Shown here in pieces: positions 1 to 64,000 of a stretch of 64,000 nt of DNA. The stretch covers positions 310,001 to 374,000 of the forward strand of contig NZ_FNCC01000003.1 in the NCBI RefSeq assembly GCF_900100955.1, written 5' to 3'. The notes below the pieces were generated by a model that was not told the DNA's origin, made no database searches, and worked only from the letters and a program-made list of their open reading frames with translations. The stretch's first letter is position 1, and each line of letters starts with the position of its first letter. Source of the DNA: Lentzea fradiae. GTDB taxonomy: Bacteria > Actinomycetota > Actinomycetes > Mycobacteriales > Pseudonocardiaceae. The position numbers were made by a program, and so were the translations under genes.

Positions 1-227
1 TGCTGCTCGGCCAGGACGTCGAGGACCTCTCGGGTGCCCGCGGGGTGCGGGCCGTCGTCGAACGTCAGCGCGATGACCTTCTCATCGGTGTCGACCCGGT
101 CGACGACCTCACCGAAGAACTGGAAAGTGCGCGATCCCGAGACGTTCCACAACGACACCGCGGCGGCGAGGACGACGACCAGGCTGATGGCGACGACGAT
201 CGTCGACTTGCGACGTAACCACTTCAT
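1..227 (-). CDS. Polysaccharide deacetylase (NodB homology), partial at left edge
   Basis: Reading the minus strand from an ATG at 225-227 gives a basic N-terminus (MKWLRRKS), one hydrophobic helix rich in V, I, L and A (signal anchor or uncleaved signal peptide), then VIALTFDDGPHPAGTREVL. The TFDDGP motif is the metal-binding and catalytic start of the NodB/CE4 deacetylase fold. Such enzymes remove acetyl groups from peptidoglycan, chitin or related glycans outside the membrane. Only about 75 residues are in the window, so the other catalytic motifs cannot be checked. Codon 4 is TTA (plus-strand 216-218), the rare leucine codon read by the bldA tRNA in streptomycetes. Family assignment is confident; the substrate is unknown. 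Confidence 0.85.
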   Translation of the reverse strand, partial: MKWLRRKSTIVVAISLVVVLAAAVSLWNVSGSRTFQFFGEVVDRVDTDEKVIALTFDDGPHPAGTREVLDVLAEQ

Positions 228-557
228 CCGTCCACTATGGCGAAGATCGATTCGCCACCGCGCCGCACCCCCGTCATCGAGCGTCGCGGATCCGGAAGAA
301 TGATTCCCCGAACACATCGAGACGCACACCCTTGAAATGCGACGAGAAAGGTCCCGGCCCCGCCCAAGGATTTTCCATCCGGCACTCCGGGACCGGGTTT
401 CCGTTGCCGTGGCACCATCACCGGCCCCGATCGAGCCTCCTCCCGGCCCCGCCGAACGATTTCGATCGTTCGACTCGAACATCTTCGAACCGCTTGACCG
501 AATAGTTCCCTGCTGGTTGTGTGGGCTGCACCGCCGCTCACGAATTGGGAGCGTGAA
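228..557. promoter_or_regulatory. Divergent intergenic region with two 6-6-6 inverted repeats
   Basis: These 330 bases separate the divergent deacetylase and pectate lyase genes and must carry both promoters. Two short inverted repeats with the same geometry are visible: GGCGAA-N6-TTCGCC at 239-256, close to the deacetylase start, and GAACGA-N6-TCGTTC at 454-471, about 90 bases before the pectate lyase. Both are rich in CGAA/TTCG half sites and could be operators. I see no good -35/-10 pair and no open reading frame worth calling. Confidence 0.35.
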
Positions 558-1490
558 ATGATTCCAAAGCGTGCAGCACTGGTTTCCGCGGCTGCGCTGG
601 TGCTCGGCGCGGTGGCCGTCCCCCCGGCGACCGCGGCGCCCTTCGGCCTGGTCGGGTGGGCCACCCAGGCAGGAGGCACGACGGGAGGCGGCAACGCCAC
701 GCCGATCACCGTCACCACGGCCTCCGCGTTCACCGACGCCGCCAAGGCGTCCGGCGCGGCGGTCATCAGGGTCTCCGGCACCATCTCGCTGCCGAGCATG
801 ACCAAGATCGCGTCCGACAAGACGATCGAGGGCGTGGGATCGGGTTCGACGATCACCGGCCAGGGCCTGAACATCAGCAACGCGTCCAACGTGATCGTGC
901 GCAACCTCAACTTCCGCAACTGGGGTGACGACGCGATCAACGTGCAGTACTCCACCCGCGTGTGGATCGACCACAACACCTTCTCGAACGGCTACGACGG
1001 CGCGCTCGACGTCAAACGGGCGTCGGACTACGTCACGGTGTCGTGGAACAAGTTCACCAGCCACAACAAGACGATGCTGCTGGGCCACAGCGACGACAAC
1101 GGATCGGAGGACCGCGGCAAGCTCCGGGTGACCTACCACCACAACTGGTTCGACGGCACGCAGCAGCGCCACCCGCGGGTGCGCTTCGGCAACCCGGTGC
1201 ACGTCTACAACAACTACTACGGAGGCGTGACCTCCTACGGGGTCGCCTCGACCGTCGAGGCGGGCGTCCTGGTGGAAGGGAACTTCTTCGAGAACACCAG
1301 GGACCCGTTCCACCGGGGTGAGGGCAGTTCGGCCGGCGGTTCTCTCGTCGCGCGCAACAACCACTTCGTCAACTCGGGCTCCGGCGACCAGGGCGGTTCG
1401 GTGAAGAGCCCTCCCTACTCGTACCAGCTCGACAGCGCGAGCACGGTGAAAAGCGTGGTCACGGCCGGTGCGGGTGCCGGTCGCGGTTAA
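558..1490 (+). CDS. Secreted pectate lyase, polysaccharide lyase family 1
   Basis: The 310-residue product starts MIPKRAALVSAAALVLGAVA, a typical Sec signal peptide with likely cleavage after PATAA near residue 27. The mature part is a right-handed parallel beta-helix pectate lyase. Visible hallmarks are the Asn/Val-rich ladder repeats (NASNVIVRNLNF), the calcium-site region DGALDVKRASDYVTVSWNKF, and the RHPRVRFG segment with the catalytic arginine. It should cleave polygalacturonate by beta-elimination outside the cell. The ATG at 558 was chosen over an upstream in-frame ATG because it begins directly with the signal peptide and follows GGGAGCGTGA. The length is normal for a single-domain PL1 enzyme with no carbohydrate-binding module. 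It is monocistronic, with a strong hairpin just downstream. Confidence 0.92.
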   Translation: MIPKRAALVSAAALVLGAVAVPPATAAPFGLVGWATQAGGTTGGGNATPITVTTASAFTDAAKASGAAVIRVSGTISLPSMTKIASDKTIEGVGSGSTITGQGLNISNASNVIVRNLNFRNWGDDAINVQYSTRVWIDHNTFSNGYDGALDVKRASDYVTVSWNKFTSHNKTMLLGHSDDNGSEDRGKLRVTYHHNWFDGTQQRHPRVRFGNPVHVYNNYYGGVTSYGVASTVEAGVLVEGNFFENTRDPFHRGEGSSAGGSLVARNNHFVNSGSGDQGGSVKSPPYSYQLDSASTVKSVVTAGAGAGRG

Positions 1491-1498
1491 GAGGACCG

Positions 1499-1528
1499 GG
1501 GAGCGTCCGCGATGTCGCGGGCGCTCCC
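1499..1528 (+). terminator. Hairpin terminator after the pectate lyase gene
   Basis: Left arm 1499-1512 pairs with 1515-1528 over 14 positions (GGGAGCGTCCGCGA with TCGCGGGCGCTCCC), with one T-G wobble and a two-base centre, so the real loop is slightly larger. It lies 9 bases after the stop codon. There is no T-run, as is usual in high-GC actinomycetes. Confidence 0.75.
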
Positions 1529-1693
1529 GTTCTCATCCGGGACGTTCCATTCGGACCCGCACAAGTCCCGTTCGGGCGCCGGTGCGCAGGCGTGCTCGGG
1601 CGTAGCCGTAATAATTGCGTCACAGTGGGACGGGGATGATTCAGGCGAGACCGAGCGTTCTCCTGAGTGAACACCGAGAAGAGGAGCGTCACT

Positions 1694-2191
1694 GTGACGG
1701 AGAAGGCAGTTCTCGCGGGCGGCTGTTTCTGGGGCATGCAGGATTTGTTCCGCCGCCACCCCGGCGTCGTCTCGACGCGCGTCGGCTACACCGGCGACCC
1801 GGACACGCCGAACGCCACCTACCGCGACCACGGCAACCACGCCGAGGCGATCGAGATCGTGTTCGACCCGGAGAAGCTGAGCTACCGGCAGGTCCTGGCC
1901 TTCTTCTTCCAGATCCACGACCCGACGACGCGCAACCGCCAGGGCAACGACATCGGCGCCAGCTACCGGTCGGCGATCTTCTTCGAGACCGACGAGCAGA
2001 AGCGCATCGCCGAGGAGACGATCGCGGACGTCGACGCCTCCGGCAAGTGGCCGGGCAAGGTCGTCACCGAGGTCACGCAGGCGACCGAGTTCTGGCAGGC
2101 CGAGCCGGAGCACCAGGACTACCTGGAGCGCTACCCCAACGGCTACACCTGCCACTACGTGAGGCCCGAGTGGCAGCTCGGCGAGAGGTAG
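1694..2191 (+). CDS. msrA: Peptide methionine sulfoxide reductase MsrA
   Basis: The 165-residue protein carries the MsrA signature GGCFWG near residue 10, whose cysteine is the nucleophile that reduces methionine-S-sulfoxide. Further family blocks visible are [22 protein letters not shown]-like text, FFQIHDPTT, and the C-terminal YPNGYTCHY. The start is the GTG at 1694, placed 7 bases after GAGGAG (1681-1686); a longer in-frame ATG at 1667 lacks a ribosome site. It is a cytosolic oxidative-damage repair enzyme. The following MOSC gene overlaps its end, so the two are probably co-translated. The catalytic Cys and overall length are normal. Confidence 0.93.
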
Positions 2192-2667
2192 AGATCACGG
2201 GTCTGCACGTCTCACCCGTGCACGCCTTCGAGGGCCGTCCGTTGGACGGCCCTCGTCCCGATCCGGGACCTGTCGCGCACGACCGGGTCGCCGTCCGCGC
2301 CGGTCTCGGGCTCGTCGGCGACCGGTACTTCAACCACCCCGCCCACCGCAACGCCGCGGTCACGTTCATCGCGGCCGAGTCGCTCGCCCCGTGGCCGGTG
2401 GACCCGTTGGTGGCGCGGCGCAACGTCGTTCTGCGCGGGTTCGACGTGGACGCGGTGGCGCGGGGCACCGTGTTCAGCCTCGACAGCGGTGACGGGCCGG
2501 TGCGGTTCGAGGTGCACCGGCCCGCCAGCCCCTGCGCCTGGATGGACGCGGTGATCGCTCCGGGCGCGTTCAAAGCGTTGCGGGGCAAGGGCGGCGTGCG
2601 GTGCGTGCCCTTGGACGACGGCCTGTTGCGCATCGGAAGAGCGGTGCTCGCCCTCACCGGCACGTAG
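2170..2667 (+). CDS. MOSC domain protein
   Basis: The product (about 165 residues) reads [18 protein letters not shown], then [21 protein letters not shown], and near the end [29 protein letters not shown]. This is the MOSC fold, with the conserved cysteine in SPC. MOSC domains of molybdenum-cofactor sulfurases and YiiM/YuaD-type proteins handle sulfur or N-hydroxylated substrates; the exact reaction of this stand-alone protein is unknown. The start is uncertain. The GTG at 2170 lies inside the msrA end and is the only good in-frame start, but homology may begin only near 2194. Overlap with msrA suggests translational coupling. Confidence 0.75.
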
Positions 2668-2700
2668 ACCCTCGCAGCCATCGCTTGACCTACAGGTGTG

Positions 2701-3441
2701 TCAGGGCGTGGTGCAGAGCTCGGCGAGCGCGGCCAGCAGCACCGGTGCCGCCTCGGGACGGCACACCAGCAGGTCCTCGGTGCGCGGCTCGGGCGAGCGG
2801 AAGTCCAGCGGTGTGCCGTCCAGGTGCGAGGCGTGGGCACCGGCCGCGAGGGCGACGGCGACCGGCGCCGCGCTGTCCCACTGGTACTGGCCGCCCGCGT
2901 GCACGTACGCGTCGACCTTGCCGGTGCACACCGCCATCGCCTTGACCCCGGCGGAGCCCATCGGCACCAGCTGCACGTCCAGGACGCGGGCCAGCTCGTC
3001 CACCAGCGGCGGGCGGTGGCTGCGGCTCACCGCCACCCGCAGACGCCGGGGCTCCGGGGCGGGCAACGGCACCGGGGTGCCGGTGCCGTGCGTGTCGCCG
3101 GACGAGAGGGCCACGGCGCCGGCGGTCAGCTCACCGCCCTCGGCCAGCGCCACGTGGACGGCCCAGTCGTCGCGGCCGTCGCTGTACTCGCGGGTGCCGT
3201 CCAGCGGGTCGATGATCCACAGGCGGCCGGAGCGGGCGTCGGGCGTGACGGAGTCGCCCTCCTCGGACAGCACGGCGTCGCCGGGACGGTGCCGCTCCAG
3301 CAGTTCGACGAGCAGGTCGTGCGCCCGGCGGTCGCCCTCGCGGCCCGCCTCCGGTCCGGAGAGACCGCCGGAACGCAAGCGGGACAGCAGGTCCCGGGCA
3401 GTGGAGGCGAGAGTGGAGGCGAGCGTGTGATCGTCCATCAT
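2701..3441 (-). CDS. cysQ: 3'(2'),5'-bisphosphate nucleotidase CysQ-like (inositol monophosphatase family)
   Basis: The 246-residue protein has the Li-sensitive phosphatase motifs LSEEGD, WIIDPLDGTREYSDG and WDSAAPVAVALAAG, which bind the catalytic metals. Families with REYSDG/REF after DPLDGT act on 3'-phosphoadenosine 5'-phosphate (PAP) or related bisphosphates, clearing the by-product of sulfate activation. It is the last gene of a minus-strand set. The HAD phosphatase gene ends two bases upstream of its ATG-ATG start, so the two are surely co-transcribed. Its place near cysD/cysN remnants across the strand fits a sulfur-assimilation neighbourhood. Inositol phosphatase activity cannot be excluded from sequence alone. 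Confidence 0.85.
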   Translation of the reverse strand: MMDDHTLASTLASTARDLLSRLRSGGLSGPEAGREGDRRAHDLLVELLERHRPGDAVLSEEGDSVTPDARSGRLWIIDPLDGTREYSDGRDDWAVHVALAEGGELTAGAVALSSGDTHGTGTPVPLPAPEPRRLRVAVSRSHRPPLVDELARVLDVQLVPMGSAGVKAMAVCTGKVDAYVHAGGQYQWDSAAPVAVALAAGAHASHLDGTPLDFRSPEPRTEDLLVCRPEAAPVLLAALAELCTTP

Positions 3442-3443
3442 GG

Positions 3444-4073
3444 TCAGGTCCGGACGCTGAGGACGACGCGGTCACCGCGGACCTCGAAGCTCACGTGCGA
3501 GAGGTCGGGCACGACGACGTCCGCGTCCAGGCCCTCTCCGACGCCGAGGGTCGTGCACCCGGCGGCGCGGCCCGACGCGAGACCCGAGGCGGTGTCCTCG
3601 ACGGCCAGGCAGCGCCGGGGATCGGTGCCGAGCTGGTCCGCGGCGGACAGGTACGGCTCGGGCGCCGGTTTGCCCTGCTCCACGTCGTCGGCGGTGACGA
3701 GCACCTCCGTCGCGGGCAGTCCGGCGGCCGCGGTGCGGGCGGCGGTGACGTCCCGCGAGCAGGAGGTCACGATGGCCTTCAACGGACCGGCGGACTCGGT
3801 GGCGTCCAGGGCACCGGGCAGCACGACGACGCCGTCCAGGTCGTGGGTGGCGATGTGGGAGTAGTGCGCCAGAGCCTCCGCGTGACGCTCGGGCGGTAAC
3901 AACGCGGCGACGATGTCCTTGGCGGGCTTGCCCTCCGTGCCGGCGAGGCGCTCGGGCTCGACCCCTTCCTCCTCCGCCCAGCGCCGCCAGGCCCTGCGGA
4001 CGGCGGCCGTGGAGTCGATCAGGGTGCCGTCGAGGTCGAACAGCACCGCGTCGAATTCCAGTCGCATGGTCAT
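3444..4073 (-). CDS. HAD superfamily phosphatase (subfamily IA)
   Basis: The 209-residue protein opens with FDAVLFDLDGTLIDS, the DxDGT motif with the nucleophilic and acid-base aspartates. Later come IVTSCSRD (motif II Ser/Thr), GKPAPEPYL (motif III Lys) and LAVEDTASGLASGRAAG (metal-binding ED). The helical cap insert between motifs I and II makes it a beta-phosphoglucomutase/phosphoglycolate-like HAD. The substrate is unknown; sugar phosphates are usual. The start at 4073 overlaps the stop of the upstream transporter remnant (ATGA), so this gene was once the second gene of a transporter operon. It probably now depends on whatever promoter survives the rearrangement there. Confidence 0.85.
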   Translation of the reverse strand: MTMRLEFDAVLFDLDGTLIDSTAAVRRAWRRWAEEEGVEPERLAGTEGKPAKDIVAALLPPERHAEALAHYSHIATHDLDGVVVLPGALDATESAGPLKAIVTSCSRDVTAARTAAAGLPATEVLVTADDVEQGKPAPEPYLSAADQLGTDPRRCLAVEDTASGLASGRAAGCTTLGVGEGLDADVVVPDLSHVSFEVRGDRVVLSVRT

Positions 4074-4250
4074 CCTTTCGCTCCAGAGGTGACGGGTTCT
4101 CGTTGTGCGACATAGCGGACCAGCGCGATCACGAAGCCGAGCGCGACGATGCCGATGTTGAAGGCCGACACCGCGAACGACACGGCGAGCTCGCCGCCCT
4201 CACCCGCCGCCTGGAAGAGCGCGGCCTGCACGGCGGGGACGAACGACCAG
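4070..4250 (-). pseudogene. C-terminal remnant of an MFS transporter
   Basis: In the minus-strand frame the text FVPAVQAALFQAAGEGGELAVSFAVSAFNIGI matches the region around helix 11 of drug or sugar efflux MFS proteins (the ELAxSxxxSAFNxGI motif). After it comes only a short hydrophobic tail (VALGFVIALVRYV), so part of the last two helices also seems lost. Everything N-terminal of about position 4250 is missing and is replaced by a cysD fragment on the other strand. It ends with an ATGA overlap into the HAD gene, so the original operon was transporter-HAD-cysQ. The breakpoint (4236-4252) is my estimate from where both similarities stop. Confidence 0.6.
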
Positions 4251-4251
4251 G

Positions 4252-4547
4252 CGCCGTCGCTGTACTTCGCGCACTCCCGGGAGGTGTACCTGCGGGACGG
4301 CATGTGGTTGACCGCCGGACCGTGGGGTGGCCCCGCCGAGGGCGAGGAGACCGTCGAGAAGACCGTGCGCTATCGCACCGTCGGCGACGGCTCGTGCACC
4401 GGCGCGGTCGAGTCGGACGCGGCCACCGTCGGCGACATCATCGAGGAGATCAAGGCCAGCAGGCTCACCGAACGCGGTGCGAGCAGGGCCGACGACCGCA
4501 TGTCCGAGGCAGCCATGGAGGACCGCAAGCGGGAGGGGTACTTCTGA
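4252..4547 (+). pseudogene. cysD: cysD C-terminal fragment (sulfate adenylyltransferase subunit 2, N-terminal two thirds missing)
   Basis: From about 4252 the plus frame reads SLYFAHSREVYLRDGMW, then VRYRTVGDGSCTGAVESDA, and ends DDRMSEAAMEDRKREGYF. This is the highly conserved C-terminus of CysD, the ATP-pyrophosphatase subunit that makes adenosine phosphosulfate. The normal protein is about 300 residues; only about 97 remain, and the nucleotide-binding SGGKDS domain is gone. No plausible start precedes the fragment; instead the sequence becomes an MFS remnant on the opposite strand. The stop overlaps the cysN ATG by one base, as in intact cysDN operons. This fragment cannot be active alone. 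Confidence 0.85.
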
Positions 4548-5821
4548 TGACGTCCGATCTGTTGCGACTGGTGACCGCGGGCAGTGTGGACGACGGCAAG
4601 TCCACTTTGGTCGGACGGCTGCTCTACGACACCAAGTCCGTGCTCAGCGACCAGATCGACGCGGTGCTGCGCAGCAGCGAGGAACGCGGGCTCGACAACC
4701 CGGACCTCTCGCTGCTGGTGGACGGCCTGCGCGCCGAACGGGAGCAGGGCATCACCATCGACGTGGCCTACCGGTACTTCGCGACCGCCAAGCGCACGTT
4801 CGTCCTCGCCGACACCCCCGGTCACGTGCACTACCTGCGCAACACCGTGACCGGCGCGTCGACCGCGGACCACGCCGTGCTGCTGACCGACGCGCGCAAG
4901 GGCGTGCTGCCGCAGACCCGCAGGCACCTGGCCGTGATGGCGATGCTCGGCGTCCCCGGCATCACGCTCGCGGTCAACAAGCTCGACCTGGTGGACTTCT
5001 CGCAGGAGATCTACGAGTCGATCCGCGACGAGTTCGCAGCGCACGCGCGGTCGCTGGGGTTCCGCCCCGAGCAGGTCACCACGGTGCCGTTGTCCGCGCT
5101 GGCGGGTGACAACGTGGTGACCCGCTCCGACAAGACCCCCTGGTACGACGGGCCGACGTTGCTGGAGCACCTGGAGACCGTGCGGCCCGACGAACGCGGC
5201 TGCGACGTCGGCCTGCGCGTGCCGGTGCAGTACGTGCTGCGCGACGGCGGCACGGACTACCGCGCGTACGCCGGTCAGGTCGCGGCGGGCGAGGTGCGTC
5301 CAGGTGACGAGGTCGTGGTGCTGCCGGCGGGGACCAGGTCGACGGTCACCGCGGTCGGCGCCCCGGACGGACCTGTCGACGAGGCGACCGCCGGGCAGCC
5401 GGTGGCGCTGACCCTCGCCGACGACCTGCCGGTCAGCCGCGGCGACCTGATCGCGGCGGCGGACCGGGTGCCGGAGCTCGTCCAGGAGGTCACCGCGACG
5501 GTGTGCTGGCTCGCGGAGGAGCCGTTGCGTCCCGGCGCGCGGGTCCTGCTCAAGCACGGCACGCGGACCACGAAGTGCCGGGTGCCCGGCCTGGCCGCGC
5601 GGTTCGACGAGCAGGAGCTGGTGCTGGAGCGCGACCCGGAGAGCCTGGAGCTCAACGACATCGGGCAGGTGCGGCTGGAGGTCGCGGACGCGCTGCCGTT
5701 CGACTCCTACACCGACTGCGTGGCGACGGGGGCGTTCCTGCTCATCGACCCCGCGGGCGGTGACACGCTCGCGGCGGGCCAGGTGGGTGACACGCTGTCC
5801 GCGGTGACCGGTGATGCCTGA
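4547..5821 (+). CDS. cysN: Sulfate adenylyltransferase large subunit CysN (GTPase)
   Basis: The 424-residue protein has a translation-factor GTPase domain: GSVDDGKSTL (P-loop), REQGITIDVAYRYF (switch I), DTPGH (switch II) and NKLD. Two beta-barrel domains follow. It drives ATP sulfurylase by GTP hydrolysis, together with CysD, in APS formation. The length is normal for stand-alone CysN without a fused APS kinase. It overlaps the truncated cysD by one base and the next gene by eight. Because cysD is broken here, this CysN has no partner in the window. It needs another CysD elsewhere, or is on its way to decay. No loss of motif is seen in CysN itself. Confidence 0.9.
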   Translation: MTSDLLRLVTAGSVDDGKSTLVGRLLYDTKSVLSDQIDAVLRSSEERGLDNPDLSLLVDGLRAEREQGITIDVAYRYFATAKRTFVLADTPGHVHYLRNTVTGASTADHAVLLTDARKGVLPQTRRHLAVMAMLGVPGITLAVNKLDLVDFSQEIYESIRDEFAAHARSLGFRPEQVTTVPLSALAGDNVVTRSDKTPWYDGPTLLEHLETVRPDERGCDVGLRVPVQYVLRDGGTDYRAYAGQVAAGEVRPGDEVVVLPAGTRSTVTAVGAPDGPVDEATAGQPVALTLADDLPVSRGDLIAAADRVPELVQEVTATVCWLAEEPLRPGARVLLKHGTRTTKCRVPGLAARFDEQELVLERDPESLELNDIGQVRLEVADALPFDSYTDCVATGAFLLIDPAGGDTLAAGQVGDTLSAVTGDA

Positions 5822-7103
5822 GCGCGTCGTGGTCGTCGGCGCGGGCGCGAGCGGCACGCTGGCGGCGATACACCTGTTGCGGGCCAACGCCTCGCTGGAG
5901 CTGGTCCTGGTCGACCGCAGCGGGGAGTTCGGCCCGGGACGGGCGTACCGCACGGGCGATCCGGGGCACCTGCTGAACACCGTCGCGGGGAAGATGAGCG
6001 CGCTCGACGACGATCCCGGGCACTTCGTGCGCTGGAGCGGGGCCGCCGCCGACGAGTTCCTGCCACGGGGCGAGTACGGGCGCTATCTGGCCGAGACGTT
6101 GCGGGAGGAGGAGAAGAAGGCGGCGGTGCGGCACGTCGTGGACACCGCCACCGGCATCACCTCCACCGCCGGCGGCGTGACCGTCGAGCCGGCCAGGACC
6201 GGCCCGCTCCACGCGGACTTCGCGGTGCTGGCGCCGGGTGTGGGCAGCGGCGACCCGCTGGCCGGGCTGGTACCCGGCGACTCGCCGCGCTACGTGGCCG
6301 ACCCGTGGGCCGGGCCGTTGCCCCGCACCGGCGGCGAGCCGGTGCTCGTGCTCGGCACCGGACTGTCCATGATGGACGTCTCGGTCGCCGTGGCGCACGA
6401 CTCCGTGGTGCACGCCGTGTCGCGGCACGGCCTGCTCCCCCGGCCGCACCGGCTCGGGACCGGGCCGGCGCCGTCCCTCCCGGACCCGCCGCGGCGAGTC
6501 CGGTCGGTCGGTGAGCTGATGAGGTTCGTGCGGCGCAGCGTCTCGGCGCACCCGGACCGCTGACGCGACGTCGTCGACCAGCTGCGCCCGCACACGCACC
6601 GGCTGTGGCGGCAGCTCGACGTGCCCGAACGGCGCCGCTTCCTCGACCGCGTCGGCCCCTACTGGAACGTCCTCCGCCACCGGGCCGCGCCCACCACCCA
6701 CCGCCGGGTGCGCCGGCTCGTGGACGAGGGCCGGGTGCGGCTGCACCGGGGCGAGGTGACGGCCGTCCGGCCCGCCGGGGACGGGTTCCGCGTCGACCTG
6801 ACGGGACCGCGCGGCAGCCGCACGCTGACGGTGGGCTGGCTGATCAACGCGACCGGCTTCCGCCAGGACCCGCCGCTGGTGCGCGGGCTCGTGGCGGACG
6901 GCAAGGCTCGCCCGGACCCGATCGGGCTCGGTCTGCGGACCGGGGACGACGGCCGCGTGCTGGACCGGCACGGGAGGCCGTGCCGCATCTTCACGCTCGG
7001 CGCGCTGCGACGAGGCGAGCTGTTCGAAAGCACCGCCGTACCGGAGATCCGCGCCCAGGCGGCCGAGATCGCGGCGACCGTGGCCGCGCAGAGGACGAGG
7101 TGA
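5814..7103 (+). pseudogene. FAD/NAD(P)-binding oxidoreductase, interrupted by an in-frame TGA
   Basis: The frame begins VVVVGAGASGTLAAIHLLRAN (dinucleotide-binding GxGxxG) and runs through LNTVAGKMSALDDDPGHF and VLVLGTGLSMMDV to a TGA at 6561-6563. The same frame continues without break, VVDQLRPHTHRLW, FLDRVGPYWNV and LINATGF, to a stop at 7103. Family members, as I recall them, have Trp at the stop position (a W-R-x-VVD pattern), so a single TGG-to-TGA change explains it. Full length would be about 429 residues, typical for the NAD_binding_9 family. The gene sits between cysN (8-base overlap) and an aldehyde dehydrogenase. It is a recent pseudogene, a sequencing error, or a split protein; the first two are likelier. 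Confidence 0.8.
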
Positions 7104-7107
7104 TGAC

Positions 7108-8679
7108 ATGAACGACCTGCTGATGTACCCGGCCTACATCGACGGCAAGGACGTCGAGCACCCGGAGGGACGGTACGTCCACACGGTCACGGCGCGCGCG
7201 GTGCTGGAGGACACGATGCCCGCGCTGGCGTTGAAACGCGATCTCGACGCCGGCCTGGCCGACCCGCGGCGGGCGGGCCCGTCCGTGGTGGGCGGCTGCG
7301 CGCTGGCCGACGACCGGATGGCCACCGAGGCGCTCGAGGCCGCCGCGCGGGCGGCACCGGAATGGGCGCGGGTGCCGCTCACGGACCGGGTGGAGATCGG
7401 GCGGCGCATCGGTGAGCGGCTGCGCGAGAAGCGTGACGAGATCGTGGAGCTGCTGGTCGCCGAGGGACAGCCGCGCGACCTGGCAGGCCCGACGCTCGAC
7501 GAGTACTGGCGGGCCGACTTCAGCATGGAGACGCTGACGTTCTGCGCCACGCAGATGCGCAGCACCAAGCACCGCGGCTGCGGCGGGTACGCGGTGGTGC
7601 GCCGGGTGCCGGACGGCGTCGTCTGCGTCAACCCGCCGCAGAACGCCTCCACCCCCAACGCCCTGTTCGGCGCGACGGCCCTGCTCGCGGGCAACGCCGT
7701 GGTGATCCGCGCACCCCGCGGCGTCCCGCTGGCCACCACCCACGCGCTGCGCGAGGTCGTCGTGCCGGTGCTGGAGGAGGCCGGTGCGCCCACCGGCGTG
7801 CTGAACATCCTGTGCGGGCCGCCGATGACCGACCTGTGGCTGGAAAGCCCGCACGTCAACGACATCGTCTACGTCGGCGGCAGCGCGAAGGGCCTGGAGT
7901 TCGAACGGGCCGCCGTCGCCGCGGGCAAGAAGCCTGTGCTGGAGCTGGCCGGCAACGACTGCGTGGTGGTGTGGGCCGACGCCGACCTCGACGCGGCCGC
8001 CGCGGCGATCACCGAGAACTTCCGCCAGTCCGGCCAGATCTGCAACATCCCCAACCACGTCGTGGCGCACCCGGCGATCGCCGACGCCCTGCTGGACCGC
8101 CTGGTGAAGGCCGCTGCCGCCACGAAACCGGGCTATCCCGACGAGCCTGGCGTCGTGCTGACGCCGGTGCTGATGGCGGACAAGCACTTCGCCGACATCG
8201 CCGACGCGGTGCGCAGGGGTGCGAAGCTGCTGTACGGCGGACGACGGCTGGAGGTCGACGGAACGCCGTCCGGCACGGGGTTCTTCGTGGAGCCCTCGGT
8301 GTTGCGGATCGACGGCCTCGACCTGGCCCGCCGCACACCGGCCGTGCGCGAGGAGACCTTCTCGCCGCTGGTGCCGGTCGTCGTGCCCGAGGACCACGAC
8401 GGGTTGTTCGACGAGGTGCTGGAGTTCGTGGGCTCCAACCGCTACGGGCTGCGCAACTCGTTCTGGGTGAAGGACGAACGGCTCATCAACGCCATCACGG
8501 CCGGTGTGACCACCGGCGGCGTCGTCAACGTCAACGACTCGCACTCGGCCTTCCGGCCGTTCCTGCCGACGCACGGCGGCACCGGCCTGACCGGTGGCGT
8601 GTTCGGCGAGGCCAACTACCTGATGCTGCGGACCACCCGCCTGCAGGGCGTCAACGTCAAACGGGGAGGAGCACGGTGA
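7108..8679 (+). CDS. Aldehyde dehydrogenase family protein
   Basis: The 523-residue protein has the ALDH fold: the cofactor-site block VVCVNPPQNASTPNALFGATALLAGNAVVI, the general base Glu279 in VLELAGND, and the catalytic Cys312 in SGQICN. It should oxidise an aldehyde, or reduce an acyl thioester, with NAD(P). The N-terminus has about 90 residues before the canonical domain, and the C-terminus ends GVFGEANYLMLRTTRLQGVNVK. The ATG at 7108 follows the flavoprotein stop by four bases. The stop overlaps the next gene (GTGA), so it is tightly coupled to the SRPBCC-dehydrogenase gene. The substrate is unknown; an aldehyde/alcohol pair of steps with the next gene is a reasonable guess. Confidence 0.85.
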   Translation: MNDLLMYPAYIDGKDVEHPEGRYVHTVTARAVLEDTMPALALKRDLDAGLADPRRAGPSVVGGCALADDRMATEALEAAARAAPEWARVPLTDRVEIGRRIGERLREKRDEIVELLVAEGQPRDLAGPTLDEYWRADFSMETLTFCATQMRSTKHRGCGGYAVVRRVPDGVVCVNPPQNASTPNALFGATALLAGNAVVIRAPRGVPLATTHALREVVVPVLEEAGAPTGVLNILCGPPMTDLWLESPHVNDIVYVGGSAKGLEFERAAVAAGKKPVLELAGNDCVVVWADADLDAAAAAITENFRQSGQICNIPNHVVAHPAIADALLDRLVKAAAATKPGYPDEPGVVLTPVLMADKHFADIADAVRRGAKLLYGGRRLEVDGTPSGTGFFVEPSVLRIDGLDLARRTPAVREETFSPLVPVVVPEDHDGLFDEVLEFVGSNRYGLRNSFWVKDERLINAITAGVTTGGVVNVNDSHSAFRPFLPTHGGTGLTGGVFGEANYLMLRTTRLQGVNVKRGGAR

Positions 8680-10217
8680 AGGAGCACAGCATCGCACTCA
8701 GCACGCCCGCGGACGCGGACGAGGTCTTCGACCTCTTGCTGAACCCTTCCCGGTTCTCCTGCGCCGACATCGAGTCCGTCGAACCGTCGGAGGAGGGAGA
8801 CCGCTACGCCCTGCGCTTCCGCGGCGGCCTGGCCAGGTGGACCCAGCGCACCGAGGCCGACCGCGCGGCGCGGGTGCTGCGGTTCGAACAGGTCAGCGGC
8901 GACTTCGTGGACTTCGGCGGCAGCTGGGAGGTCACCCCCGACGGCGCCGGCAGCCGGGTCGTGCACCGGGTCTCCTTCCGCACCAGCGTTCCCCACCTCG
9001 CCGGAGCCGTCGACCCGATGATCGCGCGCGTGCTGCTGCGCGCGGCGGCCGGCGTGGTGGACGGGCTGGCAGGCCCGGCGGTGATCGTCGAGGGCACGCT
9101 GCACGACGAGATCGCCGTGCCGTCCCAGCAAGATCCGCCCGTGGAGAAGGCGCACGACCGGACGGCCTCCCCCGGCCCGACGCTGGCCGCCGCCTACGCC
9201 GCGCCTTCGCCCGGCGCCCCGCTGGAACCGGCCACGATCACCCGCCGCCCCTTGCGTCCCACCGACGTCGCCATCGCCATCCACTACTGCGGCATCTGCC
9301 ACTCCGACGTCCACCAGGTCCACGGGGACTGGGGCGGCGGGACCTTCCCGATGGTCCCCGGCCACGAGATCACCGGCATCGTCACCGCCATCGGCGCCGA
9401 CGTCACCAGGCACGCCGTCGGCGACCGCGTCGGGGTCGGCGTCATCATCGGCTCCTGCCGCGACTGCGCGGAGTGCGAGGAAGGTCTGGAGCAGTACTGC
9501 TCGCACTCGGTCGAGGTCTACGCGGCCGTCGACCCCCATGACGGCGAGCCGACCCGTGGCGGCTACTCCACCCACATCGTGGCCGACGAGCACTTCGTCC
9601 TGCGCATCCCGGACGCGCTGCCGCTGGACCAGGCCGCCCCGCTGCTGTGCGCGGGCATCACCACCTACTCGCCGCTCAAGCACTGGGCGGCCGGGCCCGG
9701 CAAGAAGGTCGCGGTGCTGGGCCTGGGCGGACTCGGCCACCTCGCCGTGAAGATCGCGAACGCCATGGGCGCGGAGGTCACCGTGCTGTCCCGGTCGTCG
9801 CGCAAGGAGGCGGACGGCCTGAACCTGGGCGCGGACCACTTCCACGCCACCGACGACCCGGCGACGTTCGAACGGCTCGCCGGCACGTTCGACCTCATCG
9901 TGTGCACGGTCGCGTGCCGGCTCGACGTGGACACCTACCTGTCGCTGCTCGCCAACGGCGGCACGATGGTCTACCTCGGCATCACCGAGGAACCGCTGGA
10001 CGTGAGCGTGTTCTCGCTGCTGCGGTCCCGCACGTCGCTCGCGGGGTCGCGGATCGGCGGCATGGACGAGACCCAGGAGATGCTCGACTTCTGCGCCGAG
10101 CACGGCATCCGCGCCGAGATCGAGGTCATCGACGCCGCCCAGGTCAACGAGGCGTTCGACCGGGTGCGGCACGGCGACGTGCGCTACCGGTTCGTCATCG
10201 ACGCCAAGACGATCTGA
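8676..10217 (+). CDS. Fusion of an SRPBCC domain and a zinc alcohol dehydrogenase (CAD type)
   Basis: GTG 8676 follows GGGGAGGA and overlaps the previous stop. Residues 1 to about 145 form an SRPBCC/START-like domain (SIALSTPADADEVFDLLLNPSRF, GSWEVTPDGAGSRVVHRVSF), a fold used by aromatase/cyclases and ligand-binding proteins. After a linker of about 20 residues, residues 170-513 are a cinnamyl-alcohol-type zinc dehydrogenase. It shows CGICHSDVHQVHGDW, VPGHEITGIV, the structural zinc cysteines in CRDCAECEEGLEQYC, and GLGGLGHLAVKIANAMG for NADP. No stop lies between the halves in this frame. An in-frame GTG near 9142 could also start the dehydrogenase alone. Fusion of these two domains is unusual; both halves look complete. 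Confidence 0.85.
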   Translation: MKEHSIALSTPADADEVFDLLLNPSRFSCADIESVEPSEEGDRYALRFRGGLARWTQRTEADRAARVLRFEQVSGDFVDFGGSWEVTPDGAGSRVVHRVSFRTSVPHLAGAVDPMIARVLLRAAAGVVDGLAGPAVIVEGTLHDEIAVPSQQDPPVEKAHDRTASPGPTLAAAYAAPSPGAPLEPATITRRPLRPTDVAIAIHYCGICHSDVHQVHGDWGGGTFPMVPGHEITGIVTAIGADVTRHAVGDRVGVGVIIGSCRDCAECEEGLEQYCSHSVEVYAAVDPHDGEPTRGGYSTHIVADEHFVLRIPDALPLDQAAPLLCAGITTYSPLKHWAAGPGKKVAVLGLGGLGHLAVKIANAMGAEVTVLSRSSRKEADGLNLGADHFHATDDPATFERLAGTFDLIVCTVACRLDVDTYLSLLANGGTMVYLGITEEPLDVSVFSLLRSRTSLAGSRIGGMDETQEMLDFCAEHGIRAEIEVIDAAQVNEAFDRVRHGDVRYRFVIDAKTI

Positions 10218-10245
10218 CGGACCGGTGCGCGGTGGTCCTCGGTCA

Positions 10246-11385
10246 TCACTCCGCGGGTCGTTCGGCCTCCACCGGAGGGTCCCCGTCGGCCCGCGGCGAG
10301 TCCCGCACGGACCTCGCCTCGATGACCTCGCCCAGGTAGCGCACGACGACGGCCACGGCCGCGGCGACCGGCACGGAGAAGAACGCGCCCGCGATGCCGT
10401 AGAGCGTGGTGCCCGCGGTGACCACGAGCAGGACCACCGCCGCGTGCAGGCGCAGGCCGCGCGACTGCAGGATCGGCTGGAGCACGTTGCCCTCGACCTG
10501 CTGCACCACGACCACGATGACCAGCATGATGATCGCCGTGGTCAGGCCGTTGCTGACGAGGGCGACGAGCACCGCCAGCGCACCGGCGATCAACGCGCCG
10601 ACGATCGGGATGAACCCGCCGAGGAACGTCAGTGCGGCCAGCGGGATCGCGAGCGGCACGCCCAGGATGACGAGGCCGAGACCGATGAACACGGCGTCGA
10701 TCAGCGACACGACCGCCTGGCTGCGGATGAAGCTGCCCAGCGTGGCCCAGATCCGCTCCAGCACCGTCGTGACGTGCCCACCGGCCCGTTCGCCGATGAC
10801 CGAGCGCAGCCACGGCGTGAAGCGCGTGCCGTCCTTGACGAAGAAGAAGGCCAGCAGCAGTGCCACGAGACCGGTCACCACGCCGGACGTCACCGCGCCC
10901 GCGCCCGTCAGCAGGCTGCTCGCGATCGACCCGATGCTCGCCTGGACCTGCTCGACGCCCTGCGCGATCAACCGGTCGAGGTCGCTGCCCTTCAGGTTGA
11001 GCGGCGGCCCGCTCGCCCACTCCTGCAGCTGCCGGAGGGCGTTCTGCGCGCTCTCGGCGATCTCCGGCACACCGGAGGCGATCGAGCTGGAGATCGCCGC
11101 GATCGCACCGCCGAGCGCCCCGAGCCCGACGAGCAGCACGATCGTCGCCGCCAGCGCCGAGTTGAGCCCCTTCGACACCAGCCACCGGGCGGGCGGCCAC
11201 AGCACCGTCGTGATCAGCAGGCCGAGCAGCACGGGCATCACGACCACCCAGAGCTTGCCGACCAGCCAGAACACCATCCAGAAGCCGAGCGCGGCCAGCG
11301 CCACCCGCAGACTCCACCTGGCGAGCCAGCTCACGCCGTGCCCGATGGCCTCACCCTTGTCCGTCCACCTGCGTTCCCGATCCAC
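10246..11385 (-). CDS. AI-2E family transporter
   Basis: The 379-residue membrane protein has about seven or eight hydrophobic helices, including WMVFWLVGKLWVVVMPVLLGLL, a long central amphipathic stretch (residues 100-160), and late helices FLGGFIPIVGALIAGALAVLV and IIMLVIVVVVQQVEGNVLQP. The PxxG and QQxEGNxLxP blocks are typical of PF01594 (YdiK/PerM/TqsA-like). Family members are proposed to export small molecules or ions; a role in autoinducer-2 transport is shown for very few. GTG start at 11385. It stands alone, convergent with the dehydrogenase fusion gene. The C-terminal 30 residues are charged and probably cytosolic. Confidence 0.88.
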   Translation of the reverse strand: MDRERRWTDKGEAIGHGVSWLARWSLRVALAALGFWMVFWLVGKLWVVVMPVLLGLLITTVLWPPARWLVSKGLNSALAATIVLLVGLGALGGAIAAISSSIASGVPEIAESAQNALRQLQEWASGPPLNLKGSDLDRLIAQGVEQVQASIGSIASSLLTGAGAVTSGVVTGLVALLLAFFFVKDGTRFTPWLRSVIGERAGGHVTTVLERIWATLGSFIRSQAVVSLIDAVFIGLGLVILGVPLAIPLAALTFLGGFIPIVGALIAGALAVLVALVSNGLTTAIIMLVIVVVVQQVEGNVLQPILQSRGLRLHAAVVLLVVTAGTTLYGIAGAFFSVPVAAAVAVVVRYLGEVIEARSVRDSPRADGDPPVEAERPAE

Positions 11386-11439
11386 GCCGTCCAGTCTGTC
11401 CTGATCTAGCCCGATCGGGTGGCAGACCCGCCGAAACCG

Positions 11440-12606
11440 TCAGCGCGCGGTTCCTCCGGTGGCGAGCACGCCGTCGACCTCCGGCGTGACGGAGCCGCGG
11501 ACCAGGTTGCGCACGACCGGCAGCCCGGAGAGCCGGAAGGCCATGTCTCGCACCGAGATCCGCCACGCCGACGGCGGTGCCATCCAGCCGATGAACTTCC
11601 GCCCGAACTCCTGGGTGTGCGTCACGGCGGGCTTCATGCGCGCCTGGTAGCGATCGAGGGCGCCGTCCGTGCCGCGAGCGAGCTCCTCCGCGAGCACGAA
11701 CGCCCCGGTCATCGCGAGCGACGCGCCATGTCCGGCGAACAGCGACACCGCCCCGCACGCGTCACCGGCCAGCACCACCTTCCCTCGGTGCCACGCCGGC
11801 ATGTCCACTTGGGACACCTCGTCGCAGTAGAAGTCGCCCGGCAGCACCGACAGCAGCTCGGGCACGACCCAGCCGAGGTCGCCGAACCGCGCGCGCAGCG
11901 CCGCCGCCGGGTCGTCCGGCACCGCCTGTTCCGGCGCCCGGTGCAGCATCAGCGCCGCCACCACGCCGTCCCGCAACGCGTAGCACCCGACCATCCGGTG
12001 CGGCACCGTCAGCAGCTGGTAGCGGTGACCGATCCGGGCGCTCAGCTCCTCGTGCCGCAACGAGAACGCCGCCGTCCGGTGCCCCAGGTACCGGACGAAC
12101 CGCTCCGGTGGCCCGAAGACCAGCTCCCTGACCCGCGAGTGCACCCCGTCCGCCCCCACGACGAGGTCGAACTCCTCGACGGACCCGTCCGAGAACGTCA
12201 CCCGGCCGTCGTCGACGGACGACACCGTCGTGCCGTACCGGACCTGCGCGGAGACGCCGGCCCCGATCACCTCGGCGAGGTCGCCGCGCAGCACGCTGAC
12301 CACCCCGCCGGCGACCGACTCGTAGGCGGAGGCGGACATCTCGGCGCGGCGCCGGCCACGCGCGTCGACGCTCGTCACCGCCGTGATCGGCGCCCGCCGC
12401 CGTTCCAGCTCCGGCAGCAGGCCCATCCGCCGCGCCACCTCGTAGCCGGGACCGAAGAAGTCGATCAGGTAGCCGCCCGCGCGGAACTCCGGCGCCCGTT
12501 CCACGACCAGGACGTCCCATCCCGCGCGTTCCAGCCACCAGGCCGCGGTGAGCCCGGCGATCCCCGCTCCGGCGACCACGACACGTTGGGCATTTGACTT
12601 GGGCAT
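11440..12606 (-). CDS. FAD-dependent monooxygenase (PHBH / TetX-like)
   Basis: The 388-residue protein starts VVVAGAGIAGLTAAWWLERAG, the FAD-binding GxGxxG motif. It has the DG motif region DLVVGADGVHSRVR and the second FAD motif GKVVLAGDACGAVSLFAGHGASLA. These define group A flavoprotein hydroxylases, which include aromatic hydroxylases and tetracycline-inactivating TetX-like enzymes. The substrate is unknown. The start lies inside a near-perfect 9-2-9 palindrome (12597-12616) that is partly repeated at the start of the nearby TetR gene. Control by that TetR, in a detoxification switch, is therefore likely. The N-terminus MPKS is shared with the TetR protein because the start codons lie in the operator. 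Confidence 0.87.
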   Translation of the reverse strand: MPKSNAQRVVVAGAGIAGLTAAWWLERAGWDVLVVERAPEFRAGGYLIDFFGPGYEVARRMGLLPELERRRAPITAVTSVDARGRRRAEMSASAYESVAGGVVSVLRGDLAEVIGAGVSAQVRYGTTVSSVDDGRVTFSDGSVEEFDLVVGADGVHSRVRELVFGPPERFVRYLGHRTAAFSLRHEELSARIGHRYQLLTVPHRMVGCYALRDGVVAALMLHRAPEQAVPDDPAAALRARFGDLGWVVPELLSVLPGDFYCDEVSQVDMPAWHRGKVVLAGDACGAVSLFAGHGASLAMTGAFVLAEELARGTDGALDRYQARMKPAVTHTQEFGRKFIGWMAPPSAWRISVRDMAFRLSGLPVVRNLVRGSVTPEVDGVLATGGTAR

Positions 12607-12616
12607 GTGCCCAAGT
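12597..12616. promoter_or_regulatory. Palindromic operator over the monooxygenase start
   Basis: ACTTGGGCA-TG-TGCCCAAGT is a perfect 9-base inverted repeat with a two-base centre. It covers the start codon of the minus-strand monooxygenase. A weaker copy of the same arms (TTGGGC-ACCG-GCCCAA) sits on the start of the TetR gene at 14464-14479. A TetR dimer binding here would block transcription or initiation. Confidence 0.65.
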
Positions 12617-12622
12617 TAGCAC

Positions 12623-13384
12623 TCACGGGTGCATCTTGCGGCTGCTCCTGCCTCCGCTCCACAGCCAGATGCCCACCGCGGCGGCGGCCAGCACGCCGAA
12701 CCCGATCAGCCCGTCCGGGACGCCGTCGTCCTGCGGCTGCCGCACCTGCGACACCGACTGCTGCGCCCGCGGCGAGGGAATCGACGGGGTGGCCGGGGAA
12801 GGCTGCGCGACCAGCGCCAGCGGGATCGCCTCGGTGTCGTTGAAGTCGACCAGCCCGGTGGCCTCCAGCACCTGGATGTGGTCGAGGACGGTGGACATGC
12901 AGACCTCGGCGTAGTCGCGGATCGCCGTGTTGCGCGTGCCGGTGCGGACCGTGGCGAGGAACTTGTAGACGGCGCCGTGTGCCGCGCGGAGGCGGTTCGC
13001 GAAGATCCGGTCGAACTCCTGGCTGCGCGCGGGCGCGGTGCGCATCTCGTCCAACCAGCCTTGCTGGTCGGCGTTGGGCTGCGTGGGCAGCGTGATGCCG
13101 AACGTCCTGGCGAGCTCCACGGTCCGCCGGTCGAGGTCGGCGTGTCCCTCGATCAGGTGCCTGCCGGCCTCCTGCACGAGCGGGTTCGCCGACTTCTCGA
13201 CGCCCATCCGCCCGGCGGGCCCCTCCCACAGCCCGGCGAGGGCCACCTTCTGGAGCAGGTCCCTGCCCGCGGGCCCCATCGGGCCGAACCGGGTCTGCTC
13301 GTAGTCGGGACCGAGGTCTGGCTGGGCCGTCGCGGGCGGCGCACTCAGCAACAACGTCGTCAGGACGACCAAGAGTATCCGCAT
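12623..13384 (-). CDS. Exported DUF4142-type protein with C-terminal membrane anchor
   Basis: The 253-residue protein starts MRILLVVLTTLLLSAPPATAQ, a Sec signal peptide. Its body matches the DUF4142 pattern: LLQKVALAGLWEGPAG, NPLVQEAGRHLIEGHADLDRRTVELARTFGITLP and a helical bundle to about residue 180. A Pro/Ser-rich linker is followed by one transmembrane helix (GLIGFGVLAAAAVGIWLW) and a basic tail. It is therefore likely displayed outside the cell, anchored in the membrane. Function unknown; DUF4142 proteins resemble ferritin-like helical bundles. The ATG at 13384 was chosen because it starts the signal peptide; a longer frame upstream has none. Confidence 0.75.
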   Translation of the reverse strand: MRILLVVLTTLLLSAPPATAQPDLGPDYEQTRFGPMGPAGRDLLQKVALAGLWEGPAGRMGVEKSANPLVQEAGRHLIEGHADLDRRTVELARTFGITLPTQPNADQQGWLDEMRTAPARSQEFDRIFANRLRAAHGAVYKFLATVRTGTRNTAIRDYAEVCMSTVLDHIQVLEATGLVDFNDTEAIPLALVAQPSPATPSIPSPRAQQSVSQVRQPQDDGVPDGLIGFGVLAAAAVGIWLWSGGRSSRKMHP

Positions 13385-13478
13385 GCCGAGTGATACGGAC
13401 GAATCGCCCCGGCCTGACCGTTGCACAGTGCAATGGTTACCGTTTCGTGACCTGAACCGGTCCTGTCAGACTGGACGC

Positions 13479-13967
13479 GTGAGCGACGCCGACGACCTGA
13501 CCGACGCGGTCCTCACCGCGTCCCGCCTGCTGGTCGCGGTGTCGGCGCGGTCGCTCGCCGCCGTCGAGGAGACGCTCACGCTGCCGCAGCTGCGCCTGGT
13601 CGTGCTGCTCGACAGCCGCGGCCCGATGAGCCTCACCGCGCTCGCGGACCTGCTGGAGGTCAACCCGTCCACGGCGAAGCGCATGATCGACCGTCTCGTC
13701 ACGGCCGGCATGGTCGCCCGCGAGCCGAACCCCACGAGCCGGCGCGAGGTCGTCGTGGTGGTGACCGGCGAGGGCAGCCGGGTGGTGCGCGAGGTGATGG
13801 CGCGCCGCCGTGCCGAGATCAGCACGATCGTGGCGCGCATGCCGGAACACCTGCGGCACGGCCTGGTCGAGGCGCTCGCGGCGTTCGCCGAGGCGGGCGG
13901 AGAACCGCGCTGGTCAGCCCGCGACCAGACGCCGGAACGACCCCGCGACCGCGCGGAAGTCGACTGA
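13479..13967 (+). CDS. MarR family transcriptional regulator
   Basis: The 162-residue protein begins with a helical region (DAVLTASRLLVAVSARSLAAVEETLTLPQLRLVVLLDSRG). It then has a winged helix-turn-helix (MSLTALADLLEVNPSTAKRMIDRLVTAGMVAREPNPTSRREVVVVVT), the MarR pattern with the DRR-like wing. The start is the GTG at 13479, where homology begins; an upstream in-frame ATG gives an unrelated extension. The divergent neighbour is the DUF4142 gene, and the two share about 95 bases, so it may regulate itself and that gene. Its 3' end overlaps the convergent TetR gene by 54 bases. Confidence 0.85.
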   Translation: MSDADDLTDAVLTASRLLVAVSARSLAAVEETLTLPQLRLVVLLDSRGPMSLTALADLLEVNPSTAKRMIDRLVTAGMVAREPNPTSRREVVVVVTGEGSRVVREVMARRRAEISTIVARMPEHLRHGLVEALAAFAEAGGEPRWSARDQTPERPRDRAEVD

Positions 13968-14471
13968 CTCGTCCAGCGCGCGGTGCAGCACCAGCCCGTC
14001 GATCGCCGCGCCCAGCAGCAACGCCACCCCGTCGGCGTCCTCGACCCCCGCCGCCCGCAGCCACTCGGCGACCCGCGTGCGGAACTGTCCGACCAGCACG
14101 GACAACCCGTCCCGCAGCCGCGGCAGCCGGTGCGCGGCGAGAAACGCCTCGGCCAGCAGCAACGACTCCGGGTCGACGCCGGTGTAGCGGCTCAGCTCCT
14201 CGAACAGCCGCTCGATCCCCTCGGCGGGACCGAGTCCGGACAGCGCCCCGGCGGACTCGGCGAGCAGCCGCTCCGCGACCCGCAGCGCCGCCGTCGCGAG
14301 CAGCTCCTGCACGGACGAGAAGTGGTAGTGCACCAGCGCGGGGTTGACACCCGCCCGTTCGGCGACCAGCCGGGTGGTCACCGCGCCCCAGCCGGTCTCG
14401 CCCACGAGCGCGGCGGCGGCGTCGAGCAGTTGTTCACGGGTGCGGCGACCGCGGTCGGCTGACTTGGGCAC
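13914..14471 (-). CDS. TetR family transcriptional regulator
   Basis: The 185-residue protein has an N-terminal helix-turn-helix (RTREQLLDAAAALVGETGWGAVTTRLVAERAGVNPALVHYHFSS) and a helical ligand-binding domain. The GTG start at 14471 lies within an inverted repeat (TTGGGC-ACCG-GCCCAA). Its arms recur, better conserved, at the FAD monooxygenase start 1.9 kb away. I infer autoregulation and repression of the monooxygenase; the natural ligand is probably the enzyme's substrate. The genes between them (DUF4142, MarR) do not show the motif. Its end overlaps the MarR gene by 54 bases in convergent orientation. Confidence 0.87.
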   Translation of the reverse strand: MPKSADRGRRTREQLLDAAAALVGETGWGAVTTRLVAERAGVNPALVHYHFSSVQELLATAALRVAERLLAESAGALSGLGPAEGIERLFEELSRYTGVDPESLLLAEAFLAAHRLPRLRDGLSVLVGQFRTRVAEWLRAAGVEDADGVALLLGAAIDGLVLHRALDESVDFRAVAGSFRRLVAG

Positions 14472-14479
14472 CGGCCCAA
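14464..14479. promoter_or_regulatory. Likely TetR autoregulatory operator
   Basis: TTGGGC-ACCG-GCCCAA inverted repeat overlapping the GTG start of the TetR gene. The sequence ACTTGGGCA is identical to the left arm of the palindrome at 12597-12616. Confidence 0.55.
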
Positions 14480-14542
14480 CCTAGCGGCACGCCGTCCCAC
14501 CACCCGTTCGTGTCCCGCGACCCGCTCACTACTATCGGGCCG

Positions 14543-15196
14543 ATGAGCGCCTACGACGATCTTGAGCTCGACACGACGGTGCTGCCGGAGCGCCAGCAGA
14601 AGATCCTCGTGGCCATCCGCGACTGGGTCGTCGAGCACGGCTACTCCCCCAGCACCCGCGAGATCGGCGAGGCGGTCGGCCTCAGGTCGTCCTCCTCGGT
14701 GTCGAAGCACCTGGCGGCGTTGGAGGAGAAGGGTTTCCTCAAGCGCGGCGCCTCCGTGACGCGGCCGATGGACGTGCGGGTCTTCCTGAACGGCACGGCG
14801 GTGGCGCGGTCGCCGGAGGACTCCGTGCCCGTGCCGGTCGTCGGTGACATCGCCGCCGGTACGCCGATCGCGGCCATCGAGCACGTGGACGACGTGCTGT
14901 CGTTGCCACGCGGTCTGGTCGGGCGCGGGAGCGACGTGTTCGCGCTGCGGGTGCGCGGCGACTCGATGATCGACGCCGCGATCTGCGACGGCGACATGGT
15001 CGTCGTGCGGCAGACCCACGAGGCGTACAGCGGGCAGATCGTCGCCGCGATGATCGACGAGGAGGCGACGGTCAAGGTCTACCAGCGCCGCAACGGGCAC
15101 GTGTTCCTGGAGCCGCGCAACGACGCCTACCCGGTGATCGACGGCGACCGGGCCGTAGTCCTCGGCGTCGTGGTGTCGGTGCTGCGCAGCGTCTGA
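14543..15196 (+). CDS. lexA: LexA-like SOS repressor / self-cleaving S24 regulator
   Basis: The 217-residue protein has a LexA-type winged helix (SPSTREIGEAVGLRSSSSVSKHLAALEEKGFL). It also has an S24 peptidase domain with cleavage site Ala105-Gly106 in DIAAGTP, nucleophile Ser141 in GDSMIDA and general base Lys178 in TVKVYQ. The spacings of 36 and 37 residues between these match E. coli LexA (35 and 37). All residues for RecA-stimulated self-cleavage are thus present. The N-terminal domain is rather diverged from usual actinobacterial LexA (KHL where SVAHQL is common), and I see no typical SOS box upstream. It may be a second, specialised LexA rather than the housekeeping one. ATG 14543 is chosen by homology. 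Confidence 0.85.
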   Translation: MSAYDDLELDTTVLPERQQKILVAIRDWVVEHGYSPSTREIGEAVGLRSSSSVSKHLAALEEKGFLKRGASVTRPMDVRVFLNGTAVARSPEDSVPVPVVGDIAAGTPIAAIEHVDDVLSLPRGLVGRGSDVFALRVRGDSMIDAAICDGDMVVVRQTHEAYSGQIVAAMIDEEATVKVYQRRNGHVFLEPRNDAYPVIDGDRAVVLGVVVSVLRSV

Positions 15197-15206
15197 TCCT
15201 TCTTCA

Positions 15207-15241
15207 GCGGCGCGGGCTGGTCGGGCGGCCACCCGCGCCGC
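15207..15241 (+). terminator. Hairpin terminator after the lexA-like gene
   Basis: Arms GCGGCGCGGG (15207-15216) and CCCGCGCCGC (15232-15241) pair perfectly around a 15-base loop, 11 bases past the stop codon. Confidence 0.65.
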
Positions 15242-15285
15242 CGTCGTCTCGCGGGAATAGCCGGGACACCTGTGCGTTAAGGTAG

Positions 15286-15297
15286 ATGCAAACGCAT
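15286..15297. promoter_or_regulatory. Candidate operator upstream of the luciferase-like operon
   Basis: ATGC-AAAC-GCAT lies in a locally AT-richer stretch (TGCAAACGCATTAATC) about 30 bases before the GTG at 15327. It could be bound by the MarR protein encoded in the same operon. The repeat is short and this is tentative. Confidence 0.3.
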
Positions 15298-15326
15298 TAA
15301 TCTCACGACTGAAGGAGGCGGGGACC

Positions 15327-16484
15327 GTGCAGTTCGGAGTGTTCTCGGTGAGCGACATCACCAGGGATCCGGTGAGCGGCGAGACCCCCAGCGAGGCCGA
15401 GCGGATCGACGCGATCGTGCGGATCGCGGAGAAGACCGAGGAGGTCGGGCTCGACGTGTTCGCGATCGGCGAGCACCACAACCCGCCGTTCTTCTCGTCG
15501 GCGCCAACCACGCTGCTCGCGCACATCGCCGCGAAGACCCAGCGGCTGATCGTCAGCACCGCGACGACGCTGATCACCACCAACGACCCGGTGCGCATCG
15601 CGGAGGAGTACGCGATGCTGCAGCACCTGGCGAAGGGCCGCATGGACCTGATGCTGGGCCGCGGCAACACCGCGCCGGTCTACCCGTGGTTCGGCCAGGA
15701 CATCCGGCAGAGCCTGCCGCTCGCGCTGGAGAACTACAACCTGCTGCACCGCTTGTGGCGCGAGGACGTCGTGGACTGGGAGGGCAAGTTCCGCACCCCG
15801 TTGCAGGGCTTCACCTCCACGCCGCGCCCGCTCGACGACGTGCCGCCGTTCGTGTGGCACGGCTCGATCCGCACGCCGGAGATCGCGGAGCAGGCCGCCT
15901 ACTACGGCGACGGCTTCTTCGCGAACAACATCTTCTGGCCGAAGGAGCACTACATGCGGCTGATCAAGTTCTACCGGCAGCGGTACGCGCACTACGGCCA
16001 CGGCACGGAGAAGCAGGCGATCGTCGGCCTCGGCGGCCAGGCGTACATCGCGAAGCGCTCGCAGGACGCGCTGAACGAGTTCCGCCCGTACTTCAACGAG
16101 GCCCCCGTCTACGGCCACGGCCCGAAGATGGAGGACTTCATGGAGATGACGCCGCTGTCGGTCGGCAGCCCGCAGGAGGTCATCGACAAGACGCTGACCT
16201 TCCGCGAGCACTTCGGCGACTACCAGCGCCAGATGTTCCTGATGGACCACGCCGGCCTGCCGCTCAAGACGGTGCTGAACCAGCTCGACCTGCTCGGCGA
16301 GGAGGTCGTCCCGGTGCTGCGCAAGGAGATCGAGTCGAGGCAGGACCCGCAGACCGCGAAGCCCCCGACGCACGCGGGCCGGGTCCGGGACAAGTACGGC
16401 GACCAGCCCGCCCGCCAGCCGCGGCCGAACGCCAACCGGGGTGACAACGTCACGGGCGGCTCGCCCTACCAGGACACGAAGTGA
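15327..16484 (+). CDS. LLM class flavin-dependent oxidoreductase (CE1758-type)
   Basis: The 385-residue protein is a bacterial-luciferase-like TIM barrel: MQFGVFSVSDITRDP, FAIGEHHNPPFFSSAPTTLLAHIAAKT, and RMDLMLGRGNTAPVYPWFGQDI. Such enzymes use FMNH2 and O2 to oxygenate a substrate; none is known for this subfamily. The GTG start follows GAAGGAGGCGGGG. The C-terminal 50 residues are charged and probably disordered (RVRDKYGDQPARQPRPN). It forms an operon with a MarR regulator (GTGA overlap) and an FMN reductase (ATGA overlap), which supplies the reduced flavin. I recall the same pairing in corynebacteria as the CE1758/CE1759 families. Confidence 0.88.
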   Translation: MQFGVFSVSDITRDPVSGETPSEAERIDAIVRIAEKTEEVGLDVFAIGEHHNPPFFSSAPTTLLAHIAAKTQRLIVSTATTLITTNDPVRIAEEYAMLQHLAKGRMDLMLGRGNTAPVYPWFGQDIRQSLPLALENYNLLHRLWREDVVDWEGKFRTPLQGFTSTPRPLDDVPPFVWHGSIRTPEIAEQAAYYGDGFFANNIFWPKEHYMRLIKFYRQRYAHYGHGTEKQAIVGLGGQAYIAKRSQDALNEFRPYFNEAPVYGHGPKMEDFMEMTPLSVGSPQEVIDKTLTFREHFGDYQRQMFLMDHAGLPLKTVLNQLDLLGEEVVPVLRKEIESRQDPQTAKPPTHAGRVRDKYGDQPARQPRPNANRGDNVTGGSPYQDTK

Positions 16485-16906
16485 CCCGTGCGAACGAGGC
16501 GTGGGAGTCCCTGATGAGGGCCTACGCCGTGCTGATGAAGCGGTTCAACGCGGAGGACGTGTGGGGCGACCTCACCATGCGGGAGTACGACGTGCTGTAC
16601 CAGCTGTCCAAATGCGACAGTCCACTTAGGATGAGTGAGCTGCACCGCCACGTGCTGCTGAGCCAGCCGGCCCTCTCCCGCATGGTGGACCGCCTGACCG
16701 AACGAAACCTGGTCGAACGCCACCCCGACCCGGGCGACCGCAGGGGCGTGCGCCTGTCACTCACCCCGGCAGGCCGCGAAACCCAACGCGCGATAGGCCG
16801 CCCCCACGCCCGCAGCGTCACCCGCGCGTTCAGCACCTTGACCGCGGAGGAGATCGACCAACTGGCAGTGATCACCCGCAAGCTGGCAGGGAACGAGGAG
16901 AAATGA
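16481..16906 (+). CDS. MarR family transcriptional regulator
   Basis: The 141-residue protein carries the MarR winged helix (LTMREYDVLYQLSKCDSPLRMSELHRHVLLSQPALSRMVDRLTERNLVERHPDPGDRRGVRLSLT), including the DRRGVR wing. It is coupled to the genes on both sides by four-base overlaps, so it is co-produced with the flavin enzymes. It most likely represses this operon until the substrate or an oxidant is sensed. A cysteine (KCDSP) lies at the start of helix 2 and could sense redox change, but this is speculative. Confidence 0.88.
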   Translation: MTRANEAWESLMRAYAVLMKRFNAEDVWGDLTMREYDVLYQLSKCDSPLRMSELHRHVLLSQPALSRMVDRLTERNLVERHPDPGDRRGVRLSLTPAGRETQRAIGRPHARSVTRAFSTLTAEEIDQLAVITRKLAGNEEK

Positions 16907-17571
16907 CCGCACAGTTCCGCCTGGTGGTGGTGTCGGCAGGCACCGGCGACCCGTCCTCCACCCGCCTGCTGGCCGACCGCCTGGCCCAACGCGTCACCGC
17001 GCTGGGCACCCGAAAACAACTGACGGTCTCCGTCCAGACCATCGAACTGCGCGAGCTGGCAGCAGAGATCGCGACAGCCCTGGTGTCGACCCACATCGGC
17101 GCCAAACTGCAGAACGCGATCACCACCCTGCACCACGCAGACGGCATCGTCGCAAGCACCCCCGTCTACAAGGCGGGCGCCAGCGGCCTGTTCACGTCGT
17201 TCTTCCAGATCCTCGACAACGACCTGCTGATCGCGAAACCGGTAGCGCTGGCCGCGACAGCCGGCACCGCACGCCACGCCCTCGTAGTGGACGACCAAAT
17301 GCGCGGCCTGTTCGCCTACCTGCGCACGATCGTGGTCCCGACTTCGCTCTTCGCCGCGACCGAAGACTGGACGGACAGCGCTCTGACCAAGCGCATCGAC
17401 CGCGCGGCACTGGAACTGGTGGCACTCATGGCCGCGGGCTTCGAGAAGACCGTCCGCGACGAGTCGTGGGACCGCTACCAGCACGAGTTCGGCAGCGCGG
17501 GCGGCACCGAACTGTCGATCGACCTCGACTCGGACCTGATGCGCCTGGCAGCAGGCGGCTCCGCCAACTAG
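16903..17571 (+). CDS. NAD(P)H-dependent FMN reductase (CE1759-type)
   Basis: The 222-residue protein has a flavodoxin-like fold: LVVVSAGTGDPSSTRLLADRLAQRV, then the flavin-site block GIVASTPVYKAGASGLFTSFFQILDNDLL and PVALAATAGTARHALVVDDQMR. It should reduce FMN with NAD(P)H to feed the luciferase-like monooxygenase encoded two genes upstream. The ATG at 16903 overlaps the MarR stop (ATGA). The 3' end overlaps the convergent XRE gene by four bases. Fit to the family is good over the full length. Confidence 0.85.
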   Translation: MTAQFRLVVVSAGTGDPSSTRLLADRLAQRVTALGTRKQLTVSVQTIELRELAAEIATALVSTHIGAKLQNAITTLHHADGIVASTPVYKAGASGLFTSFFQILDNDLLIAKPVALAATAGTARHALVVDDQMRGLFAYLRTIVVPTSLFAATEDWTDSALTKRIDRAALELVALMAAGFEKTVRDESWDRYQHEFGSAGGTELSIDLDSDLMRLAAGGSAN

Positions 17572-18449
17572 TGGTCACCGGTGCGCGCCCCGGTCCCGGC
17601 CGGGTCCGGGGTGCGCACCCTCACCCCGGTCCCGGTCAACCCTGTCTCGCCCACCCTCAGCGACCTCAACTGCTCTCCCGCCACTCCCCCTGGCACCGCC
17701 ACGAAGAACTGCAACCGCTGGAACCCGTCCTCACTGAACAGGTTCTGGCACAAGACCTCCACCACCCCGAGTCCGGAGTGGACGATCCTCTTGACCTCCC
17801 CCCGCCGGACAGCGACATCCCCGCTCTCCCACAGCGCGGCGAACTCAGCGCTGACCCCCCGAAGCCGACGAACCATCGCGGCAGCCCGCTCGGACGGCGC
17901 ACGCCGAGCCACGGCGGCACGCAGATCCGACACCATGACCTTCGAGTGGTGCGGGTGGTCCTCCTCGGGGTAGAGCCCACGAACCTCCGGTTCGGTGAAC
18001 CACCGCTCCAGGAAGCTGCCCGGCACCACAGGGCCGAGCAAAGCCGTGGCGAGCTGGTTCTGCACCAACGTCTCGTGCAGGTCGGTGATGATCCGTGCCG
18101 GTGTGCCGTCCAGCCGGTCCAGCAACGCGAGCATCGCGGGTGGCACGTGGGCCGAGGCGCCGTGCGGCGGCGGTGCCGGTCTGCCGGCGAGGTGGAACAG
18201 GTGGTCGCGTTCGTCGTCGCCGAGCCGCAACGCCCGTGCCAGCGCGACGAGCATCTGCCCTGACGGCTGGGCGCCCCGGCCGCGTTCCAGCTCGATGTAG
18301 TAGTCGACGGACGCCCCAGCCAGCTGCGCCACCTCGTCGCGGCGCAGTCCCGGCACCCGGCGGCGTGCGCCCGCGGGCAGGTTCACGTCCGCGGGCGTGA
18401 TGCGGGCGCGCCGCGACTGCAGGAACAGGCCGAGCTCCGCGAGATCCAC
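17568..18449 (-). CDS. XRE family regulator with MmyB-like ligand-binding domain
   Basis: The 293-residue protein has an N-terminal helix-turn-helix (ELGLFLQSRRARITPADVNL, GLRRDEVAQLAGASVDYYIELERGRGAQPSGQMLVALARALRL). A PAS-like MmyB C-terminal domain follows (ARIITDLHETLVQNQLATALLG, LRAAVARRAPSERAAAMVRRL). This architecture is very common in actinomycetes, usually next to a divergently transcribed oxidoreductase it controls. Here the divergent neighbour is a small tautomerase. A direct repeat (18467-18491) upstream of its start may be its binding site. Residues 270-293 are a low-complexity tail. Confidence 0.85.
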   Translation of the reverse strand: MDLAELGLFLQSRRARITPADVNLPAGARRRVPGLRRDEVAQLAGASVDYYIELERGRGAQPSGQMLVALARALRLGDDERDHLFHLAGRPAPPPHGASAHVPPAMLALLDRLDGTPARIITDLHETLVQNQLATALLGPVVPGSFLERWFTEPEVRGLYPEEDHPHHSKVMVSDLRAAVARRAPSERAAAMVRRLRGVSAEFAALWESGDVAVRRGEVKRIVHSGLGVVEVLCQNLFSEDGFQRLQFFVAVPGGVAGEQLRSLRVGETGLTGTGVRVRTPDPAGTGARTGDH

Positions 18450-18466
18450 CCGGCCAGTCTGCGCGA

Positions 18467-18491
18467 CCAGGGGACGTTCAGCCAGGGGACG
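18467..18491. repeat. Direct repeat CCAGGGGACG, two copies 15 bp apart
   Basis: CCAGGGGACG occurs at 18467-18476 and 18482-18491, just upstream of the minus-strand XRE gene and about 80 bases before the tautomerase start. Tandem 10-mers at 1.5 helical turns could be an operator for the XRE regulator; there is no further support. Confidence 0.4.
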
Positions 18492-18571
18492 CCAACCCCC
18501 GGGTCAACGGCAACTGGTCGCCTCTCCCGCGGCCGGAGAGGCTGGGAGCACGCAACGAAAGGAACAGCACC

Positions 18572-18790
18572 ATGCCGTTCGCCAACCTGAAGGTCCCCGC
18601 GGGCACGCTGTCGGCGGAGCAGAAGCGGACCCTCGTCGAGAAGGTCACCGACCTCTACGCCGACACGTTCGCCGAGAAGTTCGGTGACGCCGTGCGCGAC
18701 AACACGATGGTCCTCGTCGAGGAGGTCGCCGACGGCGGCTGGGGCATCCGGGGCGAGGTCCTCACCCTCGCCGTGCTCGAAGGGCGGTGA
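18572..18790 (+). CDS. Tautomerase family protein (4-oxalocrotonate tautomerase-like)
   Basis: The 72-residue protein begins MPFANLKVPAGTLSAEQKRTLVEKVTDLYADTF. Proline directly follows Met and would be the N-terminal catalytic base after Met removal, as in 4-oxalocrotonate tautomerase. The helix and the second strand (TMVLVEEVADGGWGIRGEVLTLA) complete the short beta-alpha-beta fold. Proteins of this type keto-enol isomerise 2-oxo acids; the real substrate is unknown. The gene is divergent from the XRE regulator and is followed by a strong terminator hairpin, so it is transcribed alone. Confidence 0.85.
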   Translation: MPFANLKVPAGTLSAEQKRTLVEKVTDLYADTFAEKFGDAVRDNTMVLVEEVADGGWGIRGEVLTLAVLEGR

Positions 18791-18799
18791 CGCGGGGTG

Positions 18800-18835
18800 G
18801 GCGGCGCCGGTGCCGGGTCGGGCACCGGCGCCGCC
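18800..18835. terminator. 15-bp hairpin with two more partial repeats
   Basis: GGCGGCGCCGGTGCC (18800-18814) pairs perfectly with 18821-18835 around a six-base loop, between the converging tautomerase and SDR genes. The arm sequence ACCGGCGCCGCC recurs twice more before about 18880, giving alternative pairings. It probably serves as a bidirectional terminator. Confidence 0.7.
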
Positions 18836-18920
18836 TTCCCGGACAAGCACCGGCGCCGCCATGCCGGACCGGCGCCGCCACACCCGGCCGGGTGCAGCAC
18901 CGGTCAGCCGCGGCACCCGA

Positions 18921-19706
18921 TCAAGCCCCGGCACCACCGTCAACCGGCAGGATCGCGCCGGTCACCATCGAGGCACGGTCGCTGAGCAGCCACGCCGCCG
19001 CCTCGGCGACCTCACGCGGCTGTGCCATGCGGCCCAGCGGGGTGGTGCTGGTGATGTGGTCGCGGATGCCGGGCATGGCCGCGTCCCACTCGTCGATCAT
19101 GGCGGTCGCGGTGCCGCCGGGGGTGATGCCGTTGACCCGGATGCCGTCCTTGGCCCAGGTCACGGCCGCGCTCTCGGTGAGGCTGTTCAGGGCGCGCTTC
19201 ATGGCGCCGTAGGCGGGCAGGACGGGGTTCGCGCGGCGGCTGCCGATGCTGGAGGTGTTGACGATCGCGCCGCCGCGGCCGGTGCGGCGCATGAGGGCGT
19301 GCTCGGCGTTCATGGCCGTCCAGTGGCCGCGGAAGTTGACCGCGAACTGCTGGTCGATCTCCTCGTCTGCGGTCTGGTCGAGCGGGCCGGGCGACTGGAT
19401 CGCCGCGCCGTTGTTGAACGCGCCGTCGAGGCGTCCGTGCAGTTCCTCGACCTTGCCGACGGCCGCGCGGACGCTCTCGGAGTCGGCGAGGTCGACGGCG
19501 ACCGAGTCGGCGACGCCGCCGCTGTCCCTGATCTCCTTCACGATCGTGTCGAGGCTGTGGGTGTCGCGTGCGGCCAGCACGATGGCGGCGCCTTCCTCGG
19601 CGAAGAGGCGGGCGGCGGCCTCGCCGATCCCGCGGCTCGCGCCGGTGACGAAGACGACCTTGCCGGTCAGCAGGCCGATGGACTGGGTCTTGTCGTTGGT
19701 GGACAT
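18921..19706 (-). CDS. Short-chain dehydrogenase/reductase
   Basis: The 261-residue classical SDR has the cofactor motif VTGASRGIGEAAARLFAEEG, NNGAA (structural), Ser in VNTSSIGS, and the catalytic pair in LPAYGAMKRAL (Tyr-x-x-x-Lys). The C-terminal end VTGAILPVDGGAGA is typical of FabG-like oxidoreductases. It should reduce a ketone or oxidise an alcohol with NAD(P). The start ATG at 19706 was chosen because homology begins there; a much longer upstream frame is an artefact. It is divergent from an XRE/MmyB regulator 85 bases away, the usual arrangement for regulator and target. Confidence 0.9.
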   Translation of the reverse strand: MSTNDKTQSIGLLTGKVVFVTGASRGIGEAAARLFAEEGAAIVLAARDTHSLDTIVKEIRDSGGVADSVAVDLADSESVRAAVGKVEELHGRLDGAFNNGAAIQSPGPLDQTADEEIDQQFAVNFRGHWTAMNAEHALMRRTGRGGAIVNTSSIGSRRANPVLPAYGAMKRALNSLTESAAVTWAKDGIRVNGITPGGTATAMIDEWDAAMPGIRDHITSTTPLGRMAQPREVAEAAAWLLSDRASMVTGAILPVDGGAGA

Positions 19707-19791
19707 GACTCCAGGGTTGACGCCACCGGGAACCGGATACAGGTACAAGCGGTACCAGGTTGGGGCGGCGCCCGGCGGGAATACTTCAGGC

Positions 19792-20634
19792 ATGGACAAA
19801 CAGCAGCTCGCGGAGTTCCTCCGCAGCCGTCGTGAACGGCTGCGGCCCGAGGACGTCGGCCTGCCTTCTGGTCCACGCCGCCGCACGCCCGGCCTGCGCC
19901 GCGAGGAGGTGGCGGTCCTCGCGCACATCTCCACCGAGTACTACGTGCGCCTCGAACAGGGCCGCGCGCCGCGGCCGTCGGGCGAGGTCCTCGCGGGGCT
20001 GGCGAGCGCGTTGCTGCTCACCGACGCCGAGTCGGACCACCTGCACGTCCTCGCCGGCACCGCGCCCACCCGGTCCGGGCTGCACCGCCGTGACGTCCGG
20101 CCGAGCATCCTCACGCTGCTCGACCGGCTGCCGCAGACGGCGGGGATGGTCATCTCCGCGATGTTCGAGGTGCTGGCGTGCAACGACCTCGCGGCCGCGT
20201 TGCTGGAGGACTTCCGCGAGCTCGCCCCGCGCGACCGCAACCTCGCGCGCCGCGCGTTCCTCGGCACCGGCCAGGTCATGTACGGGGTCTCCGACGTGGC
20301 GGAGTTCCGGCATCACGTCGTCATGCGGCTCCGGTCGGCCGTCGCCCGCTACCCGTCCGACCCGGCGATCTCCGGTCTCGTCGAGGAGCTGCTCGACGGC
20401 AGCCCCGAGTTCGCGCGGTTGTGGGGGCGGCACGACGTGCAGGGCGCGACGGTGCTCAGGAAGTCGTTCGAGCACCCGCTGGTCGGGAAGGTCACCGTGG
20501 ACTGCGACGCGCTGACCCTCGTCGAGAGCGACCAGCACCTGGTGCTCTACACCGCCCCTGCCGGTTCGCGTGACGCCGAGGCGCTCGCGCTGCTGAACGT
20601 GGTCGGGGCTCAGACCTTCGACACCGCGCCCTGA
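19792..20634 (+). CDS. XRE family regulator with MmyB-like domain
   Basis: The 280-residue protein starts MDKQQLAEFLRSRRERLRPEDVGL. It has the helix-turn-helix block GLRREEVAVLAHISTEYYVRLEQGRAPRPSGEVLAGLASAL and then a MmyB-type domain (AGMVISAMFEVLACNDLAAALLEDF, LWGRHDVQGATVLRKSFEHPLVGKVTVDCDALTL). The gap to the divergent SDR contains repeated GGTAC half sites (GATACAGGTACAAGCGGTACC around 19735-19757), a candidate shared operator. It most likely controls the SDR gene in response to a small ligand. Its end overlaps the convergent HxlR gene by 25 bases. Confidence 0.87.
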   Translation: MDKQQLAEFLRSRRERLRPEDVGLPSGPRRRTPGLRREEVAVLAHISTEYYVRLEQGRAPRPSGEVLAGLASALLLTDAESDHLHVLAGTAPTRSGLHRRDVRPSILTLLDRLPQTAGMVISAMFEVLACNDLAAALLEDFRELAPRDRNLARRAFLGTGQVMYGVSDVAEFRHHVVMRLRSAVARYPSDPAISGLVEELLDGSPEFARLWGRHDVQGATVLRKSFEHPLVGKVTVDCDALTLVESDQHLVLYTAPAGSRDAEALALLNVVGAQTFDTAP

Positions 20635-20996
20635 GCCTCGTCGTACTCGCGCTGGCAGCGCTGGATCTGCTCGCTGTGCTCGACGGTCCACGTCTGGAGG
20701 TGCGCGAACGGGACGCGCAACGACTCCCCCAGCGGCGTCAGCGAGTACACGACGCCCACCGGCGAGGTGGGCAGCACGGTGCGCCGGATCATGCCGTTGC
20801 GCTCCAGGCGCCGCAGCGTCTGGGTCAGCACGCGCTGCGTGATACCGCGGAGCCGGCGTTTCAGCTCGTTGAACCTGGTCGGCTCGACCAGCACGGCCAT
20901 CGCCATCATCGACCACTTGTCGGCGATCTGGTCGAGGATCGGCCTGCTCGGACAGTCGGGGTCGAACACGATCCCCTCGGACGCGGCTTCGGTCAC
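20610..20996 (-). CDS. HxlR family transcriptional regulator
   Basis: The 128-residue protein has the HxlR winged helix: CPSRPILDQIADKWSMMAMAVLVEPTRFNELKRRLRGITQRVLTQTLRRLERNGMIRRTVLPTSPVGVVYSLTPLGESL. The N-terminal cysteine in DPDCP is the position used for thiol sensing in several HxlR proteins (YodB, HypR). GTG start at 20996. A TAGGTAT-N7-ATACCTA inverted repeat lies about 65 bases upstream and fits an autoregulatory operator. No obvious divergent oxidoreductase target lies next to it; the divergent gene is the DauR-like regulator. Confidence 0.85.
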   Translation of the reverse strand: MTEAASEGIVFDPDCPSRPILDQIADKWSMMAMAVLVEPTRFNELKRRLRGITQRVLTQTLRRLERNGMIRRTVLPTSPVGVVYSLTPLGESLRVPFAHLQTWTVEHSEQIQRCQREYDEAQGAVSKV

Positions 20997-21061
20997 AGCG
21001 GTGTCCTCTCCACATCGCCGAAAGAGCGTTTCCCGCGCGAGGCTAGCACCGGAATTGACCC

Positions 21062-21082
21062 TAGGTATCTGACGAATACCTA
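21062..21082. promoter_or_regulatory. Inverted repeat upstream of the HxlR gene
   Basis: TAGGTAT (21062-21068), a 7-base spacer, and ATACCTA (21076-21082) form a perfect 7-7-7 repeat. Its AT-rich character stands out from the surroundings, and the geometry fits a winged-helix dimer such as HxlR. Confidence 0.55.
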
Positions 21083-21212
21083 ACTTTCACCTCCGCCGAG
21101 CGGCCCCGTCGCGTGGCGTCACCCGCTCAGGACACCCCGACGTGGCGCGCCCACCAGGTTCGTGTGACACTCCGTCCAGCAACTGACAGTTTGTCCAGCC
21201 CTGGAGGACACC

Positions 21213-21875
21213 GTGCCCGGACCCGGCAGCACCGCGGACGCGGTCTTCGCCGCGCTGACCCCCGTGATCGAGGGGCTCGCGGCGACGTTCGGCCGCAGCT
21301 GCGAGGTGGTGCTGCACGACTACCGCGACCCCGAGCGGTCGGTCGTCGCCGTGGCGGGCTCGGTCACCGGCCGGCAGCCCGGCGACGCGATGAGCGAGAT
21401 CGGCCTGCGCGTCCTCGCCGCCGGTGACGACGCCCGCAACGAGGTCGGCTACGTCACCCGCGCGCAGGACGGACGGCTGCTCAAGTGCACGACGCTGCCT
21501 TTGCGTGATGTTGACGGCATGTTGATTGGAGCTTTATGCGTCAACATTGACATGACGTCAATCAACCGTGCAGCTGGTGTGTTGACTGATCTACTCGGCC
21601 TGTCGACAGTGGACGAATCAACGTCCAACGTGACGACCAACTTCTCCGGCGACCTCGATCAAGTCGTCGACTCCCTCATCGAGCGGGCCGAACGCGCCCA
21701 CGCCGTGCCCGTGACGGCGCTGGGCCGTGAGGAGCGGGTCGCGCTCGTCCGGTCACTGCACGACGCCGGCGTCTTCAGCCTGCGCGGAGCGCCGGGACGG
21801 ATCGCGAAGCGCCTGGGGATCTCCCGCACCGGCCTCTACAACGACCTCGCCGAACTGAAGAAGGACAAGCCGTGA
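21213..21875 (+). CDS. DauR-like regulator (YheO-like PAS domain plus HTH)
   Basis: The 220-residue protein has an N-terminal YheO-like PAS domain (FAALTPVIEGLAATFGRSCEVVLHDYRDPERSVVAVAGSVTGR, DGRLLKCTTLPLRDVDGMLIGALCVNID). Its C-terminal helix-turn-helix is FSLRGAPGRIAKRLGISRTGLYNDLAELK. DauR of Pseudomonas represses D-arginine catabolism. Here the next two genes are an ornithine cyclodeaminase-family enzyme and a D-threonine-aldolase-like enzyme, so control of a D-amino acid or related pathway is likely. GTG start; its stop overlaps the next gene. Codons for residues 98-135 are strikingly AT-rich and include TTA at 21534-21536, unlike the rest of the gene. A GACA-GTT-TGTC repeat near 21185 may be an operator. 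Confidence 0.8.
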   Translation: MPGPGSTADAVFAALTPVIEGLAATFGRSCEVVLHDYRDPERSVVAVAGSVTGRQPGDAMSEIGLRVLAAGDDARNEVGYVTRAQDGRLLKCTTLPLRDVDGMLIGALCVNIDMTSINRAAGVLTDLLGLSTVDESTSNVTTNFSGDLDQVVDSLIERAERAHAVPVTALGREERVALVRSLHDAGVFSLRGAPGRIAKRLGISRTGLYNDLAELKKDKP

Positions 21876-22789
21876 CCCCCGTGTTCCTCAGCGAGTCGGA
21901 GTCGGCGGCCCTCGTCGACGACGAGCTCGCGCTGGCCGCCGCCCGCGAGGCGTTCCTGGCCGCCGCCACCGGCTCGATCTTCCCGGTCGTGATCGGGCAC
22001 TCGTCGACGCCGGGCACCCGGTTCAGCCTGAAGTCCGGTGCCGCGGGCGACCTCGTCGGAGTGAAGGTCGGCAGCTTCTGGCCGGGCAACGTCGACCTGC
22101 CGCGGCACGGCTCCACGATCGTGCTGCTCGACCCGGCCACCGGCAGGCTCGCCGCCGTCGTCGAGGCCGCCGCGGCCAACGGCTACCGCACCGCCGCGGC
22201 CGACGCGCTCGCCGTCGGCACGCTGGCCCGCGCGGACTCCCGCACGCTGACCGTGGTCGGCACGGGGCACCAGGCGGTGCACGAGGTCCGCGCCGTCAGC
22301 CGGGTGCGGCCGATCGAGCGGGTCCTCGTCGTCGGCAGGCGGGCGGAGGCCGCCCGGTCGTTCGCCGCCGAGGTCACCGCCGTGACCGGACTGGCGGCCG
22401 AACCGGTGGACGTCCAGGCCGGGGTGTCCGCCGCCGACGTGCTCGTGACGGCGACGACCTCCCGTGAACCGCTGTTCGACGCGAGCTGGGTCAAGCCCGG
22501 CACGCACGTCTCCGCGATGGGCGCGGACGGTCCCGGCAAGCAGGAGCTGCCCGTCGAGCTGTACGAGCGGGCGTCGTTGTTCTGCGACCTGCCGCAGCAG
22601 TCGAGCTCGATCGGCGAGTTCCAGCACACGTCCGTCGTGCCGGTGGCGCTCGGCGCGGTGCTCGCCGGTGAGGCCGCCGGTCGCGCGTCGGACGACGACG
22701 TGACGGTGTTCGACAGCTCCGGTTTCGCCCTGCAAGACCTCACCCTCGCCGCCGCGCTGCTGCGCCGTGCCTCAGGAGAAGCCCGATGA
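21872..22789 (+). CDS. Ornithine cyclodeaminase / mu-crystallin family protein
   Basis: The 305-residue protein shows the family blocks: FSLKSGAAGDLVGVKVGSFWPGN (substrate site with Lys), TIVLLDPATGRLAAVVEA, the NAD(P) motif LTVVGTGHQAVHEVRAVSRVRPIERVLVVGR, and GTHVSAMGADGPGKQELP. Members include ornithine cyclodeaminase, L-alanine dehydrogenase, ketimine reductases and DauB (arginine dehydrogenase). The adjacent DauR-like regulator favours an amino-acid dehydrogenase or imine reductase. GTG start overlapping the regulator stop; the stop overlaps the next gene (ATGA), so the three form one translationally coupled operon. Substrate not determinable from sequence. Confidence 0.85.
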   Translation: MTPVFLSESESAALVDDELALAAAREAFLAAATGSIFPVVIGHSSTPGTRFSLKSGAAGDLVGVKVGSFWPGNVDLPRHGSTIVLLDPATGRLAAVVEAAAANGYRTAAADALAVGTLARADSRTLTVVGTGHQAVHEVRAVSRVRPIERVLVVGRRAEAARSFAAEVTAVTGLAAEPVDVQAGVSAADVLVTATTSREPLFDASWVKPGTHVSAMGADGPGKQELPVELYERASLFCDLPQQSSSIGEFQHTSVVPVALGAVLAGEAAGRASDDDVTVFDSSGFALQDLTLAAALLRRASGEAR

Positions 22790-23910
22790 CCAGGCCGGAC
22801 GTCGACGGTCTCGACGCACTGGACACCCCGTTCGCGCTGGTCGACGCCGACCGGCTGGACCGCAACGCGGCCCGGTTGCGCGACCACCTCGGCTCGCTCG
22901 GCGTGCCGCTGCGCCTGCACGTCAAGACGGCGAAGTCCGTCGAGGTCGCCCGCCGCGTGCACGGCGACGGCCCGATCACCGTGTCGACGCTCGCGGAAGC
23001 CGAGCACTTCGCCGACGCGGGCTACCGGGACGTCCTGTACGCCGTCGGCATCGCCCCGCACAAGCTGCCGCGGGTCGCCGCCCTGCTCCGGCGCGGCGTG
23101 ACGCTCACCGTCCTGCTCGACACGCTCGTGCAGGCAGAGGCGGTCGCGGAGTTCGCCCGCACGGAGGGCCTGCGCGTGCCCGCGCTCATCGAGATCGACT
23201 GCGACGGCCACCGCGGCGGCGTCGCCCCCACCGATCCGGCGCTGGTCCCGATCGGCCGGGCGCTCGGCGCGAACCTGGCAGGGGTGCTCACGCACGCCGG
23301 TGAGTCGTACTTCGCCTACACGCCGGACGCGCTGCACAAGGCCGCGCAGCACGAGCGCGACGTGGCCGTGGAGGCCGCCACCGCGTTGCGCGACGCGGGC
23401 CTGACCTGCGACGTCGTGAGCGTCGGCTCCACCCCGACCGCGCACGCGGCGACCGACCTGGCCGGTGTCACCGAGGTCCGCGCGGGCAACTACGTCTTCT
23501 TCGACCTGGTCATGGCCGGTATCGGCGTCTGCTCGGCCGACGACCTGGCGCTGTCGGTCGTGGTCACCGTGATCGGCCACCAGCGCGACCGGAACCGGAT
23601 CCTCACCGACGGCGGCTGGATGGCCACCTCGCGGGACCGCGGCACGCAGGCGCAGGCCGTCGACCAGGGGTACGGGCTGGTCGCGGACCTGCACGGCGAC
23701 CTGGTGCCCGGCCTGCTGATGACCGGGGCGAGCCAGGAGCACGGCGTCCTCGGCACGCGCAACGGCGAGCCGGTGCCCGACCTGCCGATCGGCACGCGCC
23801 TGCGCGTCCTGCCCAACCACGCGTGCGCCACCGCCGCCCAGCACGACCGCTACGAGGTCGTCAGCGCGACGGCCCCGCGGCGGACGTGGTCTCGGCTTCG
23901 CGGCTGGTGA
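22786..23910 (+). CDS. PLP-dependent D-threonine aldolase / D-serine dehydratase-like enzyme
   Basis: The 374-residue protein begins LDTPFALVDADRLDRNAARLRDHL. It has the PLP-binding lysine in LRLHVKTAKS, IEIDCDGHRGGV, and SVGSTPTAH for phosphate binding, in an alanine racemase-type barrel. The C-terminal domain has the D-threonine aldolase/DSD1 pattern with RILTDGGWMATSRD and LPNHACATAAQHDRYEVV, whose His and Cys bind a divalent metal. It should act on D-beta-hydroxy amino acids. Together with the preceding ornithine cyclodeaminase-family enzyme and DauR-like regulator it forms a small D-amino-acid operon. Its end overlaps the convergent EamA transporter by 50 bases. Confidence 0.85.
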   Translation: MTRPDVDGLDALDTPFALVDADRLDRNAARLRDHLGSLGVPLRLHVKTAKSVEVARRVHGDGPITVSTLAEAEHFADAGYRDVLYAVGIAPHKLPRVAALLRRGVTLTVLLDTLVQAEAVAEFARTEGLRVPALIEIDCDGHRGGVAPTDPALVPIGRALGANLAGVLTHAGESYFAYTPDALHKAAQHERDVAVEAATALRDAGLTCDVVSVGSTPTAHAATDLAGVTEVRAGNYVFFDLVMAGIGVCSADDLALSVVVTVIGHQRDRNRILTDGGWMATSRDRGTQAQAVDQGYGLVADLHGDLVPGLLMTGASQEHGVLGTRNGEPVPDLPIGTRLRVLPNHACATAAQHDRYEVVSATAPRRTWSRLRGW

Positions 23911-24775
23911 CGTCGTTTCGTGCGCCGCGGCGGACGACGACGACCGCCGCGACGCCGACGGCGAGCCCGAACGCGGTCTGCACGCCGAACGGCTCGTCGA
24001 ACATCAGGGCTCCCCACACGGCCGTGACCGGGGCCATGAGGAACATCAGCGTGTTCACCTCGGTGACGCCAGAGCGCCGCATGATCACCCAGTACAGCCC
24101 GTAGCCGCCGAAGGTCGAGAAGACCACCAGGCAGGTGATCGCGAGCCAGAACGCGGATTCGGCGGGCGGCACGGCGGCCCCGGCACCGACGGCGAGCGCG
24201 GTGAAGACGACGGCGCTGGTCAGGCAGTGGGTGGTCATGGCGACGGCGGGATCGACCCGCGTGCGGGAGCGTCCCTCCAGGAACGTGGCCGCCACCAGCG
24301 ACAACATGCCCAGGAACGGGATGAGGTAGGCCCACCAGGCGACCCCGGAGGCGGCAGCGGCGTCGGCGCCGGTCACCAGGACGACGCCGGCCAGGCCGAG
24401 GCACAGGCCGACCCACTGCCTGCGCGAGACGTACTGGCGCAGCAGCGGACCGGCCAGTGCCGCCGCGACCAGCGGCTGGACGCCGTCGATCAACGCGGTG
24501 GTGCCGGTCGAGACCCCGAGCTGGATCGCGTAGTACACGGTGAGCAGGTAGCCGCTCTGCGACAGCAGGCCGATGACGGCCTGGCGGGCGACGTCCCGCG
24601 GGGTCAGCCCCCGCCACGACCTGGCGGCAGCGGCGACGACGACCAGGACGAGGGCCAGCGGCAGGAACCGCCACATCAGGATCGTGACGGCGGACGCGCT
24701 CCCGGCCCCGAGCTTGGCCCCGATGAACCCGGAGCTCCAGCACAGGACGAACGCGGCGGACAGCAGGACGTTCAC
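23861..24775 (-). CDS. EamA/DMT family transporter
   Basis: The 304-residue membrane protein has about ten transmembrane helices in two EamA repeats. Visible markers are FVLCWSSGFIGAKLGAG at the N-terminus, GLLSQSGYLLTVYYAIQLGVSTGTTALIDGVQPLVAAALAGPLL at the end of repeat 1, and SGVTEVNTLMFLMAPVTAVWGALMFDEPF near the end of repeat 2. Such proteins export amino acids or other metabolites. GTG start at 24775. The divergent TetR gene and two identical operators in the shared 70-base gap indicate TetR-controlled expression. It could export products of the neighbouring amino-acid operon, but nothing proves this. Confidence 0.87.
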   Translation of the reverse strand: MNVLLSAAFVLCWSSGFIGAKLGAGSASAVTILMWRFLPLALVLVVVAAAARSWRGLTPRDVARQAVIGLLSQSGYLLTVYYAIQLGVSTGTTALIDGVQPLVAAALAGPLLRQYVSRRQWVGLCLGLAGVVLVTGADAAAASGVAWWAYLIPFLGMLSLVAATFLEGRSRTRVDPAVAMTTHCLTSAVVFTALAVGAGAAVPPAESAFWLAITCLVVFSTFGGYGLYWVIMRRSGVTEVNTLMFLMAPVTAVWGALMFDEPFGVQTAFGLAVGVAAVVVVRRGARNDVTSREAETTSAAGPSR

Positions 24776-24787
24776 GGCTCACCTCCC

Positions 24788-24836
24788 TATACAGATCGGT
24801 ATACCCAGCTTCGTCCGGACTATACAGATCGGTATA
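24788..24836. promoter_or_regulatory. Tandem TetR operators between eamA and tetR
   Basis: The 16-mer TATACAGATCGGTATA, a near-perfect palindrome, occurs twice at 24788-24803 and 24821-24836. Start-to-start spacing is 33 bp, about three helical turns. One copy lies near each divergent start codon, and the second overlaps a likely -10 (TATACT) of the tetR promoter, whose transcript would be almost leaderless. Confidence 0.8.
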
Positions 24837-24845
24837 CTTTTGGCC

Positions 24846-25436
24846 GTGAACACGAAGCGGGTCACCCTGACGCCGGGCGCCAGGCGGGTCCTGACCGCCG
24901 CGGCCGGGCTGTTCTACGAGCGCGGCATCCACGCGGTCGGGGTCGACCTGATCGCCGCGGAGGCCGGGGTCACGAAGAAGACCCTCTACGACCGGTTCGG
25001 GTCGAAGGACCAGATCGTCGTGGAGTACCTGGCGGACCGCGACGAGCGGTGGCGCGCGTTCGTCGCCGAGTTCCTGGCGGCAGCGCCGGACGATCCGCGC
25101 GCACGCGTGCTGGCGGTGTTCGACGCGACGACGGCCTGGGGCCGGGCCCACAGCACCAGGGGCTGCGCGATGGTCAACGCGCACGCCGAGATCAGCGACC
25201 CGTCCCACCCCGCGTACCCGGTCATCGTCGAGCAGAAGAGGTGGATGCTCGACCTCTTCACCGAGCTGGCTGCGAAGATCGCCGGAGACCGGGGCGGCCA
25301 CCTGGGACGGACGCTCCTGCTGCTGCACGAGGGGGCATTGGTCGGCCACGGTCTCGGGGTGTTCCCCGACGCCCTGGCCCATGCCCGCGAGCAGGCACGC
25401 GTCCTGCTCGAACTCGAAGGAAGCATGTGCGACTGA
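24846..25436 (+). CDS. TetR/AcrR family transcriptional regulator
   Basis: The 196-residue protein has the N-terminal helix-turn-helix GARRVLTAAAGLFYERGIHAVGVDLIAAEAGVTKKTLYDRFGSKDQIVVEYL. Its ligand domain contains GRAHSTRGCAMVNAHAEISDPSHPAYPVI, typical of a widespread actinobacterial TetR group. The GTG at 24846 lies 9 bases after the second operator palindrome. It should repress its own gene, the downstream hydrolase (overlapping, hence co-transcribed) and the divergent EamA exporter. The inducer is unknown. Confidence 0.9.
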   Translation: MNTKRVTLTPGARRVLTAAAGLFYERGIHAVGVDLIAAEAGVTKKTLYDRFGSKDQIVVEYLADRDERWRAFVAEFLAAAPDDPRARVLAVFDATTAWGRAHSTRGCAMVNAHAEISDPSHPAYPVIVEQKRWMLDLFTELAAKIAGDRGGHLGRTLLLLHEGALVGHGLGVFPDALAHAREQARVLLELEGSMCD

Positions 25437-26314
25437 ACCTGGACGCGTTCATCGACCCCGAGCTCGAGAAGTTCGCCGAGGAGGCCCGCGCCGAGAACGC
25501 CGCCAGAGGGGTGCGGCGAGGCCCGTCCACCTTCGAGGAGCTGATGGCCGTGCGCACGCCGCCGGCCGGCGACTCCGAGATCGTCGAGGCGGGCGGGCGG
25601 CAGGTGCCCGTCCGGGTCCACCTGCCCTCCACCCCGCCGCGCGGTGTGCTGCTGGACTTCCACGGCGGCGGCTTCTACATGGGCTCGGCGGCGCAGGACG
25701 ACGAACGCAACCGGCGGCGCGCGGAGGAGCTGGGCGTGGCGGTCGTGAGCGTCGACTACCGGCTGGCGCCCGAACACCCCTGGCCCGCCGCACCGGACGA
25801 CGGCGAGACGGCGGCCCGCTGGCTCCTCGGCCACGCCGAAGAACGGTTCGGTACCACCAGGCTGGTCATCGGCGGGTTCTCGGCGGGGGCCACGCTCGCC
25901 GTCACCACGTTGCTCCGGCTCGGCCCCCGTGCGCGGAGCTTCGCGGGCGCGGTGCTGCAGATGGGGACCTACGACCTCAGCGGTCAGACCCCCGCGGGCA
26001 GGCTGATCGCCGACGAGTACTTCATCCGGGCGTACGCGGGCCACGTGCCCGACCGCACGATCCCCGACATCTCCCCGATCTTCGGCGACCTGCGGGACCT
26101 GCCGCCGTCGCTCATGGTCATCGGCGCCCTGGACGTGGTGCTGGAGGACAACCTCGCGATGGCGGCCAGGATGGCGGCGGCAGGCGAGGTCGAGCTGAAG
26201 GTCTACCCGGAGTCGACGCACGGTTTCACCAACCGCGCCAACGGGATCGCCCGCACCGCACGCGAGGACATCGCCCGCTGGCTGGACGACCGCTTCTCGC
26301 CGCCGGTCAGGTAA
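25427..26314 (+). CDS. Alpha/beta hydrolase (hormone-sensitive lipase family)
   Basis: The 295-residue protein has the HSL oxyanion motif LLDFHGGGFYMGS, YRLAPEHPWPAAPDD, the nucleophile elbow GGFSAGATLA, the acid in IGALDVVLEDN, and His in YPESTHGF. It is a cytosolic carboxylesterase or acetyl hydrolase. GTG start at 25427, preceded by GAAGGAAG and lying inside the last codons of the TetR gene, so the two are coupled. Together with the EamA exporter it may form a TetR-regulated detoxification set. It sits just before the siderophore locus, in the place where cchB/cchA lie in Streptomyces, but it has no relation to those genes. Confidence 0.88.
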   Translation: MRLNLDAFIDPELEKFAEEARAENAARGVRRGPSTFEELMAVRTPPAGDSEIVEAGGRQVPVRVHLPSTPPRGVLLDFHGGGFYMGSAAQDDERNRRRAEELGVAVVSVDYRLAPEHPWPAAPDDGETAARWLLGHAEERFGTTRLVIGGFSAGATLAVTTLLRLGPRARSFAGAVLQMGTYDLSGQTPAGRLIADEYFIRAYAGHVPDRTIPDISPIFGDLRDLPPSLMVIGALDVVLEDNLAMAARMAAAGEVELKVYPESTHGFTNRANGIARTAREDIARWLDDRFSPPVR

Positions 26315-26324
26315 GGGTGCCCTG
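26306..26324. promoter_or_regulatory. Iron-box-like site before the siderophore permeases
   Basis: TCAGGTAAGGGTGCCCTGA matches the DmdR/IdeR consensus TTAGGTTAGGCTCACCTAA (recalled) at 13 of 19 positions by hand. It lies within the slightly larger inverted repeat GGTCAGG...CCTGACC (26304-26326). It is 37 bases upstream of the first permease start. Confidence 0.55.
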
Positions 26325-26360
26325 ACCAAGCGGAACGATCAGCGGCTAACGTACCGCGTC

Positions 26361-27410
26361 GTGAGCATCGAGGTGGAGCAACGCGGGCCGGACGCGAGTC
26401 CGCACCGGCGCCGGCTGACGGGGCTGGTGTGCCTGCTGGCGCTGCTCGCCGCCGCGACCGTGCTGTCGCTGGTGATCGGGACGCGCGCGCTGTCCCCCGC
26501 CGAGGTGTGGCAGGGGCTGTTCGGCGATCCCGGCGGCGACCAGCAACTGGTCGAGGTCGCGTTGATCGTGCAGACGCTGCGCGTGCCGCGGACGGTGCTC
26601 GCGGTCTTCGCCGGGCTGGCGCTGGGGGTCGCGGGCGCGGTGATCCAGGGCCACACCCGCAACCCCATCGCGGACACCGGTCTGCTGGGGGTCAACGCGG
26701 GGGCGTCGTTCGCCGTGGTGCTCGCCGTCTCGCTGCTCGGGCTGCGGAACCCGTTGGAGTACCTGTGGTTCGCGTTCGTCGGCGCGGCGGTGGCCGGGGT
26801 CGTGGTGTTCGGCCTGTCGAGTCTCGGGCGCGGGGCGGGCAACCCGCTCACGCTCGTGCTGGCGGGCCAGGGCGTCACGATCTTCCTGACGGCGCTCACC
26901 GGCGCGGTGGCGCTGGGCGACAAGCAGGCGCTGGACGTGCTGCGGTTCTTCAACGCCGGGTCGGTGCAGGGCGTCGGCTGGGACGTGATCTTCCTGGCGG
27001 GCGGGTTCATCGTGGTGGGACTGGGAGTCGCCGCGGCCAACCTGCCGGCGATCAACCTGCTGAACCTCGGTGACGACGTCGCGCGCGGTCTCGGCGTGAA
27101 CATGGCGCGGGGCCGGACGATGGGCGTGCTCGCGGTGACGCTGCTCGCGGGCGCGGCCACGGCGGCGTGCGGGCCGATCGCGTTCCTGGGCTTGATGGTC
27201 GCGCACATCGCGCGCTGGCTGACGGGGCCTGACTACCGGTTCCTCGTGCCGTACGCGGGGCTGCTCGGCGCACTGGTGCTGCTCGTCGGCGACATCGCGG
27301 GACGGCTCGTGGTGCGGCCAGCCGAGCTGCAGGCCGGCATCGTCATCTCCCTGATCGGCGCGCCGTTCTTCGCCGCGCTGGTCTGGCTCGGGAAGTTCAG
27401 GCAGGCATGA
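26361..27410 (+). CDS. cchC: FecCD-type ferric siderophore permease (CchC-like)
   Basis: The 349-residue protein has about nine or ten transmembrane helices and the FecCD hallmarks RVPRTVLAVFAGLALGVAGAVIQGHTRNPIADTGLLGVNAGASFAV, LVLAGQGVTIFL, and the cytosolic coupling region GRTMGVLAVTLLAGAATAACGPIAFLGLMVAHIAR. It is one half of the membrane channel importing a ferric hydroxamate siderophore. GTG start; the stop overlaps the second permease (ATGA). Its position as first gene of the set matches cchC of the coelichelin locus. An iron-box-like site upstream predicts repression by an IdeR/DmdR regulator when iron is plentiful. Confidence 0.9.
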   Translation: MSIEVEQRGPDASPHRRRLTGLVCLLALLAAATVLSLVIGTRALSPAEVWQGLFGDPGGDQQLVEVALIVQTLRVPRTVLAVFAGLALGVAGAVIQGHTRNPIADTGLLGVNAGASFAVVLAVSLLGLRNPLEYLWFAFVGAAVAGVVVFGLSSLGRGAGNPLTLVLAGQGVTIFLTALTGAVALGDKQALDVLRFFNAGSVQGVGWDVIFLAGGFIVVGLGVAAANLPAINLLNLGDDVARGLGVNMARGRTMGVLAVTLLAGAATAACGPIAFLGLMVAHIARWLTGPDYRFLVPYAGLLGALVLLVGDIAGRLVVRPAELQAGIVISLIGAPFFAALVWLGKFRQA

Positions 27411-28456
27411 GCGTTCAGATGCATCCCGGTGTCCGGATCGGCCGGTGGTCCTGGGTCTGGCGGCCGTGGGTCGCCCTGGTGACCGTGCTGCTGGCCGCGG
27501 CGACGTTCCTCGTCTTCTGTGTGTCGATCTCGGTGGGCGACTTCACCATCGGGCTCGACGCGGTGCTCAGGACCCTGGCCGGGCAAGGCGAACGGGTCGA
27601 CGAGTTCGTCATCATGGACCTGCGCATGCCGCGGGCGCTCGTCGGCCTGATCGCGGGCATCGCGCTCGGCGTGTCCGGCGCGCTGACGCAGTCGATCGCG
27701 CGCAACCCGCTGGCGAGCCCCGACGTCCTCGGCATCACCTCCGGTGCCAGCGCCACCGCCGTGTTCATCGTGACGGCGAGCGGCGGCGCGGCGATCGGCA
27801 GCGCGGTGGGGCTTCCGGCCGCGGCGCTGGCGGGCGGCCTGCTGACCGGGTTCGTCGTGTACTTCCTGGCGTGGAAGAAGGGCATCGACGGGTTCCGGCT
27901 GATCCTGATCGGCGTCGCGGTCAACGCGGCGATGCAGGCGCTGACGACGTGGCTGCTCGCGGTGGCGGACATCCGCGACGTCGCCCGTGCCCAGGCGTGG
28001 CTGGTCGGGTCGCTGCAGTCGCGGACGTGGACCGAGGTGTGGACGGCGCTGTGGCTCACGGCCGGGCTGGTCCTCGCCGTGCTGGTCGTCGCGTTCCACC
28101 TGCGGCCCATGCACTTCGGCGACGACGTGGCGGCGGGGCTGGGCGTGCGGCACGGCGCGGTCCGGTCGTTCCTGCTGCTGTGCGCGGTGCTGCTGGCCGG
28201 TGTCGCGGTGAGCGCGGCGGGCCCGGTGCCGTTCGTCGCGCTGGTCGGACCGCAGATCGCGATGCGGCTGCAACGCTCGCCCGTGCCGCCCCTGATCGCG
28301 TCGGGGCTGTTCGGCGCGCTGCTGCTGATCGGGTCGGACCTGGTCGCGCGGGTGGTGCTGCCGAACGACCTGCCGGTCGGCATCGTCACGGCGGTCATCG
28401 GCGGGCCGTTCCTCGTCTACCTGCTGGTCCGGGCGAACCTGAAACGCCCGGCCTGA
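27407..28456 (+). CDS. cchD: FecCD-type ferric siderophore permease (CchD-like)
   Basis: The 349-residue protein is the partner permease: MDLRMPRALVGLIAGIALGVSGALTQSIARNPLASPDVLGITSGASATAVF, FRLILIGVAVNAAMQALTTWLL, LLAGVAVSAAGPVPFVALVGPQIAMRL. The QSIARNPLASPDVLG block is the FecCD signature. It is fused translationally to the first permease by an ATGA overlap, so equal synthesis is expected for the heterodimer. The ATPase gene starts 29 bases later, after an iron box that overlaps this stop codon. Confidence 0.9.
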   Translation: MSVQMHPGVRIGRWSWVWRPWVALVTVLLAAATFLVFCVSISVGDFTIGLDAVLRTLAGQGERVDEFVIMDLRMPRALVGLIAGIALGVSGALTQSIARNPLASPDVLGITSGASATAVFIVTASGGAAIGSAVGLPAAALAGGLLTGFVVYFLAWKKGIDGFRLILIGVAVNAAMQALTTWLLAVADIRDVARAQAWLVGSLQSRTWTEVWTALWLTAGLVLAVLVVAFHLRPMHFGDDVAAGLGVRHGAVRSFLLLCAVLLAGVAVSAAGPVPFVALVGPQIAMRLQRSPVPPLIASGLFGALLLIGSDLVARVVLPNDLPVGIVTAVIGGPFLVYLLVRANLKRPA

Positions 28457-28472
28457 GGTCAGGCTCACCAAA
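28454..28472. promoter_or_regulatory. Iron box upstream of the siderophore ATPase gene
   Basis: TGAGGTCAGGCTCACCAAA matches the recalled DmdR/IdeR consensus at 16 of 19 positions. It overlaps the stop of the second permease and lies 13 bases before the ATPase ATG, so it could control an internal promoter. Confidence 0.7.
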
Positions 28473-28485
28473 GTAAGGTTGACCT

Positions 28486-29319
28486 ATGACCGCGCTGCGC
28501 AACGATGTCGCCCGCCTGGGTGCCGAGGGCGTCACGGTCGGGTACGCCGACCGGGTCGTGCTCGACAACCTCGACGTCTCCATCCCGACCGGGGTGATCA
28601 CCACGGTCATCGGGCCGAACGGCTGCGGCAAGTCCACGCTGCTGCGCACGCTGTCCCGGCTGCTCAAACCGCGCCGGGGCACGGTGCTGCTGGACGGTCA
28701 CGACATCGCGCACCTGAAGACCAAGGACGTCGCGAAGCGGATGGGACTGCTCCCGCAGACCCCGGTCGCGCCGGAGGGTCTCACGGTCGCCGACCTGGTG
28801 GCGCGCGGGCGGCACCCGCACCAGAGCTGGGTGCGCCAGTGGTCGAGCGACGACGCGGACGTGGTCGCGCGGGCGCTGGAGATGACCGGAGTCGCCGACC
28901 TCGCGCACCGGCCCGTCGACTCGCTGTCGGGCGGGCAGCGGCAACGCGTCTGGATCTCGATGACGCTCGCGCAGGGCACGGACCTGCTGCTGCTTGACGA
29001 GCCGACCACCTACCTCGACCTCGCGCACGCCATCGACGTGATCGACCTCGTCGACGACCTGCACGAGGGCGGCTGCACGGTCGTGATGGTGCTGCACGAC
29101 CTCAACCTCGCGGTGCGCTACAGCGACAACCTCGTCGTGATGAACAACGGCTCGATCGTGGCTCAGGGGCATCCGAGCGAGGTGATCACGAGCGAACTGC
29201 TGCGCGACACGTTCGGCCTGCGGGCGAAGGTGATCGACGACCCGGTCAGCGAGCGGCCGCTGATCGTGCCCATCGGCCGTACCCACGTGGTATCGAAGAG
29301 TGACCAAGTACGAGGTTAG
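28486..29319 (+). CDS. cchE: Ferric siderophore ABC transporter ATP-binding protein (CchE-like)
   Basis: The 277-residue ATPase has Walker A GPNGCGKST, Q-loop LLPQTP, the signature [17 protein letters not shown], Walker B LLLLDEPTTYLDL and H-loop MVLHDLN. It belongs to the FepC/FhuC group that drives uptake through FecCD permeases. All ATPase motifs are intact. It lies between the permeases and the binding lipoprotein, with iron boxes on both sides. Substrate inferred from the neighbouring NRPS: a coelichelin-like tris-hydroxamate. Confidence 0.92.
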   Translation: MTALRNDVARLGAEGVTVGYADRVVLDNLDVSIPTGVITTVIGPNGCGKSTLLRTLSRLLKPRRGTVLLDGHDIAHLKTKDVAKRMGLLPQTPVAPEGLTVADLVARGRHPHQSWVRQWSSDDADVVARALEMTGVADLAHRPVDSLSGGQRQRVWISMTLAQGTDLLLLDEPTTYLDLAHAIDVIDLVDDLHEGGCTVVMVLHDLNLAVRYSDNLVVMNNGSIVAQGHPSEVITSELLRDTFGLRAKVIDDPVSERPLIVPIGRTHVVSKSDQVRG

Positions 29320-29356
29320 CCTGCCCTAAGTGGGTGCTAAGGTTCGCCTGTCCTAA
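29311..29356. promoter_or_regulatory. Two tandem iron boxes before the binding lipoprotein gene
   Basis: CGAGGTTAGCCTGCCCTAA (29311-29329) and TAAGGTTCGCCTGTCCTAA (29338-29356) each match the recalled DmdR/IdeR consensus at about 14 of 19 positions. They are spaced 27 bp start to start. Both precede the lipoprotein ATG at 29396. Two boxes suggest strong iron repression here, where the binding protein is needed in excess. Confidence 0.7.
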
Positions 29357-29395
29357 TGACTCCCGCCGCGTGGGCAGCGAAGAACGAGGTGCCGA

Positions 29396-30442
29396 ATGGG
29401 CCAGAGAACGACCATGACCTGGAAGCGCGTGACCGCCGTGGCAGCAGCCGCGCTGGTCGCGGCCGGGGTCCTCGCCGGGTGCGGGTCGTCCACGCCCGAG
29501 ACGACGACCGACGCGGGCAACGCCTCCGGTGGCACGTTCCCGACCACGGTCGAGCACTTCTTCGGCACGACGGAGATCAAGGAGGCGCCCAAGCGCGTCG
29601 TCTCCCTCGGCTACACCGACGACCAGACGATGCTCGCGCTGGGCACCGTGCCGGTCGGCATGGTCGACCAGTACCCGAACCCGGAGGGCACGAGCCCCGA
29701 CATCAACACCCAGTGGCCGTGGGTGAAGGACAAGTGGGGCTCGGCGAAGCCCGAGGTCGTCATGAAGAACGGCGACACCGAGCCGAACTACGAGAAGATC
29801 GCCGAGCTGCGGCCCGACCTGATCGTCGCGGTCTACTCCGAGGCCGACCAGTCCTGGTACGACAAGCTGACCAAGATCGCCCCGGTGGTCGGCCGCACCA
29901 AGGCCGAGACCGAGCCGTTCTCCGCGAAGTGGCAGGACAACGCCCTGCAGGTCGCGAAGGCGCTCGGCAAGGAGGCCGAGGGCGCCAGGATGATCAAGGA
30001 GGTCGACGACAAGATGGCCGCCGCCAAGCAGGCCAACCCGGCCTGGGCGAACGAGACCGCCGTCGTCACCTCCTGGTACAAGGACGCCGTCGCGCCGTTC
30101 GCGACGACGGACGTGCGCGGCCAGGTCGTCACCGGCATCGGCTTCAAGGGCAACACCAAGGTCGACGAGCTCGCCGGAGGCAAGTTCTACGTGACGCTGT
30201 CGCCCGAGCGCATCGACGTGATGAACGTCGACCGCGTCTTCGTGATCGCCGACGAGGCAGACCAGAAGTCGCTCAAGGGCTTCGAGCTGTTCAACAACCT
30301 GCCCGCGGTGAAGAACGGCAAGGTGCACTGGCTGCTCGACAGCGAGGGCCCCGCGATCGGTGCCGCGATCTCGCAGGCGACGCTCGCGTCCATGCCGTAC
30401 GCCGTCGACGAGCTGGTCAAGGCCGCCAAGTCGGCCTCCTGA
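29396..30442 (+). CDS. cchF: Ferric siderophore-binding lipoprotein (CchF-like)
   Basis: The 348-residue protein has a lipoprotein signal (MTWKRVTAVAAAALVAAGVLAGC) with lipobox L-A-G-C and lipidated Cys29. It has a class III binding protein fold (FecB/periplasmic-binding 2): PKRVVSLGYTDDQTMLALGTVPVGMVD, IAELRPDLIVAV, and NLPAVKNGKVHWLLD. It captures the ferric siderophore outside the membrane and delivers it to the FecCD permease. The ATG at 29396 follows GAGG by seven bases. Gene order and partners match CchF of coelichelin uptake. Confidence 0.92.
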   Translation: MGQRTTMTWKRVTAVAAAALVAAGVLAGCGSSTPETTTDAGNASGGTFPTTVEHFFGTTEIKEAPKRVVSLGYTDDQTMLALGTVPVGMVDQYPNPEGTSPDINTQWPWVKDKWGSAKPEVVMKNGDTEPNYEKIAELRPDLIVAVYSEADQSWYDKLTKIAPVVGRTKAETEPFSAKWQDNALQVAKALGKEAEGARMIKEVDDKMAAAKQANPAWANETAVVTSWYKDAVAPFATTDVRGQVVTGIGFKGNTKVDELAGGKFYVTLSPERIDVMNVDRVFVIADEADQKSLKGFELFNNLPAVKNGKVHWLLDSEGPAIGAAISQATLASMPYAVDELVKAAKSAS

Positions 30443-30473
30443 CGCACGACACCCCGCGAAAGGTCTTCCCCTC

Positions 30474-32270
30474 GTGACCACGAGCCTGTCCGGCGCGCCC
30501 TCCACGATCCTGCGCACGGCGACCGGACGGGAGGCCCTGCGCTGGGTGCTCGGCCACTGCCGGTCCGCGCCCGGCCTGCCGATCGCCACCGCGGTGGCGA
30601 CGGTGGCGGGCGCGGTGCTGCAGATCATCCCGGTGTTCCTGCTGGGCACCGTGGTCGACGGGGTCGTCGCGGGCAGGGACCCGTCCGTCCTGTGGTCGAT
30701 CGGCACCGCCACGGTCGTGGCCGCGCTCGCGGGCGCGGTCATGACCGCGGTGTCGACCTACCTGGTCGGCCGGGTCGGCGCCGAGATGCTGGCGCGGCTG
30801 CGGGAGGGCGCGGTGCGCGCGGTGCTCGGGATGCCGAGCGCGCGCATCGAGCAGGTCGGCCGCGGCGACGTGCTGTCCCGCGTCGGTGACGACGTCGCGG
30901 TCATCTCCAAGGGTTTCCGCACCGCGATCCCGACGATCTTCTCCGCGGTGGTGCTGGTCGTCATCGCGACCGCGGGCATGTTCGGGCTCGACTGGCGGCT
31001 CGGTCTCGCCGGTGCCTGCGCGCTGCCCGCCTACGCGTTCGCGCTGCGCTGGTACCTGCCGCGCTCGCAGCCGCTCTACCGCGCGCGTTCCGAGGCGCAG
31101 GCCGACCGCGCCCAGGCGTTGATCAGCGGTCTCGACGGCATCGCCACGGTCCGCGCCTACCGCCTGGAGAACGCCTTCCGGGAGAAGGTGACCGCCGAGT
31201 CGTGGCGGGTGCGCGACATCGGCATCGACGTCTTCCGCTTCTTCGGCCGGTTCATCGGCAGGGAGAACCGCGCCGAGTTCATCGGCCTCGGCCTGATCAT
31301 CGTCGTCGGCTACCTGCTCGTCACGAACGGGCAGTCGTCGCTCGGCCAGGTCTCCGTGGCCGCGCTGCTGTTCCACAAGCTGTTCGTGCCGCTCGGGCTG
31401 ATCATGGCGTTCTTCGACGAGGCCCAGAAGTCCGGTGCCGGGCTGACCCGCCTGGTCGGCGTGCTCACCGAGTCCGACGGCGAGGAGCTGGTGCGCAGCG
31501 CGGTCGCCGCGGACGCCGACGCGGAGCCGCTGCCGGTGTCGGTGCGCGGGCTTTCCTTCCGCTACCCCGACTCCGGCCACGACGTGCTGCGGGACGTCGA
31601 CCTGGAGATCCCCGCCGGCACGTCGCTCGCGCTGGTCGGCGCGACCGGTGCGGGCAAGACGACGCTGGCCGCGCTGGTCGCGGGCACCGGGACGCCGCGC
31701 ACCGGTTCGGTCCACATCGGACGAACGAACCTCGCGGACGTCGACGAGGCGGGCGCCCGCACGATGGTCAGCATCCTCACCCAGGAAGCCCACGTCTTCG
31801 CGGGCCCGCTCGCGGAGGACCTCCGGCTCGCGGCGCCGGACGCGACCGACGACGAACTGATGGAAGCGTTGCGCACCGTCGGCGCCGCCGAGTGGGTCGA
31901 GGCGTTGCCGCAGGGACTTCAGACGGACGTCGGCGAGGGCGGGGAACGCCTGGACGCCACCAAGGTCGCGCAGATCGCGCTCGCGCGGCTCGTGCTGGGC
32001 CGCTCCCCCGTCGTCGTGCTCGACGAGTCGACCGCCGAAGCGGGCAGCCAGGGCGCCGCCGCTCTGGAACGCGCCGCCCTCGCGGCCTGCCGGGGCCGCA
32101 CGACGCTTCTGGTCGCGCACCGCCTGACCCAGGCGATGGCGGCGGACCGGATCGCCGTGCTGGACGCCGGTCGGGTGCTGGAGCTCGGGACGCACGAAGA
32201 GCTCGTGGCGCGTGACGGGCGTTACGCGGCACTTTGGGCCGCTTGGCGATTCGGCAGCACAACTACTTAG
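30474..32270 (+). CDS. cchG: ABC exporter half, intact Walker motifs but degenerate signature (CchG-like)
   Basis: The 598-residue protein has an N-terminal six-helix transmembrane domain (residues 20-310) and a C-terminal nucleotide-binding domain from about 345. Walker A is GATGAGKTT and Walker B plus catalytic Glu is VVVLDESTAE. The signature normally reading LSGGQ is GERLDATKVAQ, so it cannot complete an ATP site on its partner. The other exporter half (43092-44813) has the reverse defects, so the two should form one heterodimer that exports the finished siderophore. The start GTG at 30474 lies 31 bases after the lipoprotein gene. Position and type match CchG. Confidence 0.88.
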   Translation: MTTSLSGAPSTILRTATGREALRWVLGHCRSAPGLPIATAVATVAGAVLQIIPVFLLGTVVDGVVAGRDPSVLWSIGTATVVAALAGAVMTAVSTYLVGRVGAEMLARLREGAVRAVLGMPSARIEQVGRGDVLSRVGDDVAVISKGFRTAIPTIFSAVVLVVIATAGMFGLDWRLGLAGACALPAYAFALRWYLPRSQPLYRARSEAQADRAQALISGLDGIATVRAYRLENAFREKVTAESWRVRDIGIDVFRFFGRFIGRENRAEFIGLGLIIVVGYLLVTNGQSSLGQVSVAALLFHKLFVPLGLIMAFFDEAQKSGAGLTRLVGVLTESDGEELVRSAVAADADAEPLPVSVRGLSFRYPDSGHDVLRDVDLEIPAGTSLALVGATGAGKTTLAALVAGTGTPRTGSVHIGRTNLADVDEAGARTMVSILTQEAHVFAGPLAEDLRLAAPDATDDELMEALRTVGAAEWVEALPQGLQTDVGEGGERLDATKVAQIALARLVLGRSPVVVLDESTAEAGSQGAAALERAALAACRGRTTLLVAHRLTQAMAADRIAVLDAGRVLELGTHEELVARDGRYAALWAAWRFGSTTT

Positions 32271-32285
32271 GTTAGGCTACCTTCA
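32267..32285. promoter_or_regulatory. Iron box upstream of the NRPS gene
   Basis: TTAGGTTAGGCTACCTTCA: the first 12 bases match the recalled DmdR/IdeR consensus exactly. The right half fits if one base is deleted. It overlaps the exporter stop codon and is 15 bases before the NRPS ATG. A small CTTCAC...GTGAAG repeat (32281-32297) follows. Confidence 0.75.
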
Positions 32286-32299
32286 CCGACCGTGAAGGG

Positions 32300-35200
32300 A
32301 TGGCTGAGTCGTCGATGGAACAGATGGCCGACCGTGACGTACTTCTTTCGACCGCCCGGATCGCCTCCGTCCGGCGCCGTGCCGGTGAGTACCCGCAGCG
32401 GACCGTCGCCGTCGCGACCGCCGTGGCCCTGCACCACTGGGCGGACCCCTCGTTCGAGGTCGAGGGACTGGAGCTGACGCCGGCCACGCAGTTCGGCGAC
32501 GTGCTCGTGTGGGCCGACAAGGGGCAGCGGTCCGAGGTCGCCGAAGTGCCGGGCGGGTGGGCGATCCCCGTTCCTTCCGGCGCGGACCCCGTTGTGGCAC
32601 AACGGGTTGTGGACGACCTGGCCGAGTTCCCCCACCGCGCCCTGGGCACGCTGACCGCGCAGACGGCCGGGGAACGGCTCGCGGAGCTGGCCCGCTGGAA
32701 CGACAACGACTTCCCGCGCGAGCGGCCGAGCATCGTCGAGCTGTTCCGCGAGCAGGCCCGGCAGCGCCCGGACGCGGTCGCGGTCAACGACGGAGACCGC
32801 GCGTTCACCTACGGCGAGGTGCTGGCGCGGTCCAACCAGCTGGCCCGCCACCTGCTCGACCGCGGCCTGGGCACCGAGCAGGTCGTCGGCATCTCGCTGG
32901 ACCGCTCGGCGGAGATGGTCGTCGCGTTGCTGGCGGTGTCGCAGGCCGGTGGTGCGTTCGTGCCGCTCGACCCGCGGTGGCCCGCTTCGCGCCGCGAGTC
33001 CGTGATCACCGACGCGCAGGTGGTGCTGCTGCTCGGCACCGGTCAGGAAGGCGAACCCGAAGCGGTCGCCGTCGACCTCGGCGACTGGGCCTTCGGCGAG
33101 CACTCCCCCGACCCCACCGACGTCGTGATCCGGGGCGCGCAGCTCGCGTACGTGATGTTCACGTCCGGCTCGACCGGCCGCCCCAAGGGCGCGATGATCC
33201 GGCACGAGGCGATCAGCGAGCGCCTGCTGTGGCAGGTGCACCAGATCCTCCACTTCGGACAGTCCGACGCGTCGCTGTTCAAGGCGCCGCTGTCGTTCGA
33301 CATCTCCATCAACGAGATATTCCTGCCGCTGGTGTGCGGTGGCCGGACCGTCGTCGTGCGCTCCGGCGGCGAACGCGACCCGCACCACCTGCTCGCCACG
33401 ATCGCGCGCCACCGCGTCACGTTCGTGTACCTGGTGTCGTCGATGCTGGACGTGCTGCTGAACATCGCGGGCGACGGCGAGCTGGCCAGCCTGCGGCACG
33501 TGTGGTGCGGTGGCGAGGTGCTCACCCCCGAGCTGTACGACCGGTTCCGCACGCAGCTCGACATCCCGATGTACCACGGTTACGGCCCGGCCGAGGCGAC
33601 GATCGGCGTCTCGCACGTGATCTACCGCGGTGAGGCCGAGCGGCTGTCGACGTCGATCGGCAAGGCGAACCCGAACACCGATCTGTACGTGCTGGACGAC
33701 CAGCTGCGGCCGTGCCCGGTCGGCGTCGGCGGTGAGCTGTACATCGGCGGGTTCCTGCTGGGGCGCGGATACGTGAACGCGCCTGGTCTGACGGCGTCGC
33801 GGTTCGTGGCGAACCCGTTCGCTTCTGACGGCTCGCGCCTGTACCGCACCGGTGACCTGGCGCGGTTCGCGCCGGACGGCTCGCTCGACTTCCTCGGCCG
33901 CGTCGACAACCAGGTCAAGATCCGCGGCATGCGGCTGGAGCTGGAGGACGTCGAGGTCGCGCTGGCCGAGCACCCGCGGGTGCGGCACACCTGTGTCGTG
34001 GTCAGGAAGAACTCGGCGGGCGGCAACTACCTCGTCGGCTACGTCGTCCCCTCCGACGACGACCTGACGGCGGACGCCGTGAAGCAGTGGGCGGCGGAGA
34101 ACCTCGTCGAGTACATGGTGCCCGCGCACATCGTGGTGATGAGCGAGTTCCCGTTGACCGCCAACGGAAAGCTCGACCGCCGCGCCCTGCCGGAACCGGT
34201 GGTCGAGACCGGGCCCGTCACCGCCGCCGAGAACGACACCGAGGCGGCTGTGCGCGCCGCGGTCGCGTCCGTGCTGGGCCTGCCGCAGGTCGGCGCGGAC
34301 CAGGACTTCTTCGAGCTGGGCGGCGACAGCATCCTGGCGATCTCGCTGCTGTCCGCGCTGCGCGCCGAAGGCGTGTTCGTCACGGCCACGCAGATCTTCG
34401 TGCACCGCACTCCCCGTGAGCTGGCGGCCGTCGCGTCGCTGGACGGTGGCGCGGTGGCCGACCACGACGACGTGCCGACCGGACCGGTCGCCGGGCTGCC
34501 GATCGTGCAGTGGCTGGGCGAGACCACCGACGCGATCGACGGTTTCGTGCAGTCCGTCGTGCTCAACACCCCCGCGGAGCTGACCGCGGACGCGTTGTCG
34601 CGCATCCTCGACGCGGTCGTGGCGCGGCACGACATGCTGCGCGCCAAGCTGGTCAGGGGTCCGCGGTGGTCGTTCGACGTCCTGCCGGACGGGCGCGCGC
34701 TGTGGGAGGAGTGCGACGCGCCGCTGGAGGAATGTGTCGCCGCGGCGACCGAAGGGCTGAACCCGGACGCGGGCATCATGCTGCGCGCGGTGTGGCGGCC
34801 GAAGGCCCGGCAGCTCGTCCTCGTGATCCACCACGTCGTGGTCGACGGCGTCTCGTGGCGCATCCTGTTCGACGACCTCGCCCTGGCCTGGCAGCAGGTC
34901 TCGGCCGGTGGACCGGTGGAGCTGCCCCCGGTCGGCACGTCGTTCCGGCGCTGGACCCAGTTGCTGGAACAGGCCGATTTCACGGCCGACCGCGCCTACT
35001 ACGAACGGCCGTTGCCCGGTGTGGACCAGCTGCTCGGGCGGCGCGAGCTGACGGACGACGACGTCGTCGCGCACGAGCAGGTCCGCACCGTCACCGTCGG
35101 CTCGGCGGCCACCGCGGCGTTGCTCGGCGACGTGCCCGCGTTGTTCCACGCCAAGGTCAACGACGTGCTGCTGACCGGTCTCGCGGTCGCACTGGCGAAG

Positions 35201-38200
35201 TGGCGGCGCGACAACGGCCAGGACCAGACGTTCGCGCACGTCGAGCTGGAAGGACATGGCCGGGAAGGCCGGTTCGTGCCGCTCGACCCGGACCTGTCCC
35301 GCACGGTCGGCTGGTTCACGACGCTGTTCCCGGTGACCGTGGACCCGGTCGACGTCGACGACCTGCCGTCGGCGCTGAAGCGCGTCAAGGAGGACCTGGC
35401 GCGCGTGCCGGGCAACGGTGTCTCGTACGGCGCGCTGAAGTACCTGGGAGACCAGCGGTTCGACGTGCCGCGCCCGCAGGTGCTGTTCAACTACCTGGGC
35501 CGGTTCGCCGGTGGCGCCACCGGCGACTGGCAGCTCGCGGAGAACGCGGGCCAGCTCGGCGAGAAGCGCGACCCGGCGATGCGGCTGCCGCGGGCGCTGG
35601 AGTTCAACGCCTCGGCCGAACCCGGTGCGGACGGCGAGCTGGAGCTGGTCACGGTCATCTCGTGGCCGTCCGGCGTGTTCACCGGCGCCGATGTCGCGAG
35701 AATCGGCGGGTACTTCACCGAGACGCTGGAGGCGCTGGCCGCGTTGACCTTCGGCGGCCACTCGCCCAGCGACTTCGACCTGCTGCCGCTCACCCAGGCC
35801 GACGTCGACGCGCTCGACTCCCCCGCGTTGCGCGACGTCCTGCCGCTGACGCCGTTGCAGGAGGGCCTGTACTTCCACTCCGTCTTCGACGACTCCTCCG
35901 CCCACCGGTACGTGGAGCAGCAGCTGCTGACGCTGACCGGCCCGGTCGACGCCCGCCGCCTCGAAGCCGCCGCGACGCGCGTGCTGGAGCTGTTCCCGAA
36001 CCTGGCAGCCCGGTTCGTCTCACTCGCGGACGGCCGGGTCGTGTCGGTGCTGGAGTCGGGCGTCCGGCCGGACTTTTCCACTGTGGACGGTCAGGGCATG
36101 ACCGGCGAGGAGATCCGCGACCTGGCCGAACGCGACCGCGCCACCGGGTTCGACCTCGCGCGCGGCCCGCTGATGCGGTACACGCTGATCCGCACCGCAC
36201 CTCAGCGGTACGTGCTGGTGCAGACCGTGCACCACATCATCGCGGACGGCTGGTCGGTGCCGCCGATGCTGCGCGCCCTGCTCGCCGAGTACGACAAGCC
36301 GGGTTCGGTGCACGTGCGCGGCAGCTACGCCGACTACGTGCGCTGGCTGGTGAACGCCGACGCCGAGGAGAGCGACCGCGTCTGGGCCTCGGAACTCGCC
36401 GGACTGCCGGGCCCTTCGGTCGTGGCGCCGGAGCACACGCCGTCCGAGCTTTTCGCCGACGCGGTCGTGGACGCGGCGCCCGACTTGGACGAGCGCACGC
36501 GCGCGGCCGGTGTGCCGTTGAGCGTCGCCGTGCACAGCGCGTGGGGCGTGACGCTGGGTGCGTTGCTGGGCAAGCGGGACGTGGTGTTCGGGTCCACTGT
36601 GTCCGGTCGTGACGCGGACGTGCCGGGCATCGCCGAGATGGTCGGCCTGTTCATCAACACGATCCCCGTGCGCACGCGGTGGTCCACCTCGGCCCGCGAA
36701 CTGCTGGACTCGGTGCGCGCGCACCAGACGGCGGTGCTGCCGCACCAACACGTCTCGCTGACCCGCATCGGTCGGCAGGCGCCGCACGGCTCGGCGTTCG
36801 ACACGCTGGTCGTCTTCGACGTCGCCACGGACGTGACGTCGTTGCAGGGTTCCTTCACGATCGCCGAGGTCGTCAACGAGGGCGCGCCGCACTACCCGTT
36901 GACGCTCGTCGTCGAACGCGGAGGTGACGGCTCGTTGCGGTTCAACCTGATCCACGACACCACCGTGGTGCGGGACGCCTCGACGATCCTGCGGGCGTTC
37001 ACCGAGACGCTGGACTCGTTGCTGCGCCTGGAAGACGTGCCGGTGCCGGACCTGTCGTCCGCCCGCCCCGCGGCCGAGGTCACGCCGACGACGCTGGCCG
37101 AACTGTTCGACACGGCCGCCCGGCGGGACCCGTCCGCGCGAGCCGTGACGATGTGCCACCTCGACGGGCGTTCCGAGACCCTGTCGTACGGCGAGCTGGC
37201 CGACGCGAAGGACGCCCTCGCCCGCACGTTGGTCAACGCGGGAGTGGGACCGCACAAGCGCGTCGCGGTCGCGATGCCCCGGTCGTTGGAGCAGGTTGTC
37301 TCCTTGGTGGCGATCGTGTCGGCCGGTGGCGCTTACGTGCCGCTGGACCTCGCCTACCCGGACGAGCGGCTGCAGTACGTCCTCGCCGACTCGGCCCCGC
37401 AGGTCGTGCTCGTCGAACGCGACCAGCGCGACCGCTTCGAACGCCTGCTGGCCGCGGCCGGTGTCACCGCGCGGGTGCTGGTGCACGGCGAGGACGAGCC
37501 CGGCGACGCGGTGCTGCCGTCGTTCGACTGGCGCAACCCCGCGTACGTGATCTACACGTCCGGGTCGACGGGCAAGCCCAAGGGCGTCGTCGTCTCGCAC
37601 GCGAACGTCGTGACGCTGCTCGCGAACACCCAGCCGGACATGGACTTCGGCCCGTCGGACGTGTGGACGCAGTTCCACTCGTACTCGTTCGACTTCGCGG
37701 TCTGGGAGCTGTGGGGCGCGCTGGTCCACGGCGGCGAGCTGATCGTCCCCGACCACGGCCTGACCCGGTCGCCGGTCGACTTCCACGCACTCGTCCGCGC
37801 CCGCGGCGTGACGGTCCTGAACCAGACGCCGTCCGCGTTCTACCAGTTCATCGAGGCCGACCGGCACAGCGAACCACTGACGGCACTGCGCCGGGTGATC
37901 TTCGGCGGCGAAGCCCTGGAGCTGTCCCGTCTTTCCGGCTGGGTCGAGCGCTACGGCCACCGCCCCGAGCTGGTCAACATGTACGGCATCACCGAGACCA
38001 CGGTCCACGTGACGCACCGGGTCCTCGACGCCGCGGACTTCGCGTCAGGCCGTGACGTCAGCCCGATCGGCGGCCCGCTCCCCGGCCTGCGCACCTACCT
38101 GCTCGACTCGTCACTGCGCCCGGTCGGTGTGGGCGAGGTCGGCGCGATCTACGTGTCCGGCCCGCAGCTCTCCCTCGGCTACCACAACCGTCCCGGCCTC

Positions 38201-41200
38201 ACCTCGACCCGTTTCGTCGCGGACCCGTTCGCGGGCAACGGCGCGCGCATGTACCACTCGGGCGACCTGGCCCGCCGCGGCCTGGACGGCTCGCTGGAGT
38301 TCGTCGGCCGCGCCGACGACCAGGTGCAGCTCAAGGGGTTCCGGATCGAGCTGGGCGAGGTGGAGGCGGCGATCCGCTCCGTGCCCGGCGTGGTCGACGT
38401 GGCCGTGACGGTGGCGGACACCTCCGATCACCTGGTGGCGCACGTCGTGGGGACGCCTTCCGATCTCGCGGTGGTGGGCCAGCGGCTGCCGGCGCACATG
38501 GTGCCGCAGCGGGTTTTGTTCCTGGACGCGCTGCCTTTGACGGTCAACGGGAAGCTGGACCGGAAGGCTCTGGAGGCTCAGGCTCGTGTGAGCGAGCCGG
38601 TCGGCGTGGACGAGCCGACTGGTTCGCTGGATTCGCTCGTGTCCTTGTTCGCGGAGGCACTGCCGGGGTCCTCGGTGGACGCCGACACGGACTTCTTCGC
38701 GGCGGGCGGGGACAGCATCATCGCGATCTCGGTGGTGAACCGTGCCCGCGCCCAGGGGCTGCGGTTCGCGCCGCGCGACCTGTTCCTGCACAAGACGCCC
38801 CGCGCGCTCGCGGCCCGGTTCGCGGTGGCTCCGGCTCCCGCGGCTGTCGTGGAGGCCGTGGACGGTCCGGTGGTGCCCACGCCGATCGTTTTGCGGCAGC
38901 GCGAGCTGGGGGGCGACCTGCGGCGGTTCGCGCAGGCGCGGCAGGTGCCGTGCCCGAGCCTCGAAGCCGCGGAACGCGCGGCCAGGGCCGTGGTGGAGGC
39001 ACACGCGGCGCTGCGGATGCGGCTGGTCGTCGAGGACGGCGTGTGGTCGTTCGGAATCGATTCGGACTGGCAGGCCCCCTGGGGGGATCGGGTCCCCACT
39101 CCTATCGTCCCAAGCGGGTCTGACAATTCCGGAGCCCCGCTGGTGGCCACCAGCGAGACCGGAGACCCTCGAGCCGCCGCCCAAGAGGCAGCGACCCGCC
39201 TCGACCCGGAGTCCGGCGTCCTGGCCACCTTCACCTGGCTACCGGACACCCTGGTCGTGGTGATCCACCACCTGGCGGTCGACGCCGTCTCCTGGGTGAT
39301 CCTCCTCGACGACCTGGCCACCGCCATCGAGGGCAAGCCGCTGGCCCCGCCCACCACCCCGTTCGGCACCTACACGAGCGCCCTGGCGCTCCGAGCCCAG
39401 TCCGCCACCGGCCTGCGCCACTGGATCGAGGCCCTGGACGCACCGCCCCTCACCCCCGCCGTCGGCGCCCAGCGCGAGGTGACGGTCACCCTGGCCGCCG
39501 ACATCACGGGCAAGGTCGTCCACACGGCTCCGACGGCGCTGAACCTGGGCCTGACCGAACTGCTGTGCGGTGCCCTCCGCACGGCCCTCACCGAGATCCA
39601 GGCCACCCCCACCGACCTGACGATCGAGTTGGAGCGGCACGGGCGTGTTCCGGTCGAGGAGCACCACGACTACACGCGCACGGTCGGCTGGTTCACGTCG
39701 ATCGCGCCGGTGAGGCTCAGCCCGCACACCGATCCGGTCGAGGCGGCGCGGGAGCTGGCCGAACGCCAGCCGGACGAGGAAGAGCATGTCCGGTACGGGC
39801 AGTTGCGGTACCTCAACCCGCAGACGGCACCGGTTCTGGCGAGTCTGGCCAAGCCGCAGGTGCTGTTCAACTACCTGGGGCGGGGCAGCGAGGACAAGGC
39901 GCTGCACGTGGACGCCGGGCAGCGGCCGAGTCCGTACGCGGTCGAGGTCAACTGCTGGGTGGACGGCGGCAGTCTGCGGGCTGTGTTCGCGCTGGGCGAG
40001 GACGTGTCGGACGAGGTCGCGGCGCGGTGGTTGCTGGCGCTCGAACGGGTTGCGGAAGCTACGGCGAGCCGGAAGGCGCCGGTTTCGCCGTTGCAGCGCG
40101 GGCTCTACTTCCAGGCTGCGCTCAGTGCCGGTGGGCATTATGTGGCGCAGAGCTACTTCGCGTTCGACCGGCGGGTCGACGTCGAGGCGCTCGGCAAGGC
40201 CATGAAGCACGTCATCGCGCGGCATCCCGTTGTGGGGGCGGGTTTCGAGGACGAGGACGGCACGCCGGTCCAGGTGCTCGGTGGCGCTGGTGACGTCGTG
40301 GTGCGCACGGTCGACGTGCTGAACGAGGAGGCCGTCGAGGCGATTCGGACCGAGGACCGCGCGACCGGGTTCGACCTCACCAGGCCGCCGTTGGTGCGCC
40401 TCACGGTGTTGCGGTTGCCGGACGGGCGGGACGCGTTGTTGTTCAGCTACCACCTGTTGCTGTGGGACGGGTGGTCGCGCGAGATCGTGTTGCGGGACCT
40501 GTTCGGGGCCTACCAGGCGTTCCTCGCGGGGGACGCGGTCGACTCGGCTCCGGCGTCGCCGAGCTTCGAGAGCTGCTGCCGGGCGCTCGCGGCCAAGGAC
40601 GTCGAGGCGGCGCAACGGTTCTGGGCCGAGTACCTCGCGGATCTGCCGGGGCCGACCGTCCTCAGCCCGGGCGCCACGTCGGACACGTTGCCGACGAAGA
40701 TCGTGGAGACGTTGTCCGAAGAGGACTCCGCGAGGATCAGGGACGCGGCGGCGCGCAACGGCGTGACGCTCAACTCGGTGGTGACCGGGGCGCTGGGGTT
40801 GTTGCTGGGCAGCGAGACGGGGCGGGGTGACGCGGTCTTCGGCGTCACGGTCTCCGGTCGTGAGGAGGAGGGCACGGAGGACGTCGTCGGTGTGCTGCTC
40901 AACACCGTGCCGATGCGGGTGTCCGCGCGGCCGGACGACACGGCGGCGGAGTTCCTCGCGAAGGTGCAGGCTTCGCGGGTCGCGGCGATGGAGCACGAGC
41001 ACCTGGGGCTCGGGGAGATCCAGCGCGCGAGCGGGCACGACCAGCTGTTCGACAGTCTGTTCGTGTTGCAGAACTTCCTGGGTGACGACACGTTCGACGA
41101 GCTGAACGCGGCGAACGGGATCGTGGCGCACGAGTCGGAGGACTCGACGCACTACCCGTTCACCTGGGTCGTGACGCCGGGCAGGCAGCTCACGGTCAAG

Positions 41201-43117
41201 CTGGAGTACCGGCCGGAGGTCACCGAACCCGCGTTCGCGCGGCGGTTGTTCGACGAGTACCTGCGGCTGCTCGGAGAGCTCGCCGGGACCGAAGGACCGG
41301 TGGGGGCGATCCGCGGCACCGGACCGGAGCCGGAGCTGAACCCCGCCAACGACTTCGGCACGAAGACGGTCGTGGACCTGTTCGACGAGGCGGCCGACCG
41401 CACCCCGGACCGGGTCGCGCTGGTGTCGCACGGCAGCACGATGACGTTCGCCGAGCTGCGGGACCGCAGCCGGCACCTCGCGGGCGTGTTGTCCGGCAAG
41501 GGGATCGGCGTGGAGACGTCGGTCGCGATCGCCGTGCCGCGGTCGCCGGACTGGGTCGTCGCGCTGTTCGGCATCCTGCGTTGCGGCGCGGCGTACGTGC
41601 CGCTGGAGCTGGACCACCCGGACGAGCGGATCGCGTCGATCATCGACGACGCCCGGCCGTCGCTGGTCATCACGACGAGCGCGGTGGCGCCGCGGATCTG
41701 CGGGGAGACGTTCACGCTGGACGAGCCGTGGCCGGACGCGGAACCGGTCGTCACCTTCGCGCCGGACGACCCGGACCGGCTGCGGCACGCGGCCTACACG
41801 ATCTACACGTCCGGGTCGACCGGCAAGCCCAAGGGCGTGGTGACCGAGTACGCGGGCCTGACGAACATGCTGGTCAACCACCAGCGGCGGATCTTCGGGC
41901 CGGTGCTGGCCGAGCACGGGCACCGGACGTTCCGGATCGCGCACACCGTGTCGTTCGCGTTCGACATGTCGTGGGAGGAGCTGCTCTGGCTCGCCGACGG
42001 CCACGAGGTGCACATCTGCGACGAGGAGCTGCGCCGCGACGCGACCGGGCTGGTCGAGTACTGCCTGGAGCACGAGATCGACGTCATCAACGTGACGCCG
42101 ACGTACGCGCAGCAGCTGGTGGCGGAGGGGTTGCTGGCCGCCGCGCACAAGCCCGCCCTGGTGCTGCTGGGCGGTGAGGCCGTCACGCCGGCGTTGTGGC
42201 AGCTGCTCGCGGACACTCCCGGTGTGGTCGGCTACAACCTGTACGGGCCGACGGAGTACACGATCAACACGCTCGGTGTCGGCACGTTCGACTGCGTTGA
42301 CCCGGTGGTGGGCGTGGCGATCGACAACACCGACGTGTACGTGCTCGACGCGTGGCTGCGGCCCGTCCCGGACGACGTGCCGGGCGAGCTGTACGTGTCC
42401 GGTGTGGGCATCGCACGCGGTTACCTCGGGCAGCCCGGCCAGTCGGCGGAGCGGTTCGTGGCGTGCCCGTGGGTGCCGGGTGAGCGCATGTACCGGACCG
42501 GCGACCTGGTGGTGCGGCGGCCCGACGGCAACCTGCTCTACCTCGGCCGCACCGACAAGCAGGTGAAGATCCGCGGGCACCGCGTGGAGCTGGGCGAGGT
42601 GGAGGCGCGGTTCGCGGCGCATCCGGGGGTCCGGTTCGTCGCGGCCGTCGCGCAGGCCGACCCGCAGGTCGACGGCGCGCACCGGCTCGCCGCGTACCTG
42701 GTGCTCGGCGACGGGGCGGACCTCGCGTCGATCGCGGCCGAGGTCGGCGCCGGGATGCCGGACTACCTGCGGCCCACCCACTTCGCCGCGGTGGCTGCGA
42801 TCCCGCTCACGGTCAACGGCAAGGCGGACACCGCGGCCTTGCCCGAGGCCCGTCCGCTGGGCACGCTGGTGCGGCGGGAGGTCAGGGAGCTGACCGAGAC
42901 GGAGGTCGTCGTCCGGGAGCTGTTCGCCGAGGCGCTCGACCTCGACGAGGACGAGGTGGGCATGACGAGCGGCTTCACCGACCTGGGCGGGCACTCGATG
43001 CTCGCGGTGCGGCTGGTCGGCCTGCTGCGCCGCGAGTTCGGCCCCGTCGTGACCATCCGCGACCTGCTGACCCTCTCCACCCCCGAAGCGATTGCGCGCC
43101 ACGTTGACGAACACTGA
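32300..43117 (+). CDS. cchH: Trimodular siderophore NRPS, A-T-E-C-A-T-E-C-A-T (CchH-like)
   Basis: The 3605-residue synthetase has a degenerate leader of about 150 residues, then three modules. A1 code DINYWGGIGK, carrier Ser677, epimerase His844-845 ([10 protein letters not shown]). C2 ([11 protein letters not shown] about 1180; HHIIADGWS 1311), A2 code DFWNIGMVHK, carrier Ser2139, epimerase [10 protein letters not shown] 2323. C3 ([10 protein letters not shown] about 2593; [10 protein letters not shown] about 2716), A3 code DMENLGLINK, carrier Ser3566. There is no thioesterase. I read the codes by hand from the A4-A5 regions; I recall them as those of CchH for N5-formyl-N5-hydroxyornithine, Thr and N5-hydroxyornithine. 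Predicted order is D-hfOrn, D-allo-Thr, L-hOrn, with a fourth hfOrn added as in coelichelin. The exact start is uncertain (ATGs at 32300, 32315 and 32324). Confidence 0.93.
36077..36088. repeat. Palindrome TCCACTGTGGAC (copy 1)
   Basis: Exact 12-mer inside the NRPS gene, read in frame as Ser-Thr-Val-Asp with the rare codon ACT. Identical copies lie at 50788 and 61690. Confidence 0.6.
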
Positions 43118-44813
43118 AGTCCGCACCGGCCCCGAGGTCCGCTGCGGCAAGGAGATCCTGCGGACCGCCCTGCGCCGCAACGCCGGCGCCATGACGTCCG
43201 GCACCCTGCTGATGGGGTGCTACCAGGCGGCGGAGACCGCCGTGCCGATCCTGCTCGGCGTGATCGTCGAGTACGCGCTGCGCGGCGGTGAGGTCGGCTC
43301 GCTCGGTCTCGCGCTGCTCGGCCTGGGGCTCGTCATGGCGACCGTGTCGTACTCGTGGCGGTTCGGCATGCGGATCCTGCAGAAGGCCAACACCACCGAG
43401 GCGCACCGGTGGCGGGTCGCGGTCGCGGACCGCGGGCTGCAGCCGGTGGCCCGCGACATCGACCTGAAGTCCGGTGAGGTGCTCACCGTCGCCACCGAGG
43501 ACGCCGACCAGACGGCGGACATCATCGAGGTGGTGCCGCTGCTGGTCAGCTCGCTGGTGTCGGTGGTGATCACGGGCGTGGTGCTGGCGGTGATCAGCGT
43601 GCCGCTGGGCGTGCTGGTGTTCGCGGGCACGGTGACGATCCTGACCGTGCTGAGCGTGCTGTCCCGCCGGATCGGCGCGAACACTCAGGTCCAGCAGGCG
43701 AAGGTGGCCCGGGCGGGCGCGAAGGTGTCGGACCTGATCGCGGGGCTGCGGCCGCTGCACGGGTTCGGCGGCAGCTACGCGGCGTTCCGGTCGTACCGGC
43801 GGGTGAGCACCGAGGCGAAGCGCCAGTCGATCGTGGTGGCGCGGGTCAACGGCGTGTACGCAGGACTGGCGCTGGCGCTGAACTCGCTGCTGGCGGCGGC
43901 GGTGACGCTGTGGGCCGGGTACCTGACGTTCCAGGGGTCCATCACGATCGGTCAGCTGGTGATGGCCGTCGGCCTGGCGCAGTTCCTGATCGAGCCGCTG
44001 AAGCTGTTCTCCGAGATGCCGAAGTACATCATGATCGCGCGGGCGTCGGCGGACCGGATGGCGCTCGTGCTGGCCGCTCCCCCGCGCCTGACGCCGGGCA
44101 CCGAGGTGCCCGGACCGGAGGGTGGCCTGGAGGTCGAGTCCGTCTCGTGCGGGCCGTTGCGGGACCTCACCTTCTCGGTGCGGCCCGGCGAGCTCGTGGC
44201 GATCGCGGCCTACCAGCCGCAGGCGGCGGCCGAACTGGTGTCGGTGCTGTCCCTGGAGACGCCGCCGGACGCGTACGAGGGCGTCGTCCGGGTGGGCAAG
44301 CAGGACCTCGCGTCGCTGACGATCGAGAGCTTGCGCGCGTTCCTGCTGGTGAACCCGTCGCACCACGAGGTGTTCGCCGGGACGTTGCGGGAGAACGTCG
44401 ACCCCGCGGGCACGAGCACGAAGGTGGACGAGGCGGTGTCGGCGGCGATGCTGACCGACGTGGTGGCCTTGCACGCCGAGGGCCTCGGCTACGCCGTGCG
44501 CGACCGCGGCGCGAACCTGTCCGGTGGCCAGCGGCAACGGCTGTCGCTCGCCCGCGCCCTCGCCGCCGACCCGGAGATCCTGGTGCTGCACGACCCGACC
44601 ACCGCCGTCGACGCGGTGACGGAGCAGCTGATCGCACGCAACGTCAGGGACCTGCGCCGCGGCCGCACGACCGTCGTGATCACCAGCAGCCCGGCGCTGC
44701 TCGACGCCGCCGACCGCGTGATCGTCCTGGACGACGGCGCGGTCACGGGTGAGGGCACGCACCGCGAGCTGCTCGGCCGTGACTCCTCCTACCAGCTGGC
44801 GGTGGCCCGGTGA
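43092..44813 (+). CDS. cchI: ABC exporter half, LSGGQ intact but Walker A lost (CchI-like)
   Basis: The product (about 573 residues) has a six-helix membrane domain followed by a nucleotide-binding domain from about residue 345. The signature [15 protein letters not shown] is perfect, but the Walker A position reads [15 protein letters not shown] without GxGKS. The Walker B region reads [11 protein letters not shown], lacking the usual DE. This is the mirror image of the other exporter half at 30474-32270. The gene overlaps the NRPS end; the start is either TTG 43092 or TTG 43104, and neither has a clear ribosome site. The esterase start overlaps its stop (GTGA). Confidence 0.88.
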
Positions 44814-45772
44814 CGAGGTTCGAGTGGCGCGGCGGTCCCGCGACGCTGAGGTTCGAGAGCGTGCTGGACCCGGTCGAGCTGACCCGCGAGGACGGCGACC
44901 TGTGGTCGGCGGAGGTCGAGCTGCCGCCACGGCTGCGGGTGACGTACCACTTCGTGGACGCCGAGGGCGAGGAGCACGCCGACCCGCTCAACCCGGACGC
45001 GGCAGGACCGAACCGGTCGATCCTCACGACCCCGGACCTGGAGCCCCAGCCGCACTGGCCGGTCGCCGGGCCGGACGAGGTGTTCGACGTGCCGTCGCTG
45101 CGCGTGCGGTGGACCGGCTCGCTGGGCCGCAAGACCGTCCGCGTGCACCAGGGCGGCGAACCGGTGGTGCTGCTGCTCGACGGCGACGACTGGATGTACG
45201 TGCACCCGTTCACGGCCGCGTTCGAGTCGGCGGTGAAGGCGGGCGAGACGCCGTCGGCGACGCTGGTCTTCCTGCCCACCCCGCGCGACCGCGACGCCGA
45301 GTACAGCTCTCCCGCGCTGTGGCAGGCGATCCGGGACGAGCTGCTGCCGCTGCTGAACGAGAACGGCGTGACGGTCGACCCGGCCCGGTTCGTGGTGGCG
45401 GGGCAGAGCCTGGGCGGGCTGAGCGCGGTCCAGGCGGCGCTGGACTTCCCGGCGCTCGTGTCACGGGTGGCGTGCCAGTCCGGTTCCTTCTGGTACGCGC
45501 GCGACCTGCCGGACAAGGGGATCTCGCTCGACGGTCCCGCGGGCGGTGACACCGCCGTCCGGCTGCGGGACGCGGACCTGAGCGGCCTGCGGGTCGCGTT
45601 CGACGCCGGCGAGCACGAGCCGCGGATGCACCGGCACTGCGCGGCCGTGGAGGAGCTGGCCGGACGGGCCGGTGCGACCGTGCGGGTGAACCGCTCGCCC
45701 GCCGGGCACGACCGGGCGGGCTGGCGGCACGCGCTGCTGCGCGACGTCGGCTGGCTGCTGAACGACCTGTGA
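44810..45772 (+). CDS. cchJ: Siderophore esterase / hydrolase (CchJ-like, Fes/IroE family)
   Basis: The 320-residue protein has an N-terminal Fes-type beta domain (RGGPATLRFESVLDPVELTREDGDLWSAEVELPPRLRVTYHFVD) and a C-terminal alpha/beta hydrolase. The latter has FVVAGQSLGGLSAVQAAL (nucleophile Ser), QSGSFW, and GHDRAGWRHAL (catalytic His). In coelichelin loci CchJ is the counterpart. It may hydrolyse or release a tetrapeptide from the thioesterase-less NRPS, or open the ferric siderophore after uptake; both roles are inference. GTG start overlapping the exporter stop. It is the last gene of the siderophore set. Confidence 0.88.
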   Translation: MTRFEWRGGPATLRFESVLDPVELTREDGDLWSAEVELPPRLRVTYHFVDAEGEEHADPLNPDAAGPNRSILTTPDLEPQPHWPVAGPDEVFDVPSLRVRWTGSLGRKTVRVHQGGEPVVLLLDGDDWMYVHPFTAAFESAVKAGETPSATLVFLPTPRDRDAEYSSPALWQAIRDELLPLLNENGVTVDPARFVVAGQSLGGLSAVQAALDFPALVSRVACQSGSFWYARDLPDKGISLDGPAGGDTAVRLRDADLSGLRVAFDAGEHEPRMHRHCAAVEELAGRAGATVRVNRSPAGHDRAGWRHALLRDVGWLLNDL

Positions 45773-45806
45773 ACCGGGCCCGGGACGAACCCGGGCCCGG
45801 CGCGGG

Positions 45807-47471
45807 TCAGACGATCGCGGCCGCCGCGGCCCGTCCCGCGTTCCTGCCGGAGAACAGGCAGCCGCCGAGGAAAGTGCCCTCCAGGGCGTTGTAGCCCATC
45901 ATCCCGCCGCCGCCGAACCCGCTGGCCTCACCGGCCGCGTACAGGCCGGGAACGGGCTCGGTGCCGTCGACGAGGCAGCGGCCGGACAGGTCGGTCTCCA
46001 GGCCGCCCAGGGTCTTGCGGGTGAGGATGTTCAGCCGCACGGCGATGAGCGGGCCGTTCGCCGGGTCGAGGAACCGGTGCGGCTTGGCGGTGCGCATGAA
46101 CCGGTCGCCGCGGTAGGAGCGGTGCTGCTGCAGGTAGGTGATCTGCGCGTCCTTGGTGAACTGGTTGCCGAGCTCGCGGTCACGGGCCTCCAGGAGCCCG
46201 CGCAGGGCGGTCTCGTCGATCAGCTCGCCGTCGCCGACCTTGTTCATGCCCTTCACGAGATCGGTGAGGTTGTCCGCGACGACGAAGTCGTCGCCGTGCT
46301 TCTTGAACATCTCGATCGGCGAGGTCGGGTACCCGCGTGCCCGCTTGAGGAGCAGCTTCAGGTCCCTGCCGGTCAGATCGGGGTTCTGCTCCGACCCGGA
46401 CAGCGCGAACTCCTTCTCGATCACCTTCTGCGTGAGGACGAACCACGAGTAGTCGTAGCCGGTGCCGCGCAGGTGCCTGAGGGTGCCGAGGGTGTCGAAG
46501 CCGGGGAAGTACGGGGCGGGCAGCCGCCGGCCGGTCGCGTCGAGCCACATGCTCGACGGGCCGGGCAGGATGCGGATGCCGTGGTTCTCCCAGATCGGGT
46601 CCCAGTTCCGCAGGCCCTCCACGTAGTGCCACATGCGGTCCTCGTTGATCACGCGCGCGCCGGTGGCGCGGGTGATGCCGATCATCCGCCCGTCCACGTG
46701 GGCGGGGACGCCCGCGACCATCGTCTTCGGCGGGGTGCCGAGCCGGGCGGGCCACACCTCGCGGACCAGGTCGTGGTTGCCGCCGATGCCGCCGGAGCTG
46801 ACGACGACGGCCTGCGAGCGGTACTCGAAGTCGCCGACCACGTCGCGCGACGACGCCTGGCCGCGTTCGATCGTGCTCGGGGCGAGCAGGCTGCCGCGGA
46901 CTCCCGTCACGGTGCCGTTGTCCACGACCAGCTCGTCGACGCGGTGCCGGAACCGCATGATGATGCGGCCGCTCGCGGCGTGCGCGCGCACCCGCCGTTC
47001 GAACAGCTCCACGACACCGGGTCCGGTGCCCCAGGTGATGTGGAAGCGGGGGACGGAGTTGCCGTGGCCGTCGGCCCTGCCGTCACCGCGTTCGGCCCAC
47101 CCGACGATCGGGAAGACCTTCAGGCCCATGCCGCGCAGCCAGGCGCGTTTCTCGCCCGCCGCGAAGTCGACGTACGCCTCGGCCCAGCGGCGCGGCCACT
47201 CGTCCTCCGGGCGGTCGAACTGCGCGCTGCCGAGCCAGTCCTGCCAGGCCAGGTCGCGGGAGTCCTTGATGCCCATGCGCCGCTGCTCGGGGCTGTCGAC
47301 GAAGAGCAGGCCGCCGAGCGACCAGAACGCCTGCCCGCCGAGCGACTGCTCGGGCTCCTGGTCCAGCAGCAGCACCTTCTTGCCGGCGTCGGCGATCTCC
47401 GCCGCGGCGGTGAGTCCCGCCAGCCCGGCTCCGACCACGATCACATCGGTGTCCACGCGCACACTCCACAT
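45807..47471 (-). CDS. FAD-binding dehydrogenase (KsdD / fumarate reductase-like family)
   Basis: The 554-residue protein starts with VDTDVIVVGAGLAGLTAAAEIADAGKKVLLLDQEPEQSLGGQAFWSLGGL, the FAD-binding Rossmann motif. It ends with LYAAGEASGFGGGGMMGYNALEGTFLGGCLFSGRNAGR, the second FAD contact block. It belongs to the FAD_binding_2 family that holds 3-ketosteroid dehydrogenases and fumarate reductase flavoproteins. The substrate is not clear; members of this exact type are annotated only as FAD-binding dehydrogenase. ATG 47471 chosen by homology over a longer frame. It is divergent from the CdaR-type regulator, with an inverted repeat between them, so it is the probable regulatory target. Confidence 0.85.
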   Translation of the reverse strand: MWSVRVDTDVIVVGAGLAGLTAAAEIADAGKKVLLLDQEPEQSLGGQAFWSLGGLLFVDSPEQRRMGIKDSRDLAWQDWLGSAQFDRPEDEWPRRWAEAYVDFAAGEKRAWLRGMGLKVFPIVGWAERGDGRADGHGNSVPRFHITWGTGPGVVELFERRVRAHAASGRIIMRFRHRVDELVVDNGTVTGVRGSLLAPSTIERGQASSRDVVGDFEYRSQAVVVSSGGIGGNHDLVREVWPARLGTPPKTMVAGVPAHVDGRMIGITRATGARVINEDRMWHYVEGLRNWDPIWENHGIRILPGPSSMWLDATGRRLPAPYFPGFDTLGTLRHLRGTGYDYSWFVLTQKVIEKEFALSGSEQNPDLTGRDLKLLLKRARGYPTSPIEMFKKHGDDFVVADNLTDLVKGMNKVGDGELIDETALRGLLEARDRELGNQFTKDAQITYLQQHRSYRGDRFMRTAKPHRFLDPANGPLIAVRLNILTRKTLGGLETDLSGRCLVDGTEPVPGLYAAGEASGFGGGGMMGYNALEGTFLGGCLFSGRNAGRAAAAAIV

Positions 47472-47537
47472 CCGTCTGACCTTGCGGCGCAACTGTGCTC
47501 CCGCACACGCCCGGAGAGCCAGATGACTTGGCAACTC

Positions 47538-47557
47538 CTGACAGCTAGATTTGTCAG
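47538..47557. promoter_or_regulatory. Inverted repeat between the dehydrogenase and its likely regulator
   Basis: CTGACA (47538-47543), 8-base spacer, TGTCAG (47552-47557), in a locally AT-richer stretch 20 bases before the CdaR-type GTG start. A further TTGACAAGG follows. Candidate operator for divergent control. Confidence 0.45.
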
Positions 47558-47577
47558 ACCTTGACAAGGAGTGTGCC

Positions 47578-48705
47578 GTGCCCGTTTCGCACGACGAGCT
47601 GCGTCGCCTGGTGACCAGGGACGCCGAGCTCGTCGAGCACCTGCTGGGCGTGATCCTCGCCGAGATCCCCGGCTACCAGGTGCTCGACCCGGTCCAGCTG
47701 GAGGAGGTGCGCGCCAACATCCGGTGGAACGTCAGCCGGGTGCTGGAGCTGTGGAGGACCGGCACGTCGCTCACCGAGGAGGACGCGCTGCGGTTCCGCG
47801 GGGTCGGCGCCGTGCGGGCGCGCGACGGCAGGCCGCTGCCGGTGATCCTGCGCTCCTACCGGGTCGCCGCCCGCGCGTTCATCGGGTACGTCGCCGACCG
47901 GTTCGGCGACGAGCTGACCGCCGCGGACATGGCGGGGCTCGCCAGGGTGTGGCTGGCCGCCGACGACCGGCTGGCCGACGCCCTGCAGGACGGCTACCAG
48001 GCGGCCGGGACCACGATCAGCGGCGACCGCGACCGCGCGCTCACCCGGCTCGTCCTCGACCTCGTGCTGGGCAGGCACTCGCACGAGGGCGCGTTCGCCG
48101 CCCGGCTGCGGGAGCTGGAGGTGCGGCTGCCGCACCGGTTCACCGTCGTCGTGCTGCGCTCCGCCGAGGCCACCGGCGCCGTGCTGCCCGCCGCGTCGGA
48201 ACCCGTGATGCACGCCGCGATCGACGGTGCCGGGATCGTCGTCGCCGAGCACGTGGACGTCGCGGCGCTGCGGCCCGTGCTGCAACGGCGTGGTGCGCAG
48301 TGCTGCGTGCTCACCGGCATCGGCGCGAACGACGCCCCGCGGTTGTACCGGCTGGCGAGGGCGTGCCTGGAACGGGTTCCGGCGGCCGTGCTCGCCGACC
48401 GCACGGTCTTCGACCGCGGCGACGCCGAGGTGCTGGCCCTGCTGGCGGGACGGCCGGACGCGGACCCGGAACGCACCGCGTCGGCCGTGCTCGGCGGCCT
48501 CACCCCGGCCGCGCACGCGCACCTGCTGGAGACGCTCGACGCCCTGTTCACGGCGGGCAGCGCCGAGGAGGTCGCGGCACGGCTCGGCGTGCACGCGCAG
48601 ACGGTGCGCTACCGGCTCCGGCGGATCACCGCGCTGACCGGACGCGACCCGCGCCGGCCGTGGGACCGGTTCGTGCTGCAGAGCGCCAGGCTCGCCACGG
48701 CCTGA
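47578..48705 (+). CDS. PucR/CdaR family transcriptional regulator
   Basis: The 375-residue protein has a helical N-terminal sensor (LVEHLLGVILAEIPGYQVLDPVQLEEVRANIRWNVSRVLELW), a central GGDEF-like CdaR domain (HRFTVVVLRSAEATGAV, CLERVPAAVLADRTVF), and a C-terminal PucR-type helix-turn-helix (LLETLDALFTAGSAEEVAARLGVHAQTVRYRLRRITALTGRDPRRPWDRFVLQSA). The GTG at 47578 follows AAGGAG by seven bases. It most likely activates the divergent FAD dehydrogenase. The ligand is unknown. Confidence 0.88.
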   Translation: MPVSHDELRRLVTRDAELVEHLLGVILAEIPGYQVLDPVQLEEVRANIRWNVSRVLELWRTGTSLTEEDALRFRGVGAVRARDGRPLPVILRSYRVAARAFIGYVADRFGDELTAADMAGLARVWLAADDRLADALQDGYQAAGTTISGDRDRALTRLVLDLVLGRHSHEGAFAARLRELEVRLPHRFTVVVLRSAEATGAVLPAASEPVMHAAIDGAGIVVAEHVDVAALRPVLQRRGAQCCVLTGIGANDAPRLYRLARACLERVPAAVLADRTVFDRGDAEVLALLAGRPDADPERTASAVLGGLTPAAHAHLLETLDALFTAGSAEEVAARLGVHAQTVRYRLRRITALTGRDPRRPWDRFVLQSARLATA

Positions 48706-48750
48706 ACGTTCACCCGGATGCCGGGCGCCGTTGGTGGTTTGCTCGCTGTC

Positions 48751-51081
48751 ATGGACATCGACAAGGCGATCGCGAGTCTGGACCTGCCCTCGAAGGTGCG
48801 GCTGCTCACCGGGTCCGCGCTGTTCGCGCTGCACGACGAGCCGCGCATCGGGCTGGCGTCGCTGAGGATGTCCGACGGCCCGACCGGTGTCCGCGGCGCC
48901 GAGCTGCGGGGCGGGGTGACCGCCTGCCTGCTGCCGAACGCGACGCTGCTCGCCCAGCACTGGGACCCGGCGCTGGCCCGCGAGGCCGCCGAGGTGCTGG
49001 CGGACGAGGCCGCGGCGCAACGGGTGCACGTCGTGCTCGGGCCGACGATCAACCTGCACCGCACGGCGCTCGGCGGCCGCCTGTTCGAGGCGTACAGCGA
49101 GGACCCGCTGCTCACCGGCGTGCTCGCCGCCGCATACGTGCGGGGCTTGCAGGACAAGGGCATCGCGGCGACGCCGAAGCACTACGTGGCCAACGAGTCC
49201 GAGACCGAACGGCGCACCGCGAGCATGGTGGTGGACGAGAAGACGTTGCGCGAGCTGTACCTGCTGCCGTTCGAGATCGTCGTCGAGGACTCCTCGCCGT
49301 GGGCGGTCATGGCGGCCTACAACAACGTCAACGGCGTCCCCGCCACCGAGCACACCGAACTCGTCGAGGGCGTGCTGAAGGGCGAGTGGGGCTTCGACGG
49401 CCTCGTCATGTCCGACTGGCTCGCCACGAAGTCGGCGGCGGCCAGCGCGAACGGCGGTCTCGACCTGGTCATGCCCGGTCCCGGCGGCCCGTGGGAGGAG
49501 GGGCTCGTCGCCGCGGTCGAGGCGGGCGAGGTCGCCGAGTCCGTCATCGACGGGCACCTGGCGCGGCTGCTGCTCCTGGCGGCGCGGACCGGGGCGTTCG
49601 GCGGCGAGCGGACGTGGCCCACCGGCCTGCCCGCACCGGACAGCGACCTCCGGCGCGAGCAGTTGCGCCGGTTCGCCGCGGGCGGCATGGTCGTGCTGCG
49701 CAACTCCGGTGTGCTGCCGCTCGACGAGTCCGCGCGGGTCGCGCTGATCGGACGGCACGCCGTCGACACGGTCGCACAGGGTGGCGGTTCGGCCGGGGTG
49801 CGCCCGCCGCACGTCATCAGCGTCGCCGAGGGACTGACGTCGCTGCTGGGCGACCGGGTGTCCGTCGTGGACGGCGTGGAGGTGCGGGACCGGTACGCCG
49901 CCCCCTCGGCCGGGGTGCTGCGGAACATCCGCGCCACGACCTACGACGCGTCCGGCGAGGTGCTGGCGTCACGGGAGATGGAGGTCGCCGAACTGTCGGC
50001 GTTCGGCGGCTGGGCGCAGGGCGCCGCGGCGATCGAGGTGTCCGGGGAGGTCGTCCTGGCGGAACCGGCGCGCATGCTCGTCGGCGTGCGCGGGTTCGGC
50101 GCCTGGACCGTGCAGGTCGCCGGTCAGACGCACACCACCCGGCTCGCCTGGGCGGGCGGCGTCGTCGAGGAGGCGCTGCTGAAGCCGCCGCACTGGACCA
50201 CCGAGGTGCTGCTCGCGCCCGGCGACCGGATCACGGCCACGGTCCGCGAGGCCGCCGCGCTGGTCGGCCTGATCGCCCGGCCCGTCCCCCGCCCGGCCGC
50301 CGACGCGATCGGCACCGCCGTGCGGGCGGCACGCGAGGCCGACGTGGCGGTGGTGGTCGTCGGGCTGACCGAGGAACAGGAGACCGAGGGCTTCGACAAG
50401 ACGACGCTCGCGCTGCCCGGCGAGCAGGACGCGCTGGTCACGGCGGTGGCAGCGGCCGCGCGGCGCACGGTCGTCGTGGTGAACGCGGCGACGCCGGTGC
50501 TGATGCCGTGGCTGGAGGAGGTCGACGCCGTGCTGTGGGCGGGTCTCCCCGGTCAGGAGGCCGGTGACGCCGTGGCCGCCGCGCTGCTCGGGCACGTCGA
50601 ACCGGCCGGGCGGCTCGTCACCACGTTCCCGCGCACCGACTCCGGCGCGGCGCCCGTGGTGCCGGTGGACGGTGAGCTGGTCTACGCCGAGGGCACCGCG
50701 CTCGGCCACCGGGGCGCGTCCGGTCCGCTGTTCTGGTTCGGCCACGGCCTCGGCTACACGACCTGGGAGTACGGCGCCGCCACCGCGTCCACTGTGGACG
50801 GGGTCGTCGACGTGGTGTCGGTGCCGGTCACCAACACCGGGCAGCGGCCGGGACGGGAGGTCGTGCAGGTCTACCTGCGACCGTCCGGCGAGCCGGTCCG
50901 GCTGATCGGCTGGTCCGCCGTGGACGTCCCGGCGGGCGAGACCGCCCTGGTCGAGGTGCGGTGCTCGGCCAGGACCCAGCGGGTCTGGTCGGGCGGCTGG
51001 CAGCCGCTGCGGGGCGGTGACGTGCTGGTCGCGCGCGGGCTCGGCGACGTCCGCGCGACGGCACGGGTGCCCCACCCGTGA
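48751..51081 (+). CDS. Glycoside hydrolase family 3 (beta-glucosidase-like)
   Basis: The 776-residue protein has the GH3 TIM barrel (RMSDGPTGVRG; VLGPTINLHRTALGGRLFEAYSEDP; KHYVANESETERR; GLVMSDWLATKSA with the nucleophile Asp near residue 221). It also has the alpha/beta sandwich (VVLRNSGVLPLD, VGLTEEQETEGFDKTTLALPGEQ with the candidate acid/base Glu), a probable PA14-like insert in the middle, and a C-terminal fibronectin III domain (FWFGHGLGYTTWEY, REVVQVYLR). There is no signal peptide, so it acts inside the cell on imported oligosaccharides or glycosides. ATG at 48751, 45 bases after the regulator stop. No link to the thiopeptide cluster is evident. Confidence 0.9.
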   Translation: MDIDKAIASLDLPSKVRLLTGSALFALHDEPRIGLASLRMSDGPTGVRGAELRGGVTACLLPNATLLAQHWDPALAREAAEVLADEAAAQRVHVVLGPTINLHRTALGGRLFEAYSEDPLLTGVLAAAYVRGLQDKGIAATPKHYVANESETERRTASMVVDEKTLRELYLLPFEIVVEDSSPWAVMAAYNNVNGVPATEHTELVEGVLKGEWGFDGLVMSDWLATKSAAASANGGLDLVMPGPGGPWEEGLVAAVEAGEVAESVIDGHLARLLLLAARTGAFGGERTWPTGLPAPDSDLRREQLRRFAAGGMVVLRNSGVLPLDESARVALIGRHAVDTVAQGGGSAGVRPPHVISVAEGLTSLLGDRVSVVDGVEVRDRYAAPSAGVLRNIRATTYDASGEVLASREMEVAELSAFGGWAQGAAAIEVSGEVVLAEPARMLVGVRGFGAWTVQVAGQTHTTRLAWAGGVVEEALLKPPHWTTEVLLAPGDRITATVREAAALVGLIARPVPRPAADAIGTAVRAAREADVAVVVVGLTEEQETEGFDKTTLALPGEQDALVTAVAAAARRTVVVVNAATPVLMPWLEEVDAVLWAGLPGQEAGDAVAAALLGHVEPAGRLVTTFPRTDSGAAPVVPVDGELVYAEGTALGHRGASGPLFWFGHGLGYTTWEYGAATASTVDGVVDVVSVPVTNTGQRPGREVVQVYLRPSGEPVRLIGWSAVDVPAGETALVEVRCSARTQRVWSGGWQPLRGGDVLVARGLGDVRATARVPHP
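50788..50799. repeat. Palindrome TCCACTGTGGAC (copy 2)
   Basis: Exact 12-mer inside the family 3 glycoside hydrolase gene, again in frame as Ser-Thr-Val-Asp. Confidence 0.6.
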
Positions 51082-51432
51082 GCCGGGGGAACCGCACCGG
51101 GTGCCGGTGACGTCGGAGTCGCACGACCGGCCACGAGGTGGTGGCCCGGTTTCAGTCTGGGGACCCGGCCGGGCCACCGGTCTCGAGGAAGAGGTGGCCG
51201 GCGTGCGTGGTGACGTGCACACGCCGGCCTGGCTCTGGGGGGAGAGGAACCGGTGGCTGTGCCGACCCCCAATCCCAGGTGAACTCGGGTCTGGCGGCAC
51301 AGGTACCGGCTCCGTGACCCACGGTGCCACCGGCGCCGCACAGATTTCGCCCAGGCGGCGCACAGACCGCACGTTCGTGCGCGAGGATGGCCGTACCGAC
51401 AGTTCTTGATCGTCGAGGAGAGAGAAACGCCT
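51082..51432 (+). promoter_or_regulatory. Upstream region of the thiopeptide regulator
   Basis: This 351-base gap precedes the SARP gene. I see no gene in it. It contains a direct repeat GCACAGA (51336-51375 area, copies about 24 bases apart) and a small GCACG-TT-CGTGC palindrome at 51369-51380, shortly before the GTG start at 51433. These could be SARP or other regulator sites; none is convincing by itself. Confidence 0.3.
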
Positions 51433-54117
51433 GTGGAGTTCCTGCTGCTCGGCCCGCTGGGGGTACGGCGGGAAGGCGCACCGCTGGAGCTGGGAGGGCC
51501 GCGGCAGCGCGCGGTGCTGACGATGCTGCTGCTGCACGCGAACCAGGCGGTGAGCGTGGCTCAGCTGACCGACGCGGTGTGGGACGTCCCGCCGGTCTCC
51601 CCCGAGTCGAACCTCCGCACGTACGTCGCCGGGCTGCGCCGGTCGCTGGGCGACCGGCTGCTCACCAGGCCCGGCCACGGCTACCTGCTCGTCGTCGAGC
51701 CCGGTGAGCTGGACCTCGACGCGTTCGACGAGCTGGTGCGCGCCGGGGAGACCGCGCTGGCCGGCAACGACGTGGAGGCGGCGGCCGAGGCGTTCGCCGG
51801 GGCGCTGGCCCGCTGGCGCGGCATCCCGACCGCGGAGCTGGACGCCGGTCCCCTGCTGCGCGCCGAGCTGACCCGGCTGCAGGAACGCAGGCTCACGGCC
51901 GTCGAGCGGTACGCGAAGGTGGCGCTGGAGCTCGGCCGGTTCGACGACGTGATCGACCGGCTGCGCCGGGAGACCGCGCTGCACCCGTTGCGCGAGGAGC
52001 TGTGGGCGCAGCTGATGCTGGCGCTCGACCGGTCCGGCCGCCGCGGCGAGGCCCTGGAGGCGTACACGGCGGTGCGCAAGCACGTCGTGGAGCAGGTCGG
52101 GGTGGAACCCGGCACGCGGCTGCGCCAGCTGCACCAGGTGATCCTGGCCAGCAGGGCGCCCTCGGCCGCGGCGCTGAACGCCTACCGGCAGCTGCCGATG
52201 GACATCGCCGAGTTCACCGGGCGTGAGGCCGAGCTGCGCGCTCTCTGCGAACCGGGACCGCGGAGCACCGTCGTGATCTCCGCGATCGAGGGCATGGCCG
52301 GGGTGGGCAAGACCAAGCTCGCCGTGCGGGCCGCGCACCGGCTCGCCGAGCGGTACCCGGACGTGCAGCTGTGGGCCGACCTGCACGGCTTCGACCCCGA
52401 CGAGCTGCCGTCCGACCCGGCGGCGGTGCTGGAGAGCTTCCTGCGCCTGCTCGGCGTGCCGGGCGGGCAGATCCCCGAGTCGCTGGAGGAACGCGCCGCC
52501 CTCTACCGCGACCGGCTCGCGGGCAGACGCGCGCTGGTGCTGCTCGACAACGCCGCGGGCGAGGACCAGGTGCGGCCGCTGCTGCCGGGCAGCCCCACCT
52601 GCACGGTGCTGATCACCAGCCGCCGCACCCTGCTGCACCTGGACGGCGTGAAGTCGGTCCAGCTCGACGTCTTCACGACCGGCGAGGCCGTCGCGCTGCT
52701 CGCCAGGATCGCGGGCGCCGACCGGGTCGACGCCGACCGCGAGGCCGCGGCACGGGTCGCCGAGCTGTGCGGGCACCTGCCGATCGCCGTGGCGCTGGCC
52801 GCGAAACGGCTCGCCCGGCGTCCTCAGTGGACGGTGCTGGACCTCGTGTCCCAGTTGGAAAGAGGGGGCGGTCTCGGTGCACGGGGCGTGTTCGACCTCT
52901 CGTACCAGGCCCTGCCAGAGCACCAGAGGCGCCTGTTTCGCCTCCTCGGACTCCACCCGGGAGAGGACGTCACCGCCGAGTCCGCCGCCGCCCTCGCCGG
53001 CCTGACCGCGTACGAGGCGGGCGACCTGCTGGAGACGCTGCTCGACGAACACCTGCTCCAGCAGCACACCCCCGGCCGGTACGGACTGCACGACCTGCTG
53101 CGCGCCTACGCCGTCGAACAGGTCACGGCCACCGAGCCACCACCGGCGCGGGCACTCGCGCGCCGCCGCGTGCTGGACTGGTACGTGCGGACGTCGTGGG
53201 AGGCCGTGCGGCGGCTCAACCCGCAGCGCAAGCTCGACATCGGCACCTGCGACCCGGCCGTGCACCCGAGGACGTTCGCCGACCGCGACGCCGCCCTGCT
53301 GTGGTGCGACACCGAACGCGCGAACCTGGTGGCCGCCGTCCGCGACGCCGCCGAGCACGACCTGCCGGAACGGGCCTGGACGCTCGCCCAGTGCCTGTGG
53401 GACTTCTTCAACCTCCGCAAGCACTGGACCGACTGGCTCGACACCCACGAGGTCGGGCTTCGAGCCGCCCGCGCGGCCGGTGACCGCGCCGCCGAGGGCC
53501 GGATGCTGATCACCCTGGGCATCGCGCTGCGCGAGGTGCGCCGCCACGACGAGGCCGTCGACAGCTACCAGCGGGCGCTGGCGATCTTCCGCGCCATCGG
53601 CGACCGCGAACGCGAAGAGCCGACGTGGAACAACCTCGGCATCGTCCACCTCGTGCAGCAGCGCCCCGACGACGCGCTGGAGTGCTTCGAACGGGCCGCC
53701 TCGATCGCCCGCGAGCTGGGCAACCTGCACTCGGAAGCGGTGACGCTGAACAACATCGCCCTGCTGCACGCCGAAGCCGGCCGTTACGACGCCGCGCTGG
53801 AGCGGTACCTGCGGGCGCTGGAGATCCGGCAGGAGATCAAGGACCCGTACAGCGAGGCGATCCTGCTCAACAACATCGGCGAGGTCCACCGGGGTCTGCT
53901 CGACTTCCCCAGCGCCGTGGCGCACATCGAGCGCGCCCTGGAGACGTTCCGCGAGATCGGCGACGTGTACGGGCAGGCGGAGTCGCTCGACAACCTGGGG
54001 CTGGCGCTGCACGGGCTCGGCGACCGCCGCGGCGCCGAGAAGTGCTGGATCGAGTCGGCCGCGCTGTTCGAGGAGCTGGGCGAACCCAAGGCCGCCGAGG
54101 TCAGAGACCGCCTGTAG
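51433..54117 (+). CDS. AfsR/SARP-type regulator (BTAD, NB-ARC, TPR)
   Basis: The 894-residue protein begins VEFLLLGPLGVRREGAPLELGGPRQRAVLTMLLLHANQAVS, the OmpR-like winged helix of SARPs, followed by the bacterial transcriptional activation domain to about residue 250. An NB-ARC ATPase follows (Walker A GMAGVGKTKL near 287, ALVLLDNA, LPIAVALAAKRLA). A tetratricopeptide repeat array runs from about 640 to 890. The GTG at 51433 sits 8 bases after GAGGAGAGAG; an in-frame TTG upstream is less likely. It lies 102 bases before the thiopeptide precursor on the same strand. It is therefore the likely pathway-specific activator, switching on with a signal sensed through the ATPase and repeats. Confidence 0.9.
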   Translation: MEFLLLGPLGVRREGAPLELGGPRQRAVLTMLLLHANQAVSVAQLTDAVWDVPPVSPESNLRTYVAGLRRSLGDRLLTRPGHGYLLVVEPGELDLDAFDELVRAGETALAGNDVEAAAEAFAGALARWRGIPTAELDAGPLLRAELTRLQERRLTAVERYAKVALELGRFDDVIDRLRRETALHPLREELWAQLMLALDRSGRRGEALEAYTAVRKHVVEQVGVEPGTRLRQLHQVILASRAPSAAALNAYRQLPMDIAEFTGREAELRALCEPGPRSTVVISAIEGMAGVGKTKLAVRAAHRLAERYPDVQLWADLHGFDPDELPSDPAAVLESFLRLLGVPGGQIPESLEERAALYRDRLAGRRALVLLDNAAGEDQVRPLLPGSPTCTVLITSRRTLLHLDGVKSVQLDVFTTGEAVALLARIAGADRVDADREAAARVAELCGHLPIAVALAAKRLARRPQWTVLDLVSQLERGGGLGARGVFDLSYQALPEHQRRLFRLLGLHPGEDVTAESAAALAGLTAYEAGDLLETLLDEHLLQQHTPGRYGLHDLLRAYAVEQVTATEPPPARALARRRVLDWYVRTSWEAVRRLNPQRKLDIGTCDPAVHPRTFADRDAALLWCDTERANLVAAVRDAAEHDLPERAWTLAQCLWDFFNLRKHWTDWLDTHEVGLRAARAAGDRAAEGRMLITLGIALREVRRHDEAVDSYQRALAIFRAIGDREREEPTWNNLGIVHLVQQRPDDALECFERAASIARELGNLHSEAVTLNNIALLHAEAGRYDAALERYLRALEIRQEIKDPYSEAILLNNIGEVHRGLLDFPSAVAHIERALETFREIGDVYGQAESLDNLGLALHGLGDRRGAEKCWIESAALFEELGEPKAAEVRDRL

Positions 54118-54130
54118 GCGATCAAGCAAG

Positions 54131-54153
54131 GCGCGATCCGTGCCGTATCGCGC
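54131..54153. promoter_or_regulatory. Hairpin or operator between regulator and precursor gene
   Basis: GCGCGAT (54131-54137), 9-base spacer, ATCGCGC (54147-54153) form a perfect 7-bp stem in the 102-base gap between the SARP gene and the precursor. It could terminate or attenuate transcription from the SARP gene, or be an operator for precursor expression. There is no T-run. Confidence 0.4.
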
Positions 54154-54219
54154 GTTGCGACCGTGTCGGAACGGCCCACCCCCGGCCGGTTCGGCACAAC
54201 TTGATGCGAAGGACACCGC

Positions 54220-54393
54220 ATGAAGGACCTTTCGTTCGACCTCGACGACCTGGAGCTCGGCGAGCTCGCGGTCACCTCGATGCGCGACTCCGTCGCCTTG
54301 CCCGAGTCCGGTGCGTCCGGCGCCCCCTCGTCCTGTTCCTGCGGCAGCTCGTCCTGCAGCAGCTGCACCCAGCCCCAGCTCCCCCCGGCATGA
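54220..54393 (+). CDS. lazA: Lactazole-type thiopeptide precursor peptide (57 aa)
   Basis: ATG at 54220 follows GAAGGACACC. The peptide has an acidic leader, MKDLSFDLDDLELGELAVTS in its first 20 residues, then a conserved stretch ending SVALPESGA at residue 32. The C-terminal core is rich in Ser and Cys: SSCSCGSSSCSSC at 37-49, then TQPQLPPA. As I remember it, the LazA leader shares the LDL.ELTVTSLRD.VALPE.GA pattern, and its core ends SSSCAQPQDM; the SSC-x-QPQ register is conserved here. By that alignment Ser48 is the pyridine-forming residue, Ser47 an oxazole, and Cys39, 41, 46 and 49 thiazoles. The stop overlaps the next gene (ATGA). The first ring residue may be Ser33, Ser37 or Ser38. This gene is too short for most gene finders. 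Confidence 0.93.
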   Translation: MKDLSFDLDDLELGELAVTSMRDSVALPESGASGAPSSCSCGSSSCSSCTQPQLPPA

Positions 54394-56783
54394 CCGGTCG
54401 CGTGCAGGGAGAAGTCGCGCCGTACGCCCTCGTGCGTCTGGCGGCCCTGCCGCACCCGGACGGCGCCGCCGGTGCGGCGCCGTTCCGGCGGGTGGTGGAG
54501 GCGCTGGCGGCCGTCGAGAGCGAGCTGCTGGCACTGGCCGGTCCGCTGAGCGAGGAGCTGCACGACAGCGCGGGCGGCTTCGACCGCAGGGTGCTCCTGC
54601 CGTTGCGCCGCGACGTCCACAACGGACGGACGCCGCGTCCCGCCCTGCGTGCCGCCGCCACCGGCCTGGTCGCGCGGGTGCCGCGGCTCGGCCGCTGGTT
54701 CGAGCTGCTGGACGAACGGGCCACGCTGACGGCCGAGGCCGGCCGCTGCCTGCCGGAGGCGCTGGCCGCCGAACGCGAGGTGCTCGCCGGGCTGTGCGCC
54801 GAGGAGCCGGTGCGGCGTGCCGCCGCGCTGAGCGGACGTGACCTGTGGCAGGGGATCTCCCGCGCCGGGGCCACCGGCCGCCGTGCCCGCAAGGGCGAGC
54901 CGTCCGTGCTGCGGTACGCGCTGCGCGCGACGTCGAAGACGAGCCCCCTGTCCTGGTACGCCTCCGTCGGCTGGGCGACCTGGTCCCCCGACGCCCCGGA
55001 ACCGGTGTGGGGGACACCGGTCGCCGTGACCCGCGTCAGCCAGGTGCTGCTGACCCGGCTCGTCGCCGCCCTCGTCGCCGACCGCGCCCTGCTCTTCGAC
55101 CACCCGCACCGCCTCGCACCGGACGTGCACGAGGAGTCGGCGCGGACGCTGTTCCGCCGCGACGTCCCCGCCTCCGGGCCACTGCGCGCGTCCGTCGGCG
55201 TCGAGGAGACGGTCGAGCTGGCGTCGAGCCCGCCGCTGCGGTTCCTCGTCGGCCTCACCGCCGCGAACCCCAAGGGCATCAGCCCGTCCGAGCTGGCCAG
55301 CGCCCTCGCGACCCGGCTGCCCGACGGCGAGGCCGACCGCGCACAGGGCTACGTCGCGCTGCTGCTCGACATCAAGCTGCTGGTCCCGGTGCTGCCGGTG
55401 GACCCGCAGGACCCGCACGCCTGCCTCGCGCTGGCCTCGTGGCTGCGCGACACCGGACGGAACGCGATCGCCGACCGGGTCCTCGCCCTGCACCGCGCCA
55501 CGGCCGAGTTCGCCGATCTCGACGCCGCCACACGACCGGCAGCGCTGGCGGAGCTGTTCGCCGCGTGGGAGTCGCTGGGTGAGCTGGCCGGCGCCGACCT
55601 GACCGGCGTGACACCCGTGAGCGAGGACGTCGTGCTGCCCGAGCCCGTCCGCCTCGGCCGGTCGCACGGCTACGACGGCGTCCGGTCGCTGGCCGGGCTG
55701 ACGCCGTTGCTCATGCTGTTCGACCGGCACCTCGCGATCCGGCGGGACGCGCGCGACAGGTTCGTCAAGGAGTTCGGCCGCGGCGGCACCGCCCGGCTCG
55801 CCGCCTGCGCTCCCCTGCTGCACGACGCGATGTCCGGCGCTCCGACCGGCGGCCTCGGCGCCAGCCGCGCGCAGGTGGCGGACCTGGTGCGGGACGGCGT
55901 GATCACCGACGAGGCCGTCACCGCCGCCGCCGACCTGCTGCCGTCGTGGATGAAGACCCGGCCCGTCTCGTACTCGTTCTTCGCCCAGCCCTTCCCCGGC
56001 GGGCTGGTCGTGAACCACGTCTACGACGGGTTCGGGCGCTTCCCCGGCCGGTTCCTCGACCTGCTGCCACCCGAGGCGTACGCGACGGTCCGGGCCACTT
56101 TGGACGGTGTGTTCCCACGCGGGTTCGCCGAGTACCGGCCGGTGCAGGGCTTCAACCCGAACCTGCACCCGCTGCTCGGCCGCGCGGAGATCGGCGACGA
56201 CCCGCGCTGGGCCGACCACACGCCGGACGCGTTCGAGGTGGTGCACGACCTGGAAGCCGACGAGCTGCGGTTGCGGCGCAAGGACACCGGCGCCGTCGTG
56301 GACGTCCTCTACCTCGGCTACCTCATGCCGATCTCGCTGCCCGACCGGTCCGCCGCCCTGCACGCGGACCTGACGTGCGGCGCCGCCGACCTCCGGCCGT
56401 TGCAACCGGTCGAGGAGTCCGGCGGCGTGCGCGTCGCCGGACAGCTGCGCTACCGCGACGTGCTGCTGGCCCGCCGCTCGTGGGACTTCGACGCGCTGAC
56501 GTTGTCCGGCGTCGCCGAGGTGACGGCGTTCCGCGCCCGGCACGGCCTGCCCGCCCAGCTGTTCGCGGGAACCGGCGGCGAGATCACCTCCCGCGAGGAC
56601 TTCGAGGCCAGGATCAACGGCCCGAAACCGCAGTACGTCGACCTGACCAACGCCCTGCACCTGCACTGCCTGCCGCGCCTGCTGTCCCGCTACCCCGGCC
56701 GGGTGCGGCTCACCGAGGCGCTGCCGGTGCCGTCGGGGCAGGTGCTGGAGGTGGTCGCGGAGACCTACCGGAGGCCCGGATGA
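54390..56783 (+). CDS. lazB: Thiopeptide dehydratase, glutamylation subunit (LanB N-terminal domain, LazB-like)
   Basis: The 797-residue protein starts MTGRVQGEVAPYALVRLAALP and covers the Lant_dehydr_N domain that transfers glutamate from Glu-tRNA to Ser/Thr of the precursor. Recognisable blocks are RYALRATSKTSPLSWYASVGWA, KTRPVSYSFFAQPFPGGLVVNHVYDGFGRF, and the C-terminal KPQYVDLTNALHLHCLPRLL. The elimination domain present in full-length LanB of lanthipeptides is absent; as in other thiopeptide clusters it is encoded separately, here in the last gene (60760-62259). The start codon overlaps the precursor stop by four bases and the stop overlaps the next gene, so all are coupled. An upstream extension of this frame is not real coding sequence. 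Confidence 0.92.
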   Translation: MTGRVQGEVAPYALVRLAALPHPDGAAGAAPFRRVVEALAAVESELLALAGPLSEELHDSAGGFDRRVLLPLRRDVHNGRTPRPALRAAATGLVARVPRLGRWFELLDERATLTAEAGRCLPEALAAEREVLAGLCAEEPVRRAAALSGRDLWQGISRAGATGRRARKGEPSVLRYALRATSKTSPLSWYASVGWATWSPDAPEPVWGTPVAVTRVSQVLLTRLVAALVADRALLFDHPHRLAPDVHEESARTLFRRDVPASGPLRASVGVEETVELASSPPLRFLVGLTAANPKGISPSELASALATRLPDGEADRAQGYVALLLDIKLLVPVLPVDPQDPHACLALASWLRDTGRNAIADRVLALHRATAEFADLDAATRPAALAELFAAWESLGELAGADLTGVTPVSEDVVLPEPVRLGRSHGYDGVRSLAGLTPLLMLFDRHLAIRRDARDRFVKEFGRGGTARLAACAPLLHDAMSGAPTGGLGASRAQVADLVRDGVITDEAVTAAADLLPSWMKTRPVSYSFFAQPFPGGLVVNHVYDGFGRFPGRFLDLLPPEAYATVRATLDGVFPRGFAEYRPVQGFNPNLHPLLGRAEIGDDPRWADHTPDAFEVVHDLEADELRLRRKDTGAVVDVLYLGYLMPISLPDRSAALHADLTCGAADLRPLQPVEESGGVRVAGQLRYRDVLLARRSWDFDALTLSGVAEVTAFRARHGLPAQLFAGTGGEITSREDFEARINGPKPQYVDLTNALHLHCLPRLLSRYPGRVRLTEALPVPSGQVLEVVAETYRRPG

Positions 56784-57856
56784 CCGACGTCGTCTGCCAC
56801 TACCACGACCCGGTCAAGGCACCGCTGCTGCGCGACGGCGTCCTGCCCGCCCTGGCCACCGTCACGTCGGCGTTCCCCGGCGTCGCGGGCCACGTCGAAC
56901 GCCACTGGCTGCACGGCCCGCACGTGCGGGTGCGGCTGTCCGGCCAGTCGGCCGAGCCCGCTGCCCTGCTGCTCGCCACCCTGCTCAGGTCCTACGTGAC
57001 GGCACATCCGTCCACAGTGGAGCTGTCCGAGGACGAGCAGCTCTCCCACGCCCGTGCCGCCGCCGTGGCCGAGCTGCTGCTGCCGCCGTTCACACCGTTG
57101 TACCCCAACAACTCCGTGCGGATCGAACCGACGTCGGTCGACCGGCTGCGCGAACTGCTCCCGGACGCGGAGATCAGGTTGCGGTTCGAGGGACTGCGCC
57201 TGGGAGTGCCCGTGCTGCGCGAGTCGTTGGCCGCGCCCCGTGCGACCGTGGCCCTGACCGCGATGGCCGTGCACGCCAGCCGTTACCCCGGCGGCCTGCA
57301 GTACGGCTACCACTCGTTCCTCTCCCACGTCGAGGACTTCCTGCTGGCCAGCGACCCGACCGGCGCCGTGCGCGGCAAGCTCGACGCGGTGTGGGACAAG
57401 CACTCCGAGACCGCCTGCGCGCTGGTCGCCGGGGTCGCGCTCGGCCACCCCACCTCCCGGCTGGAAGCCGCCTGGCAGACCTGGACGATCGCGGTGCGGC
57501 TGGCCGCGGAGGCCGAGTACGACGCGGGCCGGCTCGACGAGGTCAACCCGCGCCACGCCGAACGCGCCCACCGGATCGGCGATCCCGACGCCGTCCGCCG
57601 CTACGACTACGGCGAGCGCTCCGAGTTCAGCGACTACCACACCGCGTTGTGGAACGCCGACCTCACCGACCCCGCGATCCGGCGGAACATGACCGTCTAC
57701 CGCCTGGGCACCAACGTGCTCTACCAGCTGCTCGCCATCAGCGACGTGACGCCGATGGAGCGCTATGCCGCCGCACACCTGGTGAGCCGCGCCGCTCAGC
57801 AGGTGTGCGGCACCACCTGGCAGGACCAGTTCGCCGCGCTGCCGAAGGCCGGGTGA
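56780..57856 (+). CDS. lazC: Thiopeptide pyridine synthase ([4+2] cyclase, LazC-like)
   Basis: The 358-residue protein begins VVCHYHDPVKAPLLRDGVLPALATV and contains HWLHGPHVRVRLSG, the pattern of the SpaB C-terminal fold. It then has GGLQYGYHSFLSHVEDFLLASD, ALWNADLTDPAIRRNMTVYRLGTNVLYQLLAISDVTPMERY and a conserved helical end. Proteins of this kind (TclM, LazC) join two dehydroalanines by formal aza-[4+2] cycloaddition, close the macrocycle and expel the leader peptide. The second gene after the precursor is its usual place. ATGA overlap upstream and GTGA overlap downstream. This protein would set the ring size of the new core. Confidence 0.9.
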   Translation: MTDVVCHYHDPVKAPLLRDGVLPALATVTSAFPGVAGHVERHWLHGPHVRVRLSGQSAEPAALLLATLLRSYVTAHPSTVELSEDEQLSHARAAAVAELLLPPFTPLYPNNSVRIEPTSVDRLRELLPDAEIRLRFEGLRLGVPVLRESLAAPRATVALTAMAVHASRYPGGLQYGYHSFLSHVEDFLLASDPTGAVRGKLDAVWDKHSETACALVAGVALGHPTSRLEAAWQTWTIAVRLAAEAEYDAGRLDEVNPRHAERAHRIGDPDAVRRYDYGERSEFSDYHTALWNADLTDPAIRRNMTVYRLGTNVLYQLLAISDVTPMERYAAAHLVSRAAQQVCGTTWQDQFAALPKAG

Positions 57857-59274
57857 GGCCCGTGCTGGTGCGGTTGCGCCCGGTCGTGCGGGCCACCAGG
57901 ACCGCGGACGGCCTGCACCTGCGCGGCTGGGCGTCGAGCTGCACGATCACCGGCGGCAGCGGGCTGTGGGAGCTGTGGCGGCGCCTCGAACCACGGCTGT
58001 CCGAAGGCGTTGCGCCGGAGTCGCTGGGAGTGCCCGAGGGCACGGCACCGGCCGTCCGGGCGGCGGTCGAGACGATCCTGGACCAGTTGCGGGACCACGA
58101 CATGCTGGTGTCGATGCCGGAGCCGTGGGGTGCCGGCGGACCGGCTCCGGACGTCGCCGCGTGGCTGGAGTCCGTGGCTGCCGACCCGGTGGACGCGTGG
58201 CGACGGCTGCGGGCCGGAGTGGTCACCATGACGGGGAACGGGCTGCTCGCCGACGCCGCCGTGCGCTCCGCGGAAGCTGTCGGTCTGCGGGTTCACCGTG
58301 CTGCCGGTCCGAGCGACGAACTCTTGCTGTCCACCGGAACCCTTGTGGTCCAAGCGGGTTCTGGAGCGGAGGCCGGTTATGTGCTACCCGCCCGCGAAGG
58401 GTTCACTTCATTCAACACTGAAGTCATCAACCGAATTGCCGCGCGGCTCGGGCTGACCGGCGACCCCGGCGAGGTGCTCGCCGCTCTCGTCGGGGCGGCG
58501 GCGGTGCACCGGCTCACGTGCGCGGTGACCGGCCTGGCGGACGCGCCCGAGCAGGACCACGGCTTCCCGGTGGTGCTGGTCGCCCGCACCGGGCCGCTGC
58601 GTTCGGCCTACCACCCGCTGCTCACCGGACCGCCCCGGCCGTTCAGCCTGGACGCCCTCACCGACCGGGAGCTGGGCCCGGTCGAGACGCCGGAGCTCGG
58701 CCCGCTCCCCCAGGTCCCGGTCAACCTGGCGCTGTCGGGCGACGCCCTCGGCATCGGCACCACCGCCGACGAGGCCAGGCTCCGCGCGGCGCTCAACGCC
58801 ATCAAGTGCGACGGCGTGCTGGGTGTCGACGACCTCCACGCCCGCGGCGCCGCCCTGCGGCTGGCCGCGCGGTATGTCCCCGGTGAGCCCGCCGAGCCCG
58901 GCGAGTGGACCACCGGCCGCACCGCCCGCAGGTGGTGGAAGGCGCTGACGCTGCGGTTCGGACGGCCTGCGGTGGTCGACGTCCGCAAGCTCGCCGAGGA
59001 CGCCTACCGGGCGGAAGTCCGTCAGGGACAACGGGTGCTGGCCTGGGCCGTGGAGGTCACGGCCGCCGACGCGGTGGCGTTCGCCGCCCTGGCAGCCGCC
59101 GCCCACGCCCAGGCGGGCCGTGACGGCACGGCGCACGTCCAGGGCTTCGGGCCCGACGAGGACAAGCTCCAGCGCGCCCTCGAACTCCTGCCGGGGGTGC
59201 GGGTCAGTCCGCTCTCCCTCGATCCGGAACTGACCGCCGCCGGACTCGTCGCGTACACAGTGGACGAACGATGA
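57853..59274 (+). CDS. lazD: RRE-containing E1-like cyclodehydratase partner (LazD-like)
   Basis: The 473-residue protein (RPVLVRLRPVVRATRTADGLHLRGWASSCTITGGSGLWELWRRLEPRLSEGV at the N-terminus) has an opening winged-helix region like a RiPP recognition element. A degenerate E1/ThiF-like domain follows (GNGLLADAAVRSAEAVGLRVHRAAG). Such proteins bind the leader and activate the YcaO enzyme in azole formation. It is followed with a four-base overlap by the YcaO gene, the expected partner. Family recognition is by position and overall pattern more than by strong motifs. Codons around 58330-58440 are AT-richer than the rest. Confidence 0.82.
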   Translation: MRPVLVRLRPVVRATRTADGLHLRGWASSCTITGGSGLWELWRRLEPRLSEGVAPESLGVPEGTAPAVRAAVETILDQLRDHDMLVSMPEPWGAGGPAPDVAAWLESVAADPVDAWRRLRAGVVTMTGNGLLADAAVRSAEAVGLRVHRAAGPSDELLLSTGTLVVQAGSGAEAGYVLPAREGFTSFNTEVINRIAARLGLTGDPGEVLAALVGAAAVHRLTCAVTGLADAPEQDHGFPVVLVARTGPLRSAYHPLLTGPPRPFSLDALTDRELGPVETPELGPLPQVPVNLALSGDALGIGTTADEARLRAALNAIKCDGVLGVDDLHARGAALRLAARYVPGEPAEPGEWTTGRTARRWWKALTLRFGRPAVVDVRKLAEDAYRAEVRQGQRVLAWAVEVTAADAVAFAALAAAAHAQAGRDGTAHVQGFGPDEDKLQRALELLPGVRVSPLSLDPELTAAGLVAYTVDER

Positions 59275-60743
59275 CGACGACAGACGGAGGGTTGGTCGTC
59301 ATCGGGCCGACTGGCGAGAAGTGCGCACGGCAGGCGGAGCAGGCGCGGCTGGCCGTGAGCGGAGCACCGCCCCAGGCCGTCGTCGGCGGGCTCGTCGCCC
59401 CTGCCTTCCGCCCGTTGGTCGAGTTGCTGCAACCTGCGGAACACACCGTCGTCGCCATCCGGACCGACCTGGCGATGGTGTCCACGCACCGGCTCCACTG
59501 CTGCGCGGAGGACGTGCCGCCACCGGACACGTCGATCGAGCCGAACCAGCTCCGCTCCCGCAACGACCTGACCACAGTGGACAAGCTCAGGACGTTGGTG
59601 GACTTCCGCTACGGCCCCATCCCGGCCCTCTACCGCACCGGACACCTGCCGCTCGCCACCGTCACCGCCGAACTGGACCACCACACGGCGGGCTACGGCC
59701 GCACGAGCACGTTCGAGGAGGCCGAACGCGTGGCGATCTTCGAGGCGGTGGAACGCCTCAACGGCCTGCGTCCCAGGAACCCGAGCACAACCGTGGCGTC
59801 CTTCGCCGAGTTGGGTGACCAGGCGGTGGACCCGAGCCGCCTGGCCCTGGCCGACTTCGACCAGCGCTACACACCGGACCTCCGGATGCGGTGGACGCGG
59901 GCGTGGTCCTACACCGGCGACCGGCCCGTCCTGGTGCCGGAGCAGGTGGCCTACTACGGCGCCCACACCCCGCCGGAACACCGGTTCGTCCACGAGACGT
60001 CCAACGGCTGCGGTCTCGGCAACAGCCTCACCGAAGCGGTGCTGCACGGCCTGTTCGAGGTGGCCGAACGCGACGCGTTCCTGATGGCCTGGTACGCCGC
60101 GACCCCGTTGCCCCGGCTCTCGATCCCGGACGACCCGCTGCTGCACCACCTCGCGGACCGGCTCGAAGAACGCGGCTACGAACTGCTCTTCCTCAACGCC
60201 ACCAACGATCTCGGCATCCCCGCGGTGCTCACCCTGGCGAGGGGCGCGGGAACGTTCTTCGCCGCCGGGGCCAGTCCGGACCCGCTTCGGGCGATGCGGT
60301 CGGCGGCGGTCGAGGTGGCCGTGGACGTCGAGTCGTTCCCCGACCGCGTCCGCGCGAACCCGGACCTCTACGCCGAGCAGCGGCTGCGGCAGCTGTTCGA
60401 AGACCCCTTCCAGGTCCGGTCGATGGACGACCACGTCGCGGTCAACACGCTGCCGGAAGCCGCCGCCCGCCACGACTTCCTGGTCGGCGACGAGACGACC
60501 GAACTGGTGGACGAGCGGGACCACACGAGCCTCGAAGAGCTGCTCGGCCACTACGCCGATCGGCTGGAGGTGATCGCGGTCGACCAGACCGACCCGGTGA
60601 CGGCGAGCCGCCTGGGCCTGCACTCGGCGAAGGTGATCGTGCCGGGAACGCTGCCGATGACGTTCGGCCACCGGCACCGCCGCACGCGCGGTGTCACGCG
60701 ACTGCCCGAGCTGCGCAACCCGCACCCCCACCCGTTCCCCTGA
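59271..60743 (+). CDS. lazE: YcaO azoline-forming cyclodehydratase (LazE-like)
   Basis: The 490-residue protein has the YcaO ATP-binding elements: TFEEAERVAIFEAVERLNG near residue 150, TSNGCGLGNSLTEAVLHGLFEVAERDAFLMAWYAATPLPRL near 245-285, and AVEVAVDVESF. It ends NPHPHPFP, the proline-rich C-terminus that completes the active site of azoline-forming YcaOs. It cyclises Cys and selected Ser of the core to thiazolines and oxazolines with ATP, guided by the LazD-like protein. ATG overlaps the previous stop. About 110 residues precede the YcaO core. Confidence 0.93.
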   Translation: MTTTDGGLVVIGPTGEKCARQAEQARLAVSGAPPQAVVGGLVAPAFRPLVELLQPAEHTVVAIRTDLAMVSTHRLHCCAEDVPPPDTSIEPNQLRSRNDLTTVDKLRTLVDFRYGPIPALYRTGHLPLATVTAELDHHTAGYGRTSTFEEAERVAIFEAVERLNGLRPRNPSTTVASFAELGDQAVDPSRLALADFDQRYTPDLRMRWTRAWSYTGDRPVLVPEQVAYYGAHTPPEHRFVHETSNGCGLGNSLTEAVLHGLFEVAERDAFLMAWYAATPLPRLSIPDDPLLHHLADRLEERGYELLFLNATNDLGIPAVLTLARGAGTFFAAGASPDPLRAMRSAAVEVAVDVESFPDRVRANPDLYAEQRLRQLFEDPFQVRSMDDHVAVNTLPEAAARHDFLVGDETTELVDERDHTSLEELLGHYADRLEVIAVDQTDPVTASRLGLHSAKVIVPGTLPMTFGHRHRRTRGVTRLPELRNPHPHPFP

Positions 60744-60759
60744 TCCCGTTGGAGCAGCT

Positions 60760-62259
60760 GTGACCTGGACCGGCCTGCACTGCAGGGTGAACTGGAAGCG
60801 CGCCGACGTCGACACGTTCGTCGCCGACTCCCTCGCGCCCCTGATGGCGGGCCGCGAGTGGTTCTTCCTGCGGTACTGGGAGACCGGGCCGCACCTGCGC
60901 GTCCGGGTCCAGGGCGATCCCGGTGACCTGCGGTCCGAGCTGGCGGACCTCGTCGCCGCCCAGGACTTCGCCACCACCGCCGACGAACCGGGCTGGCTGC
61001 CGCACGGCGACGTCCGCGAGGTCGAGTACGTGCCGGAGACGGCCCGGTACGGCGGCCCGGCCGCGCTTCCCGTGGCCGAGCGCCTCTTCTGCCGCAGCAC
61101 CGAGGTGGCCGTCGCGGTCCTCCAGGCGGCCCGCACGGAGAGCGGCCGCCTCACCGCCGCCCTCCAGCTCACGATGACGACCGCCAAGGCGCTCGGCCTC
61201 GACCTGCCGCAGGCCGCGTCGTGGCTGCGCACCCTGGGCACGGGCTGGCGCACCGTCACCGAGTGGGCCCCCGCCCCCACGATCGGCAGCCACCTGGCCG
61301 CGCACCAGCTGCTCGCCCAGCGCGGCCAGGACCTGGCCGACCGGTGGCACCGCGACCCGACCGGCGTCCTCGCGCACTGGGCCGGCGAGGTCCGCGCGGC
61401 ACGGGAGGAGCTGGGCACCTGGCTCCCGCACGTCTGGGCCTCCCAGCTGCACATGCTCCTCAACCGCCTGGGCATCGGCCCGAACGAGGAACGCCTGGTC
61501 TGCTGGACCACCGCGGCCGCGGCGCTGTCCCCCACCGGCCTCACCGACTTCCACGCCGACGGCGCCACCGCCCCCGACCGCCGGTACCTGGAGGCCAGCA
61601 AGTTCCTGCCCGGCTTCGGCGACCAGCTCCCCCGCACACCGGCGCCCGCACCGCAGTTCGCCCCCTGGCTACCGACCGTCCCGCTTCAGTCCACTGTGGA
61701 CGAGATGCTCGCGTCGGCATTCCGCGCCCGCAGGACGAGCCGCGAACTTCAGGGCACCCTGACCGCCGACCAGCTGGGCACGATGCTGTGGACGGCGATG
61801 GCCCCCAGCGACGGCAGGAGGCCGTACCCGAGCGCGGGCGCCCGGTACTGCGCCCGGCTCAGGCTGATCGCGCTCGACGTCGACGGCCTGGCGCCCGGCC
61901 GGTACGAGGTCGACGAGACGAACCGGACGTTGATCCGCCTCGGTGACGCGCCGTCGGTCGACGACCTGGAAGCCACCTCCATGTGGTTCGGCAAGGACAG
62001 GACCGAACTGACCGGGACACCCGCCGTGCTGGCCCTCTACGTCCGAATAGGACTGCTGCGCGAGTCCTACGGGCTGCGCGCGCTCAGGTTCGCGTTCACC
62101 GAAGCCGGGCATCTGGCCCAAAACCTCACCGTCACCGCCGCACACGGAAACATCCGCACCGGATTGGTCGGCGGCTTCTACGACGACCTCGCCCACGACG
62201 TCATCGGCCTCGACGGCGTGGACGACACACTCGTCTACTTCCTACCCCTGGCCTCGTAA
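60760..62259 (+). CDS. lazF: Fusion of glutamate-elimination domain and azoline dehydrogenase (LazF-like)
   Basis: The 499-residue protein has two parts. Residues 1 to about 285 are a SpaB_C/lantibiotic elimination domain (WTGLHCRVNWKRADVDTFVADSLAPLM, FFLRYWETGPHLRVRVQGD, SQLHMLLNRLGIGPNEERL) that removes the glutamyl group to form dehydroalanine. Residues 315-499 are an FMN nitroreductase-like dehydrogenase (RARRTSRELQG, RRPYPSAGARYCARL, ESYGLRALRFAFTEAGHLAQNL) that oxidises azolines to azoles. This fusion is the mark of the lactazole family; most other thiopeptide clusters encode the two separately. The GTG at 60760 follows GGAG, 16 bases after the YcaO stop. It is the last gene of the cluster. 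Confidence 0.92.
   Translation: MTWTGLHCRVNWKRADVDTFVADSLAPLMAGREWFFLRYWETGPHLRVRVQGDPGDLRSELADLVAAQDFATTADEPGWLPHGDVREVEYVPETARYGGPAALPVAERLFCRSTEVAVAVLQAARTESGRLTAALQLTMTTAKALGLDLPQAASWLRTLGTGWRTVTEWAPAPTIGSHLAAHQLLAQRGQDLADRWHRDPTGVLAHWAGEVRAAREELGTWLPHVWASQLHMLLNRLGIGPNEERLVCWTTAAAALSPTGLTDFHADGATAPDRRYLEASKFLPGFGDQLPRTPAPAPQFAPWLPTVPLQSTVDEMLASAFRARRTSRELQGTLTADQLGTMLWTAMAPSDGRRPYPSAGARYCARLRLIALDVDGLAPGRYEVDETNRTLIRLGDAPSVDDLEATSMWFGKDRTELTGTPAVLALYVRIGLLRESYGLRALRFAFTEAGHLAQNLTVTAAHGNIRTGLVGGFYDDLAHDVIGLDGVDDTLVYFLPLAS
61690..61701. repeat. Palindrome TCCACTGTGGAC (copy 3)
   Basis: Exact 12-mer inside the LazF-like gene, again in frame as Ser-Thr-Val-Asp. Confidence 0.6.
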
Positions 62260-62453
62260 ACACGAACGACACCGCCATATCCGACGACGAACGCACACGG
62301 TTACCGTCCCAAGGGACCGACGGAGATCCCTCAGCCACCATTTTCCCTTCTGATCTCGCTCCACAAGCACTCTCCGCAACACCCCACCCCAGTCGCAACT
62401 CTCTTTCGCGTTTTCCCCTGCCGCACGCGGGGCCCTTTCGTCCTGTCACGGCC

Positions 62454-62472
62454 TACGCGGGGTCCCCGCGTA
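62454..62472. repeat. Perfect 19-bp palindrome
   Basis: TACGCGGGG-T-CCCCGCGTA has nine-base arms around a single T. Its core ACGCGGGG also occurs alone about 30 bases upstream. As RNA it would form a tight stem and could be a terminator for the thiopeptide operon; as DNA it has the look of a dimer-binding site. Confidence 0.6.
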
Positions 62473-62601
62473 CTAAAGCCACGTCACGCGGAGGAGGCGG
62501 GAACCACTGGGTGGGTGACACACGGGCAGGTGTGCGGCGGGTGACGGGACAGAATCTCTGACGCAGCGCCTAGTAAGCGCGTGCGTTCTCGGAGAATCCC
62601 G

Positions 62602-62621
62602 GCCGCGATCTTCATCGCGGC
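62602..62621. terminator. Hairpin between convergent operons
   Basis: GCCGCGAT (62602-62609), loop CTTC, ATCGCGGC (62614-62621): a perfect 8-bp stem with a stable tetraloop, 50 bases beyond the end of the minus-strand WXG-like gene. Likely a terminator for it. Confidence 0.6.
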
Positions 62622-62670
62622 GGCGCAGCGCATCGACCGGACGTAGGCGGGTTGTCCGCCGTTGCGCGGC

Positions 62671-63504
62671 TCAGACCACGGCCGCCTCCTCGGGGTCCTC
62701 CTCCTGCTCCGAGACGGTCGGCAGCTCGGCCGTGGTGCTCGGGGCTGAACCGCCCTGGGCCAGCTCCCCGATCACCGACATCGACTGCTTCACGATCGTC
62801 AGCACGGCCGCGGCACCCTCGACGAGCTTGATCAGGTTCTCGCCGCTCGCGAGCAGCTCGCCGAGCTTGGCGGCGATCCGCAGGCCGCAGTCGACGGCGA
62901 TCTGCACGCACTGCGGGATGGCCGCGGCGATGCTCTGCCCGAACGTCACCGCCGCCGCCGCGACGGCCTGCGTCATGATCGGCACGATCTTGCCGACGGC
63001 CTCGGTGACCAGCCGCGTCACCTCGGCGGCGACCTGGGCGACCACCTCGCCCGCCTTGATCAGCGCCGTCGCGTTGGTGAGCGCGGTCTCGGCGATCGAC
63101 AGCACGCCGTCGACGAGCTGCTGACCGGTCTGGAGGTAGTCGGTGGCGCTCTGCCCCGACCAGCCGCTGGTCTCGCTGCTCGCCTTCTCCCGGTAGCTCT
63201 CCGCGAGGGCGGCGGCGGACGTGCTCGCGTTCCGCAGGTCACCCGCGCCCTGCTCCACGCCGCCGGGGTCGCCTTGCAGCTGCCGCAACGGCTCTTCCAG
63301 GAACGAGACCATCGGCGTGAGGAACCCGACGCCCGCGCTGTCCAGCGCCTGCAACGGTTTCCCGTCCTCGCCGAGCGCGGAGACCGGGGCCTTGGGCGTG
63401 GCCGCGAGGTCCTGCGACAGCCACTCGTCGCCCGCGATGGCGCTGGTGGTGGTGCGCAGCTCTTCGAGCAGTGCGGCGATCGTGCCCGCGTCCGTCGTCG
63501 TCAC
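62671..63504 (-). CDS. WXG100-like / type VII secretion-associated protein
   Basis: The 277-residue protein has a long helical N-terminal half (TIAALLEELRTTTSAIAGDEWLSQDL; GGVEQGAGDLRNASTSAAALAESYREKASSETSGWSGQSATDYLQ) with a W-x-G turn in SGWSGQS, the mark of WXG100/ESX proteins. A hydrophobic Ala/Val-rich segment (170-240) and an acidic, disordered tail follow. It is likely a substrate or effector-like partner of a type VII secretion system. The long hydrophobic region could insert in membranes. GTGA overlap with the EspC-like gene upstream. No toxin domain or enzyme motif is recognised. Confidence 0.7.
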   Translation of the reverse strand: MTTTDAGTIAALLEELRTTTSAIAGDEWLSQDLAATPKAPVSALGEDGKPLQALDSAGVGFLTPMVSFLEEPLRQLQGDPGGVEQGAGDLRNASTSAAALAESYREKASSETSGWSGQSATDYLQTGQQLVDGVLSIAETALTNATALIKAGEVVAQVAAEVTRLVTEAVGKIVPIMTQAVAAAAVTFGQSIAAAIPQCVQIAVDCGLRIAAKLGELLASGENLIKLVEGAAAVLTIVKQSMSVIGELAQGGSAPSTTAELPTVSEQEEDPEEAAVV

Positions 63505-63809
63505 CGGTCCACCCCCGTGAAGCTCGCGGCGTTGCCGTCGTCGGTGCGCTGGTAGGCGTCGGCGGTCTGCCGCACGCCGATGCTCACCTTGTCCAAAGTG
63601 GACGCGACATCGCCGAACGCCGTCCGGGTCCGGCCCATCGCGCCACCGAGTCCGGCGGCGAGGAACTGCGCGAACGACCCCAGCTCCTGGCCGAGCCGGT
63701 CGGGCATCCGCGCCGCGGTCGCGGACAGCTGGTCCGCGTACCCGGCGAGCGTCGCGGCGTGCCCGCGCAGCTGCTCGTGGTCGACCGTGAAGTTGTCAGG
63801 GGTGCTCAC
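63501..63809 (-). CDS. EspC-like type VII secretion target protein
   Basis: The 102-residue protein (FTVDHEQLRGHAATLAGYADQLSATAARMPDRLGQELGSFAQFL, then GDVASTLDKVSIGVRQTADAYQRTDDGNAASF) matches the ESX-1 EspC-type family. These are small helical hairpins that pair with larger ESX substrates; the YxxxD-type secretion signal may correspond to YQRTD. It overlaps the genes on both sides by four bases, so the three proteins are co-produced. Common in Pseudonocardiales genomes as YbaB-EspC-WXG cassettes. Confidence 0.75.
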   Translation of the reverse strand: MSTPDNFTVDHEQLRGHAATLAGYADQLSATAARMPDRLGQELGSFAQFLAAGLGGAMGRTRTAFGDVASTLDKVSIGVRQTADAYQRTDDGNAASFTGVDR

Positions 63810-64000
63810 CGGACGGCCTCCGGCAGGTGCCTCGTGACCTCGTCCAGGGCCTCGCCCTCACCCAGGTAGCCCGCCATCACCTCGGCCATCCGCGCCCCGG
63901 CGATCCGTTGCGCCTCGCGCGCCGTGCTGACGATGAGCATCGCCAGCGTGTCGACGTCGAGCCTGCGGGCCGCGGGCGTCAGCGCGACGTCACCGAGCAC
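63806..64000 (-). CDS. YbaB/EbfC-like protein, C-terminal part, cut by the window edge
   Basis: The visible 64 residues (VALTPAARRLDVDTLAMLIVSTAREAQRIAGARMAEVMAGYLG) match the C-terminus of YbaB/EbfC-type proteins, small nucleoid-associated proteins often found before EspC-like and WXG-like genes in actinomycetes. The N-terminus is beyond 64000. The stop overlaps the EspC-like GTG start. Identification is tentative because only the end is visible. Confidence 0.55.
   Translation of the reverse strand: MLGDVALTPAARRLDVDTLAMLIVSTAREAQRIAGARMAEVMAGYLGEGEALDEVTRHLPEAVR

Follow-up and report, generated by a model that had tools for sequence, protein, structure and literature searches.

The window analysed here is a stretch of 64,000 nucleotides from Lentzea fradiae, corresponding to positions 310001-374000 of contig 21 in a genome of 8.5 Mb and 43 contigs. 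Six genes, lazA to lazF, all of them open frames, span 54220-62259 of the window (Table 1). From lazA-lazB to lazD-lazE, neighbouring genes overlap by 4 bp each, while a gap of 16 bp separates lazE from lazF; the coordinates thus agree with the order and spacing given in a preliminary description of this DNA. A search of the whole genome returned one LazA, one LazB and one full-length LazF. The layout is above chance, since an identical gene order recurs in the eight other intact clusters of the genus.

Table 1. Features of the laz locus, with positions in the window
Feature	Position	Strand	Basis
AfsR/SARP-like regulator	51406..54117	+	BTAD, NB-ARC, TPR; 23 of 24 Lentzea genomes
Putative conserved stem-loop	54126..54158	+	Between AfsR-like gene and lazA; 13 of the 14 genomes that carry laz or part of it
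lazA, precursor peptide	54220..54393	+	PF19409 and NF033400 above cut-off; nine close homologues within the genus
lazB, predicted tRNA-Glu-dependent glutamylation half of a split dehydratase	54390..56783	+	Lant_dehydr_N
lazC, predicted [4+2] pyridine synthase	56780..57856	+	PbtD/TbtD profile match and predicted fold
lazD, putative leader-binding (RRE)/degenerate E1-like cyclodehydratase partner	57853..59274	+	GTG start; gene D homology
lazE, predicted YcaO cyclodehydratase, C-terminal PHPHPFP	59271..60743	+	YcaO, TIGR03604
lazF, predicted fused glutamate-elimination domain and azoline dehydrogenase	60760..62259	+	GTG start; two domains in one ORF

The precursor LazA consists of a 32-residue leader ending in VALPESGA and a 25-residue core, SGAPSSCSCGSSSCSSCTQPQLPPA, with four Cys and nine Ser; the 57-codon gene and the Cys- and Ser-rich core described earlier are therefore both present. 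LazA scored above the cut-offs of PF19409 (7.8e-10) and NF033400 (2e-10) and below that of TIGR03892. A short precursor with a thiopeptide leader is thus combined with a core that carries Ser1 and an SSSC site. One of the nine close homologues in Lentzea comes from a remnant cluster; to the eight other intact clusters, LazA is 89-95% identical over the aligned part. The block SSCSCGSSSCSSC is invariant across all nine intact Lentzea cores, our own included, and of its 13 codons seven are identical and six vary only synonymously. Core residues 2-4 and the tail are variable among these clusters; Ser1 and the SSSC site are retained in 9/9.

The sole Pfam domain found in LazB was Lant_dehydr_N (1.5e-20), with no NCBIfam match and no PDB sequence match at 0.01. 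At a threshold of 0.001, Lant_dehydr_N occurs only in LazB and Lant_dehydr_C only in LazF, the arrangement of a split LanB dehydratase. LazC gave no Pfam match at 0.001 and reached 136 bits against NF045556, below the equivalog cut-off of 325. A profile of LazC homologues (n=11) matched the solved structures of PbtD (4.5e-18) and TbtD (9e-16), and the predicted fold (pLDDT 81.9) matched PbtD with a Foldseek E-value of 1e-12; LazC resembles both proteins in fold across most of its length. LazE contains a YcaO domain (PF02624, 1.8e-75), scored above the TIGR03604 cut-off, and matched TruD and LynD. In LazF a single ORF holds Lant_dehydr_C (PF14028, residues 12-251, 2.1e-37) and Nitroreductase (PF00881, residues 322-496, 3.8e-08), both above cut-off. 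TIGR03891 was also above cut-off for LazF, TIGR03605 (SagB) reached 54.8 bits against a cut-off of 78.4, and the PDB sequence match was to the nitroreductase 3eo7 alone, in the C-terminal part. The preliminary description had singled out this fusion beforehand as decisive, and both domains were found in the one frame.

LazD had no Pfam or NCBIfam match, even at E 10, and its sequence retrieved from the PDB only ribosomal proteins (E ≥ 0.05). A low-confidence model (pLDDT 58.8) matched MccB (E 0.06) and the RRE of PbtF (probability 0.99, E 0.16), with no match at E ≤ 0.001. By position and sequence, LazD is homologous to gene D in other lactazole-type clusters; because there is no family match and the model is poor, its proposed role depends mainly on this homology. 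The roles previously assigned to LazB, LazC, LazE and LazF are supported by sequence or fold, that of LazD weakly. The domains of LazA, LazB, LazE and LazF, together with the sequence and fold of LazC, agree with the lactazole-type assignment.

Upstream of the cluster the AfsR-like regulator is accompanied by a glycosidase of family 3, a PucR-type regulator and an FAD enzyme; farther out come an esterase and an ABC transporter gene. The nearest upstream ABC genes (43092-44813) stand beside a large ORF, 40004-43117, which by eye looks NRPS-like. Downstream are EspC/WXG100-like genes, of which one exceeds a Pfam cut-off. A DrrA-like ABC pair is found about 8.6 kb downstream of lazF, beyond the window (L172:9339-11277). 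Of the ORFs that a simple gene caller kept between 48739 and 63809, all of them scanned for families, none codes for a P450, a methyltransferase, an exporter or a known immunity protein, which supports the minimal pathway proposed earlier; further downstream the family scan covered two genes. Lactazole A is not known to have antibacterial activity. Across the 24 Lentzea genomes, the TsnR-type N-terminal domain (PF04705) was found in none and TipAS (PF07739) in every one. TipAS was considered for laz immunity and set aside, since a domain present in 24/24 genomes shows no link with the presence of laz. The AfsR-like gene, on which the preliminary description was silent, was likewise considered as a dedicated laz regulator. 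It was not adopted because it occurs in 23/24 genomes (E ≤ 1e-200) whether or not they carry the cluster, and it is a genus-wide neighbour that is probably not specific to laz.

The stretch between the AfsR-like gene and lazA contains GCGCGATCCGTGCCGTATCGCGC, which lies inside a longer stem. At the same site, the stem-loop was recovered in 12 genomes by a pattern allowing up to 2 mismatches, and a more divergent copy in G012 by alignment; the pattern found no match at the nine AfsR-like sites without a laz trace. Elsewhere it matched twice, in G016 and G015, and a backward control matched once, in G007. Over 12 distinct rows, 89% of cells are paired against 27-51% when the stem is slid, a comparison that favours the stem because it was drawn from the same sequences. 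Three stem pairs show two-sided changes, compared with up to 2 pairs (4 cells) in slid versions. The observed values were reached by 2/500 shuffles for paired cells, 4/500 for covariation and 17/500 for two-sided pairs; the number of further pair types was equalled by 253/500 shuffles and so gives the stem no support. Overall this is moderate evidence for a real stem, which is a candidate attenuator, terminator or operator. A scan of 53900-62700 returned no sigma-70 promoter and no T-run terminator, so by that scan the stem-loop does not qualify as a classical terminator. Rfam gave no match at gathering score within 50000-64000.

Full-length LazF is present in 9 of the 24 Lentzea genomes, including our own. 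At least part of LazF (E ≤ 1e-30) was found in 12 of 394 genomes drawn from the class, again with our own included, and the loci of our own genome and 10 of the 11 others (all except G424) were examined. In comparison with the other eight intact clusters of Lentzea, identity is 78-83% for LazB, 72-81% for LazC, 64-72% for LazE and 71-80% for LazF; LazD is 52-63% identical, one copy falling into two pieces with 63% and 72%. Loss was called from the stretches at the AfsR-like locus and from genome-wide searches for LazA, LazB and LazF. The 23 genomes with the AfsR-like gene form a natural series behind that one gene: nine have the cluster intact, five hold remnants of graded extent, and nine have apparently lost it without a trace (examined over about 8 kb or more, with 1.8 kb at a contig end in G015). 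What is left in L. atacamensis (G021) is lazA, lazB, roughly one half of lazC and the terminal part of lazF. The other remnants are lazB only (G017, G018), lazB pieces (G002) and the last 28 lazB codons (G003). A tree of the AfsR-like protein (23 rows) and one of LazB (13 rows) agree on both groups that are well supported in each, namely G017 with G018 (G021 near them) and a group of seven species; our own genome and G011 have no resolved place. Vertical descent from a Lentzea ancestor with repeated loss is apparently the simplest reading of this distribution. Given the series and the invariant 13-residue block, product and function could be tested by comparing close relatives.

Two of the remnants bear on lazB itself. 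By eye, G017 and G018 share two identical junctions around lazB, which probably dates the loss of lazA and lazC-F to before their split; alternatively, each would have lost these genes recently and on its own, at identical junctions. Both orphan frames lack stops and have 756 and 729 codons, compared with 797-805 in intact clusters, and thus both carry in-frame deletions. Between the two, dN/dS is 0.27 for lazB at a dS of 0.43, and 0.09 for the AfsR-like gene; among the pairs of intact clusters computed, it ranges from 0.10 to 0.33. A neutral simulation with substitutions only produced about 5 stops per lineage, and 4/500 runs remained free of stops. Together these results suggest that the orphan lazB was constrained after the other laz genes were lost. 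If the constraint is real, it may point to a second function of an enzyme that glutamylates peptides.

Cores were collected from loci L032-L171, in the last 110 residues of ORFs that were 30-1500 residues long, at E ≤ 1e-4. This panel, limited to 30 loci per search and so to part of the 39/392 and 30/297 genomes with a match, yielded 96 leader/core combinations, some being other peptides. The motif SSCSCGSSSC recurs in at least two genera besides Lentzea. In a Streptomyces-like genus it occupies core residues 5-14 and is followed by A[HQT]P in at least nine loci (L102, L117-L123, L125), and in 8/9 of those listed the fetched stretch contains a 32-type core as well, for example SWGSCSCQGSSSCAQP. 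Genus g27, of the same family, carries SSCSCGSSSCCCC, and its loci L173 and L174 have the cores STVGSSCSCGSSSCCCCHPP and SNVGSSCSCGSSSCCCCQHP. Saccharothrix species hold related clusters, with two in S. carnea and five LazA cores at one locus (L050); in each of the three Saccharothrix loci examined, E and F are separated by an additional ORF with at best a sub-threshold nitroreductase or SagB match. Twenty-six hand-picked cores were re-examined, comprising 19 with SSSC at residue 11 and 7 Saccharothrix-type TSC cores; the L. atacamensis remnant core and a degenerate core from L127 (SSSR) were set aside.

We consider it highly probable that the locus is an intact, probably functional Lentzea cluster of the lactazole type, with a predicted pyridine macrocycle of 35 members as its product. 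The observations behind this reading are the gene set, gene order, domains, LazC fold and conservation. We infer all chemical steps, the ring size, the tail azoles and the product from lactazole, whose biosynthetic steps are described as reconstituted (PMC7210931). LazD, by binding the leader, and the YcaO protein LazE would cyclise the Cys and some of the Ser residues of the LazA core, and the C-terminal half of LazF would oxidise the azolines. LazB would glutamylate the remaining Ser with Glu-tRNA as donor, and the N-terminal half of LazF would remove the glutamate to leave dehydroalanines. LazC would then join Dha1 and Dha13 into the pyridine, closing the ring and releasing the leader as an amide. 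Thiazoles are predicted at Cys7, Cys9, Cys14 and Cys17 and an oxazole at Ser12, with oxazoles probably at Ser15 and Ser16 as well, ahead of a variable Pro-rich tail that may be trimmed beyond Cys17.

The ring is predicted to run from Ser1 to Ser13, with SSC as a tail extension. Every one of the 19 motif-picked cores has its SSSC beginning at residue 11, an agreement that is partly due to selection, as the cores were chosen by the same motif. The sequence after Cys14 differs among them, continuing as SSC, CCC or A[HQT]P. With SSSC fixed and its continuation varied, Ser13 is the only serine that fits as Dha partner throughout. Lactazole closes its 32-membered ring with Ser12 (PMC7210931), so one residue more gives 35. 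The earlier description did not mention this change in ring size. The SSC extension probably forms azoles, as is suggested at Ser15-Ser16 by the Cys-Cys of relatives at these positions, and the four thiazoles and one oxazole proposed previously may therefore be an undercount.

The mass arithmetic (-20.026 per azole, -18.011 per Dha, loss of NH3 and H2O on pyridine formation) was checked against lactazole, using a 16-residue core deduced from mutant positions in PMC7210931. It gave m/z 701.203, 692.198 and 710.208 for lactazole A and its Dha4 and Ser10 forms, where 701.20, 692.20 and 710.20 are printed for lactazole A and two by-products (PMC7210931). With a 19-residue version of the lactazole core the masses did not agree. 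For the complete 25-residue Lentzea core, the predicted monoisotopic mass is 2080.65 ([M+2H]2+ 1041.33) with 7 azoles and 4 dehydrations, 2084.68 (1043.35) with 5 azoles and 6 dehydrations, and 2120.70 (1061.36) with 5 azoles and 4 dehydrations.

LazC might instead use Ser16, before Cys17; the ring would then have 44 members, and C-TQPQ would be left as a short tail resembling that of lactazole. The segment C14-S15-S16-C17-TQPQ does resemble the S-C-AQP end of lactazole, and Laz enzymes are reported to accept 14- to 62-membered rings in vitro (PMC7210931), so that larger rings are tolerated. However, relatives with the same motif either end in A[HQT]P directly after Cys14 or have CCCC without Ser16, and we regard closure at Ser16 as unlikely. 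A linear peptide with azoles and dehydroalanines but no pyridine macrocycle would be in keeping with the LazC score below the curated equivalog cut-off and with related clusters that have no detectable LazC (L049 of S. luteola; L104 and L105 of the Streptomyces-like genus). In the present cluster, by contrast, LazC is present and most of it matches PbtD and TbtD in predicted fold; Ser1 and the SSSC site are kept in every one of the nine intact Lentzea cores, and the cores of L049, L104 and L105 differ from the Lentzea core. A linear product is thus extremely unlikely.

Because several relatives have lost the pathway, the cluster could also be a decaying or silent relic: of the 23 genomes that have the upstream gene, 14 are without an intact cluster, and five of these 14 contain remnants. 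Against this, all six genes are open in our genome, the core codons vary only synonymously across the nine intact clusters, and a strain lacking most of lazC-F shows a changed core, CSCSSGSC. We therefore consider decay or silence very unlikely, and retain the intact cluster with closure at Ser13 as the preferred reading.

A broader proposal is put forward more tentatively, and taken jointly it is possible but rather doubtful. Lentzea, the 35-type loci of the Streptomyces-like genus and g27 may form an uncharacterised lactazole-type branch with 35-membered rings and, in this family, four contiguous tail azoles; no gene dedicated to immunity or export is recognised in Lentzea, its products would perhaps not be antibiotics, and the LazB kept under selection in two relatives would have a new substrate. 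Within such a branch the tail would read Thz-Oxz-Oxz-Thz in our core and poly-Thz in relatives.

Lactazole-like clusters are already numerous, and the Lentzea cluster is a further member of that family. They account for 251 of 508 annotated thiopeptide clusters in a 2020 paper, which gives laz of Streptomyces lactacystinaeus (lactazole A; AB820694.1 / BGC0000606) as the only one characterised and its function as unknown (PMC7210931). Another describes laz as the simplest thiopeptide cluster (PMC7136475), and lactazole is named, without assignment to a strain, among RiPP clusters of low similarity (4-25%) in six Lentzea strains that include L. pudingi (PMC9120177). The preliminary description called the core new and undescribed. 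Four core/leader strings had no match in open-licence papers, in line with that claim, although several Lentzea records may well be in a 2018 survey of thiopeptide clusters. 'New' is nevertheless an overstatement, since the 13-residue block is found in eight other Lentzea clusters, six of which are already in public named records with SSCSCGSSSCSSC, the motif occurs in two other genera and 251 lactazole-like clusters have been catalogued.

The Lentzea cluster shares with lactazole laz a single precursor together with LazB-F, the LazF fusion, little or no need for further genes, and Ser1 plus the SSSC site in the core, in what we take to be the same gene order. In contrast to lactazole, the core has 25 residues instead of 16 and Gly instead of Trp at position 2, the ring is predicted to be 35- rather than 32-membered, and there is an extra SSC and a Pro-rich tail. 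Trp2 and Ala14 are among seven core residues reported as required by Laz enzymes (PMC10683472), where the Lentzea core has Gly2, and Ser15 after Cys14. Compared with six lactazole-type loci of the Streptomyces-like genus, which do not include the laz record itself, LazB, LazC, LazE and LazF are about 37-47% identical (LazC being found in 4/6) and LazD is 28-43% identical over parts. The 35-type precursors of that genus are identical at residues 5-14 and end in A[HQT]P without SSC. In g27 (L173, L174), LazF is 53-57% identical to that of Lentzea, Cys-Cys replaces Ser15-Ser16, and the gap between E and F is about 1-1.4 kb. Berninamycin and radamycin are characterised compounds with different precursors. 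Both are 35-membered, as is predicted for the Lentzea ring (PMC7210931, PMC3917276), and 35-membered thiopeptides were known by 2014, when their target was given as unknown (PMC3917276). No lactazole-type natural product of 35 members appeared among the papers listed by our literature searches, and the Lentzea core would serve as a natural 35-membered substrate for Laz-type enzymes.

In two Lentzea relatives (G017 and G018), lazB is retained as an open frame behind which lazA and lazC-F are missing, and the junctions around the gene are common to both genomes. The dN/dS of the orphan lazB between G017 and G018 is 0.27, and this gene apparently encodes a peptide-glutamylation enzyme under constraint. 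In L. atacamensis a natural deletion has spared lazA and lazB but only a portion of lazC and the terminal stretch of lazF; the LazA core in this remnant is SSCSCSSGSCSSC. A conserved stem-loop upstream of lazA, located at laz loci or laz remnants, shows paired changes across its copies.

Features of laz loci and of a second cluster
Feature	Coordinates	Source
lazB, open frame	L067:3501-5768	G017
lazB, open frame	L068:3525-5711	G018
laz remnant	L041:5762-8927	L. atacamensis
Conserved stem-loop	window 54126-54158	the window; also the equivalent place in 12 relatives
Extra ORF between E and F, ~360 residues	L047:8922-10001	Saccharothrix
Extra ORF between E and F, ~360 residues	L048:8925-10001	Saccharothrix
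Extra ORF between E and F, ~360 residues	L050:8898-10001	Saccharothrix
Second, different thiopeptide-like cluster	L087 (G012, C4:194000-212000)	Lentzea sp. NEAU-D7

The extra Saccharothrix ORFs had no more than a below-threshold match to nitroreductase or SagB. Lactazole-like sets comprising B, D, E and F occur at L049 (Saccharothrix luteola), L104 and L105, where LazC was not detectable and the B-D interval leaves almost no space for it. Their precursor cores differ in kind, and the products are possibly linear azole peptides.

Several loci encode more than one precursor. At each of L102 and L117-L123 a precursor whose core is 32-type is adjacent to another whose core is 35-type, and at L102, where the entire cluster was fetched, a single enzyme set accompanies both. 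Five LazA cores, all different, are found within a single locus in both L050 (Saccharothrix obliqua) and L161. The second cluster of Lentzea sp. NEAU-D7 has the precursor core SCNCVCGLCCSCSPSA and also holds two YcaO-like regions as well as LanB-like and, as judged by eye, radical-SAM-like ORFs.
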